A stretch of 40,426 nucleotides of DNA from a virus. The notes beneath the pieces were generated by a model that was given only the letters and a program-made list of their open reading frames with translations, did no database searches and had not been told where the DNA came from. A program made the translations under genes and the position numbers. The stretch is taken from positions 1 through 40,426 of the IMG/VR virus record IMGVR_UViG_3300020057_000009, one strand, 5' to 3'. Position 1 is the stretch's first letter. Each line of letters starts with the position of its first letter. Shown here piece by piece: positions 1 to 40,426 of this stretch.

Positions 1-127
1 AATTGAAATCCGCCTATACCGTCACGACAGAGTAGTCAATGACCAGAACTCTGCGACAACATAGGCTCTCTCAAATAACAAGGAAAGTAAAATAACATGC
101 CAAAATTCATAAGACAAGGGGACAACA
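1..127. repeat. Terminal direct repeat, left copy (circular contig overlap)
   Basis: Bases 1-127 are identical to 40300-40426, so the molecule closes into a circle of 40,299 bp. The repeat includes the start of the gene at 97. A short inverted repeat, CAGAG (28-32) with CTCTG (49-53), lies in the leader. An overlap of exactly 127 is a common largest k-mer in metagenome assemblers, so I read it as an assembly artefact and not a packaged terminal repeat. Confidence 0.95.
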
Positions 128-564
128 CCCTTATCGGGAACAACACATTTAGTGGAACAAACACTTTTAGTGGTGCAACTACCATCTCAGGCGTATTGAC
201 CACTACAGGTGGAACATCTCGTGTCGTAACACAGAGCGCTTTAGTAGGCGCAACAGTTGTACTAACAGCCGCTAACTCAGGTAGCGTAAACATTAACCGT
301 TCGACTAGTGGTACTCCTTCATGGACACTACCAACTAACGTAGCTGGTTTGACTTACACCTTTGTAGTAGCTAACGTCACGGCTGGATTCACTGTCACAG
401 GTGGAACTATCAAAGCTAAGGCTAATGCAGCTGGTGCAGCTATCTCAGGTACTACCTTGACTAATACTCAAGGTACAGCAGTCGTGGGTGACACAATCAC
501 TCTCGTAGCTGACGGTACTAACTGGGTAATGGTTGCACAAAGCGGAATCTTCGCAGCAGCGTAG
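97..564 (+). CDS. Probable virion surface or decoration protein
   Basis: 155-aa protein, rich in Thr, Gly, Ser and Val, with no charged catalytic pattern. The N-terminus has short repeats (NTFSG twice) typical of beta-structured trimeric phage proteins. The C-terminal half follows the same pattern as the protein encoded just before it on the circle (39913-40290): a tD/NSGkV start, a TLP/TLH strand, an aGxxxtF segment, and a final TLVADGTNW-like strand. The two are probably paralogous head decoration or spike proteins. The start has AAGGAAAG upstream. The exact role is inferred from composition and from its place between the capsid gene and the fibre genes. Confidence 0.6.
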   Translation: MPKFIRQGDNTLIGNNTFSGTNTFSGATTISGVLTTTGGTSRVVTQSALVGATVVLTAANSGSVNINRSTSGTPSWTLPTNVAGLTYTFVVANVTAGFTVTGGTIKAKANAAGAAISGTTLTNTQGTAVVGDTITLVADGTNWVMVAQSGIFAAA

Positions 565-570
565 AGCTAA

Positions 571-640
571 CTAACGGTGGTCTAACGCCACTGATTACAG
601 AGCCCCAGGGCATGACTGTAACGGCAAAACAACCACCACT
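571..640 (+). promoter_or_regulatory. Nested stem-loop in intergenic leader
   Basis: Between two virion genes lie nested complementary segments: GGTGGT (576-581) with ACCACC (632-637), GCC (587-589) with GGC (623-625), TTACAG (595-600) with CTGTAA (616-621), and an apical GCC/GGC (602-604 with 609-611). There is no U-tract after it, so it is not an ordinary terminator. A leader that stabilises or processes the downstream mRNA is my inference. Confidence 0.5.
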
Positions 641-665
641 AAACTAAAGAAAGAAGGATATTAAA

Positions 666-1178
666 TTGCCAACAATCGGAGAATTACTCAACTCGAAGTT
701 CAACAAGGCTTTCAAAGACCAAACCCTCACAGGTGACAACACGACCGTATCTACGCCTCTATTCAGAGTAACCGGCACAGTAAAAGTTACTCAGCTATAT
801 TCAATAGTAACTACCGCACTAGGCTCAAACGTAACTGCAACACACTGGCGTACGAACGACCAGACTGCCCAGCTACCAATATCAGCAGCAGCCGGGACAA
901 CCATATCTAGCTTTTCGGTAGGTTCAAAACTTACTCGCAAGAGCTTAGTGTCTGTAGCCCTTACAGCCGACAACTCATTAGCAGCTAAGGTTATTGACCC
1001 AGTTGCAGCGACAGCCCCAGATGTATACATGCCATTTGAGGTAGTACAAAAGACCGCTGCCGTTCAAACTGACATAGAGTTTACCTACACGACTACAAAC
1101 ACCCCAACATCAGGCGTTATTCGACACTTTGTTGAATGGCAACCAATGAGCGACGGTGCAACATTAGTAGCGGTGTAA
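666..1178 (+). CDS. Hypothetical virion protein, TTG start
   Basis: 170 aa. The start is TTG with AAGGA eight bases upstream, and no ATG offers a better choice. The first 20 residues are charged; the rest is Thr/Val/Ala-rich beta-type sequence (for example TQLYSIVTTALG and FTYTTTNTPTSG) as in phage structural proteins. It lies between two likely virion surface proteins in the same orientation. I do not recognise the family. A role in the capsid or tail is inferred from composition and position only. Confidence 0.6.
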   Translation: MPTIGELLNSKFNKAFKDQTLTGDNTTVSTPLFRVTGTVKVTQLYSIVTTALGSNVTATHWRTNDQTAQLPISAAAGTTISSFSVGSKLTRKSLVSVALTADNSLAAKVIDPVAATAPDVYMPFEVVQKTAAVQTDIEFTYTTTNTPTSGVIRHFVEWQPMSDGATLVAV

Positions 1179-1184
1179 AGTAGT

Positions 1185-1215
1185 ATAATGGGTTAGAGTA
1201 ATACAGCTCTAGCCT
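1185..1215 (+). promoter_or_regulatory. Possible promoter with 5' stem-loop
   Basis: A perfect TATAAT (1185-1190) is followed at once by an 8-bp stem, GGTTAGAG (1192-1199) with CTCTAGCC (1208-1215, one T-G wobble), then AAAGGA and the ATG at 1230. The matching -35 is poor (ACATTA at 17-bp spacing), so the promoter call is weak. The hairpin is clear in the sequence. Confidence 0.35.
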
Positions 1216-1229
1216 CAGTAAAGGACAAT

Positions 1230-2291
1230 ATGGACGGATTTGATCGACTAAAACAGGTTCACCAGGACAAACAGGCTAAGTCTGACGACGAGCAACGTGA
1301 AATTGAAAAACAGGTTGCCAACATACAGCTCCAAGAGACTGTGGTTAAGTCTTTCAGCTATTTAGTAGATTACTTGGACAAGAAGGTCACTAAGACCGTT
1401 GTAACCAACCAGTTACGCTCAATAGGCACACCAGACGCTCTAAAGGTAGAACAAGCCGTAGAAAGCCTACATACAACGCTCAAGACACACAAGAACACTG
1501 ACCTCGACCCAATGACCAAGCTAATGCGAGAAGTTTTGTCAGAGGCTAAGAAGATACCTAAAGAGCTACCGAAGTCAGAGAAGCAACAGTTCGTTGATTA
1601 CTCTAAACAGCTTGAAAGCCTCGGACAGGCGGTGTTAGCTGTACAAAAAGTAGTCAAAGAGCAGAAGCTAGTAGTAGAACCTACCGACCTCAAGACTGTT
1701 GAAATGGGGCTAAAGAACGTCCACGATGCCGTCAAGGGCAAGCAAGTAGACTTAAAACCACTCCAGACCAGCATTAAAGAGGTAGTCAAAGCCGTAAACG
1801 GTGTAGTTATACCTAAATACAAGACTGATAACAAAGAGGTAGAAAAGCTACTCAAGAAGTCACACAAGTTACTAAAAGAGATTATTGACAAGCCAGTAGG
1901 CGGTGGTGGAGGTGGAGGTGGTACAAGCTGGATAGCAGTCAACACTGCCGGTACGCCGATCCCGATACAGCTAGATGCTGATGGTAAACTCCCTGTATCT
2001 GGTGCATTTGGCGGTGCCGGTGGTGCAACCTCTGCCGTCACACAAGTGGGCGATGCTACCACCTCAACAACCCTAAAAGCCCTGAACGCTAATCGGATTA
2101 GATTAACTATAACTAATGATTCTAGTGCAGTGCTGTATGTTAAAGAGGGTGCAACAGCTTCAGCTACTTCTTATACCTATAGACTAGCTCAGTATGACGC
2201 TGTAATAATTGATGATTATACGGGAGTAGTAAACGGTATCTGGGCAAGCGATGCCGGCGGATTTGCCTACGTTACGGAGATTACTCCATGA
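1230..2291 (+). CDS. Tail fibre-like protein: coiled-coil stalk, poly-Gly hinge, beta head
   Basis: 353 aa in three parts. Residues 1-220 are strongly charged and heptad-like (DRLKQVHQDK, KEVEKLLKKSHKLLKEI), so a long coiled coil. A run of eight glycines follows near residue 225. Residues 235-353 are beta-rich and contain TSTTLKALNANRIRLTITN, a sheet pattern common in phage head fibres and tail proteins. This is the layout of a trimeric fibre with a flexible hinge before a C-terminal receptor-facing or capsid-binding domain. AAAGGA precedes the ATG. The stop overlaps the next gene (ATGA), so the two are probably translated together. Confidence 0.65.
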   Translation: MDGFDRLKQVHQDKQAKSDDEQREIEKQVANIQLQETVVKSFSYLVDYLDKKVTKTVVTNQLRSIGTPDALKVEQAVESLHTTLKTHKNTDLDPMTKLMREVLSEAKKIPKELPKSEKQQFVDYSKQLESLGQAVLAVQKVVKEQKLVVEPTDLKTVEMGLKNVHDAVKGKQVDLKPLQTSIKEVVKAVNGVVIPKYKTDNKEVEKLLKKSHKLLKEIIDKPVGGGGGGGGTSWIAVNTAGTPIPIQLDADGKLPVSGAFGGAGGATSAVTQVGDATTSTTLKALNANRIRLTITNDSSAVLYVKEGATASATSYTYRLAQYDAVIIDDYTGVVNGIWASDAGGFAYVTEITP

Positions 2292-2815
2292 CTATGATTA
2301 TACGAGCCCCACAACCGCTTACCGAAGTATCAGTCAACGCCGCACTTGATACGCCATGGATAATTCACACCTCAATTACTACATTCTCTGATTTATTCGG
2401 CGGTACAGTTAATCTAGGCACTGGCTCTGAAATTAAATTAGTTTATAAAAGAATGGGTCGTAGCGTACAAATGCACATCTACTTTAAGATAGGAGCATCA
2501 CCAACTTGGGGTAATGGTGGGCCACTTTTTATACCTATCGCTTCTCTGCCTGTTATACCGCAAGCACCACCAGCATCAGCTAGTTACGCTACACCAGGAG
2601 GATTCGGGTATTTGAACGATAGTTCTATCCCTGCGACTGAACTTGTTGCCCCTGCTCTTGTACAGGCTGGAGGAGGAGACCCTATCTTAGGATTTATTAC
2701 CCAGCCAGGTGACGGTAATGTCGGTAACTTATTTACACGAACTAACCCCTTACCGATAGTCGAGGGTACAACTTATCAGGGCTATTTAGTCTACGAGGCG
2801 GACACAGCATTATGA
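2288..2815 (+). CDS. Hypothetical virion protein, probably fibre-associated
   Basis: 175 aa of beta-type sequence with many Pro and Gly and no catalytic motif that I recognise. Segments such as SEIKLVYKRMGRSVQMHIYFKI and TPGGFGYLNDS suggest a jelly-roll or receptor-binding module like those of phage fibre tips. It overlaps both neighbours by four bases (ATGA), which ties it to the fibre gene upstream and to the 152-aa protein downstream. The role is inferred from neighbours and composition. Confidence 0.55.
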   Translation: MTMIIRAPQPLTEVSVNAALDTPWIIHTSITTFSDLFGGTVNLGTGSEIKLVYKRMGRSVQMHIYFKIGASPTWGNGGPLFIPIASLPVIPQAPPASASYATPGGFGYLNDSSIPATELVAPALVQAGGGDPILGFITQPGDGNVGNLFTRTNPLPIVEGTTYQGYLVYEADTAL

Positions 2816-3270
2816 GAAACCGTACCTTAAAAGTAGTTACTACAGCTGTTGGTAACATCGGGGTAGGCGAGGATAACCTAATGACCTACGCTGTAACTGC
2901 TAATCTTATGACCTTTAACGGCGAGGGCTTTCAGTTCAGAGCATCAGGTACGATAGCTAATAACGCCAACGCTAAACGTATCAGAGTAAAATACGGAGCA
3001 ACTACTATATTAGATACAGGTGCATCAGGAATTGCTGTATCAACTGCCTATGATTTCGTAGTAACAGGTCAGGTTATTCGGACAGGTGCAACCACCCAGA
3101 AATGCGATGCAACATTAGTAGCCGGTTCAACAGTTTCAATTACCGACTTTGCGACCGCAGCCGAGACTCTTTCCACTGCAATCACGCTCAAGATAACTGG
3201 CGAAGCCGTAACCGATAACGACATAGTACAAGAAATCTTCGTAGTCCAACCAGTTAAGTCGGCTGTATAA
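2812..3270 (+). CDS. Hypothetical virion protein (fibre or decoration type)
   Basis: 152 aa. Regular alternation of hydrophobic and polar residues (GEGFQFRASGTIANN, KRIRVKYGATTILDT) predicts a small beta-sandwich. This pattern, with an 'A-G-x-V-N-x-N-A-N-A-K'-like central strand, is frequent in phage structural proteins. The start ATG overlaps the stop of the preceding gene. It is the last of a translationally coupled trio; the promoter of the internal-protein genes follows. Confidence 0.55.
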   Translation: MRNRTLKVVTTAVGNIGVGEDNLMTYAVTANLMTFNGEGFQFRASGTIANNANAKRIRVKYGATTILDTGASGIAVSTAYDFVVTGQVIRTGATTQKCDATLVAGSTVSITDFATAAETLSTAITLKITGEAVTDNDIVQEIFVVQPVKSAV

Positions 3271-3336
3271 TAAAAGAAAGCACTAATGAAGTATAGACTA
3301 ACATTTGCGACAATACTGCTTGTATTGGTTTTAATG

Positions 3337-3399
3337 TGTTATACTACACTCAATAAACCTCTAGCCCATCAAGGCAAGGGATATAGCGAAAGCACTATC
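3337..3399 (+). promoter_or_regulatory. Extended -10 promoter and leader hairpin of the internal-protein operon
   Basis: TGT directly precedes TATACT (3340-3345), an extended -10 element; no good -35 is present. The transcript would then carry GATA (3380-3383) and TATC (3396-3399) closing a small hairpin with a GC-GAAA-GC tip, a GNRA tetraloop. A GGAG ribosome site and ATG 3454 follow. The same -10 style recurs at 10380, 18456, 20210 (minus) and 31090. Confidence 0.5.
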
Positions 3400-3453
3400 T
3401 TTACCGAGACTCCGGACGATAGAAGTAAAAATAACTTTTATTGGAGAATTATT

Positions 3454-4506
3454 ATGGGAACAGGAATTTTTGGATGGAACCCAATCGGTGCAGTTTTTGG
3501 TAACAATCAACCAGCCGCTAAGAGTCCTTACGCTGACTCTAGTAGTGTGGTGGTCGGGAGAGCTGATCCTCAACCAAACTGGATGAACACACAAGCGGTT
3601 GAACCTGGGCGGGGTCTCCCACAAATATATAAAAGACCGCCAGTAAGCGGTGGCGGTGACAGTGCGTATTCCGGTGGCGGCAATAACAACAGTGGCGGTG
3701 GCGGCGGTACATCACAAGACGTTGCACAATACGACTCGTTAATCGGGCAACTACAAGGCCAGCTAGGGCGAGCAGATACAGGGCTTAACCAAGGACTGAC
3801 CGGCTTGAATGACAGTTTCAACAGAGAGTCTAGCCGAGCCAACGAACAACGCTCACGAGCCTTAGAGGGCTTTGAGACCCAGCGAACAGATACAACTAAC
3901 GACAAACTAAAAGCAGTTGGAACGGTGAACAGTAACGCACGAAACCTAGCCGACAGTGTTAGACGAATACTAGGTCTAGCATCAGGTTCAGGCTCAAGTG
4001 CATACCAATTCGCAGCACCGAACGCAGTAGCACGAACCGCCAGTACCCAAAGAAGCGGTGTAAACGACACATTCGGTAAGAACTTCCGAGCCCTGGACAC
4101 AGCCGAGGACAATGCGAAGGTAGACTTCCAGAACCTATTAGATGACCTATCTGAACAACGAAACTCTAAGGAGTCAGGCTTACGAGCCGGGGTCATAGAG
4201 AACAAGAACTCAATAAGTCAAAGACTGGCATCAGCAGCCAATGACCGAGCCAGGCTTACAGGTGCTAACGGTGTGGCAGCTCAACAGCCATTCTTAAACG
4301 ACATCAATAGTCGCAACGCTGAACTAGACGGTCTATTCGCAAGGTTCAGGACACCATACAATATAAAGCCTGTAAACGTGCAGACACCAGACCTAGCTAA
4401 GTACACAACAGACAGGGCATCAATCAACGCCAACAACCAGGGCGGTAACAGTCCGTACAGCCCATACGCACAGCCGCTGAAAAGGAAGTTTGAGGAAGCA
4501 ATATAA
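3454..4506 (+). CDS. Probable internal virion protein, coiled-coil
   Basis: 350 aa from ATG 3454, which has GGAG eight bases upstream. An open frame extends upstream to 3286, but that part covers a likely promoter and leader hairpin, so I reject it. The N-terminus (GIFGWNPIGAVFGNNQP) resembles an amphipathic membrane-seeking segment. A Gly-rich linker follows, then about 230 residues of Gln/Asn/Arg-rich helix (SSRANEQRSRALEGFETQR). Long helical proteins in front of the large ejection protein of podoviruses are often internal core or ejection proteins. Next gene begins on the stop codon. Confidence 0.6.
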   Translation: MGTGIFGWNPIGAVFGNNQPAAKSPYADSSSVVVGRADPQPNWMNTQAVEPGRGLPQIYKRPPVSGGGDSAYSGGGNNNSGGGGGTSQDVAQYDSLIGQLQGQLGRADTGLNQGLTGLNDSFNRESSRANEQRSRALEGFETQRTDTTNDKLKAVGTVNSNARNLADSVRRILGLASGSGSSAYQFAAPNAVARTASTQRSGVNDTFGKNFRALDTAEDNAKVDFQNLLDDLSEQRNSKESGLRAGVIENKNSISQRLASAANDRARLTGANGVAAQQPFLNDINSRNAELDGLFARFRTPYNIKPVNVQTPDLAKYTTDRASINANNQGGNSPYSPYAQPLKRKFEEAI

Positions 4507-5003
4507 TGAGTTTTTTGAAGGATCTATTTAACCAAGCTAATCCATTTGATGGCGGTAAGACATTTAGCAGTTCACAACAGCGACCACAATTACCACAACG
4601 TAAAATGGCTCAACCAATGACACCAAAAGTAGGTCAAGCACAAGTACCATATAGCCAAGATACAGCAGACGAGTATAATGCTCACCCTGAAAGATTTTTT
4701 GGCAAAAGGGCAATTGATCCCAAGCATTTTGGCTATCCAGAGGACATCAGTCAGTACGGCGGCAGGCAGCAACAAAACAGTGGCGGTGCTGAAGACGACA
4801 TGTTAGTGAATACACGCAAGGGACAGATGCCTCTCAGTTCAGTTGAACCTGGACGCTGGTGGCAGAACCCCGAAACAGGGTTCACCCCGCAGCACCTCAA
4901 CAAAAGATACGAAGACGGTTCCGGCTATAACGAGGTTGGCCAACCGTACCGAGCATTTGACGACTCACCAGCAGACTATGTAAGGAAACTACTAGGTCTA
5001 TAA
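4506..5003 (+). CDS. Small probable internal virion protein with shared N-terminal tag
   Basis: 165 aa, polar and apparently disordered, rich in Gln, Pro, Gly and Tyr. Its first 19 residues (MSFLKDLFNQANPFDGGKT) nearly repeat the first 19 of the following 1785-aa protein (MSFLKKLFDQANPLDGGKS). A shared leader on adjacent genes suggests a common signal, for example for incorporation into the capsid core or for membrane contact during ejection; this is inference. A C-terminal stretch around GRWWQNPETGFTPQHL is aromatic-rich. The start overlaps the previous stop; the next gene starts 13 bases after the end. Confidence 0.55.
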   Translation: MSFLKDLFNQANPFDGGKTFSSSQQRPQLPQRKMAQPMTPKVGQAQVPYSQDTADEYNAHPERFFGKRAIDPKHFGYPEDISQYGGRQQQNSGGAEDDMLVNTRKGQMPLSSVEPGRWWQNPETGFTPQHLNKRYEDGSGYNEVGQPYRAFDDSPADYVRKLLGL

Positions 5004-5016
5004 GAAAGGAACGCTA

Positions 5017-8000
5017 ATGTCATTCCTGAAGAAACTCTTTGACCAGGCGAACCCGCTCGATGGCGGTAAATCGTTTCAGAACCAAAACCCACAAAGAGCA
5101 CCAGCTAGAACTCCACCACCTAGTAACAACAGGGGTAGTAACAACGCACCTAGACCACGCCAAGGGGTACTAGACCGTGCTAGAGATGTATTTGACCCTA
5201 ACACTGAGGCGGATAAGTTCAGGCGTGTATCTCAGGGCATGCCAAGGGATTACACTGCACAGCAACTACAAAAGGATGCAGAGGCGTTAAAAGACCCCAA
5301 GAATAGAAGCCTAGTAGACCAGCTACTCAACAACCTGCAAGGTGGCGCTATTGAAACTGTAGCTAAAGTACCTGGCTCACTAATAGATTTGAAAGCCTCA
5401 TTCGATAACACTGTCCCAGGTAGGGTGCTAGACATAGCCAACCCGATGAACTATGGGCAGAACATAGTTGAGTTTGGCAAGGACGCTTTAACTGGCAAGC
5501 CTCTAGGTACTACCAACGAGGTGAACAACGCTGAACTGCAACGAGTGGGTAGGGGTGCTAACGACTTAGTAGAGAGTAAAGTTCAGCAATCTAGGTACGG
5601 ACAACGAGAGACTGATAACAAGTATGCTGCTGGTGCAAGCAGGGCTATAGGTGGCGTAGGTGCTCAGGTAGCGACCACCATAGCAACTGGTGGCGGTACT
5701 GTACTCCCGTCGGCTCTAATGGGTGCTAGGACATTCTCTGATGCCCAGAAGCGAGCTAAAGAAGCTGGACTGAGTGATGACAAGGCTTTCGGTGTCGGAG
5801 CCGTCCAGGGTAGCGTAGAGGCGGCACTTGAGAAGGTAGGGCTTGATGCCTTGAAGTTCCCAGGTGGCGGTAACCTACTCACAAAAACAGCGAGTCGGTT
5901 CTTAACCGAGGGTACACAAGAGGGTACACAGCAAGCAGCTTCCAACCTTATAACTAATAAAACATACGACCCAAGCCAGGGCTTGACAGAGGGTGTAGCG
6001 GAGTCAGCACTATTCGGTGGCATAGCCGGTGGTGTAGCCGGTACAGGCTTTGACTTCGCTGGCGGTAGAGGCAAGCCAACCACTAACTTAGTAAAAGACC
6101 AAACCCCACAACCTACTAGTAGATTAGTCGGGCAATCTCAAGCAGCACAGCCTACAGTAGCTGACTTATCCACAGGCATACGACCAGATAATGATGCTCA
6201 GACACAGTTTGAACAAGCCTACAATGCTGGCGATTTCAAGTCGGCTCTAAAAGCTACCGAGGGCATACAAGATCCGAGCTTAAAGGGCTTCTTGCAACAG
6301 GAGATCGCTGACGCTAAAAAGTCTAGCCGCAACAGGTTAGGGCTTAAGAAGTTGAACGAAGACGGGTTTGTAGCAGGCCCCCTAGCACTTGACTTCAAAA
6401 AGCAACAAAAGCAAGGCAGAGTCTTTGACGGAGTAGACGGCAAGCCACGGTTTGAGGTAAGTGATAAGGGTGCGAAGGTAAAGGACGCTGACTTATCAAG
6501 TGGTGGATTTCTTGGTGATGTTTTAGAACACCCTAAACTGTATAAACAATACCCTGGCATGAAAGATGTGCCTATTGAAATAGACTCAAAACTTCCAAAA
6601 GGCAGTGCAGCACTAGATGACAGAACTGGGACATTAAAGATAAGCGATAGTTTTGCACAGGAATCACAGACAGTAAAAGCTGATGTATCTAAAATCTCAC
6701 GGCAGCAAGTTAATACAAAACTTAAGGAACTTGGATATTCTCAAAAACAAATTGATGCAGATACAAAGGGAGTACCGCTGCAAGAGGTAATAAAACTAGC
6801 GTTTTCACGACGAGAGATAAACTCGCTTGCAGGATTAGAGAATCCAGGCTTTATAAAGACATTAACGCCAGAATCAAAGGGCAAGCTTTTACATGAGATA
6901 CAACATGAGATACAAGGCTATGAAGGCTTTTCAAGAGGTGGTTCACCAAAGAATTCTACGGGTAAAGCGATGCAAGACTACCGCAACCTAGCCGGAGAAG
7001 CCGAAGCACGAGCAGTATCAGCTCGTAAGGACATGACTGATGGGGCTCGTCAAACTAAACCTTTCTACGACTCCCTAGACGTAAAGAAAGAAGACCTCAA
7101 TATACGAGATGGTAAGGGTATGGCTATGAGTAAAGCCAACCCAAAAAACAAAGTATTCGCTGACGGTACTATAGAGCTATCAAAAGCAAAAGCAAAAGAC
7201 TCAACCCAAGCAACCCCACAAGCACCCACGGTAGAACAAAGTCCTGTTGATTCATTACCTAATAGTAGCATGCTTGAAGCTAACACCCCTAAACCCAGCC
7301 CTAAAGCCCAACAAGTAGCCCGACAACTAGAGGATGCAGGGCTTAAGCCTAAGCCTAGACTTCAAGACTCCCTAGACAGTAAGAGTACAAAGATACGGGC
7401 TAACGATCAAGAAACTTCACAGCGTACGCCACGATCACAAAGAACCCCAGTAGAAAAAGTAAATATCCAAGATAAAACATCATTACCTAAGGATACTACT
7501 AAAAAGACACAGGTCAAACTTAACACCGATAGACTCAATATGGACGGTGGCTATGATGCTATGGCTAAACTTGATAAAGAAACCGCTAGCACAGTTCAGA
7601 AGTTAACTAATGAAGAAGTTGAAAGCATAGCTAAGGGAGCGGGGCTAGACACTAAAACATATTCAATAGGCGAAACAAAGACTAAGATAGCCGAACAGCT
7701 CAATGTACGCCAAGACGCAGTAAGACTTATGAATGAAGCCGAGGTTGCACGAAAAGCTGGTGATGTGACCAAGGCAGAATCATTATTAAAAGAAGCAGCT
7801 GCACAGGGGCGTGTCAGTAGGACGCAAGGCACAGACCTAGCCCGACAACTACAGGCTCGTAGAATTATTGCTAATGAACTAGACACCCCACAGCAACGAA
7901 TATTTAAGCTATTCGATGAGGCTGGGGTAAATCCTGATGTATATACAAAGAGACTAGCAGACGTAGACTTCGGCGACTCTAAAGCAGTGGTTTCTGCTTA

Positions 8001-10374
8001 TAGAGAGTTAGTACCCGCTAGAGCTTCACAATGGCTAGACACCGTACGGTACAACTCGATGCTCTCTAGTCCACTTACTCAAATGGTCAACATTTTTGGT
8101 AACGCACAGGGGGTTCTAGGCGTAGCACCCGTAGAAAAGACTCTTAGAGGCACTATAGACGCTATCGGTGGTGCATTCGGAAAAGAACGCAAATATGCTG
8201 CTGGTGAGGGATTGGCGTATAGCAAGGGTTCTATAACCAACATTCGCAACGCTACTATCAACTTTAAGGACGCATTAACAGGCGGGGGTAAGTATTCCAA
8301 CCCTGACTTTGACGACTACAACATACCACTTGCGACTAAAGGCATAAAGGGTGCAACATATAAGACATTGTCGTTCCCTATGCGTGTGCTTGACGGTATG
8401 GATAAGTTCTTCAGGACAATGGCGAATGGTGGCGAAGAAGCTGCGTTAGACTCACGGACTAAAAAAGGTATCAAATTAGGTGGCAACAAATCAGCATTGA
8501 TAGAGGAAGAATCAGCTTATAGAGTATTCCAGGCTGACTCACATAAACCAGGGCAAGGCATAGCATTAGACGCTATGGACAGTTTCGCAGATATTGTAAT
8601 GAGCGGTAGAAACAGTAAAAACCCAGTTATTTCTACCGTATCTAAGTTCACTGTACCTTTTGTCAGGACAATCAACAATATCAACAAACAGGGAGTGATT
8701 GAATACTCGCCACTCGGCATAATAAATATGAAAGGTAATACAGACAAAGTTACGGCTTTGACTCGTGCAACTATGGGTACGGCAGTCTTTGGACTATCCG
8801 CTATGCTTGTCGGTGCTGGAGATATGACGTGGGCTGAACCGAGAGACGCAGAAGAACGCAACAGATTTAGAGCCGAGGGGAAACAACCCTATTCAGTAAA
8901 AATTGGTGGCAAGTGGGTAGGCTTCTCTAAGCTCCACCCGTCTATATCATTCCCTATGGCAATGGTTTCTGCGTTAGACGATGCTTTCAATAAGGGCGAT
9001 ATTGACCAAAGTTTTATAGATAAGACCATAGAAGCTGTCTCTAAATACGGCAACTTCATGTCTGACCAGTCCTATGCTAAAAGTGTTGGAGATACATTAG
9101 GGGCAATCGGTGGCAACAAAGAAGACATAGCAAGAATGGTGTCTAATAATATTCAGCAGGTCGTACCGTTTAGAGCTTTTACTGGCTGGGTAGCTAGAAT
9201 GACCGATAGCACAGAACGCAAAGTAGACACAACCCAAAACTACTTTGACCAACAAGTACAATCTTTGATGCAACAATACCCAGGACTTAGACAAAAAGCC
9301 CCGACCAGAGACTATCGAGGCGAGCCGATACCTGCTAATAACCCAGGGTTAAACGCTTTCTCACCAGTTAGGGTGACTAATGACAGAGGTGTAAATCCAG
9401 TAGACGCACAGCTAGATTCTATAAAAGAAGCCACTCAGGCCGACCCACTATTGGACAAGAAACAAACCAAAGAGATAGACGGCCAAGTGGCTAAGATTCT
9501 GTCTACTGCTCAAGCTGACTTAATTCAAAGCTCTAACTTCCAAAAACTAAGCGATGCCGACAAGAAGTCTAAGCTCTCTAAGTTGTCAACAGATATACGA
9601 GCTGTCGAAAGACGCAAGTATATGGCAGATAACCAAGTAGGGGAATATGCACAAGACTTTAGCGGGAAAGCATCTAAACTAACCAAAGACCAGAAATCAT
9701 TGATACAGAGTGGTAACATAGATACTTCCAGATACGCAAGTGACGCTGGCGAAATCCCCAAAGGCATGAACAACTATGACGTACAAACTTTAGAGAGATT
9801 CGCTGCCCTAGATGATACCGAAAAGGACGATGTTATCCGTACTGAAAAGGACGCTGAATATAAACTTACTCTTGCTCAGTACGAACGAGACAAAAAACTA
9901 GGTAAAATATCTAAGGTTGAGGACTTAAAGAAGTCTAACGAACTAGCCAAAGCTAAGGTTGGCAAAGACTACGACAAAGAGATTAGGGAGTTCTACTCAC
10001 TTAATAAGGGCGATATTTACGACTACGTTACTAATGAAGATGACGGCAAGGAAGTTGCTGATAAACTCCTAGCCTATGATGACGCTCAGGTCAAAGCAGG
10101 TGTTATTGAGAAGAACAAGTTTAGGGACAAGAACGGCAACGTGAAGTTTGACACAGATAGAAAAGGTGGCAAAAAGGGCAAGGGCAAATCAGTGGCGGGG
10201 GGTTCTCACGATATAGCCAAGTTTATGTCCATGGACGCTGCACAGAGAAAACAGCTAAGGGCGTTGGTCAATTCAGCCAAGGTAACAGGTGGCAAGTCCG
10301 GCAGAGCGAGTGGATCTAAGGTCGCTATGCGTAAACCTAACGTCGCAAGATTAAACGTAAAGAAAGGAAAATAA
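5017..10374 (+). CDS. Giant polyvalent internal/ejection protein with HEIQH metallopeptidase-like domain
   Basis: 1785 aa. Order of parts: N-terminal tag (1-20); disordered basic stretch; Gly/Ala-rich hydrophobic segments near 203-245 and 329-349; a domain at about 450-680 with VLEHPKLYKQYPGMKDVPIEI, HEIQH at 626-630, EGFSRGG and YRNLAGEAEARA, which is the signature of zincin-like domains in phage polyvalent proteins; Lys/Pro-rich linker; helical region; SSPLTQMVNIFGN near 1015; PFVRTINNINK and the RAEGKQPYSVKIGGKWVGF segment typical of large polyvalent-protein domains; basic C-terminus. Such proteins are packaged and ejected with the genome. Peptidase activity on host wall or proteins is inferred. 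Start has GAAAGGAA upstream. Confidence 0.75.
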   Translation: MSFLKKLFDQANPLDGGKSFQNQNPQRAPARTPPPSNNRGSNNAPRPRQGVLDRARDVFDPNTEADKFRRVSQGMPRDYTAQQLQKDAEALKDPKNRSLVDQLLNNLQGGAIETVAKVPGSLIDLKASFDNTVPGRVLDIANPMNYGQNIVEFGKDALTGKPLGTTNEVNNAELQRVGRGANDLVESKVQQSRYGQRETDNKYAAGASRAIGGVGAQVATTIATGGGTVLPSALMGARTFSDAQKRAKEAGLSDDKAFGVGAVQGSVEAALEKVGLDALKFPGGGNLLTKTASRFLTEGTQEGTQQAASNLITNKTYDPSQGLTEGVAESALFGGIAGGVAGTGFDFAGGRGKPTTNLVKDQTPQPTSRLVGQSQAAQPTVADLSTGIRPDNDAQTQFEQAYNAGDFKSALKATEGIQDPSLKGFLQQEIADAKKSSRNRLGLKKLNEDGFVAGPLALDFKKQQKQGRVFDGVDGKPRFEVSDKGAKVKDADLSSGGFLGDVLEHPKLYKQYPGMKDVPIEIDSKLPKGSAALDDRTGTLKISDSFAQESQTVKADVSKISRQQVNTKLKELGYSQKQIDADTKGVPLQEVIKLAFSRREINSLAGLENPGFIKTLTPESKGKLLHEIQHEIQGYEGFSRGGSPKNSTGKAMQDYRNLAGEAEARAVSARKDMTDGARQTKPFYDSLDVKKEDLNIRDGKGMAMSKANPKNKVFADGTIELSKAKAKDSTQATPQAPTVEQSPVDSLPNSSMLEANTPKPSPKAQQVARQLEDAGLKPKPRLQDSLDSKSTKIRANDQETSQRTPRSQRTPVEKVNIQDKTSLPKDTTKKTQVKLNTDRLNMDGGYDAMAKLDKETASTVQKLTNEEVESIAKGAGLDTKTYSIGETKTKIAEQLNVRQDAVRLMNEAEVARKAGDVTKAESLLKEAAAQGRVSRTQGTDLARQLQARRIIANELDTPQQRIFKLFDEAGVNPDVYTKRLADVDFGDSKAVVSAYRELVPARASQWLDTVRYNSMLSSPLTQMVNIFGNAQGVLGVAPVEKTLRGTIDAIGGAFGKERKYAAGEGLAYSKGSITNIRNATINFKDALTGGGKYSNPDFDDYNIPLATKGIKGATYKTLSFPMRVLDGMDKFFRTMANGGEEAALDSRTKKGIKLGGNKSALIEEESAYRVFQADSHKPGQGIALDAMDSFADIVMSGRNSKNPVISTVSKFTVPFVRTINNINKQGVIEYSPLGIINMKGNTDKVTALTRATMGTAVFGLSAMLVGAGDMTWAEPRDAEERNRFRAEGKQPYSVKIGGKWVGFSKLHPSISFPMAMVSALDDAFNKGDIDQSFIDKTIEAVSKYGNFMSDQSYAKSVGDTLGAIGGNKEDIARMVSNNIQQVVPFRAFTGWVARMTDSTERKVDTTQNYFDQQVQSLMQQYPGLRQKAPTRDYRGEPIPANNPGLNAFSPVRVTNDRGVNPVDAQLDSIKEATQADPLLDKKQTKEIDGQVAKILSTAQADLIQSSNFQKLSDADKKSKLSKLSTDIRAVERRKYMADNQVGEYAQDFSGKASKLTKDQKSLIQSGNIDTSRYASDAGEIPKGMNNYDVQTLERFAALDDTEKDDVIRTEKDAEYKLTLAQYERDKKLGKISKVEDLKKSNELAKAKVGKDYDKEIREFYSLNKGDIYDYVTNEDDGKEVADKLLAYDDAQVKAGVIEKNKFRDKNGNVKFDTDRKGGKKGKGKSVAGGSHDIAKFMSMDAAQRKQLRALVNSAKVTGGKSGRASGSKVAMRKPNVARLNVKKGK

Positions 10375-10376
10375 TG

Positions 10377-10385
10377 TGTTACAAT
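10377..10385 (+). promoter_or_regulatory. Extended -10 promoter
   Basis: TGT immediately precedes TACAAT (10380-10385), overlapping the end of the giant gene. It shares the TGTGTTA core with the element at 3335-3345. No clear -35. It would drive the adaptor, nozzle and fibre genes. Confidence 0.4.
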
Positions 10386-10396
10386 GAACTAAACCG

Positions 10397-10452
10397 GTCA
10401 GGCATGATATTGCAACGGGATGAAAGAGCGAGTACGCTATCATGACCCTGAC
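10397..10452 (+). promoter_or_regulatory. Hairpin sequestering the start codon of the adaptor gene
   Basis: GTCAGGCATGATA (10397-10409) is complementary to TATCATG (10438-10444) plus CCTGAC (10447-10452), 13 pairs with a two-base bulge and a 28-base loop. The ATG at 10442-10444 lies inside the stem and no clear Shine-Dalgarno site is exposed. Start-codon sequestration or an RNA-processing site is inferred. Confidence 0.55.
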
Positions 10453-11308
10453 AGAATTCTACGAGAGAACATCATACACCCTCAGAGGTACAGACGAAGA
10501 TGCCCCGACACATGGCGACGAAGACGCTGTTTATTGGCTTAATACACTGAACCGTAAGAAGGACGAGCTGTACGAAGATGTTACCCGAAACTGGCGTAAT
10601 ACCTTTGAACAGACCTCACCTAATGAACCTGGCACAGTAGCCACCACCGCCACGACTACCCTAACTGGTACTTCCACGTTCTTCACTGATTACAAGGTGG
10701 GCGATACAGTTACAGTCTCAGGCGAGACAGTCCGAACTATAGCTACTATTACCAGCAACACCGTGCTAACAGTAACCGTAGCCTTCTCGAACACAGCTTC
10801 TAGCCGGACATATACCCATGCTAATATCATCGCTACAGGCGTACAGAGCTACAGCATACCGAGGACTTTGCTGACACCAAGCATAAACCCCTATGTAACC
10901 GATACTTCGGGCAACAGGATAGATTTGAACCTGATTGTTCCAGAAGAGCAGAACATCAATCACCAAGAGGTTTACCTAAATGATGAGTTCCCGACTGTCC
11001 TGACATTTACTGTTGCGATAGCTTCAACAGATAACATGATAGGTGGCACACTGAATATCCCTGGTTACTACATGCCAGCCGATTTGACCGCTGCGACAGA
11101 CATATTGCCATTCCCCGATGCTAACTGGGCGTGTTTGTCAGTAGCCGCCGAGATAGGCTTCAACGACATCACATACGAAGATAAAGTCGAGGGGTTGAAC
11201 ACTAAAGCAAACAACCTATACGCTCAAATGGTTCGTAAAAACCGCAGTCTGGTATACGGAAATACTCGAAAAGTGCCAACAGTTACATACAAGCTAAGAG
11301 GATTCTAA
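10442..11308 (+). CDS. Head-to-tail adaptor-like protein (podovirus type)
   Basis: 288 aa. The N-terminal helix region (MTLTEFYERTSYTLRGT, DEDAVYWLNTLNRKKDELYEDV) looks like the adaptor proteins that dock below the portal of short-tailed phages. The middle carries a Thr-rich beta insert (TVTVSGETVRTIATI), and the C-terminus returns to helix (CLSVAAEIGFNDITYEDKVEGLNTKANNLYAQMVRKN). Its position, after the internal proteins and directly before the nozzle-like gene, agrees. The start codon is embedded in a strong hairpin. Family assignment rests on pattern and order, not on a search. Confidence 0.55.
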   Translation: MTLTEFYERTSYTLRGTDEDAPTHGDEDAVYWLNTLNRKKDELYEDVTRNWRNTFEQTSPNEPGTVATTATTTLTGTSTFFTDYKVGDTVTVSGETVRTIATITSNTVLTVTVAFSNTASSRTYTHANIIATGVQSYSIPRTLLTPSINPYVTDTSGNRIDLNLIVPEEQNINHQEVYLNDEFPTVLTFTVAIASTDNMIGGTLNIPGYYMPADLTAATDILPFPDANWACLSVAAEIGFNDITYEDKVEGLNTKANNLYAQMVRKNRSLVYGNTRKVPTVTYKLRGF

Positions 11309-11309
11309 A

Positions 11310-13316
11310 GTGCCATACCCTCTTACTAATACTCGAAGCAAGAGGAAAGCTCGAAGGATTATTAACGTCCACCAGAATAAATTCCCCAAGGGTTACAACT
11401 CACAAATAGACAACTCTAGGCGACCACTCGACTCTCTTTCAGACTTAACGAACATGGAGATAGTCCAGGACAACGTAGCTCGACCACGACCACCACTGGT
11501 AAGGTATGGCACACAGCCAGCTAATACAGTCATTGGTCGTGGGTCAATACGCTACGGCGGTACTAGAAGTATCATCTGGATGCAGAATCTAGCGGGAACG
11601 GGAAAGCTTTATAAGCAATCGGACGGTGGGGCTATCTCCTTGCTAGGTGGTAGCTACGATAACGCTGCCTGGGCTAGTTGCGTTCAATCTAAGAGCCGGG
11701 CTTACATATATAATGGGGTGAACAACTTGAGCTATATCAACCTAGTAGATAACTCAGTCAATACATACACAGCCCTAACCACTCCAGCTATCACATCAAC
11801 AGTAAAAACCGCTATGGCGGGTTCAACATTTACTCATTTTTACCGAGTATCAGCCAACAACGCTGTCGGTGAGTCAATCGCTTCTGTTGCAGGTTCTGTA
11901 ACGTCAGGTAAGGTTAGGGATGCCTGGATTGAAAACACCGACTTCATAACGATTACTCTAACTGCGGCAGTAACAGGTGCTACAAGCTATACTTACTACT
12001 ACGGCGACTCAGCTACTACGCTAGAAGAGCTTTATACAGTATCAGGCAACGCCAATATATCATTCATAGACTACGGTACTCTAGCCACTAACCCATTCAA
12101 ACTTGCCCCAGAGGGTAACTCAACAGCCGGAGTTGTATTTAACTGGATGTATAACGATGCCAAGAACTCTCAGGTATTCGGGATAACCGCTGACAACAAA
12201 ATGTATTATTCAGCCCCAGGAACAGGCGACTTTAGCCCTTACAACGGTGGTGGCTTCGTATCAATCGACGAAGGTGGAGACACCGAGCTTAACTTTGTAG
12301 ACGGATTCCGCAACGGTAAAGGCGATGCTGTGCTTACGGTATCAGCCAAAGGTGCTGCCGGTAGGGGTAAATTATTCCACGCAGCCCAGGCTTCACTAAC
12401 TATCGGCGACCAAATTATTACTTACTTCGATGTGTATGAGGCTAACGGCCAATCAGGAACGTATGCCCCAAGAGGCACAGTTAAGGCTAGGGATGCACTC
12501 TACTACCCGACTGGATTAGATTTTAAGTCTACTGGAACGTCTCAGAACATCGTGAACGTCCTTACTACTAATACAGTCTCTCAGGCTGCCGAAGCCGATT
12601 TACCAAATATAGCATTAGGGTCGCTAGACAAGTGTGTTGGCCTCGAATACCAAGATAAGATTTATTGGGCATTACCAATAGGATCGACCGAGAACACTGA
12701 GATTTGGTACACAGATTTAGCTAGAAAAGGTCTATGGGTGCTTAGGTGGCCTATAGCTGCCAAAGATATGTGGCTATATGAAGATAGTAGCGGTAACACT
12801 CACTTCTGCGTATTAGTGAATAACATCGTCCTAGAGTTTACTAGAATCGGCTCACGAACGCATGTTGATGATAATGTGGCTTGGCGTAGCCGGGTGGCCT
12901 TTGAATCCCTAGTGTGGGATGAAGACGGAATTATTCTAGGTAAAATTAGAAACCAATACTTTAAACTACTTGAACCCAAAGGCACGGTGACAGCTAACGC
13001 CACTGGCTTAACTAGGCGAGGTGTCCAACAAGCCGCTGGTACGGATTCATTCACAGTGACAACAACCATGACCGGAGTAGGCGAGTGGCAGTACGGCGGA
13101 GCATTTCTAGCATCAAAATCAGCTCACTACTACGGTCAAGACGTAGGCGAAGTCAAGTCTTATGGCAAGAGTATTGCGGTACTGAAAGTAAAACCGAAGG
13201 GCTTGCTGGCACAGCTGGACTGGGAAGTTATTGCCGATACAGCTGGGTCTGATTACATACTGAGTGCCGTGAACACTAGAGGGATTGCTCTTGACGAGTT
13301 AATACTGAAAACATGA
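11310..13316 (+). CDS. Tail nozzle / DNA-stabilisation-like protein
   Basis: 668 aa with a GTG start one base after the previous stop; AGAGGA lies upstream. The N-terminus has the pattern 'GYNSQIDNSRRPLDSLSDLTNMEI...RPRPPLVRYGT', which is typical of the large beta-propeller-like proteins that close the podovirus tail (P22 gp10 or T7 gp12 type). The rest is beta-rich with repeated 'W/Y-x-x-x-I/V-Y' strands such as SRAYIYNGVNNLSYINL and GLEYQDKIYWALP, and fibronectin-like Thr-rich insertions. It would form the tail tube tip. Moderately sure of the class; not of the exact family. Confidence 0.55.
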   Translation: MPYPLTNTRSKRKARRIINVHQNKFPKGYNSQIDNSRRPLDSLSDLTNMEIVQDNVARPRPPLVRYGTQPANTVIGRGSIRYGGTRSIIWMQNLAGTGKLYKQSDGGAISLLGGSYDNAAWASCVQSKSRAYIYNGVNNLSYINLVDNSVNTYTALTTPAITSTVKTAMAGSTFTHFYRVSANNAVGESIASVAGSVTSGKVRDAWIENTDFITITLTAAVTGATSYTYYYGDSATTLEELYTVSGNANISFIDYGTLATNPFKLAPEGNSTAGVVFNWMYNDAKNSQVFGITADNKMYYSAPGTGDFSPYNGGGFVSIDEGGDTELNFVDGFRNGKGDAVLTVSAKGAAGRGKLFHAAQASLTIGDQIITYFDVYEANGQSGTYAPRGTVKARDALYYPTGLDFKSTGTSQNIVNVLTTNTVSQAAEADLPNIALGSLDKCVGLEYQDKIYWALPIGSTENTEIWYTDLARKGLWVLRWPIAAKDMWLYEDSSGNTHFCVLVNNIVLEFTRIGSRTHVDDNVAWRSRVAFESLVWDEDGIILGKIRNQYFKLLEPKGTVTANATGLTRRGVQQAAGTDSFTVTTTMTGVGEWQYGGAFLASKSAHYYGQDVGEVKSYGKSIAVLKVKPKGLLAQLDWEVIADTAGSDYILSAVNTRGIALDELILKT

Positions 13317-13346
13317 TAAAATATAATATGAAAGAAGGAAACTAAA

Positions 13347-14642
13347 ATGCCTGCCGCAAACACAGATAAACTTATGGAAGTCGGGTTATCCACAGCCACA
13401 ACACTATCAGCACCTGGTTATACAATTGCTGGTACATCAATAACCGTCGGTGCTACTACAAACTGGCCAACGGCAACTGGAATGGTCTTTGCAATGGACA
13501 CTGTGACCGTTGTCGGTGGAGTAGAAGTCCAGGACGCAGGAAGTTACAACGAGTTTATAGGCACAGTAGCATCAGCTACATCTATCACAAATGTTGACTG
13601 GGTAGACGGGAACGCTGACAGGAACTACTCCGCAGGTGCGTCAACAAGAGTTTACATCCCCGTCTCAAAGACAAGAGAGAACAGAATTGTAGAGTGGGGT
13701 CTTGTAGAACACAACCAAGCAGGTACTCACTCGGCTATCACTGCCACATCTGTGACGGTTGCTACTGGCAAAATCACCACTACAGCCGTTGGAAAGCTTG
13801 AAGATATGGCCGTCCCTCTGACCACTTATCGTACCAATTACCTATTCGACTTTGTGGCTTCTGGCGGCGTGTGGACAGCTGATGGTGTTGGGGCATCTCT
13901 TAACGCTTCAATGACAGCCATGATTTGCTACATAAATGGGCGGAGACTAAGTATCGGTGCAGTCACAGCTAGAGCTTTCACGACCAACGTAGACACCTAC
14001 ATAGATGTGCTTGATAACGCTGACGGAACAGGGACACTCGTTTACACCACAGCAGCGACTAACGCAGCCAGTTCAGCCTTAGCCGCCAACTCACTCAGGG
14101 TAGGCATCATCCAGGCAGCCGCAACAATTACTGCTGCAACAAAGGTAAACCAAGGTCAAGAAGATAGAGTATTCCCTATCGCCTCATCTATCCCTTATGC
14201 CGTCACTGACTCACTAGGTAACTTGATTTGCCCAAGAGACCCAAGCCGAAAGGTATTGGGGTACAGGCGGATTCTCTCAAGTTTTACTACAACTTCTAGC
14301 ACAGTAACCCAGGCCACGGGGTTGAGTTGTCCAGTGATAGTACCTGCCAATCGAAAAGTCAGGGTTAGTTTTAATGGCCAACTTTTGAATGATACTAACA
14401 GCAACTACGAGATAGTTTCACTCTGGGACGGTGCTGTCGTGACCGGCACCAAATTAGCCGAAACGTCCTTTTTAGCAGCAGACAATAGTGCAACATCGGC
14501 TGGAGCGACGGCAGCTGTCAGCACCCCAGCAACTGCCTCTAAAACGTACAACGTCGGCTTGAGGAGCAGCAACAACACGAATGGCGTACAAATTCAGGGC
14601 GATGCCCTCAACCCTGCCCACATTCTAGTGGAGCTAGTCTAA
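13347..14642 (+). CDS. Tail fibre or receptor-binding protein candidate
   Basis: 431 aa preceded by GAAGGAA. Composition is that of an extracellular beta-rich virion protein (Ala, Thr, Val, Ser; few Cys). A segment near residues 190-240 (MICYINGRRLSIGAVTARAFT, TYIDVLDNADGTGTLVYT) is like the 'YVNGRRI' strands of phage baseplate/fibre proteins. The C-terminal 100 residues (VPANRKVRVSFNGQLLND and the final AHILVELV) form a jelly-roll-like pattern often found in fibre heads. It lies after the nozzle gene and before lysis genes. Assigned by composition and context. Confidence 0.5.
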   Translation: MPAANTDKLMEVGLSTATTLSAPGYTIAGTSITVGATTNWPTATGMVFAMDTVTVVGGVEVQDAGSYNEFIGTVASATSITNVDWVDGNADRNYSAGASTRVYIPVSKTRENRIVEWGLVEHNQAGTHSAITATSVTVATGKITTTAVGKLEDMAVPLTTYRTNYLFDFVASGGVWTADGVGASLNASMTAMICYINGRRLSIGAVTARAFTTNVDTYIDVLDNADGTGTLVYTTAATNAASSALAANSLRVGIIQAAATITAATKVNQGQEDRVFPIASSIPYAVTDSLGNLICPRDPSRKVLGYRRILSSFTTTSSTVTQATGLSCPVIVPANRKVRVSFNGQLLNDTNSNYEIVSLWDGAVVTGTKLAETSFLAADNSATSAGATAAVSTPATASKTYNVGLRSSNNTNGVQIQGDALNPAHILVELV

Positions 14643-15034
14643 TGAATGACTTTCCCACAGTAATATCAATAGGTGGTTACCTAGTAGGGGTGGCTGGAGC
14701 GACTGTAATGCTGTTTTCCAGGGTAAAAAATGAGAACCTTAAAGACCTCCAAGAACGAGTGAGAATACTGGAGTCTGAGCGGAGTGAAGCCCGTGAGCAA
14801 CATGTTGCTAACCGAGAGGCTATTGGAGCATTACAGGGTAAGCTAGACGCTTACAAAGAAGTCCCGCTCAAGTTTATCCCCGAAGCATTGGAGCAGTTGA
14901 TTAAAAGTAATAATTTGATACTTGAAACTCTCCAAAGCTCTGCGATTACATTATCAGCCGAGAAGCATGGTGGCGGATTATTAGTCAAAACTACGGGCAA
15001 GAAACCCCTAGATGTAAAACCAGTAAAGGAGTAA
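14642..15034 (+). CDS. Membrane-anchored coiled-coil lysis-region protein
   Basis: 130 aa. One transmembrane segment near residues 7-26 (VISIGGYLVGVAGATVMLFS), then a long charged coiled coil (LKDLQERVRILESERSEAREQH) and a Lys-rich tail. This is the layout of phage i-spanin-like or auxiliary holin proteins. The start codon overlaps the stop of the fibre gene, and the M23 endolysin begins three bases after its end. A role in lysis is inferred from topology and neighbours. Confidence 0.5.
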   Translation: MNDFPTVISIGGYLVGVAGATVMLFSRVKNENLKDLQERVRILESERSEAREQHVANREAIGALQGKLDAYKEVPLKFIPEALEQLIKSNNLILETLQSSAITLSAEKHGGGLLVKTTGKKPLDVKPVKE

Positions 15035-15037
15035 ATC

Positions 15038-15802
15038 ATGCAGAAGCCTACTAACAATGCTGTCACCCAGGGCAAGCATGGGCAGTACAATGCCGTAGAC
15101 TATGCTGCTAATCCTGATATAAACGTCTATGCTCCAGAGGACGGTACGATTTCTGACATCAATCCCAATAACGGTAACTGCGGTCGGAGCTTCAATTTAC
15201 AAGGGGCTACTGGTAGGCATGGCTTCTGCCACACAGAGGAGTATTATGTGAGTAATGGCCAAAGGGTCGTTCGGGGACAGAAGCTTGCTAAGATGGGCTA
15301 CACTGGCCTCACAATCCCTAAAGGGCCAGGCGGTCGGCATCTTCACTGGATATTAAACAGGAACGGGATTTGGGTGTACCCACCAGATTATGTGAACGAA
15401 GCATTTATTAAACAAGGAGAACCACCTATGAATAACGGTGACGTAGTAAATATATATAGAACATTGTTGGGGCGTGACCCTGACCCAAGCGGTCTAGCAG
15501 CCTATACTGGCAAGGACTGGAAAACGGGCTTTTACTCAATCACTGGCAGTAAAGAGTTCGGTGAACGTATGGCCAACCTTTCTAACACTAATCAGGCAGT
15601 GGCAGCCCTCAGAGCAGCACTAGAAGCCGAGAAAGCTAAGCCAGCCAAAGAAGTGATAAAAGAAGTAGAGAAGATTGTAGAAGTCATCAAAGAGGTACAA
15701 GTAATCAAGGAAGTACCAGCCCCTACCGACCCCAACGACATCGTGCTTAATAAAGATAGTTTTTGGGATTGGCTTAAGAAGCTACTGCCAGGGAAGAAAT
15801 AG
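15038..15802 (+). CDS. Endolysin: M23 peptidase plus DUF4214-like domain
   Basis: 254 aa with AAGGAG before the start. The N-terminal domain has the LytM/M23 zinc pattern: H14 and D21 (GKHGQYNAVDYAA), H65, and H101-x-H103 (GGRHLHW). It should cut peptide bridges in peptidoglycan. Residues about 135-175 (VVNIYRTLLGRDPDPSGLAAY) match the DUF4214 type found in surface proteins. A helical charged linker (KEVIKEVEKIVEVIKEVQVI) and a Trp-rich amphipathic end (SFWDWLKKLLPGKK) follow, which could touch the membrane. Located with a coiled-coil membrane protein before and a holin after, it is the main lysis enzyme candidate. Confidence 0.8.
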   Translation: MQKPTNNAVTQGKHGQYNAVDYAANPDINVYAPEDGTISDINPNNGNCGRSFNLQGATGRHGFCHTEEYYVSNGQRVVRGQKLAKMGYTGLTIPKGPGGRHLHWILNRNGIWVYPPDYVNEAFIKQGEPPMNNGDVVNIYRTLLGRDPDPSGLAAYTGKDWKTGFYSITGSKEFGERMANLSNTNQAVAALRAALEAEKAKPAKEVIKEVEKIVEVIKEVQVIKEVPAPTDPNDIVLNKDSFWDWLKKLLPGKK

Positions 15803-15804
15803 CC

Positions 15805-15915
15805 ATGCTAAAGAGAATACTCTACTTCCCGTATAATGTGCTAGTAGCCAACTACCAGCTAAAGTGTCTGGTATTCGACGGCCAAGAAGATAGTAATTAT
15901 AAACTGAAAGGATAG
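15805..15915 (+). CDS. Small hypothetical protein in lysis operon
   Basis: 36 aa (starts MLKRILYFPYNVLVANYQLK). It fits exactly between endolysin and holin genes, two bases after one stop and two bases before the next start. No recognisable motif; the first half is hydrophobic and basic, so it may touch the membrane. No strong ribosome site, so it may depend on translation of the endolysin gene. Confidence 0.4.
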   Translation: MLKRILYFPYNVLVANYQLKCLVFDGQEDSNYKLKG

Positions 15916-15917
15916 AT

Positions 15918-16082
15918 ATGAAAACATTAGAATTACAAAAATATAATAAACTCTTTGTAGCCCTTGTGGGTGCAGGAGTACAACTGCTTGGCATTTACTA
16001 CGGTAGTGCAGAGTGGTTCCCAGTAGTAGTAGCATTCGTAACAGCAGCCGGTGTGTACCAGGTTGCCAATAAAGGAGCATAA
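15918..16082 (+). CDS. Small holin-like protein, two transmembrane segments
   Basis: 54 aa. Two hydrophobic helices, near residues 12-29 (LFVALVGAGVQLLGIYY) and 34-50 (WFPVVVAFVTAAGVYQV), are joined by a short turn (GSAEW) and end with a Lys. This resembles the short holins of actinobacterial-type phages. GAAAGGA stands before the ATG. Next to the M23 endolysin, it is the best candidate for the pore that releases or activates the lysin. Confidence 0.65.
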   Translation: MKTLELQKYNKLFVALVGAGVQLLGIYYGSAEWFPVVVAFVTAAGVYQVANKGA

Positions 16083-16093
16083 TCAGTTAATCC

Positions 16094-16106
16094 GCACCGT
16101 CTTGTA
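16094..16106. repeat. Direct repeat flanking RNA locus, left copy
   Basis: GCACCGTCTTGTA occurs here and at 16389-16401; a TAATCAG precedes both (16080-16086 and 16383-16389). On the minus strand both copies encode the same C-terminus, LQDGAD-stop. The left copy looks like a duplicated 3' end of the gene at 16382-16648. Confidence 0.7.
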
Positions 16107-16149
16107 ATAAGCCGTGGCCGGAGAAGCATGGTCTCATTATAGACTTATA

Positions 16150-16178
16150 TTGACAATAAGTTTTGAGTGGTTTACTAT
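16150..16178 (+). promoter_or_regulatory. Sigma-70-type promoter of RNA locus 1
   Basis: TTGACA (16150-16155), a 17-bp spacer and TACTAT (16173-16178). No protein start follows; instead a strongly structured stretch and a terminator-like hairpin. Confidence 0.65.
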
Positions 16179-16184
16179 CAAGTT

Positions 16185-16307
16185 TGGGTATTGTGCTGTG
16201 TGGTGAACTCGATGTGATTTTCCTACGAATCGTTTGTGTCAAGTTCACCGCACAAGTACCTAAGACAAACAAAGAACCCCCAACCATTTCGGAAGGGGGT
16301 TTCGTGT
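16185..16307 (+). ncRNA. Candidate structured RNA 1
   Basis: The predicted transcript (about 120 nt) has no convincing open frame. Helices: TGTG-GTGAACT (16199-16209) with AGTTCAC-CG-CACA (16242-16254), then CGAT (16210-16213) with ATCG (16229-16232) stacked inside. It ends in the hairpin AACCCCC (16275-16281) / GGGGGTT (16295-16301). It has its own promoter and lies in the gap between convergent operons, bracketed by a direct repeat. Function unknown. Confidence 0.5.
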
Positions 16308-16310
16308 TTC
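16275..16310. terminator. Hairpin terminator between convergent operons
   Basis: Seven-pair stem AACCCCC/GGGGGTT with a 13-base loop. The T-rich tail is imperfect on the plus strand (TTTCGTGTTT) and on the minus strand (TTCTTTGTTTG), so it may serve both the lysis operon or RNA 1 and the minus-strand operon. Confidence 0.6.
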
Positions 16311-16381
16311 CTACTGCATTCAAACCAACGGCTTGATAACTTAAGTATATATCACACGGTCAACATTGTGAATAGTCGTTG

Positions 16382-16648
16382 CTAATCAGCACCGTCTTGT
16401 AGATCCTTGTGCCAGCCTAAATCTATATTCTGCTGGCTAAGGCTATCCTTGTATTCTTTTAAGCCGTTAATAGCGGTGGTGGCTTCCTCTACGCTCATTG
16501 CGTCTAGGTACTGCTGAAACTCCTCCAGGGCTTGTAGTGCTTCGGGGTCTGTGTCGTGTTCTAGCCATTCTTTCTCACGCTCTAGTTCGTTCTCATATTC
16601 AACCATTTCACTATCTACTCTGCTCCAAAAATCATCTCGTTCGCTCAT
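16382..16648 (-). CDS. Hypothetical acidic protein, last gene of minus-strand operon
   Basis: 88 aa, very acidic and helical (SEMVEYENELEREKEWLEHD, EALQALEEFQQYLD). AAGGAG precedes the start, which overlaps the stop of the gene before it (ATGA). It ends LQDGAD, the same C-terminus encoded by a stray repeat at 16094. No family recognised. Acidic helical small proteins in phages can be DNA mimics or adaptor proteins, but nothing here proves that. Confidence 0.6.
   Translation of the reverse strand: MSERDDFWSRVDSEMVEYENELEREKEWLEHDTDPEALQALEEFQQYLDAMSVEEATTAINGLKEYKDSLSQQNIDLGWHKDLQDGAD
16389..16401. repeat. Direct repeat flanking RNA locus, right copy
   Basis: Second copy of GCACCGTCTTGTA (see 16094-16106). 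It lies in the 3' end of the acidic minus-strand gene and encodes its last residues. Confidence 0.7.
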
Positions 16649-16938
16649 AAATTACTCCTTAATAGTGTTAGTTCGTCAAACTCGTAAATCACAGGCAGTA
16701 GACCATACTCATCTTCCTGCTTCCAGCCCTCGGTGTCTGGCTCTGGGTTTGACGCATCCTGGGGCGGTCTAAGAGCCAATTGGCTTAAACACGCCTCAAT
16801 GCCCTTAACTTGTGCTTGCTCTCGTTCCAGGTCAATCTGAGGTCTCTCACCGCCCACTACGATGAACGCCTTTTCTTCTTCGTTGCGTTGTATTAAGATA
16901 AGATTTAGTTCGCTTCCGGGGTTGGTGGCTCTAGGCAT
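16645..16938 (-). CDS. Hypothetical protein, minus-strand operon
   Basis: 97 aa. N-terminal part is mixed beta/alpha (ELNLILIQRNEEEKAFIVVGG), followed by a charged helix (QIDLEREQAQVKGIEACLSQLAL) and an acidic end (DEYGLLPVIYEFDELTLL). TAGGAG precedes the ATG. Overlaps its neighbours at both ends, so it belongs to a tightly coupled operon. No family recognised. Confidence 0.6.
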   Translation of the reverse strand: MPRATNPGSELNLILIQRNEEEKAFIVVGGERPQIDLEREQAQVKGIEACLSQLALRPPQDASNPEPDTEGWKQEDEYGLLPVIYEFDELTLLRSNL

Positions 16939-17338
16939 CGTACTCTCCTAGTAAGTAATCATACTCCTCATCCAAGTTAGCCATAGCCCTTTCGACCTCG
17001 TCCTCGTCTTCCACTTCTTCAATCACTTCTACATTCTTGGCATCACGAACGCCCTCGAATATCTCATAGTCATGCTTATCGGGATAAGGGCGGTGGATTC
17101 GGGGGTAATCTTTTTCAATAAGTTGCACGGCTAGGTCGCTAAAGTCCGGCAGGGTTATGCGGAAAACAAAACCACCTAGCTCTGACTCCCTCTCGAAGTA
17201 AACGTGGTCAACGTCTCGATAAGGGGCGGCATGGGTGTATAGGCAGGTGTTCTCGTATGTCAGGTCAATGGAGCCACCACCTGCTTCTATGGGCAAGTAC
17301 CAACCGCTCTGATTCAACTCGAAGTTATACCGGCTCAT
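16931..17338 (-). CDS. Hypothetical protein, minus-strand operon
   Basis: 135 aa. The first 80 residues alternate in a beta pattern (YNFELNQSGWYLPIEAGGGSIDLTYENTCLY, in two pieces of a sheet), then a helix and a strongly acidic C-terminus (EVIEEVEDEDEVERAMANLDEEYDYLLGEYDA, partly). It overlaps the upstream gene by 14 bases. No family recognised. Together with its acidic neighbours it forms a group of negatively charged small proteins. Confidence 0.6.
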   Translation of the reverse strand: MSRYNFELNQSGWYLPIEAGGGSIDLTYENTCLYTHAAPYRDVDHVYFERESELGGFVFRITLPDFSDLAVQLIEKDYPRIHRPYPDKHDYEIFEGVRDAKNVEVIEEVEDEDEVERAMANLDEEYDYLLGEYDA

Positions 17339-17666
17339 AGCTATTTCCCATAAGGTGCATGACCTGTTCCTCTAGGTGTTCCGCCAGCTCTAGGGTGTCT
17401 GGTCTACCAACTTGCTGTAAAAAGTCCATGGTGAACAGGGCTGCATCGAACTGCCCTCGGCACGGCTTGTCCATCAGGTAATTTAAGATGTTGTGGATTA
17501 GAGGTTGCTTGGGCTTTGGCGGTGGCAACAAGTTGGCGTGTAGCTCTACGTGTCTAGTTATAAGTACTTTATTGGCGACTAACAAGCCCCGGAGTTGCTT
17601 TTCTGCTTTGGTGCGGTAGTCGGCTTGTTCCCATAAGTGGTGATGGTTGTTGGTAAGCCGCTCCAC
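17325..17666 (-). CDS. Hypothetical helical protein, minus-strand operon
   Basis: 113 aa from a GTG start at 17666. That start sits one base after the stop of the preceding gene with GAGGAA upstream; an ATG at 17720 would give 131 aa but would overlap the previous gene by 53 bases and has no good ribosome site. The sequence is helical with a His-rich start (NNHHHLWEQADYRTKAEKQL) and a proline patch (LPPPKPKQP). No family recognised. Confidence 0.55.
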   Translation of the reverse strand: MERLTNNHHHLWEQADYRTKAEKQLRGLLVANKVLITRHVELHANLLPPPKPKQPLIHNILNYLMDKPCRGQFDAALFTMDFLQQVGRPDTLELAEHLEEQVMHLMGNSYEPV

Positions 17667-17667
17667 G

Positions 17668-17835
17668 CTATTCCTCGAAAGGTAACTGCGGTTGTTCTGC
17701 CTGTTGAGGAGGCTGGACAAGGTGGTCTACTGACTCTCTAGGAATAATCTTATCTAACGCCCACTCGCCTAGCTGCTGGACTAGCTCTCTCACTGGTGAG
17801 ATTATTTCGTGGTAGCGGGGGCTGCGTTCGCTCAT
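17668..17835 (-). CDS. Small hypothetical protein, first gene of minus-strand operon
   Basis: 55 aa (starts MSERSPRYHEIISPVRELVQ). One amphipathic helix, then a Gln/Pro-rich acidic tail (PPQQAEQPQLPFEE). It is the first gene after the minus-strand promoter region and abuts the next gene. Too short to assign. Confidence 0.5.
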   Translation of the reverse strand: MSERSPRYHEIISPVRELVQQLGEWALDKIIPRESVDHLVQPPQQAEQPQLPFEE

Positions 17836-17950
17836 ACTTATAATCTATACCTATTATTGGATTATGTAAACTATTGGCTTGCTTATCACTTACATTATAC
17901 CCTTGAAAAGCCAAACCGCCCACAAGGGACGGCCAAAATCTATTAGGTTC

Positions 17951-17979
17951 ATCTTATATCACAAACGAGGTGCTGTCAA
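17951..17979 (-). promoter_or_regulatory. Sigma-70-type promoter of minus-strand operon
   Basis: On the minus strand TTGACA (17979-17974), 17-bp spacer, TAAGAT (17956-17951). Downstream, before the first gene, lies a short hairpin (CCG-T-CCC / GGG-CGG around 17916-17933) and a second perfect -10 word, TATAAT near 17895-17900. The leader of about 115 bases could hold an attenuator; that is inference. Confidence 0.6.
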
Positions 17980-18066
17980 TACAGGTAAGTATAGGAATGT
18001 GGTAAGATGTGGGCAGTAGAAATTCGTTCTTTAACATCACGGGTCAAGTACAAGCAAAGGAAAGAT

Positions 18067-18402
18067 ATGAGTAAAGTAAGGCAACCAGCACCAGCATACG
18101 CTAGCCAAGTGCCCTATGCACCAGTTAATTGGACAGACAGGGACACAGTAACTAGACGTATTTGCGATATATTAGAAGCAGTAATGCCAGAAGGCAATCA
18201 GTTAGAAAAGACGAAAGAGTTAGTAAAGGAGACGACAAAAGCATATTGGATACAAGTATTCAATGACCAGTTTGATAGCCTACACCCGAATACATTGACG
18301 GGGTTTACCTATGAGCGTCAACAGTATTCAGAGGTTATGTGGGAACTTGCAGTAAGATTAGACAAACCAATGGAGACTCCACCAAGCTCAGTTGGACCAT
18401 AA
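18067..18402 (+). CDS. Hypothetical protein, lone plus-strand gene
   Basis: 111 aa from ATG 18067, which has AAAGGAAAG upstream; an in-frame ATG at 18007 lacks a ribosome site. It has a Pro/Ala/Tyr-rich N-terminus (RQPAPAYASQVPYAPVNW) and two helices (ICDILEAVMPEGNQLEKTKELVKE, in part). It faces away from the minus-strand operon and is followed by a small RNA unit with a terminator. No family recognised. Confidence 0.55.
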   Translation: MSKVRQPAPAYASQVPYAPVNWTDRDTVTRRICDILEAVMPEGNQLEKTKELVKETTKAYWIQVFNDQFDSLHPNTLTGFTYERQQYSEVMWELAVRLDKPMETPPSSVGP

Positions 18403-18452
18403 TTAAACACCTTGACCTGTGGTTTTAGAGAACTAATTTATTACATACAGTG

Positions 18453-18526
18453 TGATACAATAGACCTATCAAGCGAAAGTTTGAGGTCGTTTCAGTCTAC
18501 GAAAAGCCTTTAAACGGGCTTTTTTT
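18453..18526 (+). ncRNA. Candidate small RNA 2 with promoter and terminator
   Basis: An extended -10 element (TGA-TACAAT, 18453-18461) is followed within a few bases by a hairpin: GACCT (18463-18467) with AGGTC, enclosing CAAGC-GAAA-GTTTG, a GNRA tetraloop. A rho-independent terminator comes next: AAAAGCC (18502-18508) / GGCTTTT (18517-18523) and a T-run to 18526. No protein fits in between. The first stem partly precedes the expected start site, so the 5' end is uncertain. It could also simply terminate the gene at 18067. Confidence 0.45.
18502..18526 (+). terminator. Rho-independent terminator
   Basis: Seven-pair stem AAAAGCC/GGCTTTT with an eight-base loop and a seven-T tail on the plus strand. 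It closes the gene at 18067 and/or small RNA 2. Three bases beyond it ends the minus-strand CHAP gene. Confidence 0.8.
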
Positions 18527-18528
18527 AG

Positions 18529-19011
18529 TTAATAGATATATTTATAAGTAGATGTGGGTACGGTAATCGTCCTGGTTGAACCTGCAAAGTCATAATTGTT
18601 CTCAGATATAGTTACCGAATCTCCTGACACGCTAATCACAAACACAACATGGGCTGACCTCCAACCTATCGCTCCAGCAACAGGCGTGGCTGATACTGTC
18701 CAGCCAGCAGATATAGCCGAGGCTTTCCAATTAGATGCGTTGCCCCAGCCTGGAGGCACATACCTATGCAAGGCGACATGTCCAGTACAGCTAGGGTAGT
18801 CGTAACCATTCAAGCCACTAGACGCACCCTGGGCGACCTGTGTGGGCTTTACAGGCAACGGTTGTATCTCGGCTATCGGCTCTAGGGCTATAGGCTTAAT
18901 AGTCTCGATAAGGGCTATCGGTTCGGGGAGCCTACCCACTTCATGCACGATTGGCTGTGGTGGTTTGTATGTCAGGGTGATTGTGCCTAACATCAATGTT
19001 TCAATAATCAT
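18529..19011 (-). CDS. CHAP-domain lysin with N-terminal hydrophobic segment
   Basis: 160 aa. Residues 70-160 form a CHAP domain: catalytic C75 (DYPSCTGHVALHR), VPPGWGNASNW, H121 (WRSAHVVFV) and E137 (TISENNY). CHAP enzymes act as amidases or endopeptidases on peptidoglycan. The N-terminus starts with a short hydrophobic stretch (MIIETLMLGTITLTY), then a Pro/Ile-rich linker (EPIALIETIKPIALEPIAEI), so it may be membrane-tethered or exported. It is on the strand opposite to the M23 lysis operon, with its own promoter. It could be used at entry or in another growth stage. No good ribosome site before the ATG. Confidence 0.8.
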   Translation of the reverse strand: MIIETLMLGTITLTYKPPQPIVHEVGRLPEPIALIETIKPIALEPIAEIQPLPVKPTQVAQGASSGLNGYDYPSCTGHVALHRYVPPGWGNASNWKASAISAGWTVSATPVAGAIGWRSAHVVFVISVSGDSVTISENNYDFAGSTRTITVPTSTYKYIY

Positions 19012-19070
19012 AGTCAGGAGTGCGGTCGTATCTGTAGCTCCAAATGTCCTTGTTTAAGTGACTGCCTGAA

Positions 19071-19101
19071 ATGATAGCATGGTACCAGTTGAGGCTGTCA
19101 A
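19071..19101 (-). promoter_or_regulatory. Possible promoter of CHAP gene
   Basis: On the minus strand TTGACA (19101-19096) and an extended -10, TGC-TATCAT (TATCAT at 19076-19071), with a 19-bp spacer, longer than usual. About 60 bases of leader precede the ATG at 19011. Confidence 0.4.
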
Positions 19102-19116
19102 TAGGCAATATGTTGT

Positions 19117-19641
19117 TCAATAGTGCATCTCATTCTGTACCACAACATCAGGCCACCTGGGCTTTCTCTGGCAGTAGCCGCCACCTCTTACGTTGTTCGA
19201 GCCGTACTTCATGGCATACTCTATTGTCATGTCGTCCTCAAGTTTAGCGGCCGACTCCTGGGTAATCTCTACTGTCTCTCTGACTTCTACGACCTCTATC
19301 GGTTTATGTAGTTTTGTCCAGTTAGCACCCTTGCCAGCCTTGTGTTTTATAAATCGCTTCGTAACATTGTAGCTCATACCAACATACCAACACCCATCTT
19401 CTAGCGTCAGGGCATAAAGCTTGACTGTGTTGAGCTTGCCGTTTTTACTGTATTTATAGTTCTTGAGCATCTGAGTTATGTACGCTCGCTCTTTTTTATG
19501 TTCCGCTATTAGCTTACCGAGTTCTTGCCTTCTTGCCTTAAGGTTTACTTCTTCTTGCGTAATGACTCGAACTGGCTTCCGTGGCTTACGAGTTATCGTG
19601 TCGGGTGGCTTTGGTATGTTTAGATTCGGAACTATTGGCAT
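19117..19641 (-). CDS. GIY-YIG family endonuclease-like protein
   Basis: 174 aa. After a basic N-terminus (KPPDTITRKPRKPVRVIT) and a helix comes the GIY-YIG core at about 73-160: KLYALTLEDGCWYVGMS corresponds to the GIY...YIG strands (here LYA and WYVG), then R and H in NVTKRFIKHKAGKGANWTKL and a Glu-rich helix (ESAAKLEDDMTIEYAMKYG), ending NVRGGGYC. AGGGA precedes the ATG. Such enzymes nick DNA; phage versions are often mobile. It is a free-standing gene in the mixed-strand control region. Confidence 0.7.
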   Translation of the reverse strand: MPIVPNLNIPKPPDTITRKPRKPVRVITQEEVNLKARRQELGKLIAEHKKERAYITQMLKNYKYSKNGKLNTVKLYALTLEDGCWYVGMSYNVTKRFIKHKAGKGANWTKLHKPIEVVEVRETVEITQESAAKLEDDMTIEYAMKYGSNNVRGGGYCQRKPRWPDVVVQNEMHY

Positions 19642-19695
19642 TATCCCTGCTTCCCTACTACTTGTGTGTGCTACAAGGCTAACGTAGGTTTTAAG

Positions 19696-19724
19696 TTGAT
19701 AGTGAACATTGCTTTAACTAAGAT
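19696..19724 (+). promoter_or_regulatory. Promoter of structured RNA 3
   Basis: TTGATA (19696-19701), a 17-bp spacer and TAAGAT (19719-19724). The -10 word is the same as in the minus-strand operon promoter at 17951. No gene start follows for 280 bases; a structured region does. Confidence 0.5.
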
Positions 19725-19730
19725 GAGTCC

Positions 19731-19890
19731 CCATTGAAAGCCTAGTGCTTCGCTGACAGGTGGGTTCTGCTCCCAAGGACACCCTTAGTGGTGTAACGAT
19801 TGAGTATATTGTAAGAAAGCCCGGACCCCACTTAAGGGCATTATTCATTTAGAACAGGAAGGGGCAACCTGAATATACTCAATTAACCGT
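19731..19890 (+). ncRNA. Candidate structured RNA 3 with possible kissing loops
   Basis: This gap has no convincing gene. A perfect 12-bp inverted repeat, ATTGAGTATATT (19799-19810) and AATATACTCAAT (19872-19883), closes a domain holding two hairpins: GCCC/GGGC (19819-19822 with 19836-19839) and CAGG/CCTG. The first loop carries CCCC and the second GGGG, so a loop-loop contact is possible. Upstream are TGGG/CCCA and ACACC/GGTGT hairpins. Orientation is suggested by the promoter at 19696; the helices would also form on the other strand. Confidence 0.5.
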
Positions 19891-19907
19891 ATGCGAATGT
19901 ACACTGC

Positions 19908-19936
19908 TTGACAACCGAAAATAAGTAGCTTACAAT
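19908..19936 (+). promoter_or_regulatory. Strong sigma-70-type promoter of RNA 4
   Basis: Consensus TTGACA (19908-19913), 17-bp spacer, TACAAT (19931-19936). It is the best-matching promoter in the window, yet a terminator follows within about 50 bases. Confidence 0.75.
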
Positions 19937-19942
19937 GATAAG

Positions 19943-19990
19943 CACAATTCAGTGCCTATGGAAGCAAGACCGTCTCAATGGCGGTTTTTC
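19943..19990 (+). ncRNA. Candidate very short RNA 4 or attenuated leader
   Basis: From the promoter at 19908 the transcript would hold GCAC/GTGC (hairpin with loop AATTCA) and end in AAGACCG / CGGTTTT with a T-run near 19985-19990. The 15-mer TGCCTATGGAAGCAA occurs before the terminator (19953-19967) and just after it (19996-20010). A short ORF (MEANSIYDF..., 20001-20162) follows, but its second half looks non-coding. Confidence 0.45.
19965..19990 (+). terminator. Terminator hairpin after RNA 4
   Basis: Seven-pair stem (one G-T) AAGACCG with CGGTTTT, loop of nine bases, followed by TTC and TT. Stands about 25 bases behind the expected start of transcription. Confidence 0.55.
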
Positions 19991-20017
19991 TTATTTGCCT
20001 ATGGAAGCAAACAGTAT

Positions 20018-20128
20018 CTACGACTTTAGCACAGACTTGGCATCAAAGCAACGGCAATGGTTCTTACCCTTAACCTTAATAGCCGGGTTCTGCTGTAGGT
20101 GGCAAATGGTACAGATCTTAATAATCAT
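20018..20128 (-). CDS. Cys-rich mini-protein, zinc-ribbon-like
   Basis: 36 aa on the minus strand. AAAGGGAAG is a good ribosome site in front of the ATG. The sequence has C-x2-C (KICTICHLQ) and, 17 residues later, C-x-C (HCRCFDAKS), a plausible zinc-binding knuckle, plus several Lys. No family recognised. It is transcribed away from the early promoter and probably from the extended -10 at 20210. Confidence 0.45.
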   Translation of the reverse strand: MIIKICTICHLQQNPAIKVKGKNHCRCFDAKSVLKS

Positions 20129-20209
20129 AACTTCCCTTTCAATCAAAGAGCCGGGGGTCTAAAAGGTACGGCATGTACTTGAAAGAGGTATTTCCCCGGC
20201 AACCTACAT

Positions 20210-20218
20210 AGTATAACA
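20210..20218 (-). promoter_or_regulatory. Extended -10 promoter, minus strand
   Basis: Minus strand TGT-TATACT (20218-20210), the same word as the plus-strand element at 3337-3345. It would serve the Cys-rich mini-gene and stands back to back with the early promoter. Confidence 0.4.
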
Positions 20219-20244
20219 CTCCGAAGCAGTAGCAAACAAAGCCC

Positions 20245-20298
20245 TGTGGATAAGTAAGCACAGTTGGTATTGCATTGTTCTAAGCACAGGCGTATAAT
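20245..20298 (+). promoter_or_regulatory. Early promoter, copy 1, with DnaA-box word
   Basis: TTGCAT (20270-20275), 17-bp spacer ending CTAAGCACAGGCG, TATAAT (20293-20298). Upstream lies TGTGGATAA (20245-20253), the DnaA-box consensus on the minus strand, and another TAAGCACAG (20255-20263). The arrangement recurs at 24695-24747. It drives the recombination genes. Confidence 0.75.
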
Positions 20299-20332
20299 GA
20301 GGTAGTAAACATAACGAAAGGTACGGCAAACA

Positions 20333-20410
20333 GTGAAAATATGCATGTGCGAATACCCAATAAGAAGGCTCGGTACTCAAAACTGCGACAAGTGCAAGGG
20401 GGCGATATGA
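20333..20410 (+). CDS. Cys-rich mini-protein, zinc-ribbon-like, GTG start
   Basis: 25 aa (MKICMCEYPIRRLGTQNCDK...). C4-x-C6 and C18-x2-C21 form a compact zinc-binding pattern. Its stop overlaps the next start as ATGA, the coupling used throughout this genome. GTG start; AAAGG is about 10 bases upstream. It is the first gene after the early promoter. The ORF is short, so it could still be chance, but the four Cys argue against that. Confidence 0.45.
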   Translation: MKICMCEYPIRRLGTQNCDKCKGAI

Positions 20411-20583
20411 GCCAGAAAGTATGGTTAGTGCCTACATACGTGCAGTTAAACCAGTATATTATCAGCCTAGAGGAAGAAGTGAACAAGCTAGACCCCTCGG
20501 CTACAATGTTCGTAAAGTTTGAAATAGCGAAGCTCAAGGGTCTACGAGACTGGATGAGCGACCAAGTAAAGGAGCAGGCATGA
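20407..20583 (+). CDS. Small hypothetical protein, early operon
   Basis: 58 aa from ATG 20407, which follows AAGGGGG. A longer frame from 20341 lacks a ribosome site and would overlap the Cys-rich mini-gene. Helical and charged (LNQYIISLEEEVNKLDPSA, KFEIAKLKGLRDWMSDQVKE). It overlaps the Rad52-like gene by four bases. No family recognised. Confidence 0.55.
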   Translation: MSQKVWLVPTYVQLNQYIISLEEEVNKLDPSATMFVKFEIAKLKGLRDWMSDQVKEQA

Positions 20584-21155
20584 GCAAAGCTATTCAAGAC
20601 ACAATGCTAAAGCAGTTAAAAGACCCGTTCGACTCCAAGTTTGTTAAATGGCGAGTCGGGGCTACCGACCAAGCCAAGACTAAAGGCATCGCATTAGCTT
20701 ACATTGATTCACGAGAAGTGATGAAGCGACTAGATGATGTTTGTGGACTCGGTGGCTGGCAATCTAAACACGTTGCTGTAGACGGTGGATTCGTATGTGA
20801 GCTATCTATCAAGATTGATGACGAATGGATCACAAAGTCTAACGCTGCTGGCAACACCAAGGTAGAGCCAATTAAAGGCGGGGCATCTGATGCCCTCAAG
20901 CGAGCAGCAGCAACCTGGGGTGTCGGACGATACCTCTACTACCTACCAAACGTATGGGTCCCAATAAAAGCCAGGGGCAAGTCCTATGTACTAGCCGAAC
21001 AGCCTGAGTTACCAGCGTGGGCTAAACCAAGCCATACAATCGAACGCTGGGAAGATGTTGCAGAGCTAGAAGCAGCAGACGAATCTGGAGCTGACGAGAT
21101 TGACACAGTAGATGTAGACAAGGTAGCTGACGTAGCAAAGGCCTACAAAAGATGA
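20580..21155 (+). CDS. Rad52/Rad22-type single-strand annealing protein
   Basis: 191 aa. The core matches phage Rad52-like annealing proteins: KWRVGATDQ...IALAYIDSREVMKRLDDVCG, GGWQSKHVAVDGGFVCELSI, then KGGASDALKRAAATWGVGRYLYYLPNVWVP (in pieces). The C-terminus is acidic, as is usual for SSB-interacting tails. It anneals single strands during recombination-based replication or repair. It is coupled by four-base overlaps to the gene before it and to the YqaJ exonuclease after it; the two form the usual annealase-exonuclease pair. AAGGAG precedes the start. Confidence 0.85.
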   Translation: MSKAIQDTMLKQLKDPFDSKFVKWRVGATDQAKTKGIALAYIDSREVMKRLDDVCGLGGWQSKHVAVDGGFVCELSIKIDDEWITKSNAAGNTKVEPIKGGASDALKRAAATWGVGRYLYYLPNVWVPIKARGKSYVLAEQPELPAWAKPSHTIERWEDVAELEAADESGADEIDTVDVDKVADVAKAYKR

Positions 21156-21763
21156 GTGTCCAGGGAAGCCTAGAGTGGCTACAGGATAGAGTGGGCGTGG
21201 CAACAGCATCACGGTTCGCAGACGTAATGACCACGATTAAATCAGGCGAAGCAGCAGCTAGATACAACTACAAGGCTGAGATAGTCGCTGAGAGGCTCAC
21301 AGGGCTACCCACAGCGAGTTTCACGACAGCACCGATGCAATGGGGCATAGACAACGAACCCGAAGCCAGGGCGGTCTACGAAGCTATTAAGGGAGTCAAG
21401 GTTGAAGAGACGGGAATGCTCCAGCACGAAACTATGGAGGCTGGAGCAAGTCCAGACGGATTAGTGGGTGAAGATGGTTGCTTAGAGATTAAGTGTCCGA
21501 ACACCGCAACTCACCTGATGACAATAATATCAGGCAAAGCACCAAAGAAGTACAACGCACAGATGCAAGGGCAAATGTGGATAGCTAACCGCAAATGGTG
21601 CGACTTTGTAAGCTACGATCCCCGGCTCGATAACAAGAACGCAGTGTTTATTGTACGAGTCGAGCGAGACGATGACTTCATTAAGGACTTACAAGACCAG
21701 GTCGAGCTATTCCTAAGAGAAGTTGAAGAGTTAATGTTAAAACTGGAGGCTACAGATGAGTAG
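21152..21763 (+). CDS. YqaJ/lambda-type recombination exonuclease
   Basis: 203 aa. N-terminal GSLEWLQDRVGVATASRFADV (residues 5-25) is the DNA-binding start of YqaJ nucleases. The PD-(D/E)xK centre is visible as E69 (WGIDNEPEARAVYE), D102 (GASPDGLVG) and E112-x-K114 (CLEIKCP), followed by QMQGQMWIA. It degrades one strand of double-stranded ends to feed the annealing protein encoded just upstream. Its end (EATDE) and the following start share a nucleotide block (GAGGCTACAGATGAGT) with two other gene junctions in this region. Confidence 0.9.
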   Translation: MSVQGSLEWLQDRVGVATASRFADVMTTIKSGEAAARYNYKAEIVAERLTGLPTASFTTAPMQWGIDNEPEARAVYEAIKGVKVEETGMLQHETMEAGASPDGLVGEDGCLEIKCPNTATHLMTIISGKAPKKYNAQMQGQMWIANRKWCDFVSYDPRLDNKNAVFIVRVERDDDFIKDLQDQVELFLREVEELMLKLEATDE

Positions 21764-22199
21764 AGTAATAGAGTTTAGAGCTTGGACAGAGTTTAAGACT
21801 ATGGTCCATGTGCCCACTGTCAATTTTTCTACGAACGAAGCTTTAATGCCTGACGGTGAATGGTATGAGGTTGTTTTAATGCAGTACACAGGCTTAAAAG
21901 ATAAGAATGGTGTCGAGATATATGAGGGGGATATCGTAAAAGTACCTTACGTTACACCGCTGGGAGGCTTAACGGATGATGAAGATAATGACAAACGCAC
22001 GCATGTTGTATTTAAGGATGGCTTATTCGCCCTTGAATACAGCGCTCACGTGGACACGTTAAAACAGTTCTGTAATCGTAAGGAAGGTGAATATATACCT
22101 CACTATGGAACACGAAAGATATTTTCAGACACTACTATTCTTGAAGTAATCGGCAACATCTATGAAAACCCTGAACTACTAAACGGAGTCAACAAATGA
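21756..22199 (+). CDS. YopX-family protein
   Basis: 147 aa. The pattern IEFRAWTEFKTMV...LMQYTGLKDKNGVEIYEGDIVKV and the final ILEVIGNIYENPELL are the signature of the YopX family, small beta-barrel proteins common in phages and of unclear function. Overlaps the exonuclease gene by eight bases and the next gene by four. YopX proteins are often found near recombination genes. Confidence 0.85.
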   Translation: MSRVIEFRAWTEFKTMVHVPTVNFSTNEALMPDGEWYEVVLMQYTGLKDKNGVEIYEGDIVKVPYVTPLGGLTDDEDNDKRTHVVFKDGLFALEYSAHVDTLKQFCNRKEGEYIPHYGTRKIFSDTTILEVIGNIYENPELLNGVNK

Positions 22200-22540
22200 A
22201 TAAGTTTCAAGTAGAGGCTATCTTAGAGGGCGTAACACCGCTTAAAGATGGTGGCGTATCACTGAGGTTTCATACCAACGAAGTAACTAAAGACCAAAAG
22301 GTCATGCTCATGGAATATTATCAGTCATTCGGCTGGCTATTATTCGGGGCTAACGAACACCAAGAGTCAGATATGCCAAAAGAAATGGCAAAGCGAGACT
22401 CAGGGCAATCCCCGTCTCAAAGGCTCCGAGCAGTACTGTTTGTGCTTTGGAAACAATTAGGCGGGACAGGCGAGTTCGAGGCGTTCTACTCACAGAAGAT
22501 GGAGCAGTTCATCGACAAGGTAAAGGACAACCTAGAATGA
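22196..22540 (+). CDS. Conserved phage protein of the recombination cluster
   Basis: 114 aa. N-terminal beta strand pair (FQVEAILEGVTPLKDGGVSLRF), then a helix with SPSQRLRAVLFVLWKQLG and EFEAFYSQKMEQFIDKVKDNL. This last pattern recurs next to phage annealing and exonuclease genes, so it may take part in recombination or DNA binding. Function unknown. Coupled to the YopX gene by ATGA overlap. Confidence 0.6.
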   Translation: MNKFQVEAILEGVTPLKDGGVSLRFHTNEVTKDQKVMLMEYYQSFGWLLFGANEHQESDMPKEMAKRDSGQSPSQRLRAVLFVLWKQLGGTGEFEAFYSQKMEQFIDKVKDNLE

Positions 22541-22578
22541 AAACTAATATTACAAACGAGGAGGCTACAGATGAGTGA
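22537..22578 (+). pseudogene. 13-codon remnant of a cassette gene
   Basis: MKTNITNEEATDE-stop. Its end (EATDE and the nucleotides around it) equals the ends of the genes at 21152 and 25084, while the body is missing. It starts on the stop of the previous gene and runs into the next start. I read it as the two edges of a deleted small gene. Confidence 0.35.
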
Positions 22579-23044
22579 TAAGACTATAGACGAGCTACGA
22601 AAAGCCTATAAATCTATCGATGACTTCTCCTGGGAAACCTACGTGGGGAAAGTCTACAAAGCTAAACTAAAGGAGAATAAAATGGGTGATAAGACTATAC
22701 GAGAATTAGTAGAGCGGTTAGTTTACTATCCATTTGACAAGTTTTCTGATGAGCGGAACTACAAGACGGAAGATGAAGCCACCGAAGCCATCGAAGCTCG
22801 CATAACAGAAGCAATGCACGAAGCCTGGGGGTCACTACATCAAAACGCAACCTGCTGTGAAGATAAGCACCAGACATTTTTCGGTGCTGTAGTTAGTAGC
22901 CCTCAATGGGAATTGTGGCAAAAAAACCAAAGAAAAAACCCTACTAGAGATTTGTCAGAAGTAGAGGAAACGGGTGTCATGTCAGACGGACACTTTCAGG
23001 AGTTTCTAAAGTTTTGCCTAACCCAACTAAAGGAGAACAAATGA
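22571..23044 (+). CDS. Fusion of two small cassette-family proteins
   Basis: 157 aa with two complete family units in one frame: residues 1-37 begin MSDKTIDELRKAY and end KLKENK; residue 38 starts again with MGDKTIREL, and the protein ends LTQLKENK. At other junctions the sequence is AAGGAGAATAAATGA, giving a stop; here it is AAGGAGAATAAAATGG, so no stop occurs and the units are joined. The internal ATG (22682) keeps its ribosome site, so both fused and separate products are possible. Second unit includes a Cys pair (TCCEDKH). Function unknown. Confidence 0.6.
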   Translation: MSDKTIDELRKAYKSIDDFSWETYVGKVYKAKLKENKMGDKTIRELVERLVYYPFDKFSDERNYKTEDEATEAIEARITEAMHEAWGSLHQNATCCEDKHQTFFGAVVSSPQWELWQKNQRKNPTRDLSEVEETGVMSDGHFQEFLKFCLTQLKENK

Positions 23045-23379
23045 AAACACAACCAATAACAGAATGGGTGCTGCTGAATGAACCTGAGACACGCAACTCA
23101 GACATCGACCTAATAGTAGAGGTATGGAATGCCCAGGGGCTCAACCTTACCAACCAGCAAATTGAGCATCTAAAAACTAGATGTTCTAACCCGGAGAGTA
23201 TACGCCGAATAAGGCAAAAGCTACAGGAGCAGGGCAAGTACCTGCCAAGCGAACAGGTCGAGAACGCCAGATATAAGAAGTTCGTAGCCGTAAAGGGTGG
23301 CATAGGCGTGGCCAACGCTCAGGAAACAGACGAGCTTCTTAACAACAATCGTGCTATCCACGTTGGGCTGGACTATTAG
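23041..23379 (+). CDS. Hypothetical conserved phage protein
   Basis: 112 aa from ATG 23041, with AAGGAG upstream and overlapping the previous stop. The pattern PESIRRIRQKLQEQGKYLPSEQVENARYKKF (in pieces) is an Arg-rich helix pair as found in small phage DNA-binding-like proteins. An N-terminal region (TEWVLLNEPETRNSDIDLIVEVWNAQGL, in pieces) is helical. No firm family; a DNA-binding role is a guess. Confidence 0.55.
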   Translation: MKTQPITEWVLLNEPETRNSDIDLIVEVWNAQGLNLTNQQIEHLKTRCSNPESIRRIRQKLQEQGKYLPSEQVENARYKKFVAVKGGIGVANAQETDELLNNNRAIHVGLDY

Positions 23380-23418
23380 TAGTAAAGAATAATTAAATAA
23401 TCAAGGAAGGTAGATAAT

Positions 23419-24144
23419 ATGCAAACAACAACTAATTACGGCAAGTTCAAGACAATTCAAGGCAACCGGGTCGTAAAGACCAGCCATGTAAATAACTTAG
23501 CTAACGCAATCGAAAAGAAAAACTTACTAAAAGTGTTCCCAGTTATAGTAAACGAGAACATGGAAGTTATAGACGGCCAGCACAGGCTATTGGCTGCTGC
23601 AAAACTTGGGGTCAAGGTTCCCTATGAGCAGATAGATGGCTTGAGAATAGAGGACGTAATGACAATCAACACATCATCAAAGGGGTGGACAATGATTGAC
23701 TATGTAAAGGCATACCAGCAACTAGGTCATCCAGACTACCGAGAACTAGAAGATTTCGCCAAAAAATATTCAATCTCGGTTAGCATATCGGGACTGTTGC
23801 TATCGGGGGCTAGTAATTTTGGAGGAGGAGGCAAAACAGCTCATCGTATTAAGAACGGCACATTCACAATAAACAGCCGAGGTCGTGCAACTAAAGTGGC
23901 CGAGCTGTTGAGCGAGCTAACACCATTATGTGAGTTCACCCCACAGCAAGACAGGAGCCTAGCCGAAGCCGTGTTCGCACTATTCAACATAGACGCATTC
24001 GACCCAGAGCGTCTTGTATCTAAGATGCGTAAACACTACTTAAAACTTCAGAAGCGAGCAGATAGTCGGTACTACATTATCCACATGGAGGAATTGTACA
24101 ACCACCATGCCCAGGACAAAGTAATTCTATACAGAGGACAATAA
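23419..24144 (+). CDS. ParB-like nuclease-domain protein
   Basis: 241 aa. The ParB/sulfiredoxin-like core is at residues 15-75: VKTSHVNNLANAIEKKN, FPVIVNENMEVIDGQHR (I51-R56) and LLAAAKLGVKVPYEQID. The C-terminal 150 residues are helical and include FGGGGKTAHRIKNGTF and ALFNIDAFDPERLVSKM. Phage proteins of this type bind DNA and may act as nucleases or regulators rather than as partition proteins; there is no ParA. Own ribosome site (AAGGAAGG) after a 39-base gap. Confidence 0.8.
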   Translation: MQTTTNYGKFKTIQGNRVVKTSHVNNLANAIEKKNLLKVFPVIVNENMEVIDGQHRLLAAAKLGVKVPYEQIDGLRIEDVMTINTSSKGWTMIDYVKAYQQLGHPDYRELEDFAKKYSISVSISGLLLSGASNFGGGGKTAHRIKNGTFTINSRGRATKVAELLSELTPLCEFTPQQDRSLAEAVFALFNIDAFDPERLVSKMRKHYLKLQKRADSRYYIIHMEELYNHHAQDKVILYRGQ

Positions 24145-24193
24145 GTGATCCGCTACACACGAAAAACTAAAAGCATGAAGGACGTATTGAAAT

Positions 24194-24355
24194 ATGAAAC
24201 AATCCCTGAGAACAAATCCAGACGAATCGCTATACCAGACGCTGATAAAGGACAAGCTATTCCTAGCGATCATTGGCATAGACGTGCTGGTAATAATATC
24301 AATCGTTCACTTAGATCAAGTCGTAAGGCTTGTAAGCTGGGCGTTAAGAAAATGA
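24194..24355 (+). CDS. Small membrane protein
   Basis: 53 aa (MKQSLRTNPDESLYQTLIKD...). One transmembrane helix around 23-41 (LFLAIIGIDVLVIISIVHL). AAGGA lies upstream. The stop overlaps the next start as ATGA. A different frame (GTG 24145) stays open through both this gene and the next, but its product is an unlikely basic sequence here. Confidence 0.5.
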   Translation: MKQSLRTNPDESLYQTLIKDKLFLAIIGIDVLVIISIVHLDQVVRLVSWALRK

Positions 24356-24513
24356 AAGACAATACCATGTTAATAGGAGTAAGTATATTTTTAGTAAGTA
24401 TCTGGGCAAGTGGCTTCATGGCACACGCAGGAATGAGGTTTGAGAGCCTTTTAACGCTAGTAGTAGGATTCATCTTTCTAGTAGTGAGTATTCTGATTGC
24501 GAGTAAAAAGTAA
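24352..24513 (+). CDS. Small membrane protein, two transmembrane segments
   Basis: 53 aa (MKDNTMLIGVSIFLVSIWAS...). Two hydrophobic helices (residues 5-23 and 30-50) joined by a short Met/Arg turn, ending SKK. Coupled by overlap to its neighbours. Holin-like size, but placed in the early region; function unknown. A longer version from GTG 24145 (122 aa) is possible. Confidence 0.55.
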   Translation: MKDNTMLIGVSIFLVSIWASGFMAHAGMRFESLLTLVVGFIFLVVSILIASKK

Positions 24514-24707
24514 TGTCCGGCACAATAGCTGGCGGCAAGTCAGCAGCAAAGACCAACAAAAAGAACGACCCTGACTTTTACAAGAAGCTTGGTCGCCTCG
24601 GAGGCAAAGCCCACAACAGGGGTGGCTTCACAGATCGTGAGCTGGCCAGGGAAGCCGGGCGCAAGGGCGGGCGGAAAAGTCGCCGTGGCAAGGCTGTGGA
24701 CAAGTAG
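24513..24707 (+). CDS. KGG-repeat (stress-induced) small basic protein
   Basis: 64 aa with repeated GGK/GGR-type units: GGKSAAKTNKKNDPDFYKKLG, LGGKAHNRGGF, EAGRKGGRKSRRGK. This matches the KGG/con-10 group of small basic proteins, frequent in some bacteria of the candidate phyla and in their phages. Probably DNA- or RNA-binding; the exact job is unknown. The last codons overlap the upstream half of the second early promoter. Confidence 0.7.
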   Translation: MSGTIAGGKSAAKTNKKNDPDFYKKLGRLGGKAHNRGGFTDRELAREAGRKGGRKSRRGKAVDK

Positions 24708-24747
24708 GCAAGTTTAGCTTGCATGAAACTAAGCACAGGCGTATACT
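24695..24747 (+). promoter_or_regulatory. Early promoter, copy 2
   Basis: TTGCAT (24719-24724), 17-bp spacer ending CTAAGCACAGGCG, TATACT (24742-24747), followed by AGTAAAC as in copy 1. Upstream TGTGGACAAGTAGGCA parallels TGTGGATAAGTAAGCA at 20245. It drives the small-gene cassettes. Confidence 0.75.
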
Positions 24748-24776
24748 AGAATAGTAAACTAAAAAAAGGATGCGGC

Positions 24777-24875
24777 ATGAATGAGAAAATAGAATACTAC
24801 GGGCTAGGGATAGCAACTGGCATACTAATCTTTGCGTTGATCCTGGGCTACTTCATACAAAGGGGTACACTATGA
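24777..24875 (+). CDS. Tiny single-span membrane protein
   Basis: 32 aa (MNEKIEYYGLGIATGILIFA...). Residues 9-27 form one transmembrane helix; ends IQRGTL. AAAGGATGCGG provides a ribosome site. Overlaps the next start (ATGA). First gene after promoter copy 2. Confidence 0.5.
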   Translation: MNEKIEYYGLGIATGILIFALILGYFIQRGTL

Positions 24876-25087
24876 CCCCCAAACCCCAAGCTAATAAGAC
24901 TATAGCCAAGATGATTAAAGGAAAGCGACATGCAATAAAAATGTATAGCTTCGACATCTGGGGTAGCAGTGCTTCAAGCAATATCCAAAAGATAGAAAAA
25001 CTGAGAGTTGAAATATCTAATCTAAAAGAGTATGGCAGAGAATATCCTACCAGGTGGCAGAAAATTAAAAAGATAGGCAAGCGATGA
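24872..25087 (+). CDS. Cassette-family protein (MTPKPQANKTI start)
   Basis: 71 aa. The start block MTPKPQANKTI is shared with genes at 26111 and (nearly) 26404, down to the nucleotides. The body (KMIKGKRHAIKMYSFDIWG, QKIEKLRVEISNLKEY) is basic and helical, unlike the acidic members. No C-terminal LKENK block; ends KKIGKR. Function unknown. Confidence 0.55.
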   Translation: MTPKPQANKTIAKMIKGKRHAIKMYSFDIWGSSASSNIQKIEKLRVEISNLKEYGREYPTRWQKIKKIGKR

Positions 25088-25401
25088 CCACTAAGACTAT
25101 AGATGAGATACTACTTGAGCTGGAGTCTCACTTTGCGATACCGTCAATAACTGCACCAAAAGCACACGACCAAGCCACCAAAGCTATCGAAGCCCTCATA
25201 GCAGAACAGGTCGTAGCCGTACAGAACGAATGGAACGCAGCTATTGATAACTGTCGTGAAGAACAGAAACAAGCTGTAGCAGAAGCAAGGATAGATACAG
25301 CCGAAAGGTGCTATAAAGTGGCGTTTGATGCCGAACGTGGCGATGCGTTGGACTGTTTACGGGATGAAATCGCCAAACTAAAGGAGGCTACAGATGAGTG
25401 A
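25084..25401 (+). CDS. Cassette-family protein
   Basis: 105 aa. Start block MTTKTIDEILLELESH; middle block AEARIDTAERCYK; end DEIAKLKEATDE. Long helical, acidic. The junctions at both ends use the family's repeated nucleotides (AAGACTATAGATGAG at the start; GGAGGCTACAGATGAGTGAT at the end). Function unknown. Confidence 0.6.
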   Translation: MTTKTIDEILLELESHFAIPSITAPKAHDQATKAIEALIAEQVVAVQNEWNAAIDNCREEQKQAVAEARIDTAERCYKVAFDAERGDALDCLRDEIAKLKEATDE

Positions 25402-25666
25402 TAAGACTATAGATGACCAGATATTTGCGATAGAAGATTATGTTGGTGGGAACATTGAGGGCATAAGTAGAGTAGATCGCATGGAGTTCACGGTATTCTT
25501 ACGCCGGACACTTAATGAAGTAGACGCAGAAGCAAGGATAGATGAGCTAGAAAACGCAACAGACAAAGTAGACTGGCGTGATAGCGACGCTACAATTTCA
25601 ATAAAAGCACTTAAAACATACCAGAGAGTACAAAACCGCCTAGCCCAACTAAAGGAGAATAAATGA
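25394..25666 (+). CDS. Cassette-family protein
   Basis: 90 aa. Start block MSDKTIDDQIFAIEDY, middle AEARIDELENAT, end NRLAQLKENK. All three family blocks are present, with an acidic unique part between them (VGGNIEGISRVDRMEFTVF). Overlaps both neighbours. Function unknown. Confidence 0.6.
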   Translation: MSDKTIDDQIFAIEDYVGGNIEGISRVDRMEFTVFLRRTLNEVDAEARIDELENATDKVDWRDSDATISIKALKTYQRVQNRLAQLKENK

Positions 25667-25884
25667 TGAGTGATTACAAGATAGACAAGAACGTGCCAAT
25701 CCCTGACAACGGACGGCTCATACTTCCTCTACGGGAAATGCAGGTTGGTGATAGTATTGAGTTCCCAAAAAACAAACGTCCCAACGTTGCTAATATGGTT
25801 AATTTTTTAAGCAGAATAGAAAACTTGAAGTTTACCATTAGGAAGACTGGTGATGAAACATGCCGAGTATGGAGACTAAAATAA
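25663..25884 (+). CDS. Conserved small phage protein (DUF7303-like)
   Basis: 73 aa. The pattern KIDKNVPIPDNGR...LPLREMQVGDSIEFP...FTIRKTGDETCRVWRLK is a widespread type of small phage protein with unknown function, sometimes next to DNA-binding proteins. It sits among cassette genes but lacks their blocks. ATG 25663 follows AAGGAGAATAA; a second ATG follows directly. Confidence 0.65.
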   Translation: MMSDYKIDKNVPIPDNGRLILPLREMQVGDSIEFPKNKRPNVANMVNFLSRIENLKFTIRKTGDETCRVWRLK

Positions 25885-26114
25885 TGACCACTAAGACTAT
25901 AAGCGACATAATCACTAAACTGAGAGCAGGTAGAGACCCCGATACAGGAGAGCTTCATATAACTGAAGCCGAAGCTGTTGAAGCCATAGAAGCCCGTGAA
26001 GCAGAAGCAAGGATAGACCAAACTGAGCTATTACAAAGAGCGGAAGATAAGTTTGGCAAGGTAGACTGGGAAGCCGCAATTTATGAACTAAAAGACCGAA
26101 AGAGGTTCGCATGA
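25884..26114 (+). CDS. Cassette-family protein
   Basis: 76 aa from ATG 25884, overlapping the stop of the gene before it. Start block MTTKTISDIITKLRAG, middle EAEARIDQTELLQ; ends ELKDRKRFA without the KENK block. Acidic helical. Function unknown. Confidence 0.6.
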   Translation: MTTKTISDIITKLRAGRDPDTGELHITEAEAVEAIEAREAEARIDQTELLQRAEDKFGKVDWEAAIYELKDRKRFA

Positions 26115-26404
26115 CCCCCAAACCCCAAGCTAATAAGACTATAGATGGGCTACCAAAAGTATGGTCATGGGAAGATTTCAACAATATAGACGGAGTGAGT
26201 GGGATGGACACAAGACGAGCAGGGTTCTTACTGTTTGACTTTATAAATATGTTTTACATTGTCAATTTTCAGATTATTCAGAGTAGCGGAGATGGTCGCA
26301 ATGAACGCATTACTATTGTATATGTAGCACCCCACAAATATAAGGATGGCGAAGTAGAGGAAAAATGGTATGAATATATTAAAGCATGGAAAGGAACTCA
26401 CTGA
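26111..26404 (+). CDS. Cassette-family protein with distinct body
   Basis: 97 aa. Start block MTPKPQANKTI, then a globular-looking part (WSWEDFNNIDGVSGMD, AGFLLFDFINMFYIVNFQII) and a beta strand (NERITIVYVAPHKY). Hydrophobic aromatic content is higher than in other members. It shows that the same start block can be joined to unrelated bodies. Coupled to both neighbours by ATGA overlaps. Confidence 0.55.
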   Translation: MTPKPQANKTIDGLPKVWSWEDFNNIDGVSGMDTRRAGFLLFDFINMFYIVNFQIIQSSGDGRNERITIVYVAPHKYKDGEVEEKWYEYIKAWKGTH

Positions 26405-27093
26405 TGACCCCCAAACCCCAAACCACTAAGACTATAAGCGAGGTGCTAGACATTTTGATTGAATTGGCAGACGAGCATTTTCCTAAAGGTATATCTAAAG
26501 AGAGGGGGGAAGCTATGGTTATGGTAGCTTTAGCAATACCTAGACTAGAAGCCCACATAGCAGAAGCAAGAGCAGACGAACGCCAAGCTATGCTAGATGC
26601 TTTGCCTGAGAAGCAGAAGTTTCCTACGGCTAGCGAGTGGGATGAACTGGGCGAGCGAGATGCAGAAGTTATAACAGACATTGCCGTTGGCTTCAACCAA
26701 GCCATAGACCTAATGGAAGCAGCTATTAAACTAAGGGGAGAAGCTATGAATTGTGTATTTTGTCAAAAAATTGAAGAAGGTAGTGTTGGCTATGTCACGG
26801 AAAACGTCGTATCGTTTGAGCCACTAAACCCAGTTACAGAAGGTCATCTACTTTTTGTGCCAGTCAAGCACGTTGAAGATTTTACAGAAGACCCTGAGAC
26901 ATCTAGTGAAGTCATTAAAGCACTGGCAAGTGTTTCTAGTGGGTATACAGACGTAAACCTTATAACATCAAAAGGTGAACACGCCACCCAAACAATCAAG
27001 CACCTACATTTCCATGTTGTGCCTAGAGAAGAAGAAGATGGGTTGTACCTACCTTGGACACCTAAACCAAACGGAGGTAGCGATGAGCACTAA
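26404..27093 (+). CDS. Cassette-family protein fused to a HIT-family hydrolase
   Basis: 229 aa from ATG 26404. Residues 1-113 are a cassette unit (start TPKPQTTKTISEVLDIL, middle AEARADERQA, end AAIKLRGEA). Residues 115-229 are a HIT domain: MNCVFCQKIEEGSVGYVTE, EGHLLFVPVKHVEDF and the histidine triad H200-L-H202-F-H204-V-V. HIT proteins cleave or transfer nucleoside monophosphates (for example Ap4A-type substrates). The ATG at 26746 keeps GGGGAG in front, so the HIT part may also be made alone. A HIT enzyme is rare in a 40-kb phage. Confidence 0.75.
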   Translation: MTPKPQTTKTISEVLDILIELADEHFPKGISKERGEAMVMVALAIPRLEAHIAEARADERQAMLDALPEKQKFPTASEWDELGERDAEVITDIAVGFNQAIDLMEAAIKLRGEAMNCVFCQKIEEGSVGYVTENVVSFEPLNPVTEGHLLFVPVKHVEDFTEDPETSSEVIKALASVSSGYTDVNLITSKGEHATQTIKHLHFHVVPREEEDGLYLPWTPKPNGGSDEH

Positions 27094-27319
27094 GACTATA
27101 GATGAGCTGAAAACTTGGTGGCATAAAACTAACGGTACTGGCACGGACGCATGTTCGAAATGCACCCCTAACCATGTTTGCAGTTGGCATACCGAACGAT
27201 TAGCCGACATTGAAACCCTCATAACAGAAGCAAGGATAGATGAGGTAGAAAACCACCCTAAGAAAAGTGATAACCGCTGGCGAGATGACCGCCTAGCCCA
27301 ACTAAAGGAGAATAAATGA
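27083..27319 (+). CDS. Cassette-family protein with Cys cluster
   Basis: 78 aa from ATG 27083 (GGAGG upstream). Start MSTKTIDELKTWW, a centre with C-x2-C and Cys/His (TDACSKCTPNHVCSWHTE) that may bind zinc, middle TEARIDEVEN, end DRLAQLKENK. All family blocks present. The CSKCTP...CSWHTERLADIE part resembles small phage zinc-binding modules. Function unknown. Confidence 0.6.
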   Translation: MSTKTIDELKTWWHKTNGTGTDACSKCTPNHVCSWHTERLADIETLITEARIDEVENHPKKSDNRWRDDRLAQLKENK

Positions 27320-27567
27320 AAACACTAACCAAAGCGGAACAAAGAATCGAGGCACGAAAAGCCTACGACGCTATCAAAGACCCTGCATTCAAAGCCTACC
27401 AAGCTATTAACGAACCTGCCTACAAAGCCTACGACGCTATCACTGACCCTGCCCTCAAAGCCTACAGAGCCAAACTAGTAGAGATTGACGCACGACCACC
27501 AGAAGAAATCATCACTGTTGACGGTAGGAAATATAAACTAATGGAGGTGAGTGATGACCACAGATAA
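27316..27567 (+). CDS. Tandem-repeat protein (KAYDAIxDPA units)
   Basis: 83 aa. Residues 14-50 hold about four repeats of an 11-residue unit (KAYDAIKDPAF, KAYQAINEPAY, KAYDAITDPAL, KAYRAK), a helical repeat. The tail (EEIITVDGRKYKLMEVSDD) matches that of a paralogue at 34028, which has fewer repeats. Follows the KENK block of the gene upstream. Function unknown. Confidence 0.6.
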   Translation: MKTLTKAEQRIEARKAYDAIKDPAFKAYQAINEPAYKAYDAITDPALKAYRAKLVEIDARPPEEIITVDGRKYKLMEVSDDHR

Positions 27568-27880
27568 AGACATCAAAGCGTTACTAGACCAGTTCCATAT
27601 ACTTCACAAGGTGGACGATTTAGATACCGCTAAGGGGCTTAAAGGCGTTGAGCCTGAAGTAAAAGCCCACCAACTAATTAGGCAGCTCCTAGATAATAGT
27701 GCAGAGGATTTCATCAGGTCTGGTTGGGGCAAGCCATGCAGGACTAAGGATACCCACGACTTCCCTGAACTGTTGGGCGACCCGTTGGCGAATAGATGCC
27801 CCACCTGCGAGATATGGGAGCATTACTACGATTATGCTCAAGGAATGTATGAGAGTCCAGAGGTATCTACTGATGAGTGA
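27554..27880 (+). CDS. Hypothetical protein of the small-gene region
   Basis: 108 aa from ATG 27554 with GGAGG six bases upstream (a GTG three bases earlier is too close). Helical first part (KDIKALLDQFHILHKVDDL), then CRTKDTHDFP and CPTCEIWEHYYDY, with three Cys and a His that may hold zinc. Ends STDE; the end block resembles ATDE of other genes here. Function unknown. Confidence 0.55.
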   Translation: MTTDKDIKALLDQFHILHKVDDLDTAKGLKGVEPEVKAHQLIRQLLDNSAEDFIRSGWGKPCRTKDTHDFPELLGDPLANRCPTCEIWEHYYDYAQGMYESPEVSTDE

Positions 27881-28226
27881 TTACCCCAGCGAGTCAGACT
27901 TAGGCAAAATCACTAGATGGACTGGCACTTTGCAAGAGTTGATTACATTCGTTCAGTCTATATGGTGGTATGACCCACCAGTTTTGCGTAAGGGTAGAAG
28001 TAGTTTCGACCGCAAGCTAGTATTCAAGCTAGAAGTCAGTACGTGGGGTTGGTCTGGTAACGAGGACATCATGGGTGAATTACAATCAACTATGTTTTGG
28101 ATTGTTTGCTGGCGACTAAGTAAGCGTGGAGGTCATTACGAGTTTGAGATAAATCCTACATTTATGGACGCACCTAATATGGTTTGGGGCGACCCACACA
28201 CGCAAAAGGACAATACTGATGAATAG
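27873..28226 (+). CDS. Hypothetical protein of the small-gene region
   Basis: 117 aa from ATG 27873; the frame is open further upstream only as a shadow of the previous gene. Aromatic-rich, beta-type (TWGWSGNEDIMGELQSTMFW, HYEFEINPTFMDAPNMVWGD) like small phage immune-evasion or unknown proteins. Ends NTDE. Overlaps the preceding gene by eight bases. No family recognised. Confidence 0.55.
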   Translation: MSDYPSESDLGKITRWTGTLQELITFVQSIWWYDPPVLRKGRSSFDRKLVFKLEVSTWGWSGNEDIMGELQSTMFWIVCWRLSKRGGHYEFEINPTFMDAPNMVWGDPHTQKDNTDE

Positions 28227-28261
28227 ACTAACTAATAGTAATTTAGGGGGAGCGGAATAAT

Positions 28262-28423
28262 ATGGGTATACCACAAATAATTTACATAGTGCTGAGTGCG
28301 ATTGGTCTTCTGCTGGCGGCATACTATCACGGCAAGCCGAGGGACAACTATAATTTTTGGACGGTTCTCGTTTCGAGTTTTATAGCCTATGGACTACTAA
28401 TTTGGGGCGGATTCTTCAAATGA
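28262..28423 (+). CDS. Small membrane protein, two transmembrane segments
   Basis: 53 aa (MGIPQIIYIVLSAIGLLLAA...). Helices at about 5-22 and 35-52, joined by a charged loop (YYHGKPRDNYN). GGGGGAGCGG precedes the start. Between 28227 and 28261 there is only a 13-codon frame (28219-28260) that looks like a remnant. Function unknown. Confidence 0.55.
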   Translation: MGIPQIIYIVLSAIGLLLAAYYHGKPRDNYNFWTVLVSSFIAYGLLIWGGFFK

Positions 28424-28466
28424 CCACCTTAAAAGAAGATTCTAAACAAAGTAAAGAAAGGATTGT

Positions 28467-28835
28467 ATGAGTAAGAATATATTTTTGATGGAAGGCGCTC
28501 TATTGGGGGCGATAGCTAATAATGCTGTACGCCAAAGCCCGTATCATCGACCAGATAACCTAGAGATAGTGTTGGATAAATATCATCAGATAGTAGGTGG
28601 CAGGTTTAGTAAAGCACCCATGAACGTGTTAGAACTGACCAACCAACAGTTAAAAGATATGGTTAGAGAGTTAGGGCAAATCAAAGAATACACTGCGTGG
28701 AATGAACGCAAAAACGGCAATCAATCGCACTATAGCTTCTCTAGCCGATACGATAGTCCAGCCCCAGACAACGACTTTATAGACCTTGATGCACTTGAAG
28801 GAAACATACTTAATCAATGCGTCAATGAGGACTAA
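28467..28835 (+). CDS. Hypothetical protein before the methyltransferase
   Basis: 122 aa with GAAAGGA upstream. N-terminal part is hydrophobic-helical (LMEGALLGAIANNAVRQSPY), the middle charged, the C-terminus Ser/Asp-rich (YSFSSRYDSPAPDNDFIDLD). Two tiny frames flank it (28420-28470 and 28835-28873), overlapping start and stop; these may be leader peptides. No family recognised. Confidence 0.5.
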   Translation: MSKNIFLMEGALLGAIANNAVRQSPYHRPDNLEIVLDKYHQIVGGRFSKAPMNVLELTNQQLKDMVRELGQIKEYTAWNERKNGNQSHYSFSSRYDSPAPDNDFIDLDALEGNILNQCVNED

Positions 28836-28870
28836 ATGGAATACCCACCTATCATAAGAGAGGGTAGCGA

Positions 28871-30685
28871 GTGATTATTTGTGGCAATAGCCTATTGGAA
28901 CTCAAAAGCCTAGAAGCCAACTCGGTAGATAGTGTCGTCACTGACCCTCCGTATGGTTTAAAATTTATGTCAAAGGCTTGGGATTACGATGTACCAACCA
29001 AAGAACTGTGGTCAGAGGTACTCAGAGTATTAAAACCAGGTGGTTACCTACTAGCATTCGCAGGTACTCGCACTCAACACCGCATGGCTGTAAACATCGA
29101 GGACGCTGGCTTTGAGATACGAGATATGATTGCGTGGATTTATGGCAGCGGATTCCCGAAATCTCATAACATAGGTAAGGCTGTTGATAAGATACAGGGG
29201 AATAAGAGGGAATATCTAGGCAAAAACCCAGACGCTAGACCTAACAGTGAGCACACCAATAAGATACTCAGTGGGGCAGTCTCACACCCAGACATCACCA
29301 AAGGCTCATCACCCTACGAAGGCTGGGGTACTGCTCTAAAACCTGCGGTTGAACCTGTTGGAGTATATACCAAACCCTTGCAAGCAAAGCATATTATTGC
29401 TATACTTATAGATGAACTATGGAAACTTTTACCTGCGAACGATGCAACAACAACTTTAAGAGGCGAGTGTACCCATCTCGACCAATTATTAGGTTCTGTT
29501 CAAGAGAATGCCAGAATGAGCGTCTTGGAGAACATAGAAAGTGTGAAACTTGCGGAACAAGCAAATACTTCAGTAAGTCAGCACTTGAACGAGAAGGACA
29601 ACAGCAAGGACGTTTCTGCTCAAGAACCTGTAAGGGTCAGTGGCAACAACGACAAACAGGTGATGCCAACCCTAACTGGCGAGGCGGAAGGTGTAACTTT
29701 GACGGCTATATCTATATCCGTACTAACGGAAGGTATATCGGAGAACACCGTCTTATTGTGGAGAAACATATCGGAAAAAGTCTTACAAGAGATGAACACG
29801 TCAACCACATTAACGGCATCAAAACTGATAACAGAATTGAAAACCTTGAGGTTGTTACTGCTTCAGAACACTTTAGGAAACACTGGGAGTTCCACCTCGA
29901 CACTACCAACCGTTAGACCCGCACTAGAACCTATAACAGTAGCTCGTAAACCTTTCAAAGGAAATGTCGCCCAGAACGTACTAGAGTGGGGTACAGGTGG
30001 TATCAATATAGATGGTTCGAGGGTAGGAAGCGAAGAAAGATTTAGTCAACCAGCAACAGCAGGGAAAGATACATTTAACTGTAGTCCTGGAAGCGGTAAA
30101 GAATATAAAGGCAAAGAAGTTACTGGCCGCTTCCCTGCAAATCTAATACACGACGGTAGTGATGAGGTAGTAGGGTTGTTTCCTGATACTAAGAGTGGGG
30201 GTGGAGATAGGAACAGTAAAGGTAAAACAGATTTATTCACTGGCTTTGGCGATACTGGAGTGGCAAGACCCTTTGAAGCTAACTCTGGCTCTGCTGCCCG
30301 CTTCTTCTACTGTGCCAAAGCTGGAAAAGCAGAACGCAATAAAGGACTAGAGGGGTTTGAGCAAGTACACCCAGGGCAAGTAACAGGTCGCAAGGTTGGT
30401 AGTGCAGGTGCGAAGAACGGTGGCTATGCAGGTATGACAGAAACACCCAGAGCTAATATTCATCCGACTGTCAAGCCTGTAAAGCTAATGCAATACCTAG
30501 TCAAGCTAGTCACACCAGTAGGAGGGACATGCCTCGACCCATTTTCTGGAAGTGGCACTACCGGCATAGCCTGTAAGCTAGAAGGCTTTGACTATATTGG
30601 AATTGAATTAGACGAAGAATATGTAAAGCTATCTGAGGCAAGGATTGAGGCGTGGGAGTCGGATAAGCAGGCTACGCTACTGTGA
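28871..30685 (+). CDS. Beta-class DNA methyltransferase with HNH-encoding insertion
   Basis: 604 aa, GTG start. Motif IV DPPY is at residues 25-28; GTRTQHRMAVNIEDAGFEIRD and WIYGSGFPKSHNIGKAVDK follow, and motif I DPFSGSGTTG lies at 556-565, the beta-class order for N4-cytosine or N6-adenine methylation. Residues about 165-350 are an insertion: LKPAVEPV before it and VRPALEPI after it are alike. In another frame the insertion encodes a complete HNH endonuclease, yet this frame also stays open. The enzyme may protect phage DNA from restriction; specificity unknown. If the insert is kept in the protein, it is a large surface loop. Confidence 0.8.
   Translation: MIICGNSLLELKSLEANSVDSVVTDPPYGLKFMSKAWDYDVPTKELWSEVLRVLKPGGYLLAFAGTRTQHRMAVNIEDAGFEIRDMIAWIYGSGFPKSHNIGKAVDKIQGNKREYLGKNPDARPNSEHTNKILSGAVSHPDITKGSSPYEGWGTALKPAVEPVGVYTKPLQAKHIIAILIDELWKLLPANDATTTLRGECTHLDQLLGSVQENARMSVLENIESVKLAEQANTSVSQHLNEKDNSKDVSAQEPVRVSGNNDKQVMPTLTGEAEGVTLTAISISVLTEGISENTVLLWRNISEKVLQEMNTSTTLTASKLITELKTLRLLLLQNTLGNTGSSTSTLPTVRPALEPITVARKPFKGNVAQNVLEWGTGGINIDGSRVGSEERFSQPATAGKDTFNCSPGSGKEYKGKEVTGRFPANLIHDGSDEVVGLFPDTKSGGGDRNSKGKTDLFTGFGDTGVARPFEANSGSAARFFYCAKAGKAERNKGLEGFEQVHPGQVTGRKVGSAGAKNGGYAGMTETPRANIHPTVKPVKLMQYLVKLVTPVGGTCLDPFSGSGTTGIACKLEGFDYIGIELDEEYVKLSEARIEAWESDKQATLL
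29419..29916 (+). CDS. HNH endonuclease overprinted inside the methyltransferase gene
   Basis: 165 aa, frame +1 relative to nothing in common with the surrounding methyltransferase frame. Two zinc knuckles: C6/C9/C27/C31 and C42/C45/C67/C71. Then GDANPNWRGGR and the HNH core YIGEHRLIVEKHIGKSL...H127-V-N-H130-INGIKTDNRIENLEV, the usual homing-type HNH pattern. The stop lies where the methyltransferase sequence resumes. No good ribosome site precedes the ATG, so expression may be low. Probably a mobile element that settled in the gene. Confidence 0.8.
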   Translation: METFTCERCNNNFKRRVYPSRPIIRFCSRECQNERLGEHRKCETCGTSKYFSKSALEREGQQQGRFCSRTCKGQWQQRQTGDANPNWRGGRCNFDGYIYIRTNGRYIGEHRLIVEKHIGKSLTRDEHVNHINGIKTDNRIENLEVVTASEHFRKHWEFHLDTTNR

Positions 30686-31083
30686 TTAAATCAAACCCCT
30701 GCAAGACCTGCCAATCTACATGGCACACAAAAGCCTTCTGTCCGCAGAACCGCACCCCACTAAAGCAATCTACAAAAAGGATTAAGCCTATGTCAGACAA
30801 AACAAGAGCCAAGAGCCGGGTTAGGGATCAAGCCTGGTTCGAGCAGAACCCACCAGACACTGCTGGTTTATGGCAATGCTACCTGAGAATACACCCCAAA
30901 TGCCCTCGGCTACTCAACAGACAAGACTTACTACTCGAACACGTTCAAAGCAAAGTACGTCGCCCAGAGCTAAAGTTTGCTGTGGATAACTTACGTCCGG
31001 CATGCGGATATTGCAATAAGCTAAAGGGAAGCCAAAGCATTGACGACCTAATAGCAAAAGGACATCTTCACTTACAAGCTTAA
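30682..31083 (+). CDS. HNH endonuclease-like protein next to terminase
   Basis: 133 aa, GTG start on the methyltransferase stop. Basic N-terminus with C-x2-C (NPCKTCQSTWHTKAFC), then a C-terminal HNH core: LLLEHVQSKVRRPELKFAVDNL and RPACGYCNKLKGS, with the H-N-x-C pattern. HNH nucleases beside terminase genes in phages help DNA packaging; here it comes right before the small terminase subunit, so that is the likely role. Confidence 0.7.
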   Translation: MIKSNPCKTCQSTWHTKAFCPQNRTPLKQSTKRIKPMSDKTRAKSRVRDQAWFEQNPPDTAGLWQCYLRIHPKCPRLLNRQDLLLEHVQSKVRRPELKFAVDNLRPACGYCNKLKGSQSIDDLIAKGHLHLQA

Positions 31084-31095
31084 ACATGATACAAT
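31067..31095 (+). promoter_or_regulatory. Promoter of the packaging/virion operon
   Basis: TTCACT (31067-31072), 17-bp spacer, TGA-TACAAT (TACAAT at 31090-31095), an extended -10. The nine bases TGATACAAT equal those of small RNA 2 at 18453. Confidence 0.55.
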
Positions 31096-31126
31096 TAGGG
31101 TACAACAATAAAGCTGGAAACCGTCG

Positions 31127-31498
31127 ATGTCAAAGCCCCTCTTAACCCAAAAGCAAGCCAAGTTCGTTAAGGGCATAGCAGACGGTAAGACCAATACCCA
31201 ATCAGCATTAGATTCTTATGACACAGACAGCTACGAGGTAGCAAACGCTATAGCAGTAGAGAACCTTCAAAAACCTTCAATACAACAAGCCATAGAATTA
31301 GCAAGGGTAAAACTTAACATAACACCCGAACGTGCATTAAAGCCAATAGACGATGGACTTAACGATCCCAGCATTGATGTAAGGATGAAAGCAAGCGACC
31401 GGGCGTTGAAGATTATGGGTATCGGCAAAGAGAGCACCGGCAACACAATCATATTTAACAAGGGCGATGTGGTGAAAAGCAAATATGTCAAAGATTGA
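31127..31498 (+). CDS. terS: Terminase small subunit
   Basis: 123 aa. The N-terminal LTQKQAKFVKGIADGKTNTQSALDSYDT and NAIAVENLQKPSIQQAIE are the helix-turn-helix pattern of phage small terminase subunits, which recognise the packaging site. C-terminus (ESTGNTIIFNKGDVVK) is the oligomer or large-subunit contact part. Located between an HNH gene and the large subunit. GGAAA stands before the ATG. Confidence 0.8.
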   Translation: MSKPLLTQKQAKFVKGIADGKTNTQSALDSYDTDSYEVANAIAVENLQKPSIQQAIELARVKLNITPERALKPIDDGLNDPSIDVRMKASDRALKIMGIGKESTGNTIIFNKGDVVKSKYVKD

Positions 31499-31529
31499 GG
31501 CGTGGGAGAGCGAGAATAAACTGCTATGA
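31485..31529 (+). pseudogene. Remnant of a methyltransferase 3' end
   Basis: The frame MSKIEAWESENKLL-stop matches the end of the methyltransferase (RIEAWESDKQATLL), including the nucleotides ATTGAGGCGTGGGAG. It overlaps the end of terS. I read it as a scar of rearrangement in which another methyltransferase tail was joined here. Confidence 0.35.
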
Positions 31530-31547
31530 AAGGAATTCTATAACAGT

Positions 31548-31772
31548 ATGATAACAATTCACCAAATAGTTATACACAAGGACATACCAGGCGGGTGGAA
31601 GCGATATGTGGTAGACGTGAGGTTAGTAGACCCAGAGCAAGGTACACACATCTCAAAGGTTACTGGGCTTGAGTCCGCCAACTACGATAAGGTATTTCGC
31701 ACTCAGAGCCAATACTTAGGTGTAGCACTAAGAAACGTAGGCAATGAACTAGCGAAGATTCTGGTGGTATAA
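31548..31772 (+). CDS. Hypothetical protein between terminase genes
   Basis: 74 aa, beta-type (GGWKRYVVDVRLVDPEQGTH, ANYDKVFRTQSQYLGVALR). AAAGGA lies 13 bases upstream, rather far. Located between the two terminase subunits and three bases before the large one. No family recognised. Confidence 0.5.
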   Translation: MITIHQIVIHKDIPGGWKRYVVDVRLVDPEQGTHISKVTGLESANYDKVFRTQSQYLGVALRNVGNELAKILVV

Positions 31773-31775
31773 GAA

Positions 31776-32774
31776 ATGAGCATAGACTACAGGGCATTCA
31801 TAGAAGACAACTTCACTATCAACACTACTGATGGTAGGACAGTACCGTTCGTTTTTAACGACATTCAAAGCTATTATTACGACTTACTTATCAAAGATTA
31901 CGGTGATGACCTGTCAGGAGTCAGAGAGAACATCCTAAAGAGCAGACGTTTCGGCTTCAGCTCAATCATCGACGCTATGTTCGCAACCGACTTTATACTA
32001 TCTGAGGTAGGGGCTATACCTCTGACCAACTCAGACGTTTACTCATACAAAGACCAAGACACTAAATCACTATTTACTAGAGTTAATCAGTTCGTGGACT
32101 CATGGCTGCTTAAAGACCAGGGGTACAGCTACCTTAACCTAGAGGATCGTAAGCATGTGCCAAGACTTCGCAAAGCATTCCTAAGAACAGATGTATCAGG
32201 CACTATGATAGCCGGACGTAATGGTGCTGAGTATCACTGCTTGACGGCTGGGGCTAGAGTTTCGGGGCGTGGCGGTACTAAGCAAAACATTCACTGGAGT
32301 GAGGTGGCATTCTACGGCAACACTGATATACTTAACGCTAGAGACTTAGTGACAGGTGCAGAAGAACAGGTATCAGGTGGTATCGGTAAGATATTCAGAG
32401 AGACTACTGGCAACGTAGCTGATGACTTCTTTAGCTCAGAGTATCACCTAGGCAAGGACGGCAAGTCAGACTTTAAGAGTAGGTTTCTAGCCTGGTATCT
32501 GTTCGGAGCGTATAAGACCGAAGCCCCGGCTGGTTGGGTAGCACCAGAATACTACCAAGGGCTTGAGGGTGTAACCAAAGACCAATGCTTCTGGCACTTT
32601 AAGAAGACTAGAGAGCTGACCGACAAGAGGCGGATGCGTGAATATCCGAGTTCGGACTCGGAAGCCTTCCTACTGGGAGGAGAACCATTCTTTGATGCAG
32701 ACTCCCTAATGCACTACAGTAACCGTATAAAGAAGCCGATTAAAGAGGGGTTATATGTTCTATCTCTATCGTAA
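31776..32774 (+). CDS. terL: Terminase large subunit, ATPase part (split)
   Basis: 332 aa with the packaging ATPase: Q-motif area FNDIQ (27-31), Walker A variant LKSRRFGFSS (54-63), and Walker B with catalytic Glu in NIHWSEVAFYG (E176). It ends KKPIKEGLYVLSLS-stop, where a full-length enzyme would enter its nuclease domain. That domain follows in the next frame, overlapping by 20 bases. Removing one G from the GGGG run at about 32747-32750 would join both parts smoothly (PIKEGYMFYLYRKLMENEF). Split gene, programmed shift and sequencing error all remain open. Confidence 0.85.
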   Translation: MSIDYRAFIEDNFTINTTDGRTVPFVFNDIQSYYYDLLIKDYGDDLSGVRENILKSRRFGFSSIIDAMFATDFILSEVGAIPLTNSDVYSYKDQDTKSLFTRVNQFVDSWLLKDQGYSYLNLEDRKHVPRLRKAFLRTDVSGTMIAGRNGAEYHCLTAGARVSGRGGTKQNIHWSEVAFYGNTDILNARDLVTGAEEQVSGGIGKIFRETTGNVADDFFSSEYHLGKDGKSDFKSRFLAWYLFGAYKTEAPAGWVAPEYYQGLEGVTKDQCFWHFKKTRELTDKRRMREYPSSDSEAFLLGGEPFFDADSLMHYSNRIKKPIKEGLYVLSLS

Positions 32775-33384
32775 GCTAATGGAAAACGAGTTCTTCGTAG
32801 TCGGAGGCGATTGTGCTCAAGGCGGTGTAGACTCTAACCTTATCCAGTTCATGTCCAAGACCAATACCGATATACCGCTGAAACTAAAGATGCCGGGAGT
32901 CGCTGCCAACATGACACCATACCTGCACCAGGCACTCGAATGGATATACGACCAGACCAAAGTCAAGCCAGTAGTAGCCTTGGAGCGTAACAATGGCGGT
33001 GCTTCTGAGATGCACAACCTTATGATGATGAACAAGAACGGCAAGTACCGCATATATCAGATGAAGAACCGAGGCACAGAGGACGGCCAGGACAGGTCTA
33101 AGAACTTAGGTTGGAACACAACTAGCGAATCAAGACCTCGTATGTTAGGCGACTGGAAAGTAGCTTACGATGGACAGATGATAAGACTGTATGATGAGGA
33201 CACCCTATCTGAGCACAAGACATTCATTGTGGCTAAGAACGGCAAGCCCGAAGCAGCACCCAATACCCACGATGATGAGGTGATTAGCTGTGCGATAGCC
33301 TGGCAGTTGTATATTACCGAGAACCCCATAACCAAACCAGTAAAGAATAGGCCGAAGCCTAAGAGAGTAAGGCTCCACATATGA
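32755..33384 (+). CDS. terL: Terminase large subunit, nuclease part (split)
   Basis: 209 aa. Metal-binding residues of the terminase nuclease are seen: D19 (VVGGDCAQGG), the Glu of VVALERNNGG, and the D of NTHDDEVISCAIAW near 172-176. C-terminus is basic (KPVKNRPKPKRVRLHI). The ATG at 32755 has AGAGGGG five bases upstream, so separate translation by coupling is possible. Its frame is +1 to the ATPase part. Confidence 0.85.
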   Translation: MFYLYRKLMENEFFVVGGDCAQGGVDSNLIQFMSKTNTDIPLKLKMPGVAANMTPYLHQALEWIYDQTKVKPVVALERNNGGASEMHNLMMMNKNGKYRIYQMKNRGTEDGQDRSKNLGWNTTSESRPRMLGDWKVAYDGQMIRLYDEDTLSEHKTFIVAKNGKPEAAPNTHDDEVISCAIAWQLYITENPITKPVKNRPKPKRVRLHI

Positions 33385-33530
33385 CCAACCACATAACAAT
33401 ACCGATAATAGAGGCGGTAGAATCTCAACATCATTGTAAGCAGTGTCCAGTCCCAAACCCAAACCTACAAGATGAGCAGAACAAAGCAATGTATGACAGG
33501 CATGTTGATAAACTAAAGGAGAATAAATGA
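33381..33530 (+). CDS. Small protein with cassette end block
   Basis: 49 aa. Contains C-x2-C with nearby His (SQHHCKQCPVPNPN), a possible zinc site, and ends DKLKENK, the end block of the cassette family. Starts on the stop of the terminase nuclease gene (ATGA). Confidence 0.5.
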   Translation: MTNHITIPIIEAVESQHHCKQCPVPNPNLQDEQNKAMYDRHVDKLKENK

Positions 33531-33733
33531 TTAGTAAAGCAGACGAAGATAAATTAGAAGAACTGACGAGCGAGTACCCTGTATTACGGCAAATTATAAA
33601 AGCCCTCGTAACGGAAGCAAGGATAGATGAACGTAATAAGTGCCAAGAGGTAATCAACCATTTAGCCAACGCAAGAATGGACTTAATGAAATACTCTATG
33701 CGATATACTGAACCAAAGGAGAATAAGCAATGA
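33527..33733 (+). CDS. Cassette-family protein, second cluster
   Basis: 68 aa. Start MISKADEDKLEELTSEY, middle block TEARIDERNKCQE, end YTEPKENKQ. It has the middle and end blocks of the family found at 22-27 kb, so this second cluster is related. Overlaps both neighbours. Confidence 0.55.
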   Translation: MISKADEDKLEELTSEYPVLRQIIKALVTEARIDERNKCQEVINHLANARMDLMKYSMRYTEPKENKQ

Positions 33734-33873
33734 AAAAAGTTAAATCTATATGGAGTCTGTTGCGAGCAAAGCACTACGCAGTATTAGTAGCCGATAGCGA
33801 AGATGAAATCAGCTGGGCGATAGAAAGCTTGAGGAAAGCTGACGAACTAGCCGAACTAGAGGAGGAACTATAG
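33730..33873 (+). CDS. Small hypothetical protein
   Basis: 47 aa (MKKVKSIWSLLRAKHYAVLV...). Short beta strand, then an acidic helix (ADELAELEEEL). Coupled to the gene before it by ATGA; followed by GGAGG and the next ATG. No family recognised. Confidence 0.5.
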   Translation: MKKVKSIWSLLRAKHYAVLVADSEDEISWAIESLRKADELAELEEEL

Positions 33874-33875
33874 CA

Positions 33876-34031
33876 ATGAATGACAAGCACGTTGATAGCT
33901 TGAGCATTAAACTGCCGTTGGCTACTGAGTATAGGATAATACTAGACATGGCAGTTATGATGATGGAATCAGATTTAAACTTCCTGAAAGACAAACTAAG
34001 AGAGTTAGACGAACTAAAGGAGAATAAATGA
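33876..34031 (+). CDS. Small protein with cassette end block
   Basis: 51 aa. Met-rich helix (LDMAVMMMESDLNFLKDKL) ending LDELKENK, the family's end block, with nucleotides GAACTAAAGGAGAATAAATGA. GGAGGAAC before the start. Function unknown. Confidence 0.5.
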   Translation: MNDKHVDSLSIKLPLATEYRIILDMAVMMMESDLNFLKDKLRELDELKENK

Positions 34032-34237
34032 AAAAACCAACCGAACTGCAACAAATAAAGGAGGCACGAAAGATCTACGATGCCGTTCTAGACTCCGCAT
34101 GGGAAGCCTTCAACGCTATCCATGACCCTGCACAAGAAGCCTACGCAGCTAAACTAGAAGAAATCGAAGCCCAAACAGGGGTGATCATATCCGTTACCGG
34201 TAAGAAATATAAGTTGGTGGAGGTGAGTGATGAGTAA
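34028..34237 (+). CDS. Tandem-repeat protein, paralogue of the gene at 27316
   Basis: 69 aa. Repeats KIYDAVLDSAW, EAFNAIHDPAQ, EAYAAK correspond to the KAYDAIxDPA units of the gene at 27316, but there are fewer of them. The tail GVIISVTGKKYKLVEVSDE matches too, including the junction GGAGGTGAGTGATGA. Both follow a KENK block. Function unknown. Confidence 0.6.
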   Translation: MKKPTELQQIKEARKIYDAVLDSAWEAFNAIHDPAQEAYAAKLEEIEAQTGVIISVTGKKYKLVEVSDE

Positions 34238-34406
34238 CAATCACATAGAGCTGAAACTACAACCACCACGAAGCTATAGCCAGAAACGTAGATTAGCAGG
34301 GCATATGCGTGGCAAGGGTCGCACAGAACAAGAAATTAAGCGAGTTGTTTGGCATATAGAAAACTCCCCCAAAAGAACAGCTATTAAACTAGAGGAGAAA
34401 CTATGA
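34230..34406 (+). CDS. Small basic hypothetical protein
   Basis: 58 aa (MSNNHIELKLQPPRSYSQKR...), Arg/Lys-rich with an Arg-His-Gly patch (RRLAGHMRGKGRTEQE), so it may bind nucleic acid. Ends AIKLEEKL. Overlaps both neighbours. Confidence 0.5.
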   Translation: MSNNHIELKLQPPRSYSQKRRLAGHMRGKGRTEQEIKRVVWHIENSPKRTAIKLEEKL

Positions 34407-34675
34407 TTATAGACCCATACGGTTACGGCTCAGGCACTAAGGTACTCGATATAACACCATTGAAAGAAAAGGGTGATGACTTGAAGAAGATGATTATACA
34501 AGGCGTTAAAGACACGCAGAAGTATGTGATCCAACAGCTACCCAACGAGCTACTGATGACCAAGGCTCAGTACAAGATGCTACAGCAAGACAAGTCGATG
34601 ATGAACGCTCACGAATCCGAAGACCACTTATACATGACCCCTGATGCGGTTATGGAAGTAAGGGTGAAGCCATGA
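34403..34675 (+). CDS. Hypothetical protein
   Basis: 90 aa. Charged helices (LKKMIIQGVKDTQKYVIQQLPNEL) and a C-terminal strand pair (HLYMTPDAVMEVRVKP). GAGGAG before the start. The YGSGTKVLDITPLKEKGDD start may be a small beta hairpin. No family recognised; co-transcribed with terminase and portal. Confidence 0.5.
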   Translation: MIIDPYGYGSGTKVLDITPLKEKGDDLKKMIIQGVKDTQKYVIQQLPNELLMTKAQYKMLQQDKSMMNAHESEDHLYMTPDAVMEVRVKP

Positions 34676-34950
34676 CTAACCAAGAAATACTAGAGAAAGC
34701 TATCAAGAAGGTAGAAGCTCAAACAGGGCAGGTGTATGCCCATACTATGTTTGAACTATTTGACGACCTAACGATACTACAGGACTTTGCTAAGGCTTTG
34801 TGGGGTTCATTCAATGATGACCTAAGCCCTGGTATGCCGAGACTAACATTTCAACAACCGACCAGACTACCCGACAAATGGCAATACCACCTACAGCAGA
34901 TGGTAATAGCCGAAGACCCTATCAAATATCTAGGGGAGAACTGTGGATAA
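34672..34950 (+). CDS. Hypothetical protein
   Basis: 92 aa. Helical first half (EILEKAIKKVEAQTGQVYA, FDDLTILQDFAKALWGSFND), then a Pro-rich part (RLTFQQPTRLPDKWQYH). The pattern LQQMVIAEDPIKYLGENC at the end is seen in small phage proteins of unknown role. Its last codons contain the DnaA-box word TGTGGATAA (34942-34950). Confidence 0.5.
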   Translation: MTNQEILEKAIKKVEAQTGQVYAHTMFELFDDLTILQDFAKALWGSFNDDLSPGMPRLTFQQPTRLPDKWQYHLQQMVIAEDPIKYLGENCG

Positions 34951-35224
34951 GATTAAGTTCGGTCAAGTGATAACCGAGACTGTCGGCCAGGACGGTAGTG
35001 TAGTCATTGTTACAAAAGGCTACTACGATGGCCCAGTAACCGTCAAGGAACAGATACGAGAGGACATCAAGACCTCACAGCCTACACTCCTAACAGACGT
35101 TATCAAGTGCTTAGATGTGCTAAGGACTGATACCCCGGAACTAGTGATACGCATTACTAAAGACAAGTACGGTTCAGTCAACATTATTCAGAAGACTTGG
35201 ATCACAGAAAAAAAGAAGATATAA
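34943..35224 (+). CDS. Hypothetical protein, GTG start
   Basis: 93 aa. GTG start with GGGGAG six bases upstream, overlapping the previous stop. Beta-rich (QDGSVVIVTKGYYDGPVTVK, ELVIRITKDKYGSVNIIQ), compact; no family recognised. Last gene of the accessory block before the portal. Confidence 0.5.
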   Translation: MDKIKFGQVITETVGQDGSVVIVTKGYYDGPVTVKEQIREDIKTSQPTLLTDVIKCLDVLRTDTPELVIRITKDKYGSVNIIQKTWITEKKKI

Positions 35225-35244
35225 CACATTTGCAATAAGTGTTG

Positions 35245-35250
35245 TATAAT
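35245..35250 (+). promoter_or_regulatory. Possible promoter before the portal gene
   Basis: Perfect TATAAT preceded by GTGTTG in the 64-base gap; the -35 is poor. It would give the head genes transcription independent of the accessory block. Confidence 0.35.
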
Positions 35251-35288
35251 CAAAGCATACTGCAACTAGCTCTACATAGCATTGCTGG

Positions 35289-37310
35289 GTGAACTATGTG
35301 TCGACCTATCTTGATAAAGACGAAATATACTCTCTATACACTACAGCTAAAGATGAATCATACACTTGGCGTAAAGATTACCAGGAGTTCGAGAGGCTGG
35401 CTGACAACGAGATTATCAGCGACCTCGATGAAACGCTACCAGAAGTCAACGATGGCTCACTAGCAGCTTCTTTATTCAAACTACCTAAACGAATTATCAA
35501 CTCCAATCTATCTGGCAGGGCTAAGGCTACTGACCGTGATGACGAGTGGCTCACAGAACTAGCCAACATGCAATGGGAAAACGAGATTATGCCCAACGCT
35601 AACTCTCAAGCACCATTCATTCGCAAGTGGAAGGACGCAGTACGCAAAGCAGCCATATACGGCTCAGTACCGCTAATCACTCTATTTGTAGAGCGTGGCA
35701 AGTACACAGGTGCAGACTTCATTGTAGCCCAGCCCCAAGACGTAACCCTAGAGCCAGGCAAGGTATCAGACAATGACTCAGACATCATCTGGTGGGACGT
35801 TTACTACTCCAAGCTCCAGCTTAAAAAGACCATAGTTCAAGCTAAGAAAGAAATGGCTGAGGCTAAAGCATCCGGCAAAGAAGGCTACAACAAGTGGAAC
35901 GTAGAAGCTTTGGAGAAGATACTAGCTGGCGACATGAAAGATGAACGCACCTCTCAAGATGACCACCGACAGAAGCAGGATAAATCAGTAGAAAAGGGTG
36001 GCTTCCACTTCTGTATATCATTCCAACGAGGCGTAGACGCTCCATTCTATATGCACCACAAGGCTACTAAGACATGGGTACGAGAGTGGACTAACCCTGA
36101 CCCATCAGGCGACATACCAGTACACTTCCTATATTGTTACCAAGACTTTATCAACCCCTACGGAATTGGCATTGTCAAGTTAGCTGGTGGTACACAGAAC
36201 GTACTCGACTACATGAGACAATCTGACATCCTAGCTACTATGATTGGTATTCGACCACCTATCTCAATCTCAGGCGATACCAGCGAGACTGACCTGGACT
36301 CAATCATTTACTCTCAAGACCAGCAGTGGATAACTGGCAACGCAGTAGTTAAGCGTGAAGAGCTAGGCTCACAGATATATGCCGAGATACCTAATAGAAT
36401 CTCAATGTACAAGATATCCCTTAACCAGCTAATCCCTACAGGCGACACATCTATATCGTCCGGGGCGGGCGACCAGAACTATTCCAAGACCCCAGCTGGC
36501 GTTAAGTTCCAGGGTGCAGAGCTATCGATTGATGATGAGGACTTCAAGGATAACGTCAATATGACCTACGAGACTGTAGCTGAGTCAATGATTAACATTC
36601 ACTTTGCTAACATGCAAGGCTCAGACCTTATGAAGCTATCAGAAGAAGAGATCGAGATACTAGCTGGTGCGGGGCTGCCGATGGAAGAGGGCAACACCGA
36701 GCTAGAAGTAGTATGGGATAACGTCCGAGGTATATTCGACTTTGAGGTAGACGCTGAACAAGACAAGACCCAAGACGAAGCCCAACGATTAGAGGGCTTG
36801 CTAAAGGTGGCTGAGTTTAGAACTATGGACCCGATGTTCGACCAGAAGCTTGCCAAGAGCGGTAAACAGATTGACGATGGCGAGTTATACACAGAAATCA
36901 TCGGTTTAACCACAGATAACGAGAAGATATTGAAAGACATATCCGAAGAGGACATGCAGTCTCAAGAGCAAGGCCAACCACAGATAGACCCACAGACAGG
37001 TCAACCAATGGAACAACCCCCAGAAGAGAACCCAATCACGCCTGACCATGAGCTAAAAGCCGCCGAGCTTGAGCACAAGAAACAAGTAGACATGGGCAAA
37101 CTAGAATTAGATAGCCGTAAGCTAGACCAGCAGGACGAAGAGCGTAAGGCCAACACCCCTACTGAGGATGAAGTGAACATGGAAGCCGTGATGAAAGAGT
37201 ACAAAGTAGACGAGAATACCGCTAAAGCCATGCTAGAGGCAGAAAAGCAAGGATTTGACCCAGAAGAGATACTAGCTGGACTAGAGCGTAACCAAGGAGC
37301 CGAGGAATGA
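35289..37310 (+). CDS. Portal protein
   Basis: 673 aa. N-terminal pattern KDYQEFERLADNEIISDL and LFKLPKRIINSNLSG, core segments IRKWKDAVRKAAIYGSVPLI, FIVAQPQDVTLEPGK and HFLYCYQDFINPYGIGIVKLAGGTQNVLDY (in pieces) agree with large podovirus-type portals, and the C-terminus is an acidic, Gln-rich helical extension (HELKAAELEHKKQVDMGK), the likely barrel. Forms the dodecameric DNA gate at one capsid vertex. GTG start; no clear ribosome site, and a second GTG lies nine bases further. Its stop overlaps the next start. Confidence 0.85.
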   Translation: MNYVSTYLDKDEIYSLYTTAKDESYTWRKDYQEFERLADNEIISDLDETLPEVNDGSLAASLFKLPKRIINSNLSGRAKATDRDDEWLTELANMQWENEIMPNANSQAPFIRKWKDAVRKAAIYGSVPLITLFVERGKYTGADFIVAQPQDVTLEPGKVSDNDSDIIWWDVYYSKLQLKKTIVQAKKEMAEAKASGKEGYNKWNVEALEKILAGDMKDERTSQDDHRQKQDKSVEKGGFHFCISFQRGVDAPFYMHHKATKTWVREWTNPDPSGDIPVHFLYCYQDFINPYGIGIVKLAGGTQNVLDYMRQSDILATMIGIRPPISISGDTSETDLDSIIYSQDQQWITGNAVVKREELGSQIYAEIPNRISMYKISLNQLIPTGDTSISSGAGDQNYSKTPAGVKFQGAELSIDDEDFKDNVNMTYETVAESMINIHFANMQGSDLMKLSEEEIEILAGAGLPMEEGNTELEVVWDNVRGIFDFEVDAEQDKTQDEAQRLEGLLKVAEFRTMDPMFDQKLAKSGKQIDDGELYTEIIGLTTDNEKILKDISEEDMQSQEQGQPQIDPQTGQPMEQPPEENPITPDHELKAAELEHKKQVDMGKLELDSRKLDQQDEERKANTPTEDEVNMEAVMKEYKVDENTAKAMLEAEKQGFDPEEILAGLERNQGAEE

Positions 37311-37642
37311 ACCCAACAGCAACACCAGTCTATTCTGGCATGACATCAGCTTCATTCAAGAAGCAGGTAGAAAAGAAGAAAGAGAATCAGGACGAACGTG
37401 CTGGCAAGCAAGCTCAGATGGTACCAGCTGGCAAGATTATTGACATAGAGATTAGCAAGCTACGAACAGAGATTGGCTTAGAGCTGGCTAACATGATAAA
37501 TGCCGACACTGACAAAGAAGATATAAAGTCTATTGTTATAGGGCTACGACTTGCTGACACTAAACTAGCCACACTCAACTTACGCTTGAATAACCTACTG
37601 AGAGTACCCAAAGCTAAACTAAAGGTCGATGGCGATGAGTAA
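37307..37642 (+). CDS. Hypothetical protein after portal
   Basis: 111 aa, mostly helical and charged (SFKKQVEKKKENQDERAG, IDIEISKLRTEIGLELANMI), ending acidic. Overlaps the portal stop by four bases. In this place phages often encode a small head-assembly factor; nothing more can be said. Confidence 0.5.
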   Translation: MNPTATPVYSGMTSASFKKQVEKKKENQDERAGKQAQMVPAGKIIDIEISKLRTEIGLELANMINADTDKEDIKSIVIGLRLADTKLATLNLRLNNLLRVPKAKLKVDGDE

Positions 37643-37856
37643 AGATTACAGAGAGTACCAGGACTGGGTGAAGCAAGAGCAATCAGATCTACCGAGAGAA
37701 GAGGTTGTAGCCGACATGAAAGATAAAACCGAGTATGTGTTCGACATGGATAACATTAAGCCTATCAAGCACGCATGGGTTGACCGTGGGGCTAAGATGA
37801 GTTGCGAACATGCTGGACACCCTAATCATCAGGCTTTCAAGCGGAGCCGTGTATAA
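37629..37856 (+). CDS. Small hypothetical protein
   Basis: 75 aa. Charged (YREYQDWVKQEQSDLPREE) with one Cys and two His close together near the end (CEHAGHPNHQ), which may bind a metal. ATG 37629 has AAAGG five bases upstream; ATG 37635 is an alternative. Last gene before the strong hairpin at 37868. Confidence 0.5.
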   Translation: MAMSKDYREYQDWVKQEQSDLPREEVVADMKDKTEYVFDMDNIKPIKHAWVDRGAKMSCEHAGHPNHQAFKRSRV

Positions 37857-37867
37857 GGAGGGATAGC

Positions 37868-37934
37868 TCACTGTGCCTACAAAAAGATGTCACCTCATCA
37901 AAAATAGGCACAGTGAATTGTCTCCCCTGACAAT
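37868..37934 (+). promoter_or_regulatory. Two perfect stem-loops before the scaffold/capsid genes
   Basis: TCACTGTGCCTA (37868-37879) pairs perfectly with TAGGCACAGTGA (37905-37916), 12 bp with a 25-base loop. Directly after it ATTGTC (37917-37922) pairs with GACAAT (37929-37934). No T-run follows, so not an ordinary terminator. Possible roles: mRNA processing and stability for capsid expression, partial termination, or a protein-binding or packaging site. Confidence 0.65.
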
Positions 37935-38004
37935 AGAATCATCCACTTAAAGGATTGAGGCTCGCAACCTTAACTGCTGACAACAAAATAAGGGAGGTTT
38001 TACT

Positions 38005-38790
38005 ATGGCAGATGATGAATCTACCAACACAGGTGCTGATGACAGTACCGATACATCAACTAACGAGGACGGTCAGGACACAGATGGTGACCTAGAAGAC
38101 ATCGAGGTAAATCTCGAAGACATCGCAGGAGCCGACGAAACAGAAGACACCGACGACTCAGAACAAAAAGAGAAAGACCCGGACACCAAGCCGGACGAGT
38201 CAGAGGAAGAATCAGAAGCTGATGAAGATGAGGATTCCAAAGAGGACGATACACCCTCTGAGGAAGAGCAGAGACGTGCAAATGACGAGAACGCTCGTAA
38301 ACGTATAGCAGAACGTCAACAACGTGAAGACGCTAAGAATAATGCTCAACAAGAGTATCTAGACGAAGCCGATGACGAGAAGGACTTAGCTTTACGGCAA
38401 CTCCAAGTCGAATCCTACAACAACAAGATCGAGGGCAATACTAACAAGCTACAGAACGGTATAGACCGATCACTTGCCAACATTGACATCTTTCGTGACG
38501 GCACTACCGAGGAAAAAGAAGAACTAGCCAGACGGTTAGAGGACTTTGAAGGACGATACGTTAAGTACGACCAGAACGGCGACCCGGTTGAAGTTAAAGC
38601 AGACGTGTATCAATATTTACAAAAAGAAGCTGACTCTATACGGAGGCTTACCAGTGTAGGTGCGAGGAAGCAAGCCAAAGATAAGGGCAAAGTAACAGCC
38701 CGGACAACCACAGCCCCATCCAGAACACCAAAACCAGCGGCGAAAGACCCAGACATGGACGCTTTCGACGAGGAAGCCAACAAGTATTAG
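38005..38790 (+). CDS. Scaffolding-like protein
   Basis: 261 aa. The first 100 residues are extremely acidic (NTGADDSTDTSTNEDGQDTD, EEESEADEDEDSKEDD); the middle is a Gln/Asn/Arg coiled coil (ARKRIAERQQREDAKNN), and the C-terminus is basic (GARKQAKDKGKVTARTT). An acidic-helical protein with a basic tail directly before the capsid gene is typical for phage scaffolds, which bind the capsid protein by the basic end. GGGAGG precedes the start. Confidence 0.7.
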   Translation: MADDESTNTGADDSTDTSTNEDGQDTDGDLEDIEVNLEDIAGADETEDTDDSEQKEKDPDTKPDESEEESEADEDEDSKEDDTPSEEEQRRANDENARKRIAERQQREDAKNNAQQEYLDEADDEKDLALRQLQVESYNNKIEGNTNKLQNGIDRSLANIDIFRDGTTEEKEELARRLEDFEGRYVKYDQNGDPVEVKADVYQYLQKEADSIRRLTSVGARKQAKDKGKVTARTTTAPSRTPKPAAKDPDMDAFDEEANKY

Positions 38791-38818
38791 AGTCCTAACA
38801 TGAAAAGGAACTAAGACT

Positions 38819-39679
38819 ATGGCTATCAACTTAGCATCGAAGTTCGAGAGGAAGACCTCAGAACTGCTAAAAGCCCGTGCCAAAACCTCTGGTATTATCA
38901 ACCAGGATTACAATTGGGACGGCGTAAATGCAATTAACATTTACACATTGACAGACCCGACAATGAACAATTACGCTCCATCAGGTGCTAACCGTTACGG
39001 TTCACCAACTGAAGTGCAAGACACAAAGCAGACATTCACATTGACTCGTGACCGTGCATTCGCTAACACAATCGACATGAGCAACTACCAGGACACTATG
39101 GAAATCCGCAAACCTGCGAAATTCCTAGCTCAAGCTACTAAGAACGTGCTTGTACCTGAAGTTGACACATACCGACTAGCAACACTAGGAACAGCTGGTG
39201 CTTTGACTAACGGTGGTAACTACGGAACTATCACAGCTCGTAACAACATTGTTACAGCTGGTGCTACTACTGCGTCAAACGCCCACACTAACTTCCTAAC
39301 TCTGCAAGCAGACATTACTAACAACGAAGCTTCAGAAGAAGGACGTGTGGCTGTTATGACCGCTTCTTACTACAATCTCCTTAAACAAGGTGGATTCGTA
39401 CTAGACAGCGACAAAGGACAGACCAAACTAGACAGTGGAGACCTGGGAGCAGTAGACGGCGTATCAGTCGTTATCTGCCCTAGTACCCGTATGCCAAGTG
39501 CAACTGATTTAATTATCACGCACCCAAGCAACATGGTTGCTCCAGAGAAATTGAAGGACTACACAGTTCATAAGAACCCACCAGGCGTAAACGGCTACTT
39601 AATAGAGTACCGAATGCGTTACGATGCGTTCTTTGACCTGAACAAAATCTTCAGCCTAGCGATCCACAAGACGAGCTAA
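38819..39679 (+). CDS. Major capsid protein (HK97-fold type)
   Basis: 286 aa. N-terminal helix (MAINLASKFERKTSELLKA), then QTFTLTRDRAFANTIDMSNYQDTM, KFLAQATKNVLVPEVDTYRLA, a Thr/Asn-rich loop, and EEGRVAVMTASYYNLLKQG, VDGVSVVICPSTRMPS, all as in small HK97-type capsid proteins of podoviruses and siphoviruses. It follows the scaffold-like gene and precedes a small acidic gene. AAAAGGAAC stands before the ATG. This is expected to be the most abundant virion protein. Confidence 0.85.
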   Translation: MAINLASKFERKTSELLKARAKTSGIINQDYNWDGVNAINIYTLTDPTMNNYAPSGANRYGSPTEVQDTKQTFTLTRDRAFANTIDMSNYQDTMEIRKPAKFLAQATKNVLVPEVDTYRLATLGTAGALTNGGNYGTITARNNIVTAGATTASNAHTNFLTLQADITNNEASEEGRVAVMTASYYNLLKQGGFVLDSDKGQTKLDSGDLGAVDGVSVVICPSTRMPSATDLIITHPSNMVAPEKLKDYTVHKNPPGVNGYLIEYRMRYDAFFDLNKIFSLAIHKTS

Positions 39680-39706
39680 TAGAAACTAACTAAGGAAGGG
39701 ACAATC

Positions 39707-39913
39707 ATGCCTCTAGAACCAAAGAAATCTAAACACCTTCAGGAAGTGGAGGATGATGCAGTTCGCATTCAGACTCGACGTTTCAACGACTATCTTGAAG
39801 ATCAACAATATCAAAAGGCTAAATTAGAGGAAGCTGAACCATCAGAACCAGTGGAACCTAAAGTAGTAAAGCAAGAGGATGAGTCAGTCTCATCCAAGAA
39901 AGGTAAGAAATAA
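39707..39913 (+). CDS. Small charged hypothetical protein
   Basis: 68 aa, all charged helix (RRFNDYLEDQQYQKAKLEEA) with a Glu/Pro tail and a final SSKKGKK. AAGGAAGGG before the start; its stop overlaps the next ATG. Possibly a head-assembly or connector helper; no family recognised. Confidence 0.5.
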   Translation: MPLEPKKSKHLQEVEDDAVRIQTRRFNDYLEDQQYQKAKLEEAEPSEPVEPKVVKQEDESVSSKKGKK

Positions 39914-40290
39914 TGGCTATTGACACAGCAGGTGTAAACATTCGTGGCTTCGGTTACCAAACCAAAGAAGACATCAGTGCAGCAACACTAACAACAGACA
40001 TAAACGACAGCGGTAAGGTTTTGAACTTTACTGGCGCAACTTGTGTAGTAACCCTACACGCAGTAGCAGCTGGTGAAAACATGACTTTCCGAGTCGGTGC
40101 TAACCCACAAGTCTTAACCCTAAGCCCTAACGCAAGTGATGGCATTAAGGGCAACGACCTAGCTGGTGTAGACGACAAAGACCTCGTATTCACTAACCAA
40201 CCAATCGGAAGCTTCGTTACCCTACAGGGTGGCAACTCGACTGCATGGCTAGTTACTGCAATAAGTGGTGTTACAACTACCGAAGCCTAA
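39913..40290 (+). CDS. Probable head decoration or virion protein, paralogue of the gene at 97
   Basis: 125 aa of beta-type sequence: SGKVLNFTGATCVVTLHAVAAG, ENMTFRVGANPQVLTLSP, and GSFVTLQGGNSTAWLVTAISG. The same order of strands is seen in the 155-aa protein that follows it on the circle. Such small beta proteins after the capsid gene are often decoration proteins or spikes. Assignment by pattern and position. Confidence 0.55.
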   Translation: MAIDTAGVNIRGFGYQTKEDISAATLTTDINDSGKVLNFTGATCVVTLHAVAAGENMTFRVGANPQVLTLSPNASDGIKGNDLAGVDDKDLVFTNQPIGSFVTLQGGNSTAWLVTAISGVTTTEA

Positions 40291-40299
40291 ACATTAACA

Positions 40300-40426
40300 A
40301 ATTGAAATCCGCCTATACCGTCACGACAGAGTAGTCAATGACCAGAACTCTGCGACAACATAGGCTCTCTCAAATAACAAGGAAAGTAAAATAACATGCC
40401 AAAATTCATAAGACAAGGGGACAACA
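40300..40426. repeat. Terminal direct repeat, right copy
   Basis: Identical to bases 1-127. The last 31 bases repeat the start of the gene at 97, which is complete only at the left end. See the left copy for interpretation. Confidence 0.95.

Follow-up and report, generated by a model that had tools for sequence, protein, structure and literature searches.

In type I restriction systems, the target domains of HsdS are shuffled, and conserved segments flank variable ones and recombine in frame. The locus described here, part of a 40,426-nucleotide viral sequence that we call the window, resembles HsdS in its in-frame recombination and in having variable segments flanked by conserved ones. Unlike HsdS, it comprises about ten tiny genes, and its segments take in gene ends and ribosome sites.

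The SAS and ESAS repeats of Cluster K mycobacteriophages (PMC3203893) and Cluster EF Microbacterium phages (PMC7302621) offer a second comparison. As at our locus, short ribosome-site DNA is repeated before genes of different families, with a consensus that varies by phage group. The present repeats also cover the ribosome site just upstream of the start codon, with AAAGGAG directly before the ATG. However, SAS and ESAS are noncoding and lie upstream of the start codon only, whereas here the start and middle blocks are coding, keep a fixed frame, take in the first codons and an intragenic segment, and coincide with swap points.

At the protein level, Smug et al. 2023 described domain mosaicism in which unrelated phage proteins share shuffled fragments; by the sequence-based definition used there, the fragment in common spans 50 aa or more and no more than half of each protein (PMC10684548). 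Otherwise unrelated proteins share fragments here as well, but the blocks measure 10-14 aa and are near-identical in DNA. The sections we draw on of a study of Rad52-like recombinases (Redbeta, RecT, Erf) report relaxed homologous recombination, activity of Erf with an exonuclease, and recombination of short or diverged homologies by Erf-type enzymes in E. coli phages (PMC3945230). The mosaics described there, like ours, arise at such homologies; in contrast to our locus, those sections describe no dedicated repeated coding blocks.

Block structure of the small-gene array

We propose that the array is a series of tiny phage genes that are coupled in translation and have a common scaffold. A gene would have as many as three short blocks, all in frame. 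The start block follows the ATG, the middle block reads ALITEARIDE, and the end block combines the last residues with the Shine-Dalgarno (SD) sequence for the gene downstream, stop and start codons usually overlapping in a 4-nt ATGA. The original prediction had listed at least eight such genes, and an ORF is present at each of its starts, from 22571 to 27083; the longest listed ORFs for 25884, 26404, and 27083 begin further upstream.

The sharing of words noted at both protein and DNA level is borne out by counts in the window. The start word AAGACTATA occurs nine times, always on the plus strand and inside array gene start blocks, against an expectation of 0.64 (none of 100 shuffles reached nine). 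The middle word GAAGCAAGGATAGA has five exact copies, at 25282, 25529, 26004, 27227, and 33614, and one further match with two mismatches, with 0.5 expected at up to two mismatches. For the end word CTAAAGGAGAATAA, with 0.57 expected, five exact copies (22667, 25649, 27302, 33513, and 34014) and two with one mismatch (23027 and 33713) were found; a single two-mismatch match is unrelated to the array. The DNA repeat units exceed these words, reaching 33 nt for the middle block and up to 42 nt for the start block. Among 15-mers common to different window genes, the ratio of in-frame to out-of-frame pairs is 14:2, where chance gives 1:2; for 15-mers shared elsewhere it is 52:11.

All array genes lie on the plus strand. 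Two ORFs, 25394..25666 (MSDKTIDD, AEARIDE, RLAQLKENK) and 27083..27319 (MSTKTIDE, TLITEARIDE, RLAQLKENK), carry all three blocks; the product of the former matches the family HMM with an E-value of 9e-21 and belongs to the seed of that profile. Elsewhere the three-block plan is incomplete. The ORF 25884..26114 (MTTKTI, AEARID) ends in a degenerate ELKDRK, with no clear end block, while the ORFs 24872..25087 (MTPKPQANKTI) and 26111..26404 (MTPKPQANKTIDG) have a start block only, followed by an unrelated body. The predicted LKENK ending is found in several genes, but the ORF 25084..25401 (MTTKTIDE; KAIEALIAE and AEARID) ends in LKEATDE instead, together with the next SD.

Two ORFs are fusions. 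The ORF 22571..23044 is a double cassette joined in frame, in which a start block and first body run to an internal LKENK followed by a second start, MGDKTI; its second half holds a degenerate middle block (ITEA) and the end block LTQLKENK. It contains AAGACTATA at 22580 and 22691 and end words at 22667 and 23027, and its frames are joined by one extra A (AATAAAATG). In the 26404 ORF, a cassette (26404..26745; start MTPKPQTTKTISE, middle IAEARADE) is in frame with a HIT-domain gene (26746..27093; Pfam HIT 4.5e-12, phrog_3962 1e-27). Both fusion points show one extra base relative to the usual end block.

Contrary to the original prediction, the genes are not all adjacent: ParB-like, KGG-like, and other genes occupy 23041-24707, and 25663-25884 has no clear block. 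The reported recurrence at 33.4-34.0 kb holds for the middle and end blocks but not for the KTI start block, which is absent there. This second site comprises the small genes 33381..33530 (ending VDKLKENK) and 33876..34031 (ending LDELKENK), both identified by ORF and end-word scan, and 33527..33733 (middle ALVTEARIDE, end EPKENK).

Block DNA and swap points in related viruses

Near-identical block DNA is also present in about ten other viral contigs, one of them a 104-kb virus in which no further DNA similarity was detected. Codon identity between phages at matching block residues is 94, 100, 82, and 86%, against 34-41% expected and 29-53% in structural and replication genes. Distant relatives carry similar arrays with other block sequences, such as the start words KPNTKQD/KPNTPK in L024. 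Mosaics also occur within single contigs: in the L021 array the second half after ARIDELE is shared, and in L017 the gene at 3946 has its start in common with 4615 and its end in common with 4298.

A single window protein used as a query for relatives gave no matches, and the complete alignment of 12 sequences, being too divergent, could not serve as one. Array and portal had no DNA or protein match among isolate phages and plasmids. Scanning for QANKTIDE returned mostly unrelated chance matches. The only start-block match in GTDB genomes, in Competibacter, is antisense to another gene and due to chance, indicating that the start block occurs in no other host genome at that stringency.

The original prediction held that the words serve as recombination junctions in a fast-changing locus, and proposed comparing bodies between close relatives. 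That comparison supports it: bodies and gene halves differ while the phages themselves are near-identical. G016 and G020 share 99.95% identity over 17.6 kb, yet differ at the array locus, and G023 carries a third allele. Within one cassette gene, the sequence common to G016 and G020 is limited to the part that opens with the middle block's first base and closes at the gene junction. G016 and G023 agree from inside the start block onward, and G023 and G020 in the leader up to the start block and again from the middle block. Three genes are absent from G016, and these sit between two copies of the junction GAGGTAGTGATGAG.

All eight scored switch edges in this trio lie either at a gene junction or within a start or middle block. 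As blocks cover 13-27% of the sequence, the product is 7e-7 if the edges are independent, although the switch events are few and not all independent, and block bounds were set after the relatives were seen. A strict test using short core words ±5 nt placed one of eight edges and was not significant, because the switches sit where the longer blocks, of 33-42 nt, have their 5' edge.

A separate pair, G018 and G019, is identical over 126 nt that begin at the middle block and run to the following gene's ATG, corresponding to a common second half of about 40 aa after unrelated first halves. G012 and G019 have a first body in common but not the second, and G012 and G026 share one gene from the SD/ATG on.

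The blocks are thus conserved in identity, held in a fixed frame, and used as swap points in near-identical phages. Because block DNA is near-identical across unrelated bodies and different phages, it would provide homology for recombination. We consider it likely that the shared in-frame blocks, carrying the next ribosome site, act as homology for swapping gene halves and whole genes. An exchange within a block would join a new first half, second half, or neighboring gene in the right frame with a working ribosome site. The swapping of pieces at shared stretches between sister viruses suggests that recombination assembles new small proteins. This would make visible a mechanism for creating small phage genes, in which bodies are swapped between standard coding blocks that preserve the reading frame and the signals for translation. 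It also becomes possible to test, within a small region, whether phage mosaicism is guided by conserved boundary sequences, a long-standing question.

Possible alternatives: common fold, translation signals, and assembly artifacts

Alternatively, the products could form a single paralogous three-helix family, with the blocks as conserved parts of the fold, the bodies as fast-evolving loops, and recombination between paralogs as incidental. We regard this as quite possible, if short of probable. With a full-length family profile, members that have all three segments turn up in many contigs, the portal relatives L059 and L021 among them. In AlphaFold models, one of them of the 25394 product, the start block falls at helix one, the middle block halfway along a long helix two, and the end block at the close of helix three. 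The models, of low confidence (pLDDT 70-74), are compatible with a common fold, and such a fold alone would conserve the blocks; fold and PDB searches gave no significant structural match. None of the 24 family members matches PHROGs or NCBIfam, and a single Pfam match among them was spurious. Codon-level conservation of the blocks lies far above what the proteins need, lone blocks occur on unrelated bodies (24872, 26111, G012b, and G017e), and break points also fall at gene junctions. One fold-forming domain had been named in advance as the result that would count against the predicted mosaics. Since the blocks resemble segments of one three-helix family, a paralog family is part of the answer, but the lone blocks and junction break points indicate that one fold does not account for everything.

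It is also conceivable, though we think it unlikely, that the role of the start and end blocks lies in translation and not in recombination, an SD and unstructured, A/C-rich initial codons having been copied as signals to many small genes. The end blocks do place AAAGGAG at SD distance with the ATGA overlap, such overlaps also occur at junctions outside the array, and similar RBS-containing repeats are found in Cluster K mycobacteriophages (PMC3203893) and Microbacterium phages (PMC7302621). However, this reading leaves the intragenic middle block, and the swap points there, unexplained.

A stronger version of recombination at the blocks, in which selection keeps them as recombination sites of a dedicated gene-assembly system with lineage-specific dialects, joining halves and whole genes in frame, appears improbable. 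An assembly or strain-mixing artifact, in which different genomes were joined at repeated words, is very improbable: all contigs are metagenomic (including G016/G020/G023 and G018/G019) and within the blocks 20-40 nt are repeated exactly, but the within-contig mosaics (L017, L021, and the 22571 double cassette) can arise without joining strains, bodies are shared over 126-241 nt and so reach well beyond the repeats, and several different samples yield similar signatures.

Recombination genes, array products, and host

Under the preferred reading, recombination at the blocks, exchange may possibly be performed by the phage's own Erf-type annealing protein and exonuclease. The window encodes such a pair at 20580-21763, just upstream of the array, with activity predicted for both as in Rad52-like (Erf) mosaicism. 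The candidate driver is an Erf-like single-strand annealing protein (20580..21155, plus strand; phrog_1097, E 1e-52) that falls below the Pfam ERF threshold. Its partner is a YqaJ/RecE-like exonuclease (21152..21763, plus strand; phrog_149 2e-47, PF09588 6.5e-31) whose gene ends in codons (LEATDE) also present in the 25084 end block, with 17 nt in common. Among the relatives, G023 encodes Erf, G019 a RecE-like exonuclease, and G020 an exonuclease; no annealing protein was found in G020, so that a requirement for Erf is a candidate only.

The host is probably a tiny parasitic Saccharibacterium, and the array products may be accessory host-interaction proteins. To our knowledge, conflicts between Saccharibacteria and their phages have been little studied, and the blocks would offer a concrete means of locating fast-changing accessory genes in uncultured phages, including theirs. 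The anti-defense role suggested in the original prediction is not supported. In PADLOC, no array protein convincingly matched a defense family except the HIT fusion, which weakly matched ThsC (2e-6), a defense rather than an anti-defense model. A weak PADLOC ankyrin match looked spurious. The HIT gene has an internal ATG with an SD in CTAAGGGGAGAAGCTATG, for which the G018/G019 counterpart is CTAAAGGAGAAGCTATGA.

Blocks and fusions within the array

All the small-gene open reading frames (ORFs) listed in the original prediction exist in the window, and the start (KTI), middle (AEARID) and end (LKENK) words are strongly enriched, with nearly all copies in the array (about 22571-27319) or at a second site (33.4-34.0 kb). 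Each word lies within a longer DNA unit, of up to 42 nt for the start (D11), 33 nt for the middle (D2) and about 25 nt for the end (D4). The end unit contains AAAGGAG, and most copies finish in an ATGA that overlaps the following gene by 4 nt. Several genes carry only some of the three blocks. ORF 22571 is a fusion of two cassettes, joined through LKENK/MGDKTI, while ORF 26404 joins a cassette to a HIT-domain gene. The latter gene (26746-27093) weakly matches a Thoeris-associated ThsC profile (2e-6). A pair of related genes (27316-27567 and 34028-34237), one at each of the two end-block sites, contains internal repeats of 33 nt that encode AKAYDAI.DPA.

Exchange at the blocks

We compared arrays among metagenomic viral contigs carrying the same blocks. 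Over 17.6 kb, G016 and G020 have 99.95% identity, and G023 represents a third allele. The G016 array has an RNA-ligase gene (phrog_14301, 1.6e-63) followed by MTPKPQANKTIDEALDEI...; G023 differs in its leader and has the same KTIDEALDEI... body, and G020 has the G023 leader but a different first body. The second half of the cassette gene is common to all three. The limits of the shared stretches, at either end, lie at gene junctions, in the start block or at the first base of the middle block, and three genes missing from G016 are located between junction repeats GAGGTAGTGATGAG. In other contigs, G018 and G019 share 126 exactly identical nt that run from the middle block as far as the following gene's ATG, and have different first halves; G012 and G019 share a first body and have different second halves; and G012 and G026 have a gene in common that matches from its SD and ATG on. 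Near-empty cassettes occur (G012, MSNTPKPQANRLNQLIKEKL), and one G023 gene (1736-1936) begins with the middle block.

All eight scored switch edges (8/8, two from G018/G019) fall in blocks, which make up 13-27% of the sequence, the events being not fully independent. The same test limited to short core words failed because switching takes place at the outer limit of the longer blocks, which is where it should fall if the block is common to both parents.

The RNA-ligase gene of G016 (L126:446-997) is not at that place in G020, and L017, a locus with a portal relative, has two copies (2590-3171, 8233-8787). G020 also encodes a 212-aa protein consisting almost wholly of GYGDGNG repeats (L128:369-1007), likely a length-variable locus.

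Shared DNA, probable protein scaffold and proposed mechanism

A protein-level search with MTPKPQANKTI returned three viral contigs, each with the identical 27-nt string CCCAAACCCCAAGCTAATAAGACTATA; one, the 104-kb virus G017, has its own array. A second block search raised the total to about ten different viruses. Between phages, the codon also agrees at 82-100% of block positions with identical residues (34-41% expected from codon usage), whereas control genes from these phages (portal, other virion proteins, terminase, Erf and exonuclease) agree at 29-53% (31-40% expected). This excess indicates that the blocks are shared as DNA, through recent exchange, DNA-level constraint or both.

The counter-case to the original prediction, that the blocks are one conserved fold-forming domain, is partly borne out. 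AlphaFold models show three helices (pLDDT 70-74, pTM 0.40-0.48), with the blocks at the start of the first, the middle of the second and the end of the third; thus, the blocks probably double as structural segments of a scaffold family. Conservation as structural segments, however, leaves unexplained their codon-level identity, the single blocks on unrelated bodies and the breaks at gene junctions. No family member matched PHROGs or NCBIfam, and a fold search with the models gave no significant match. The single Pfam match was judged spurious. Searching with a family profile brought up distant members both in other viruses and in portal relatives. Accessory or host-takeover roles are plausible, given the location, size and turnover of these genes.

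For the exchange itself, the blocks, their frame, their DNA identity and the switch points are directly observed. Most likely, homologous exchange inside the blocks replaces gene halves or entire genes while preserving the frame, every incoming piece bringing a working ribosome site. We infer an enzyme of the Erf/exonuclease type. The genes for Erf, a single-strand annealing protein (20580..21155), and its YqaJ/RecE-like exonuclease partner (21152..21763) lie just upstream of the array. Erf is present in G023, and exonucleases in G019 and G020. The Pfam model detected no Erf in G020 and also missed that of the window; a tblastn search with the Erf of the window hit G023 alone, not G020. With diverged sequences, phage D3 Erf/Exo recombined as well as Red (PMC3945230).

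Portal relatives use the same block design with different words. In L024, six adjacent genes with unrelated bodies start with KPNTKQD, VTKQDTGK or KPNTPK; in L021, two genes share the second half after ARIDELE; and L017 gene 3946 has the start of gene 4615 joined to the end of gene 4298. Between different genes of these contigs, 52 shared 15-mers are in frame and 11 out of frame (chance 1:2), a count to which protein repeats and ordinary paralogues also contribute.

Earlier work has described repeated start-associated sequences (PMC3203893, PMC7302621), mosaicism of proteins (PMC10684548) and relaxed recombination (PMC3945230). In open-access full-text literature, we found no description of in-gene blocks combining swap points, translation signals and lineage-specific wording.

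Genome and host

The 40,426-nt window, a virus record from IMG/VR, is probably a complete genome, since it carries a 127-nt exact direct terminal repeat (1-127 and 40300-40426). Its proteins include ones similar to T7-type internal virion proteins. Related portal proteins occur at 73 viral loci; among 50,697 phage records, the window portal has no relative.

The lysozyme-like gene of G017 is 56% identical to that of TM7 phage DolZOral124_53_65, which also has, as the window does, a KGG-repeat gene and an exonuclease. Saccharibacteria are the likely host of G017, and may also host the other viruses.

The presumed large terminase subunit (31776-33384), named from position and its second half, occupies two overlapping frames (31776-32774 and 32755-33384), which could reflect a frameshift, an error or a programmed shift. 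An insert of some 230 aa interrupts a DNA methyltransferase ORF (28871-30685). The same stretch contains an HNH endonuclease ORF (29419-29916), read from the same strand in a different frame, and the arrangement looks like a homing-endonuclease insertion.
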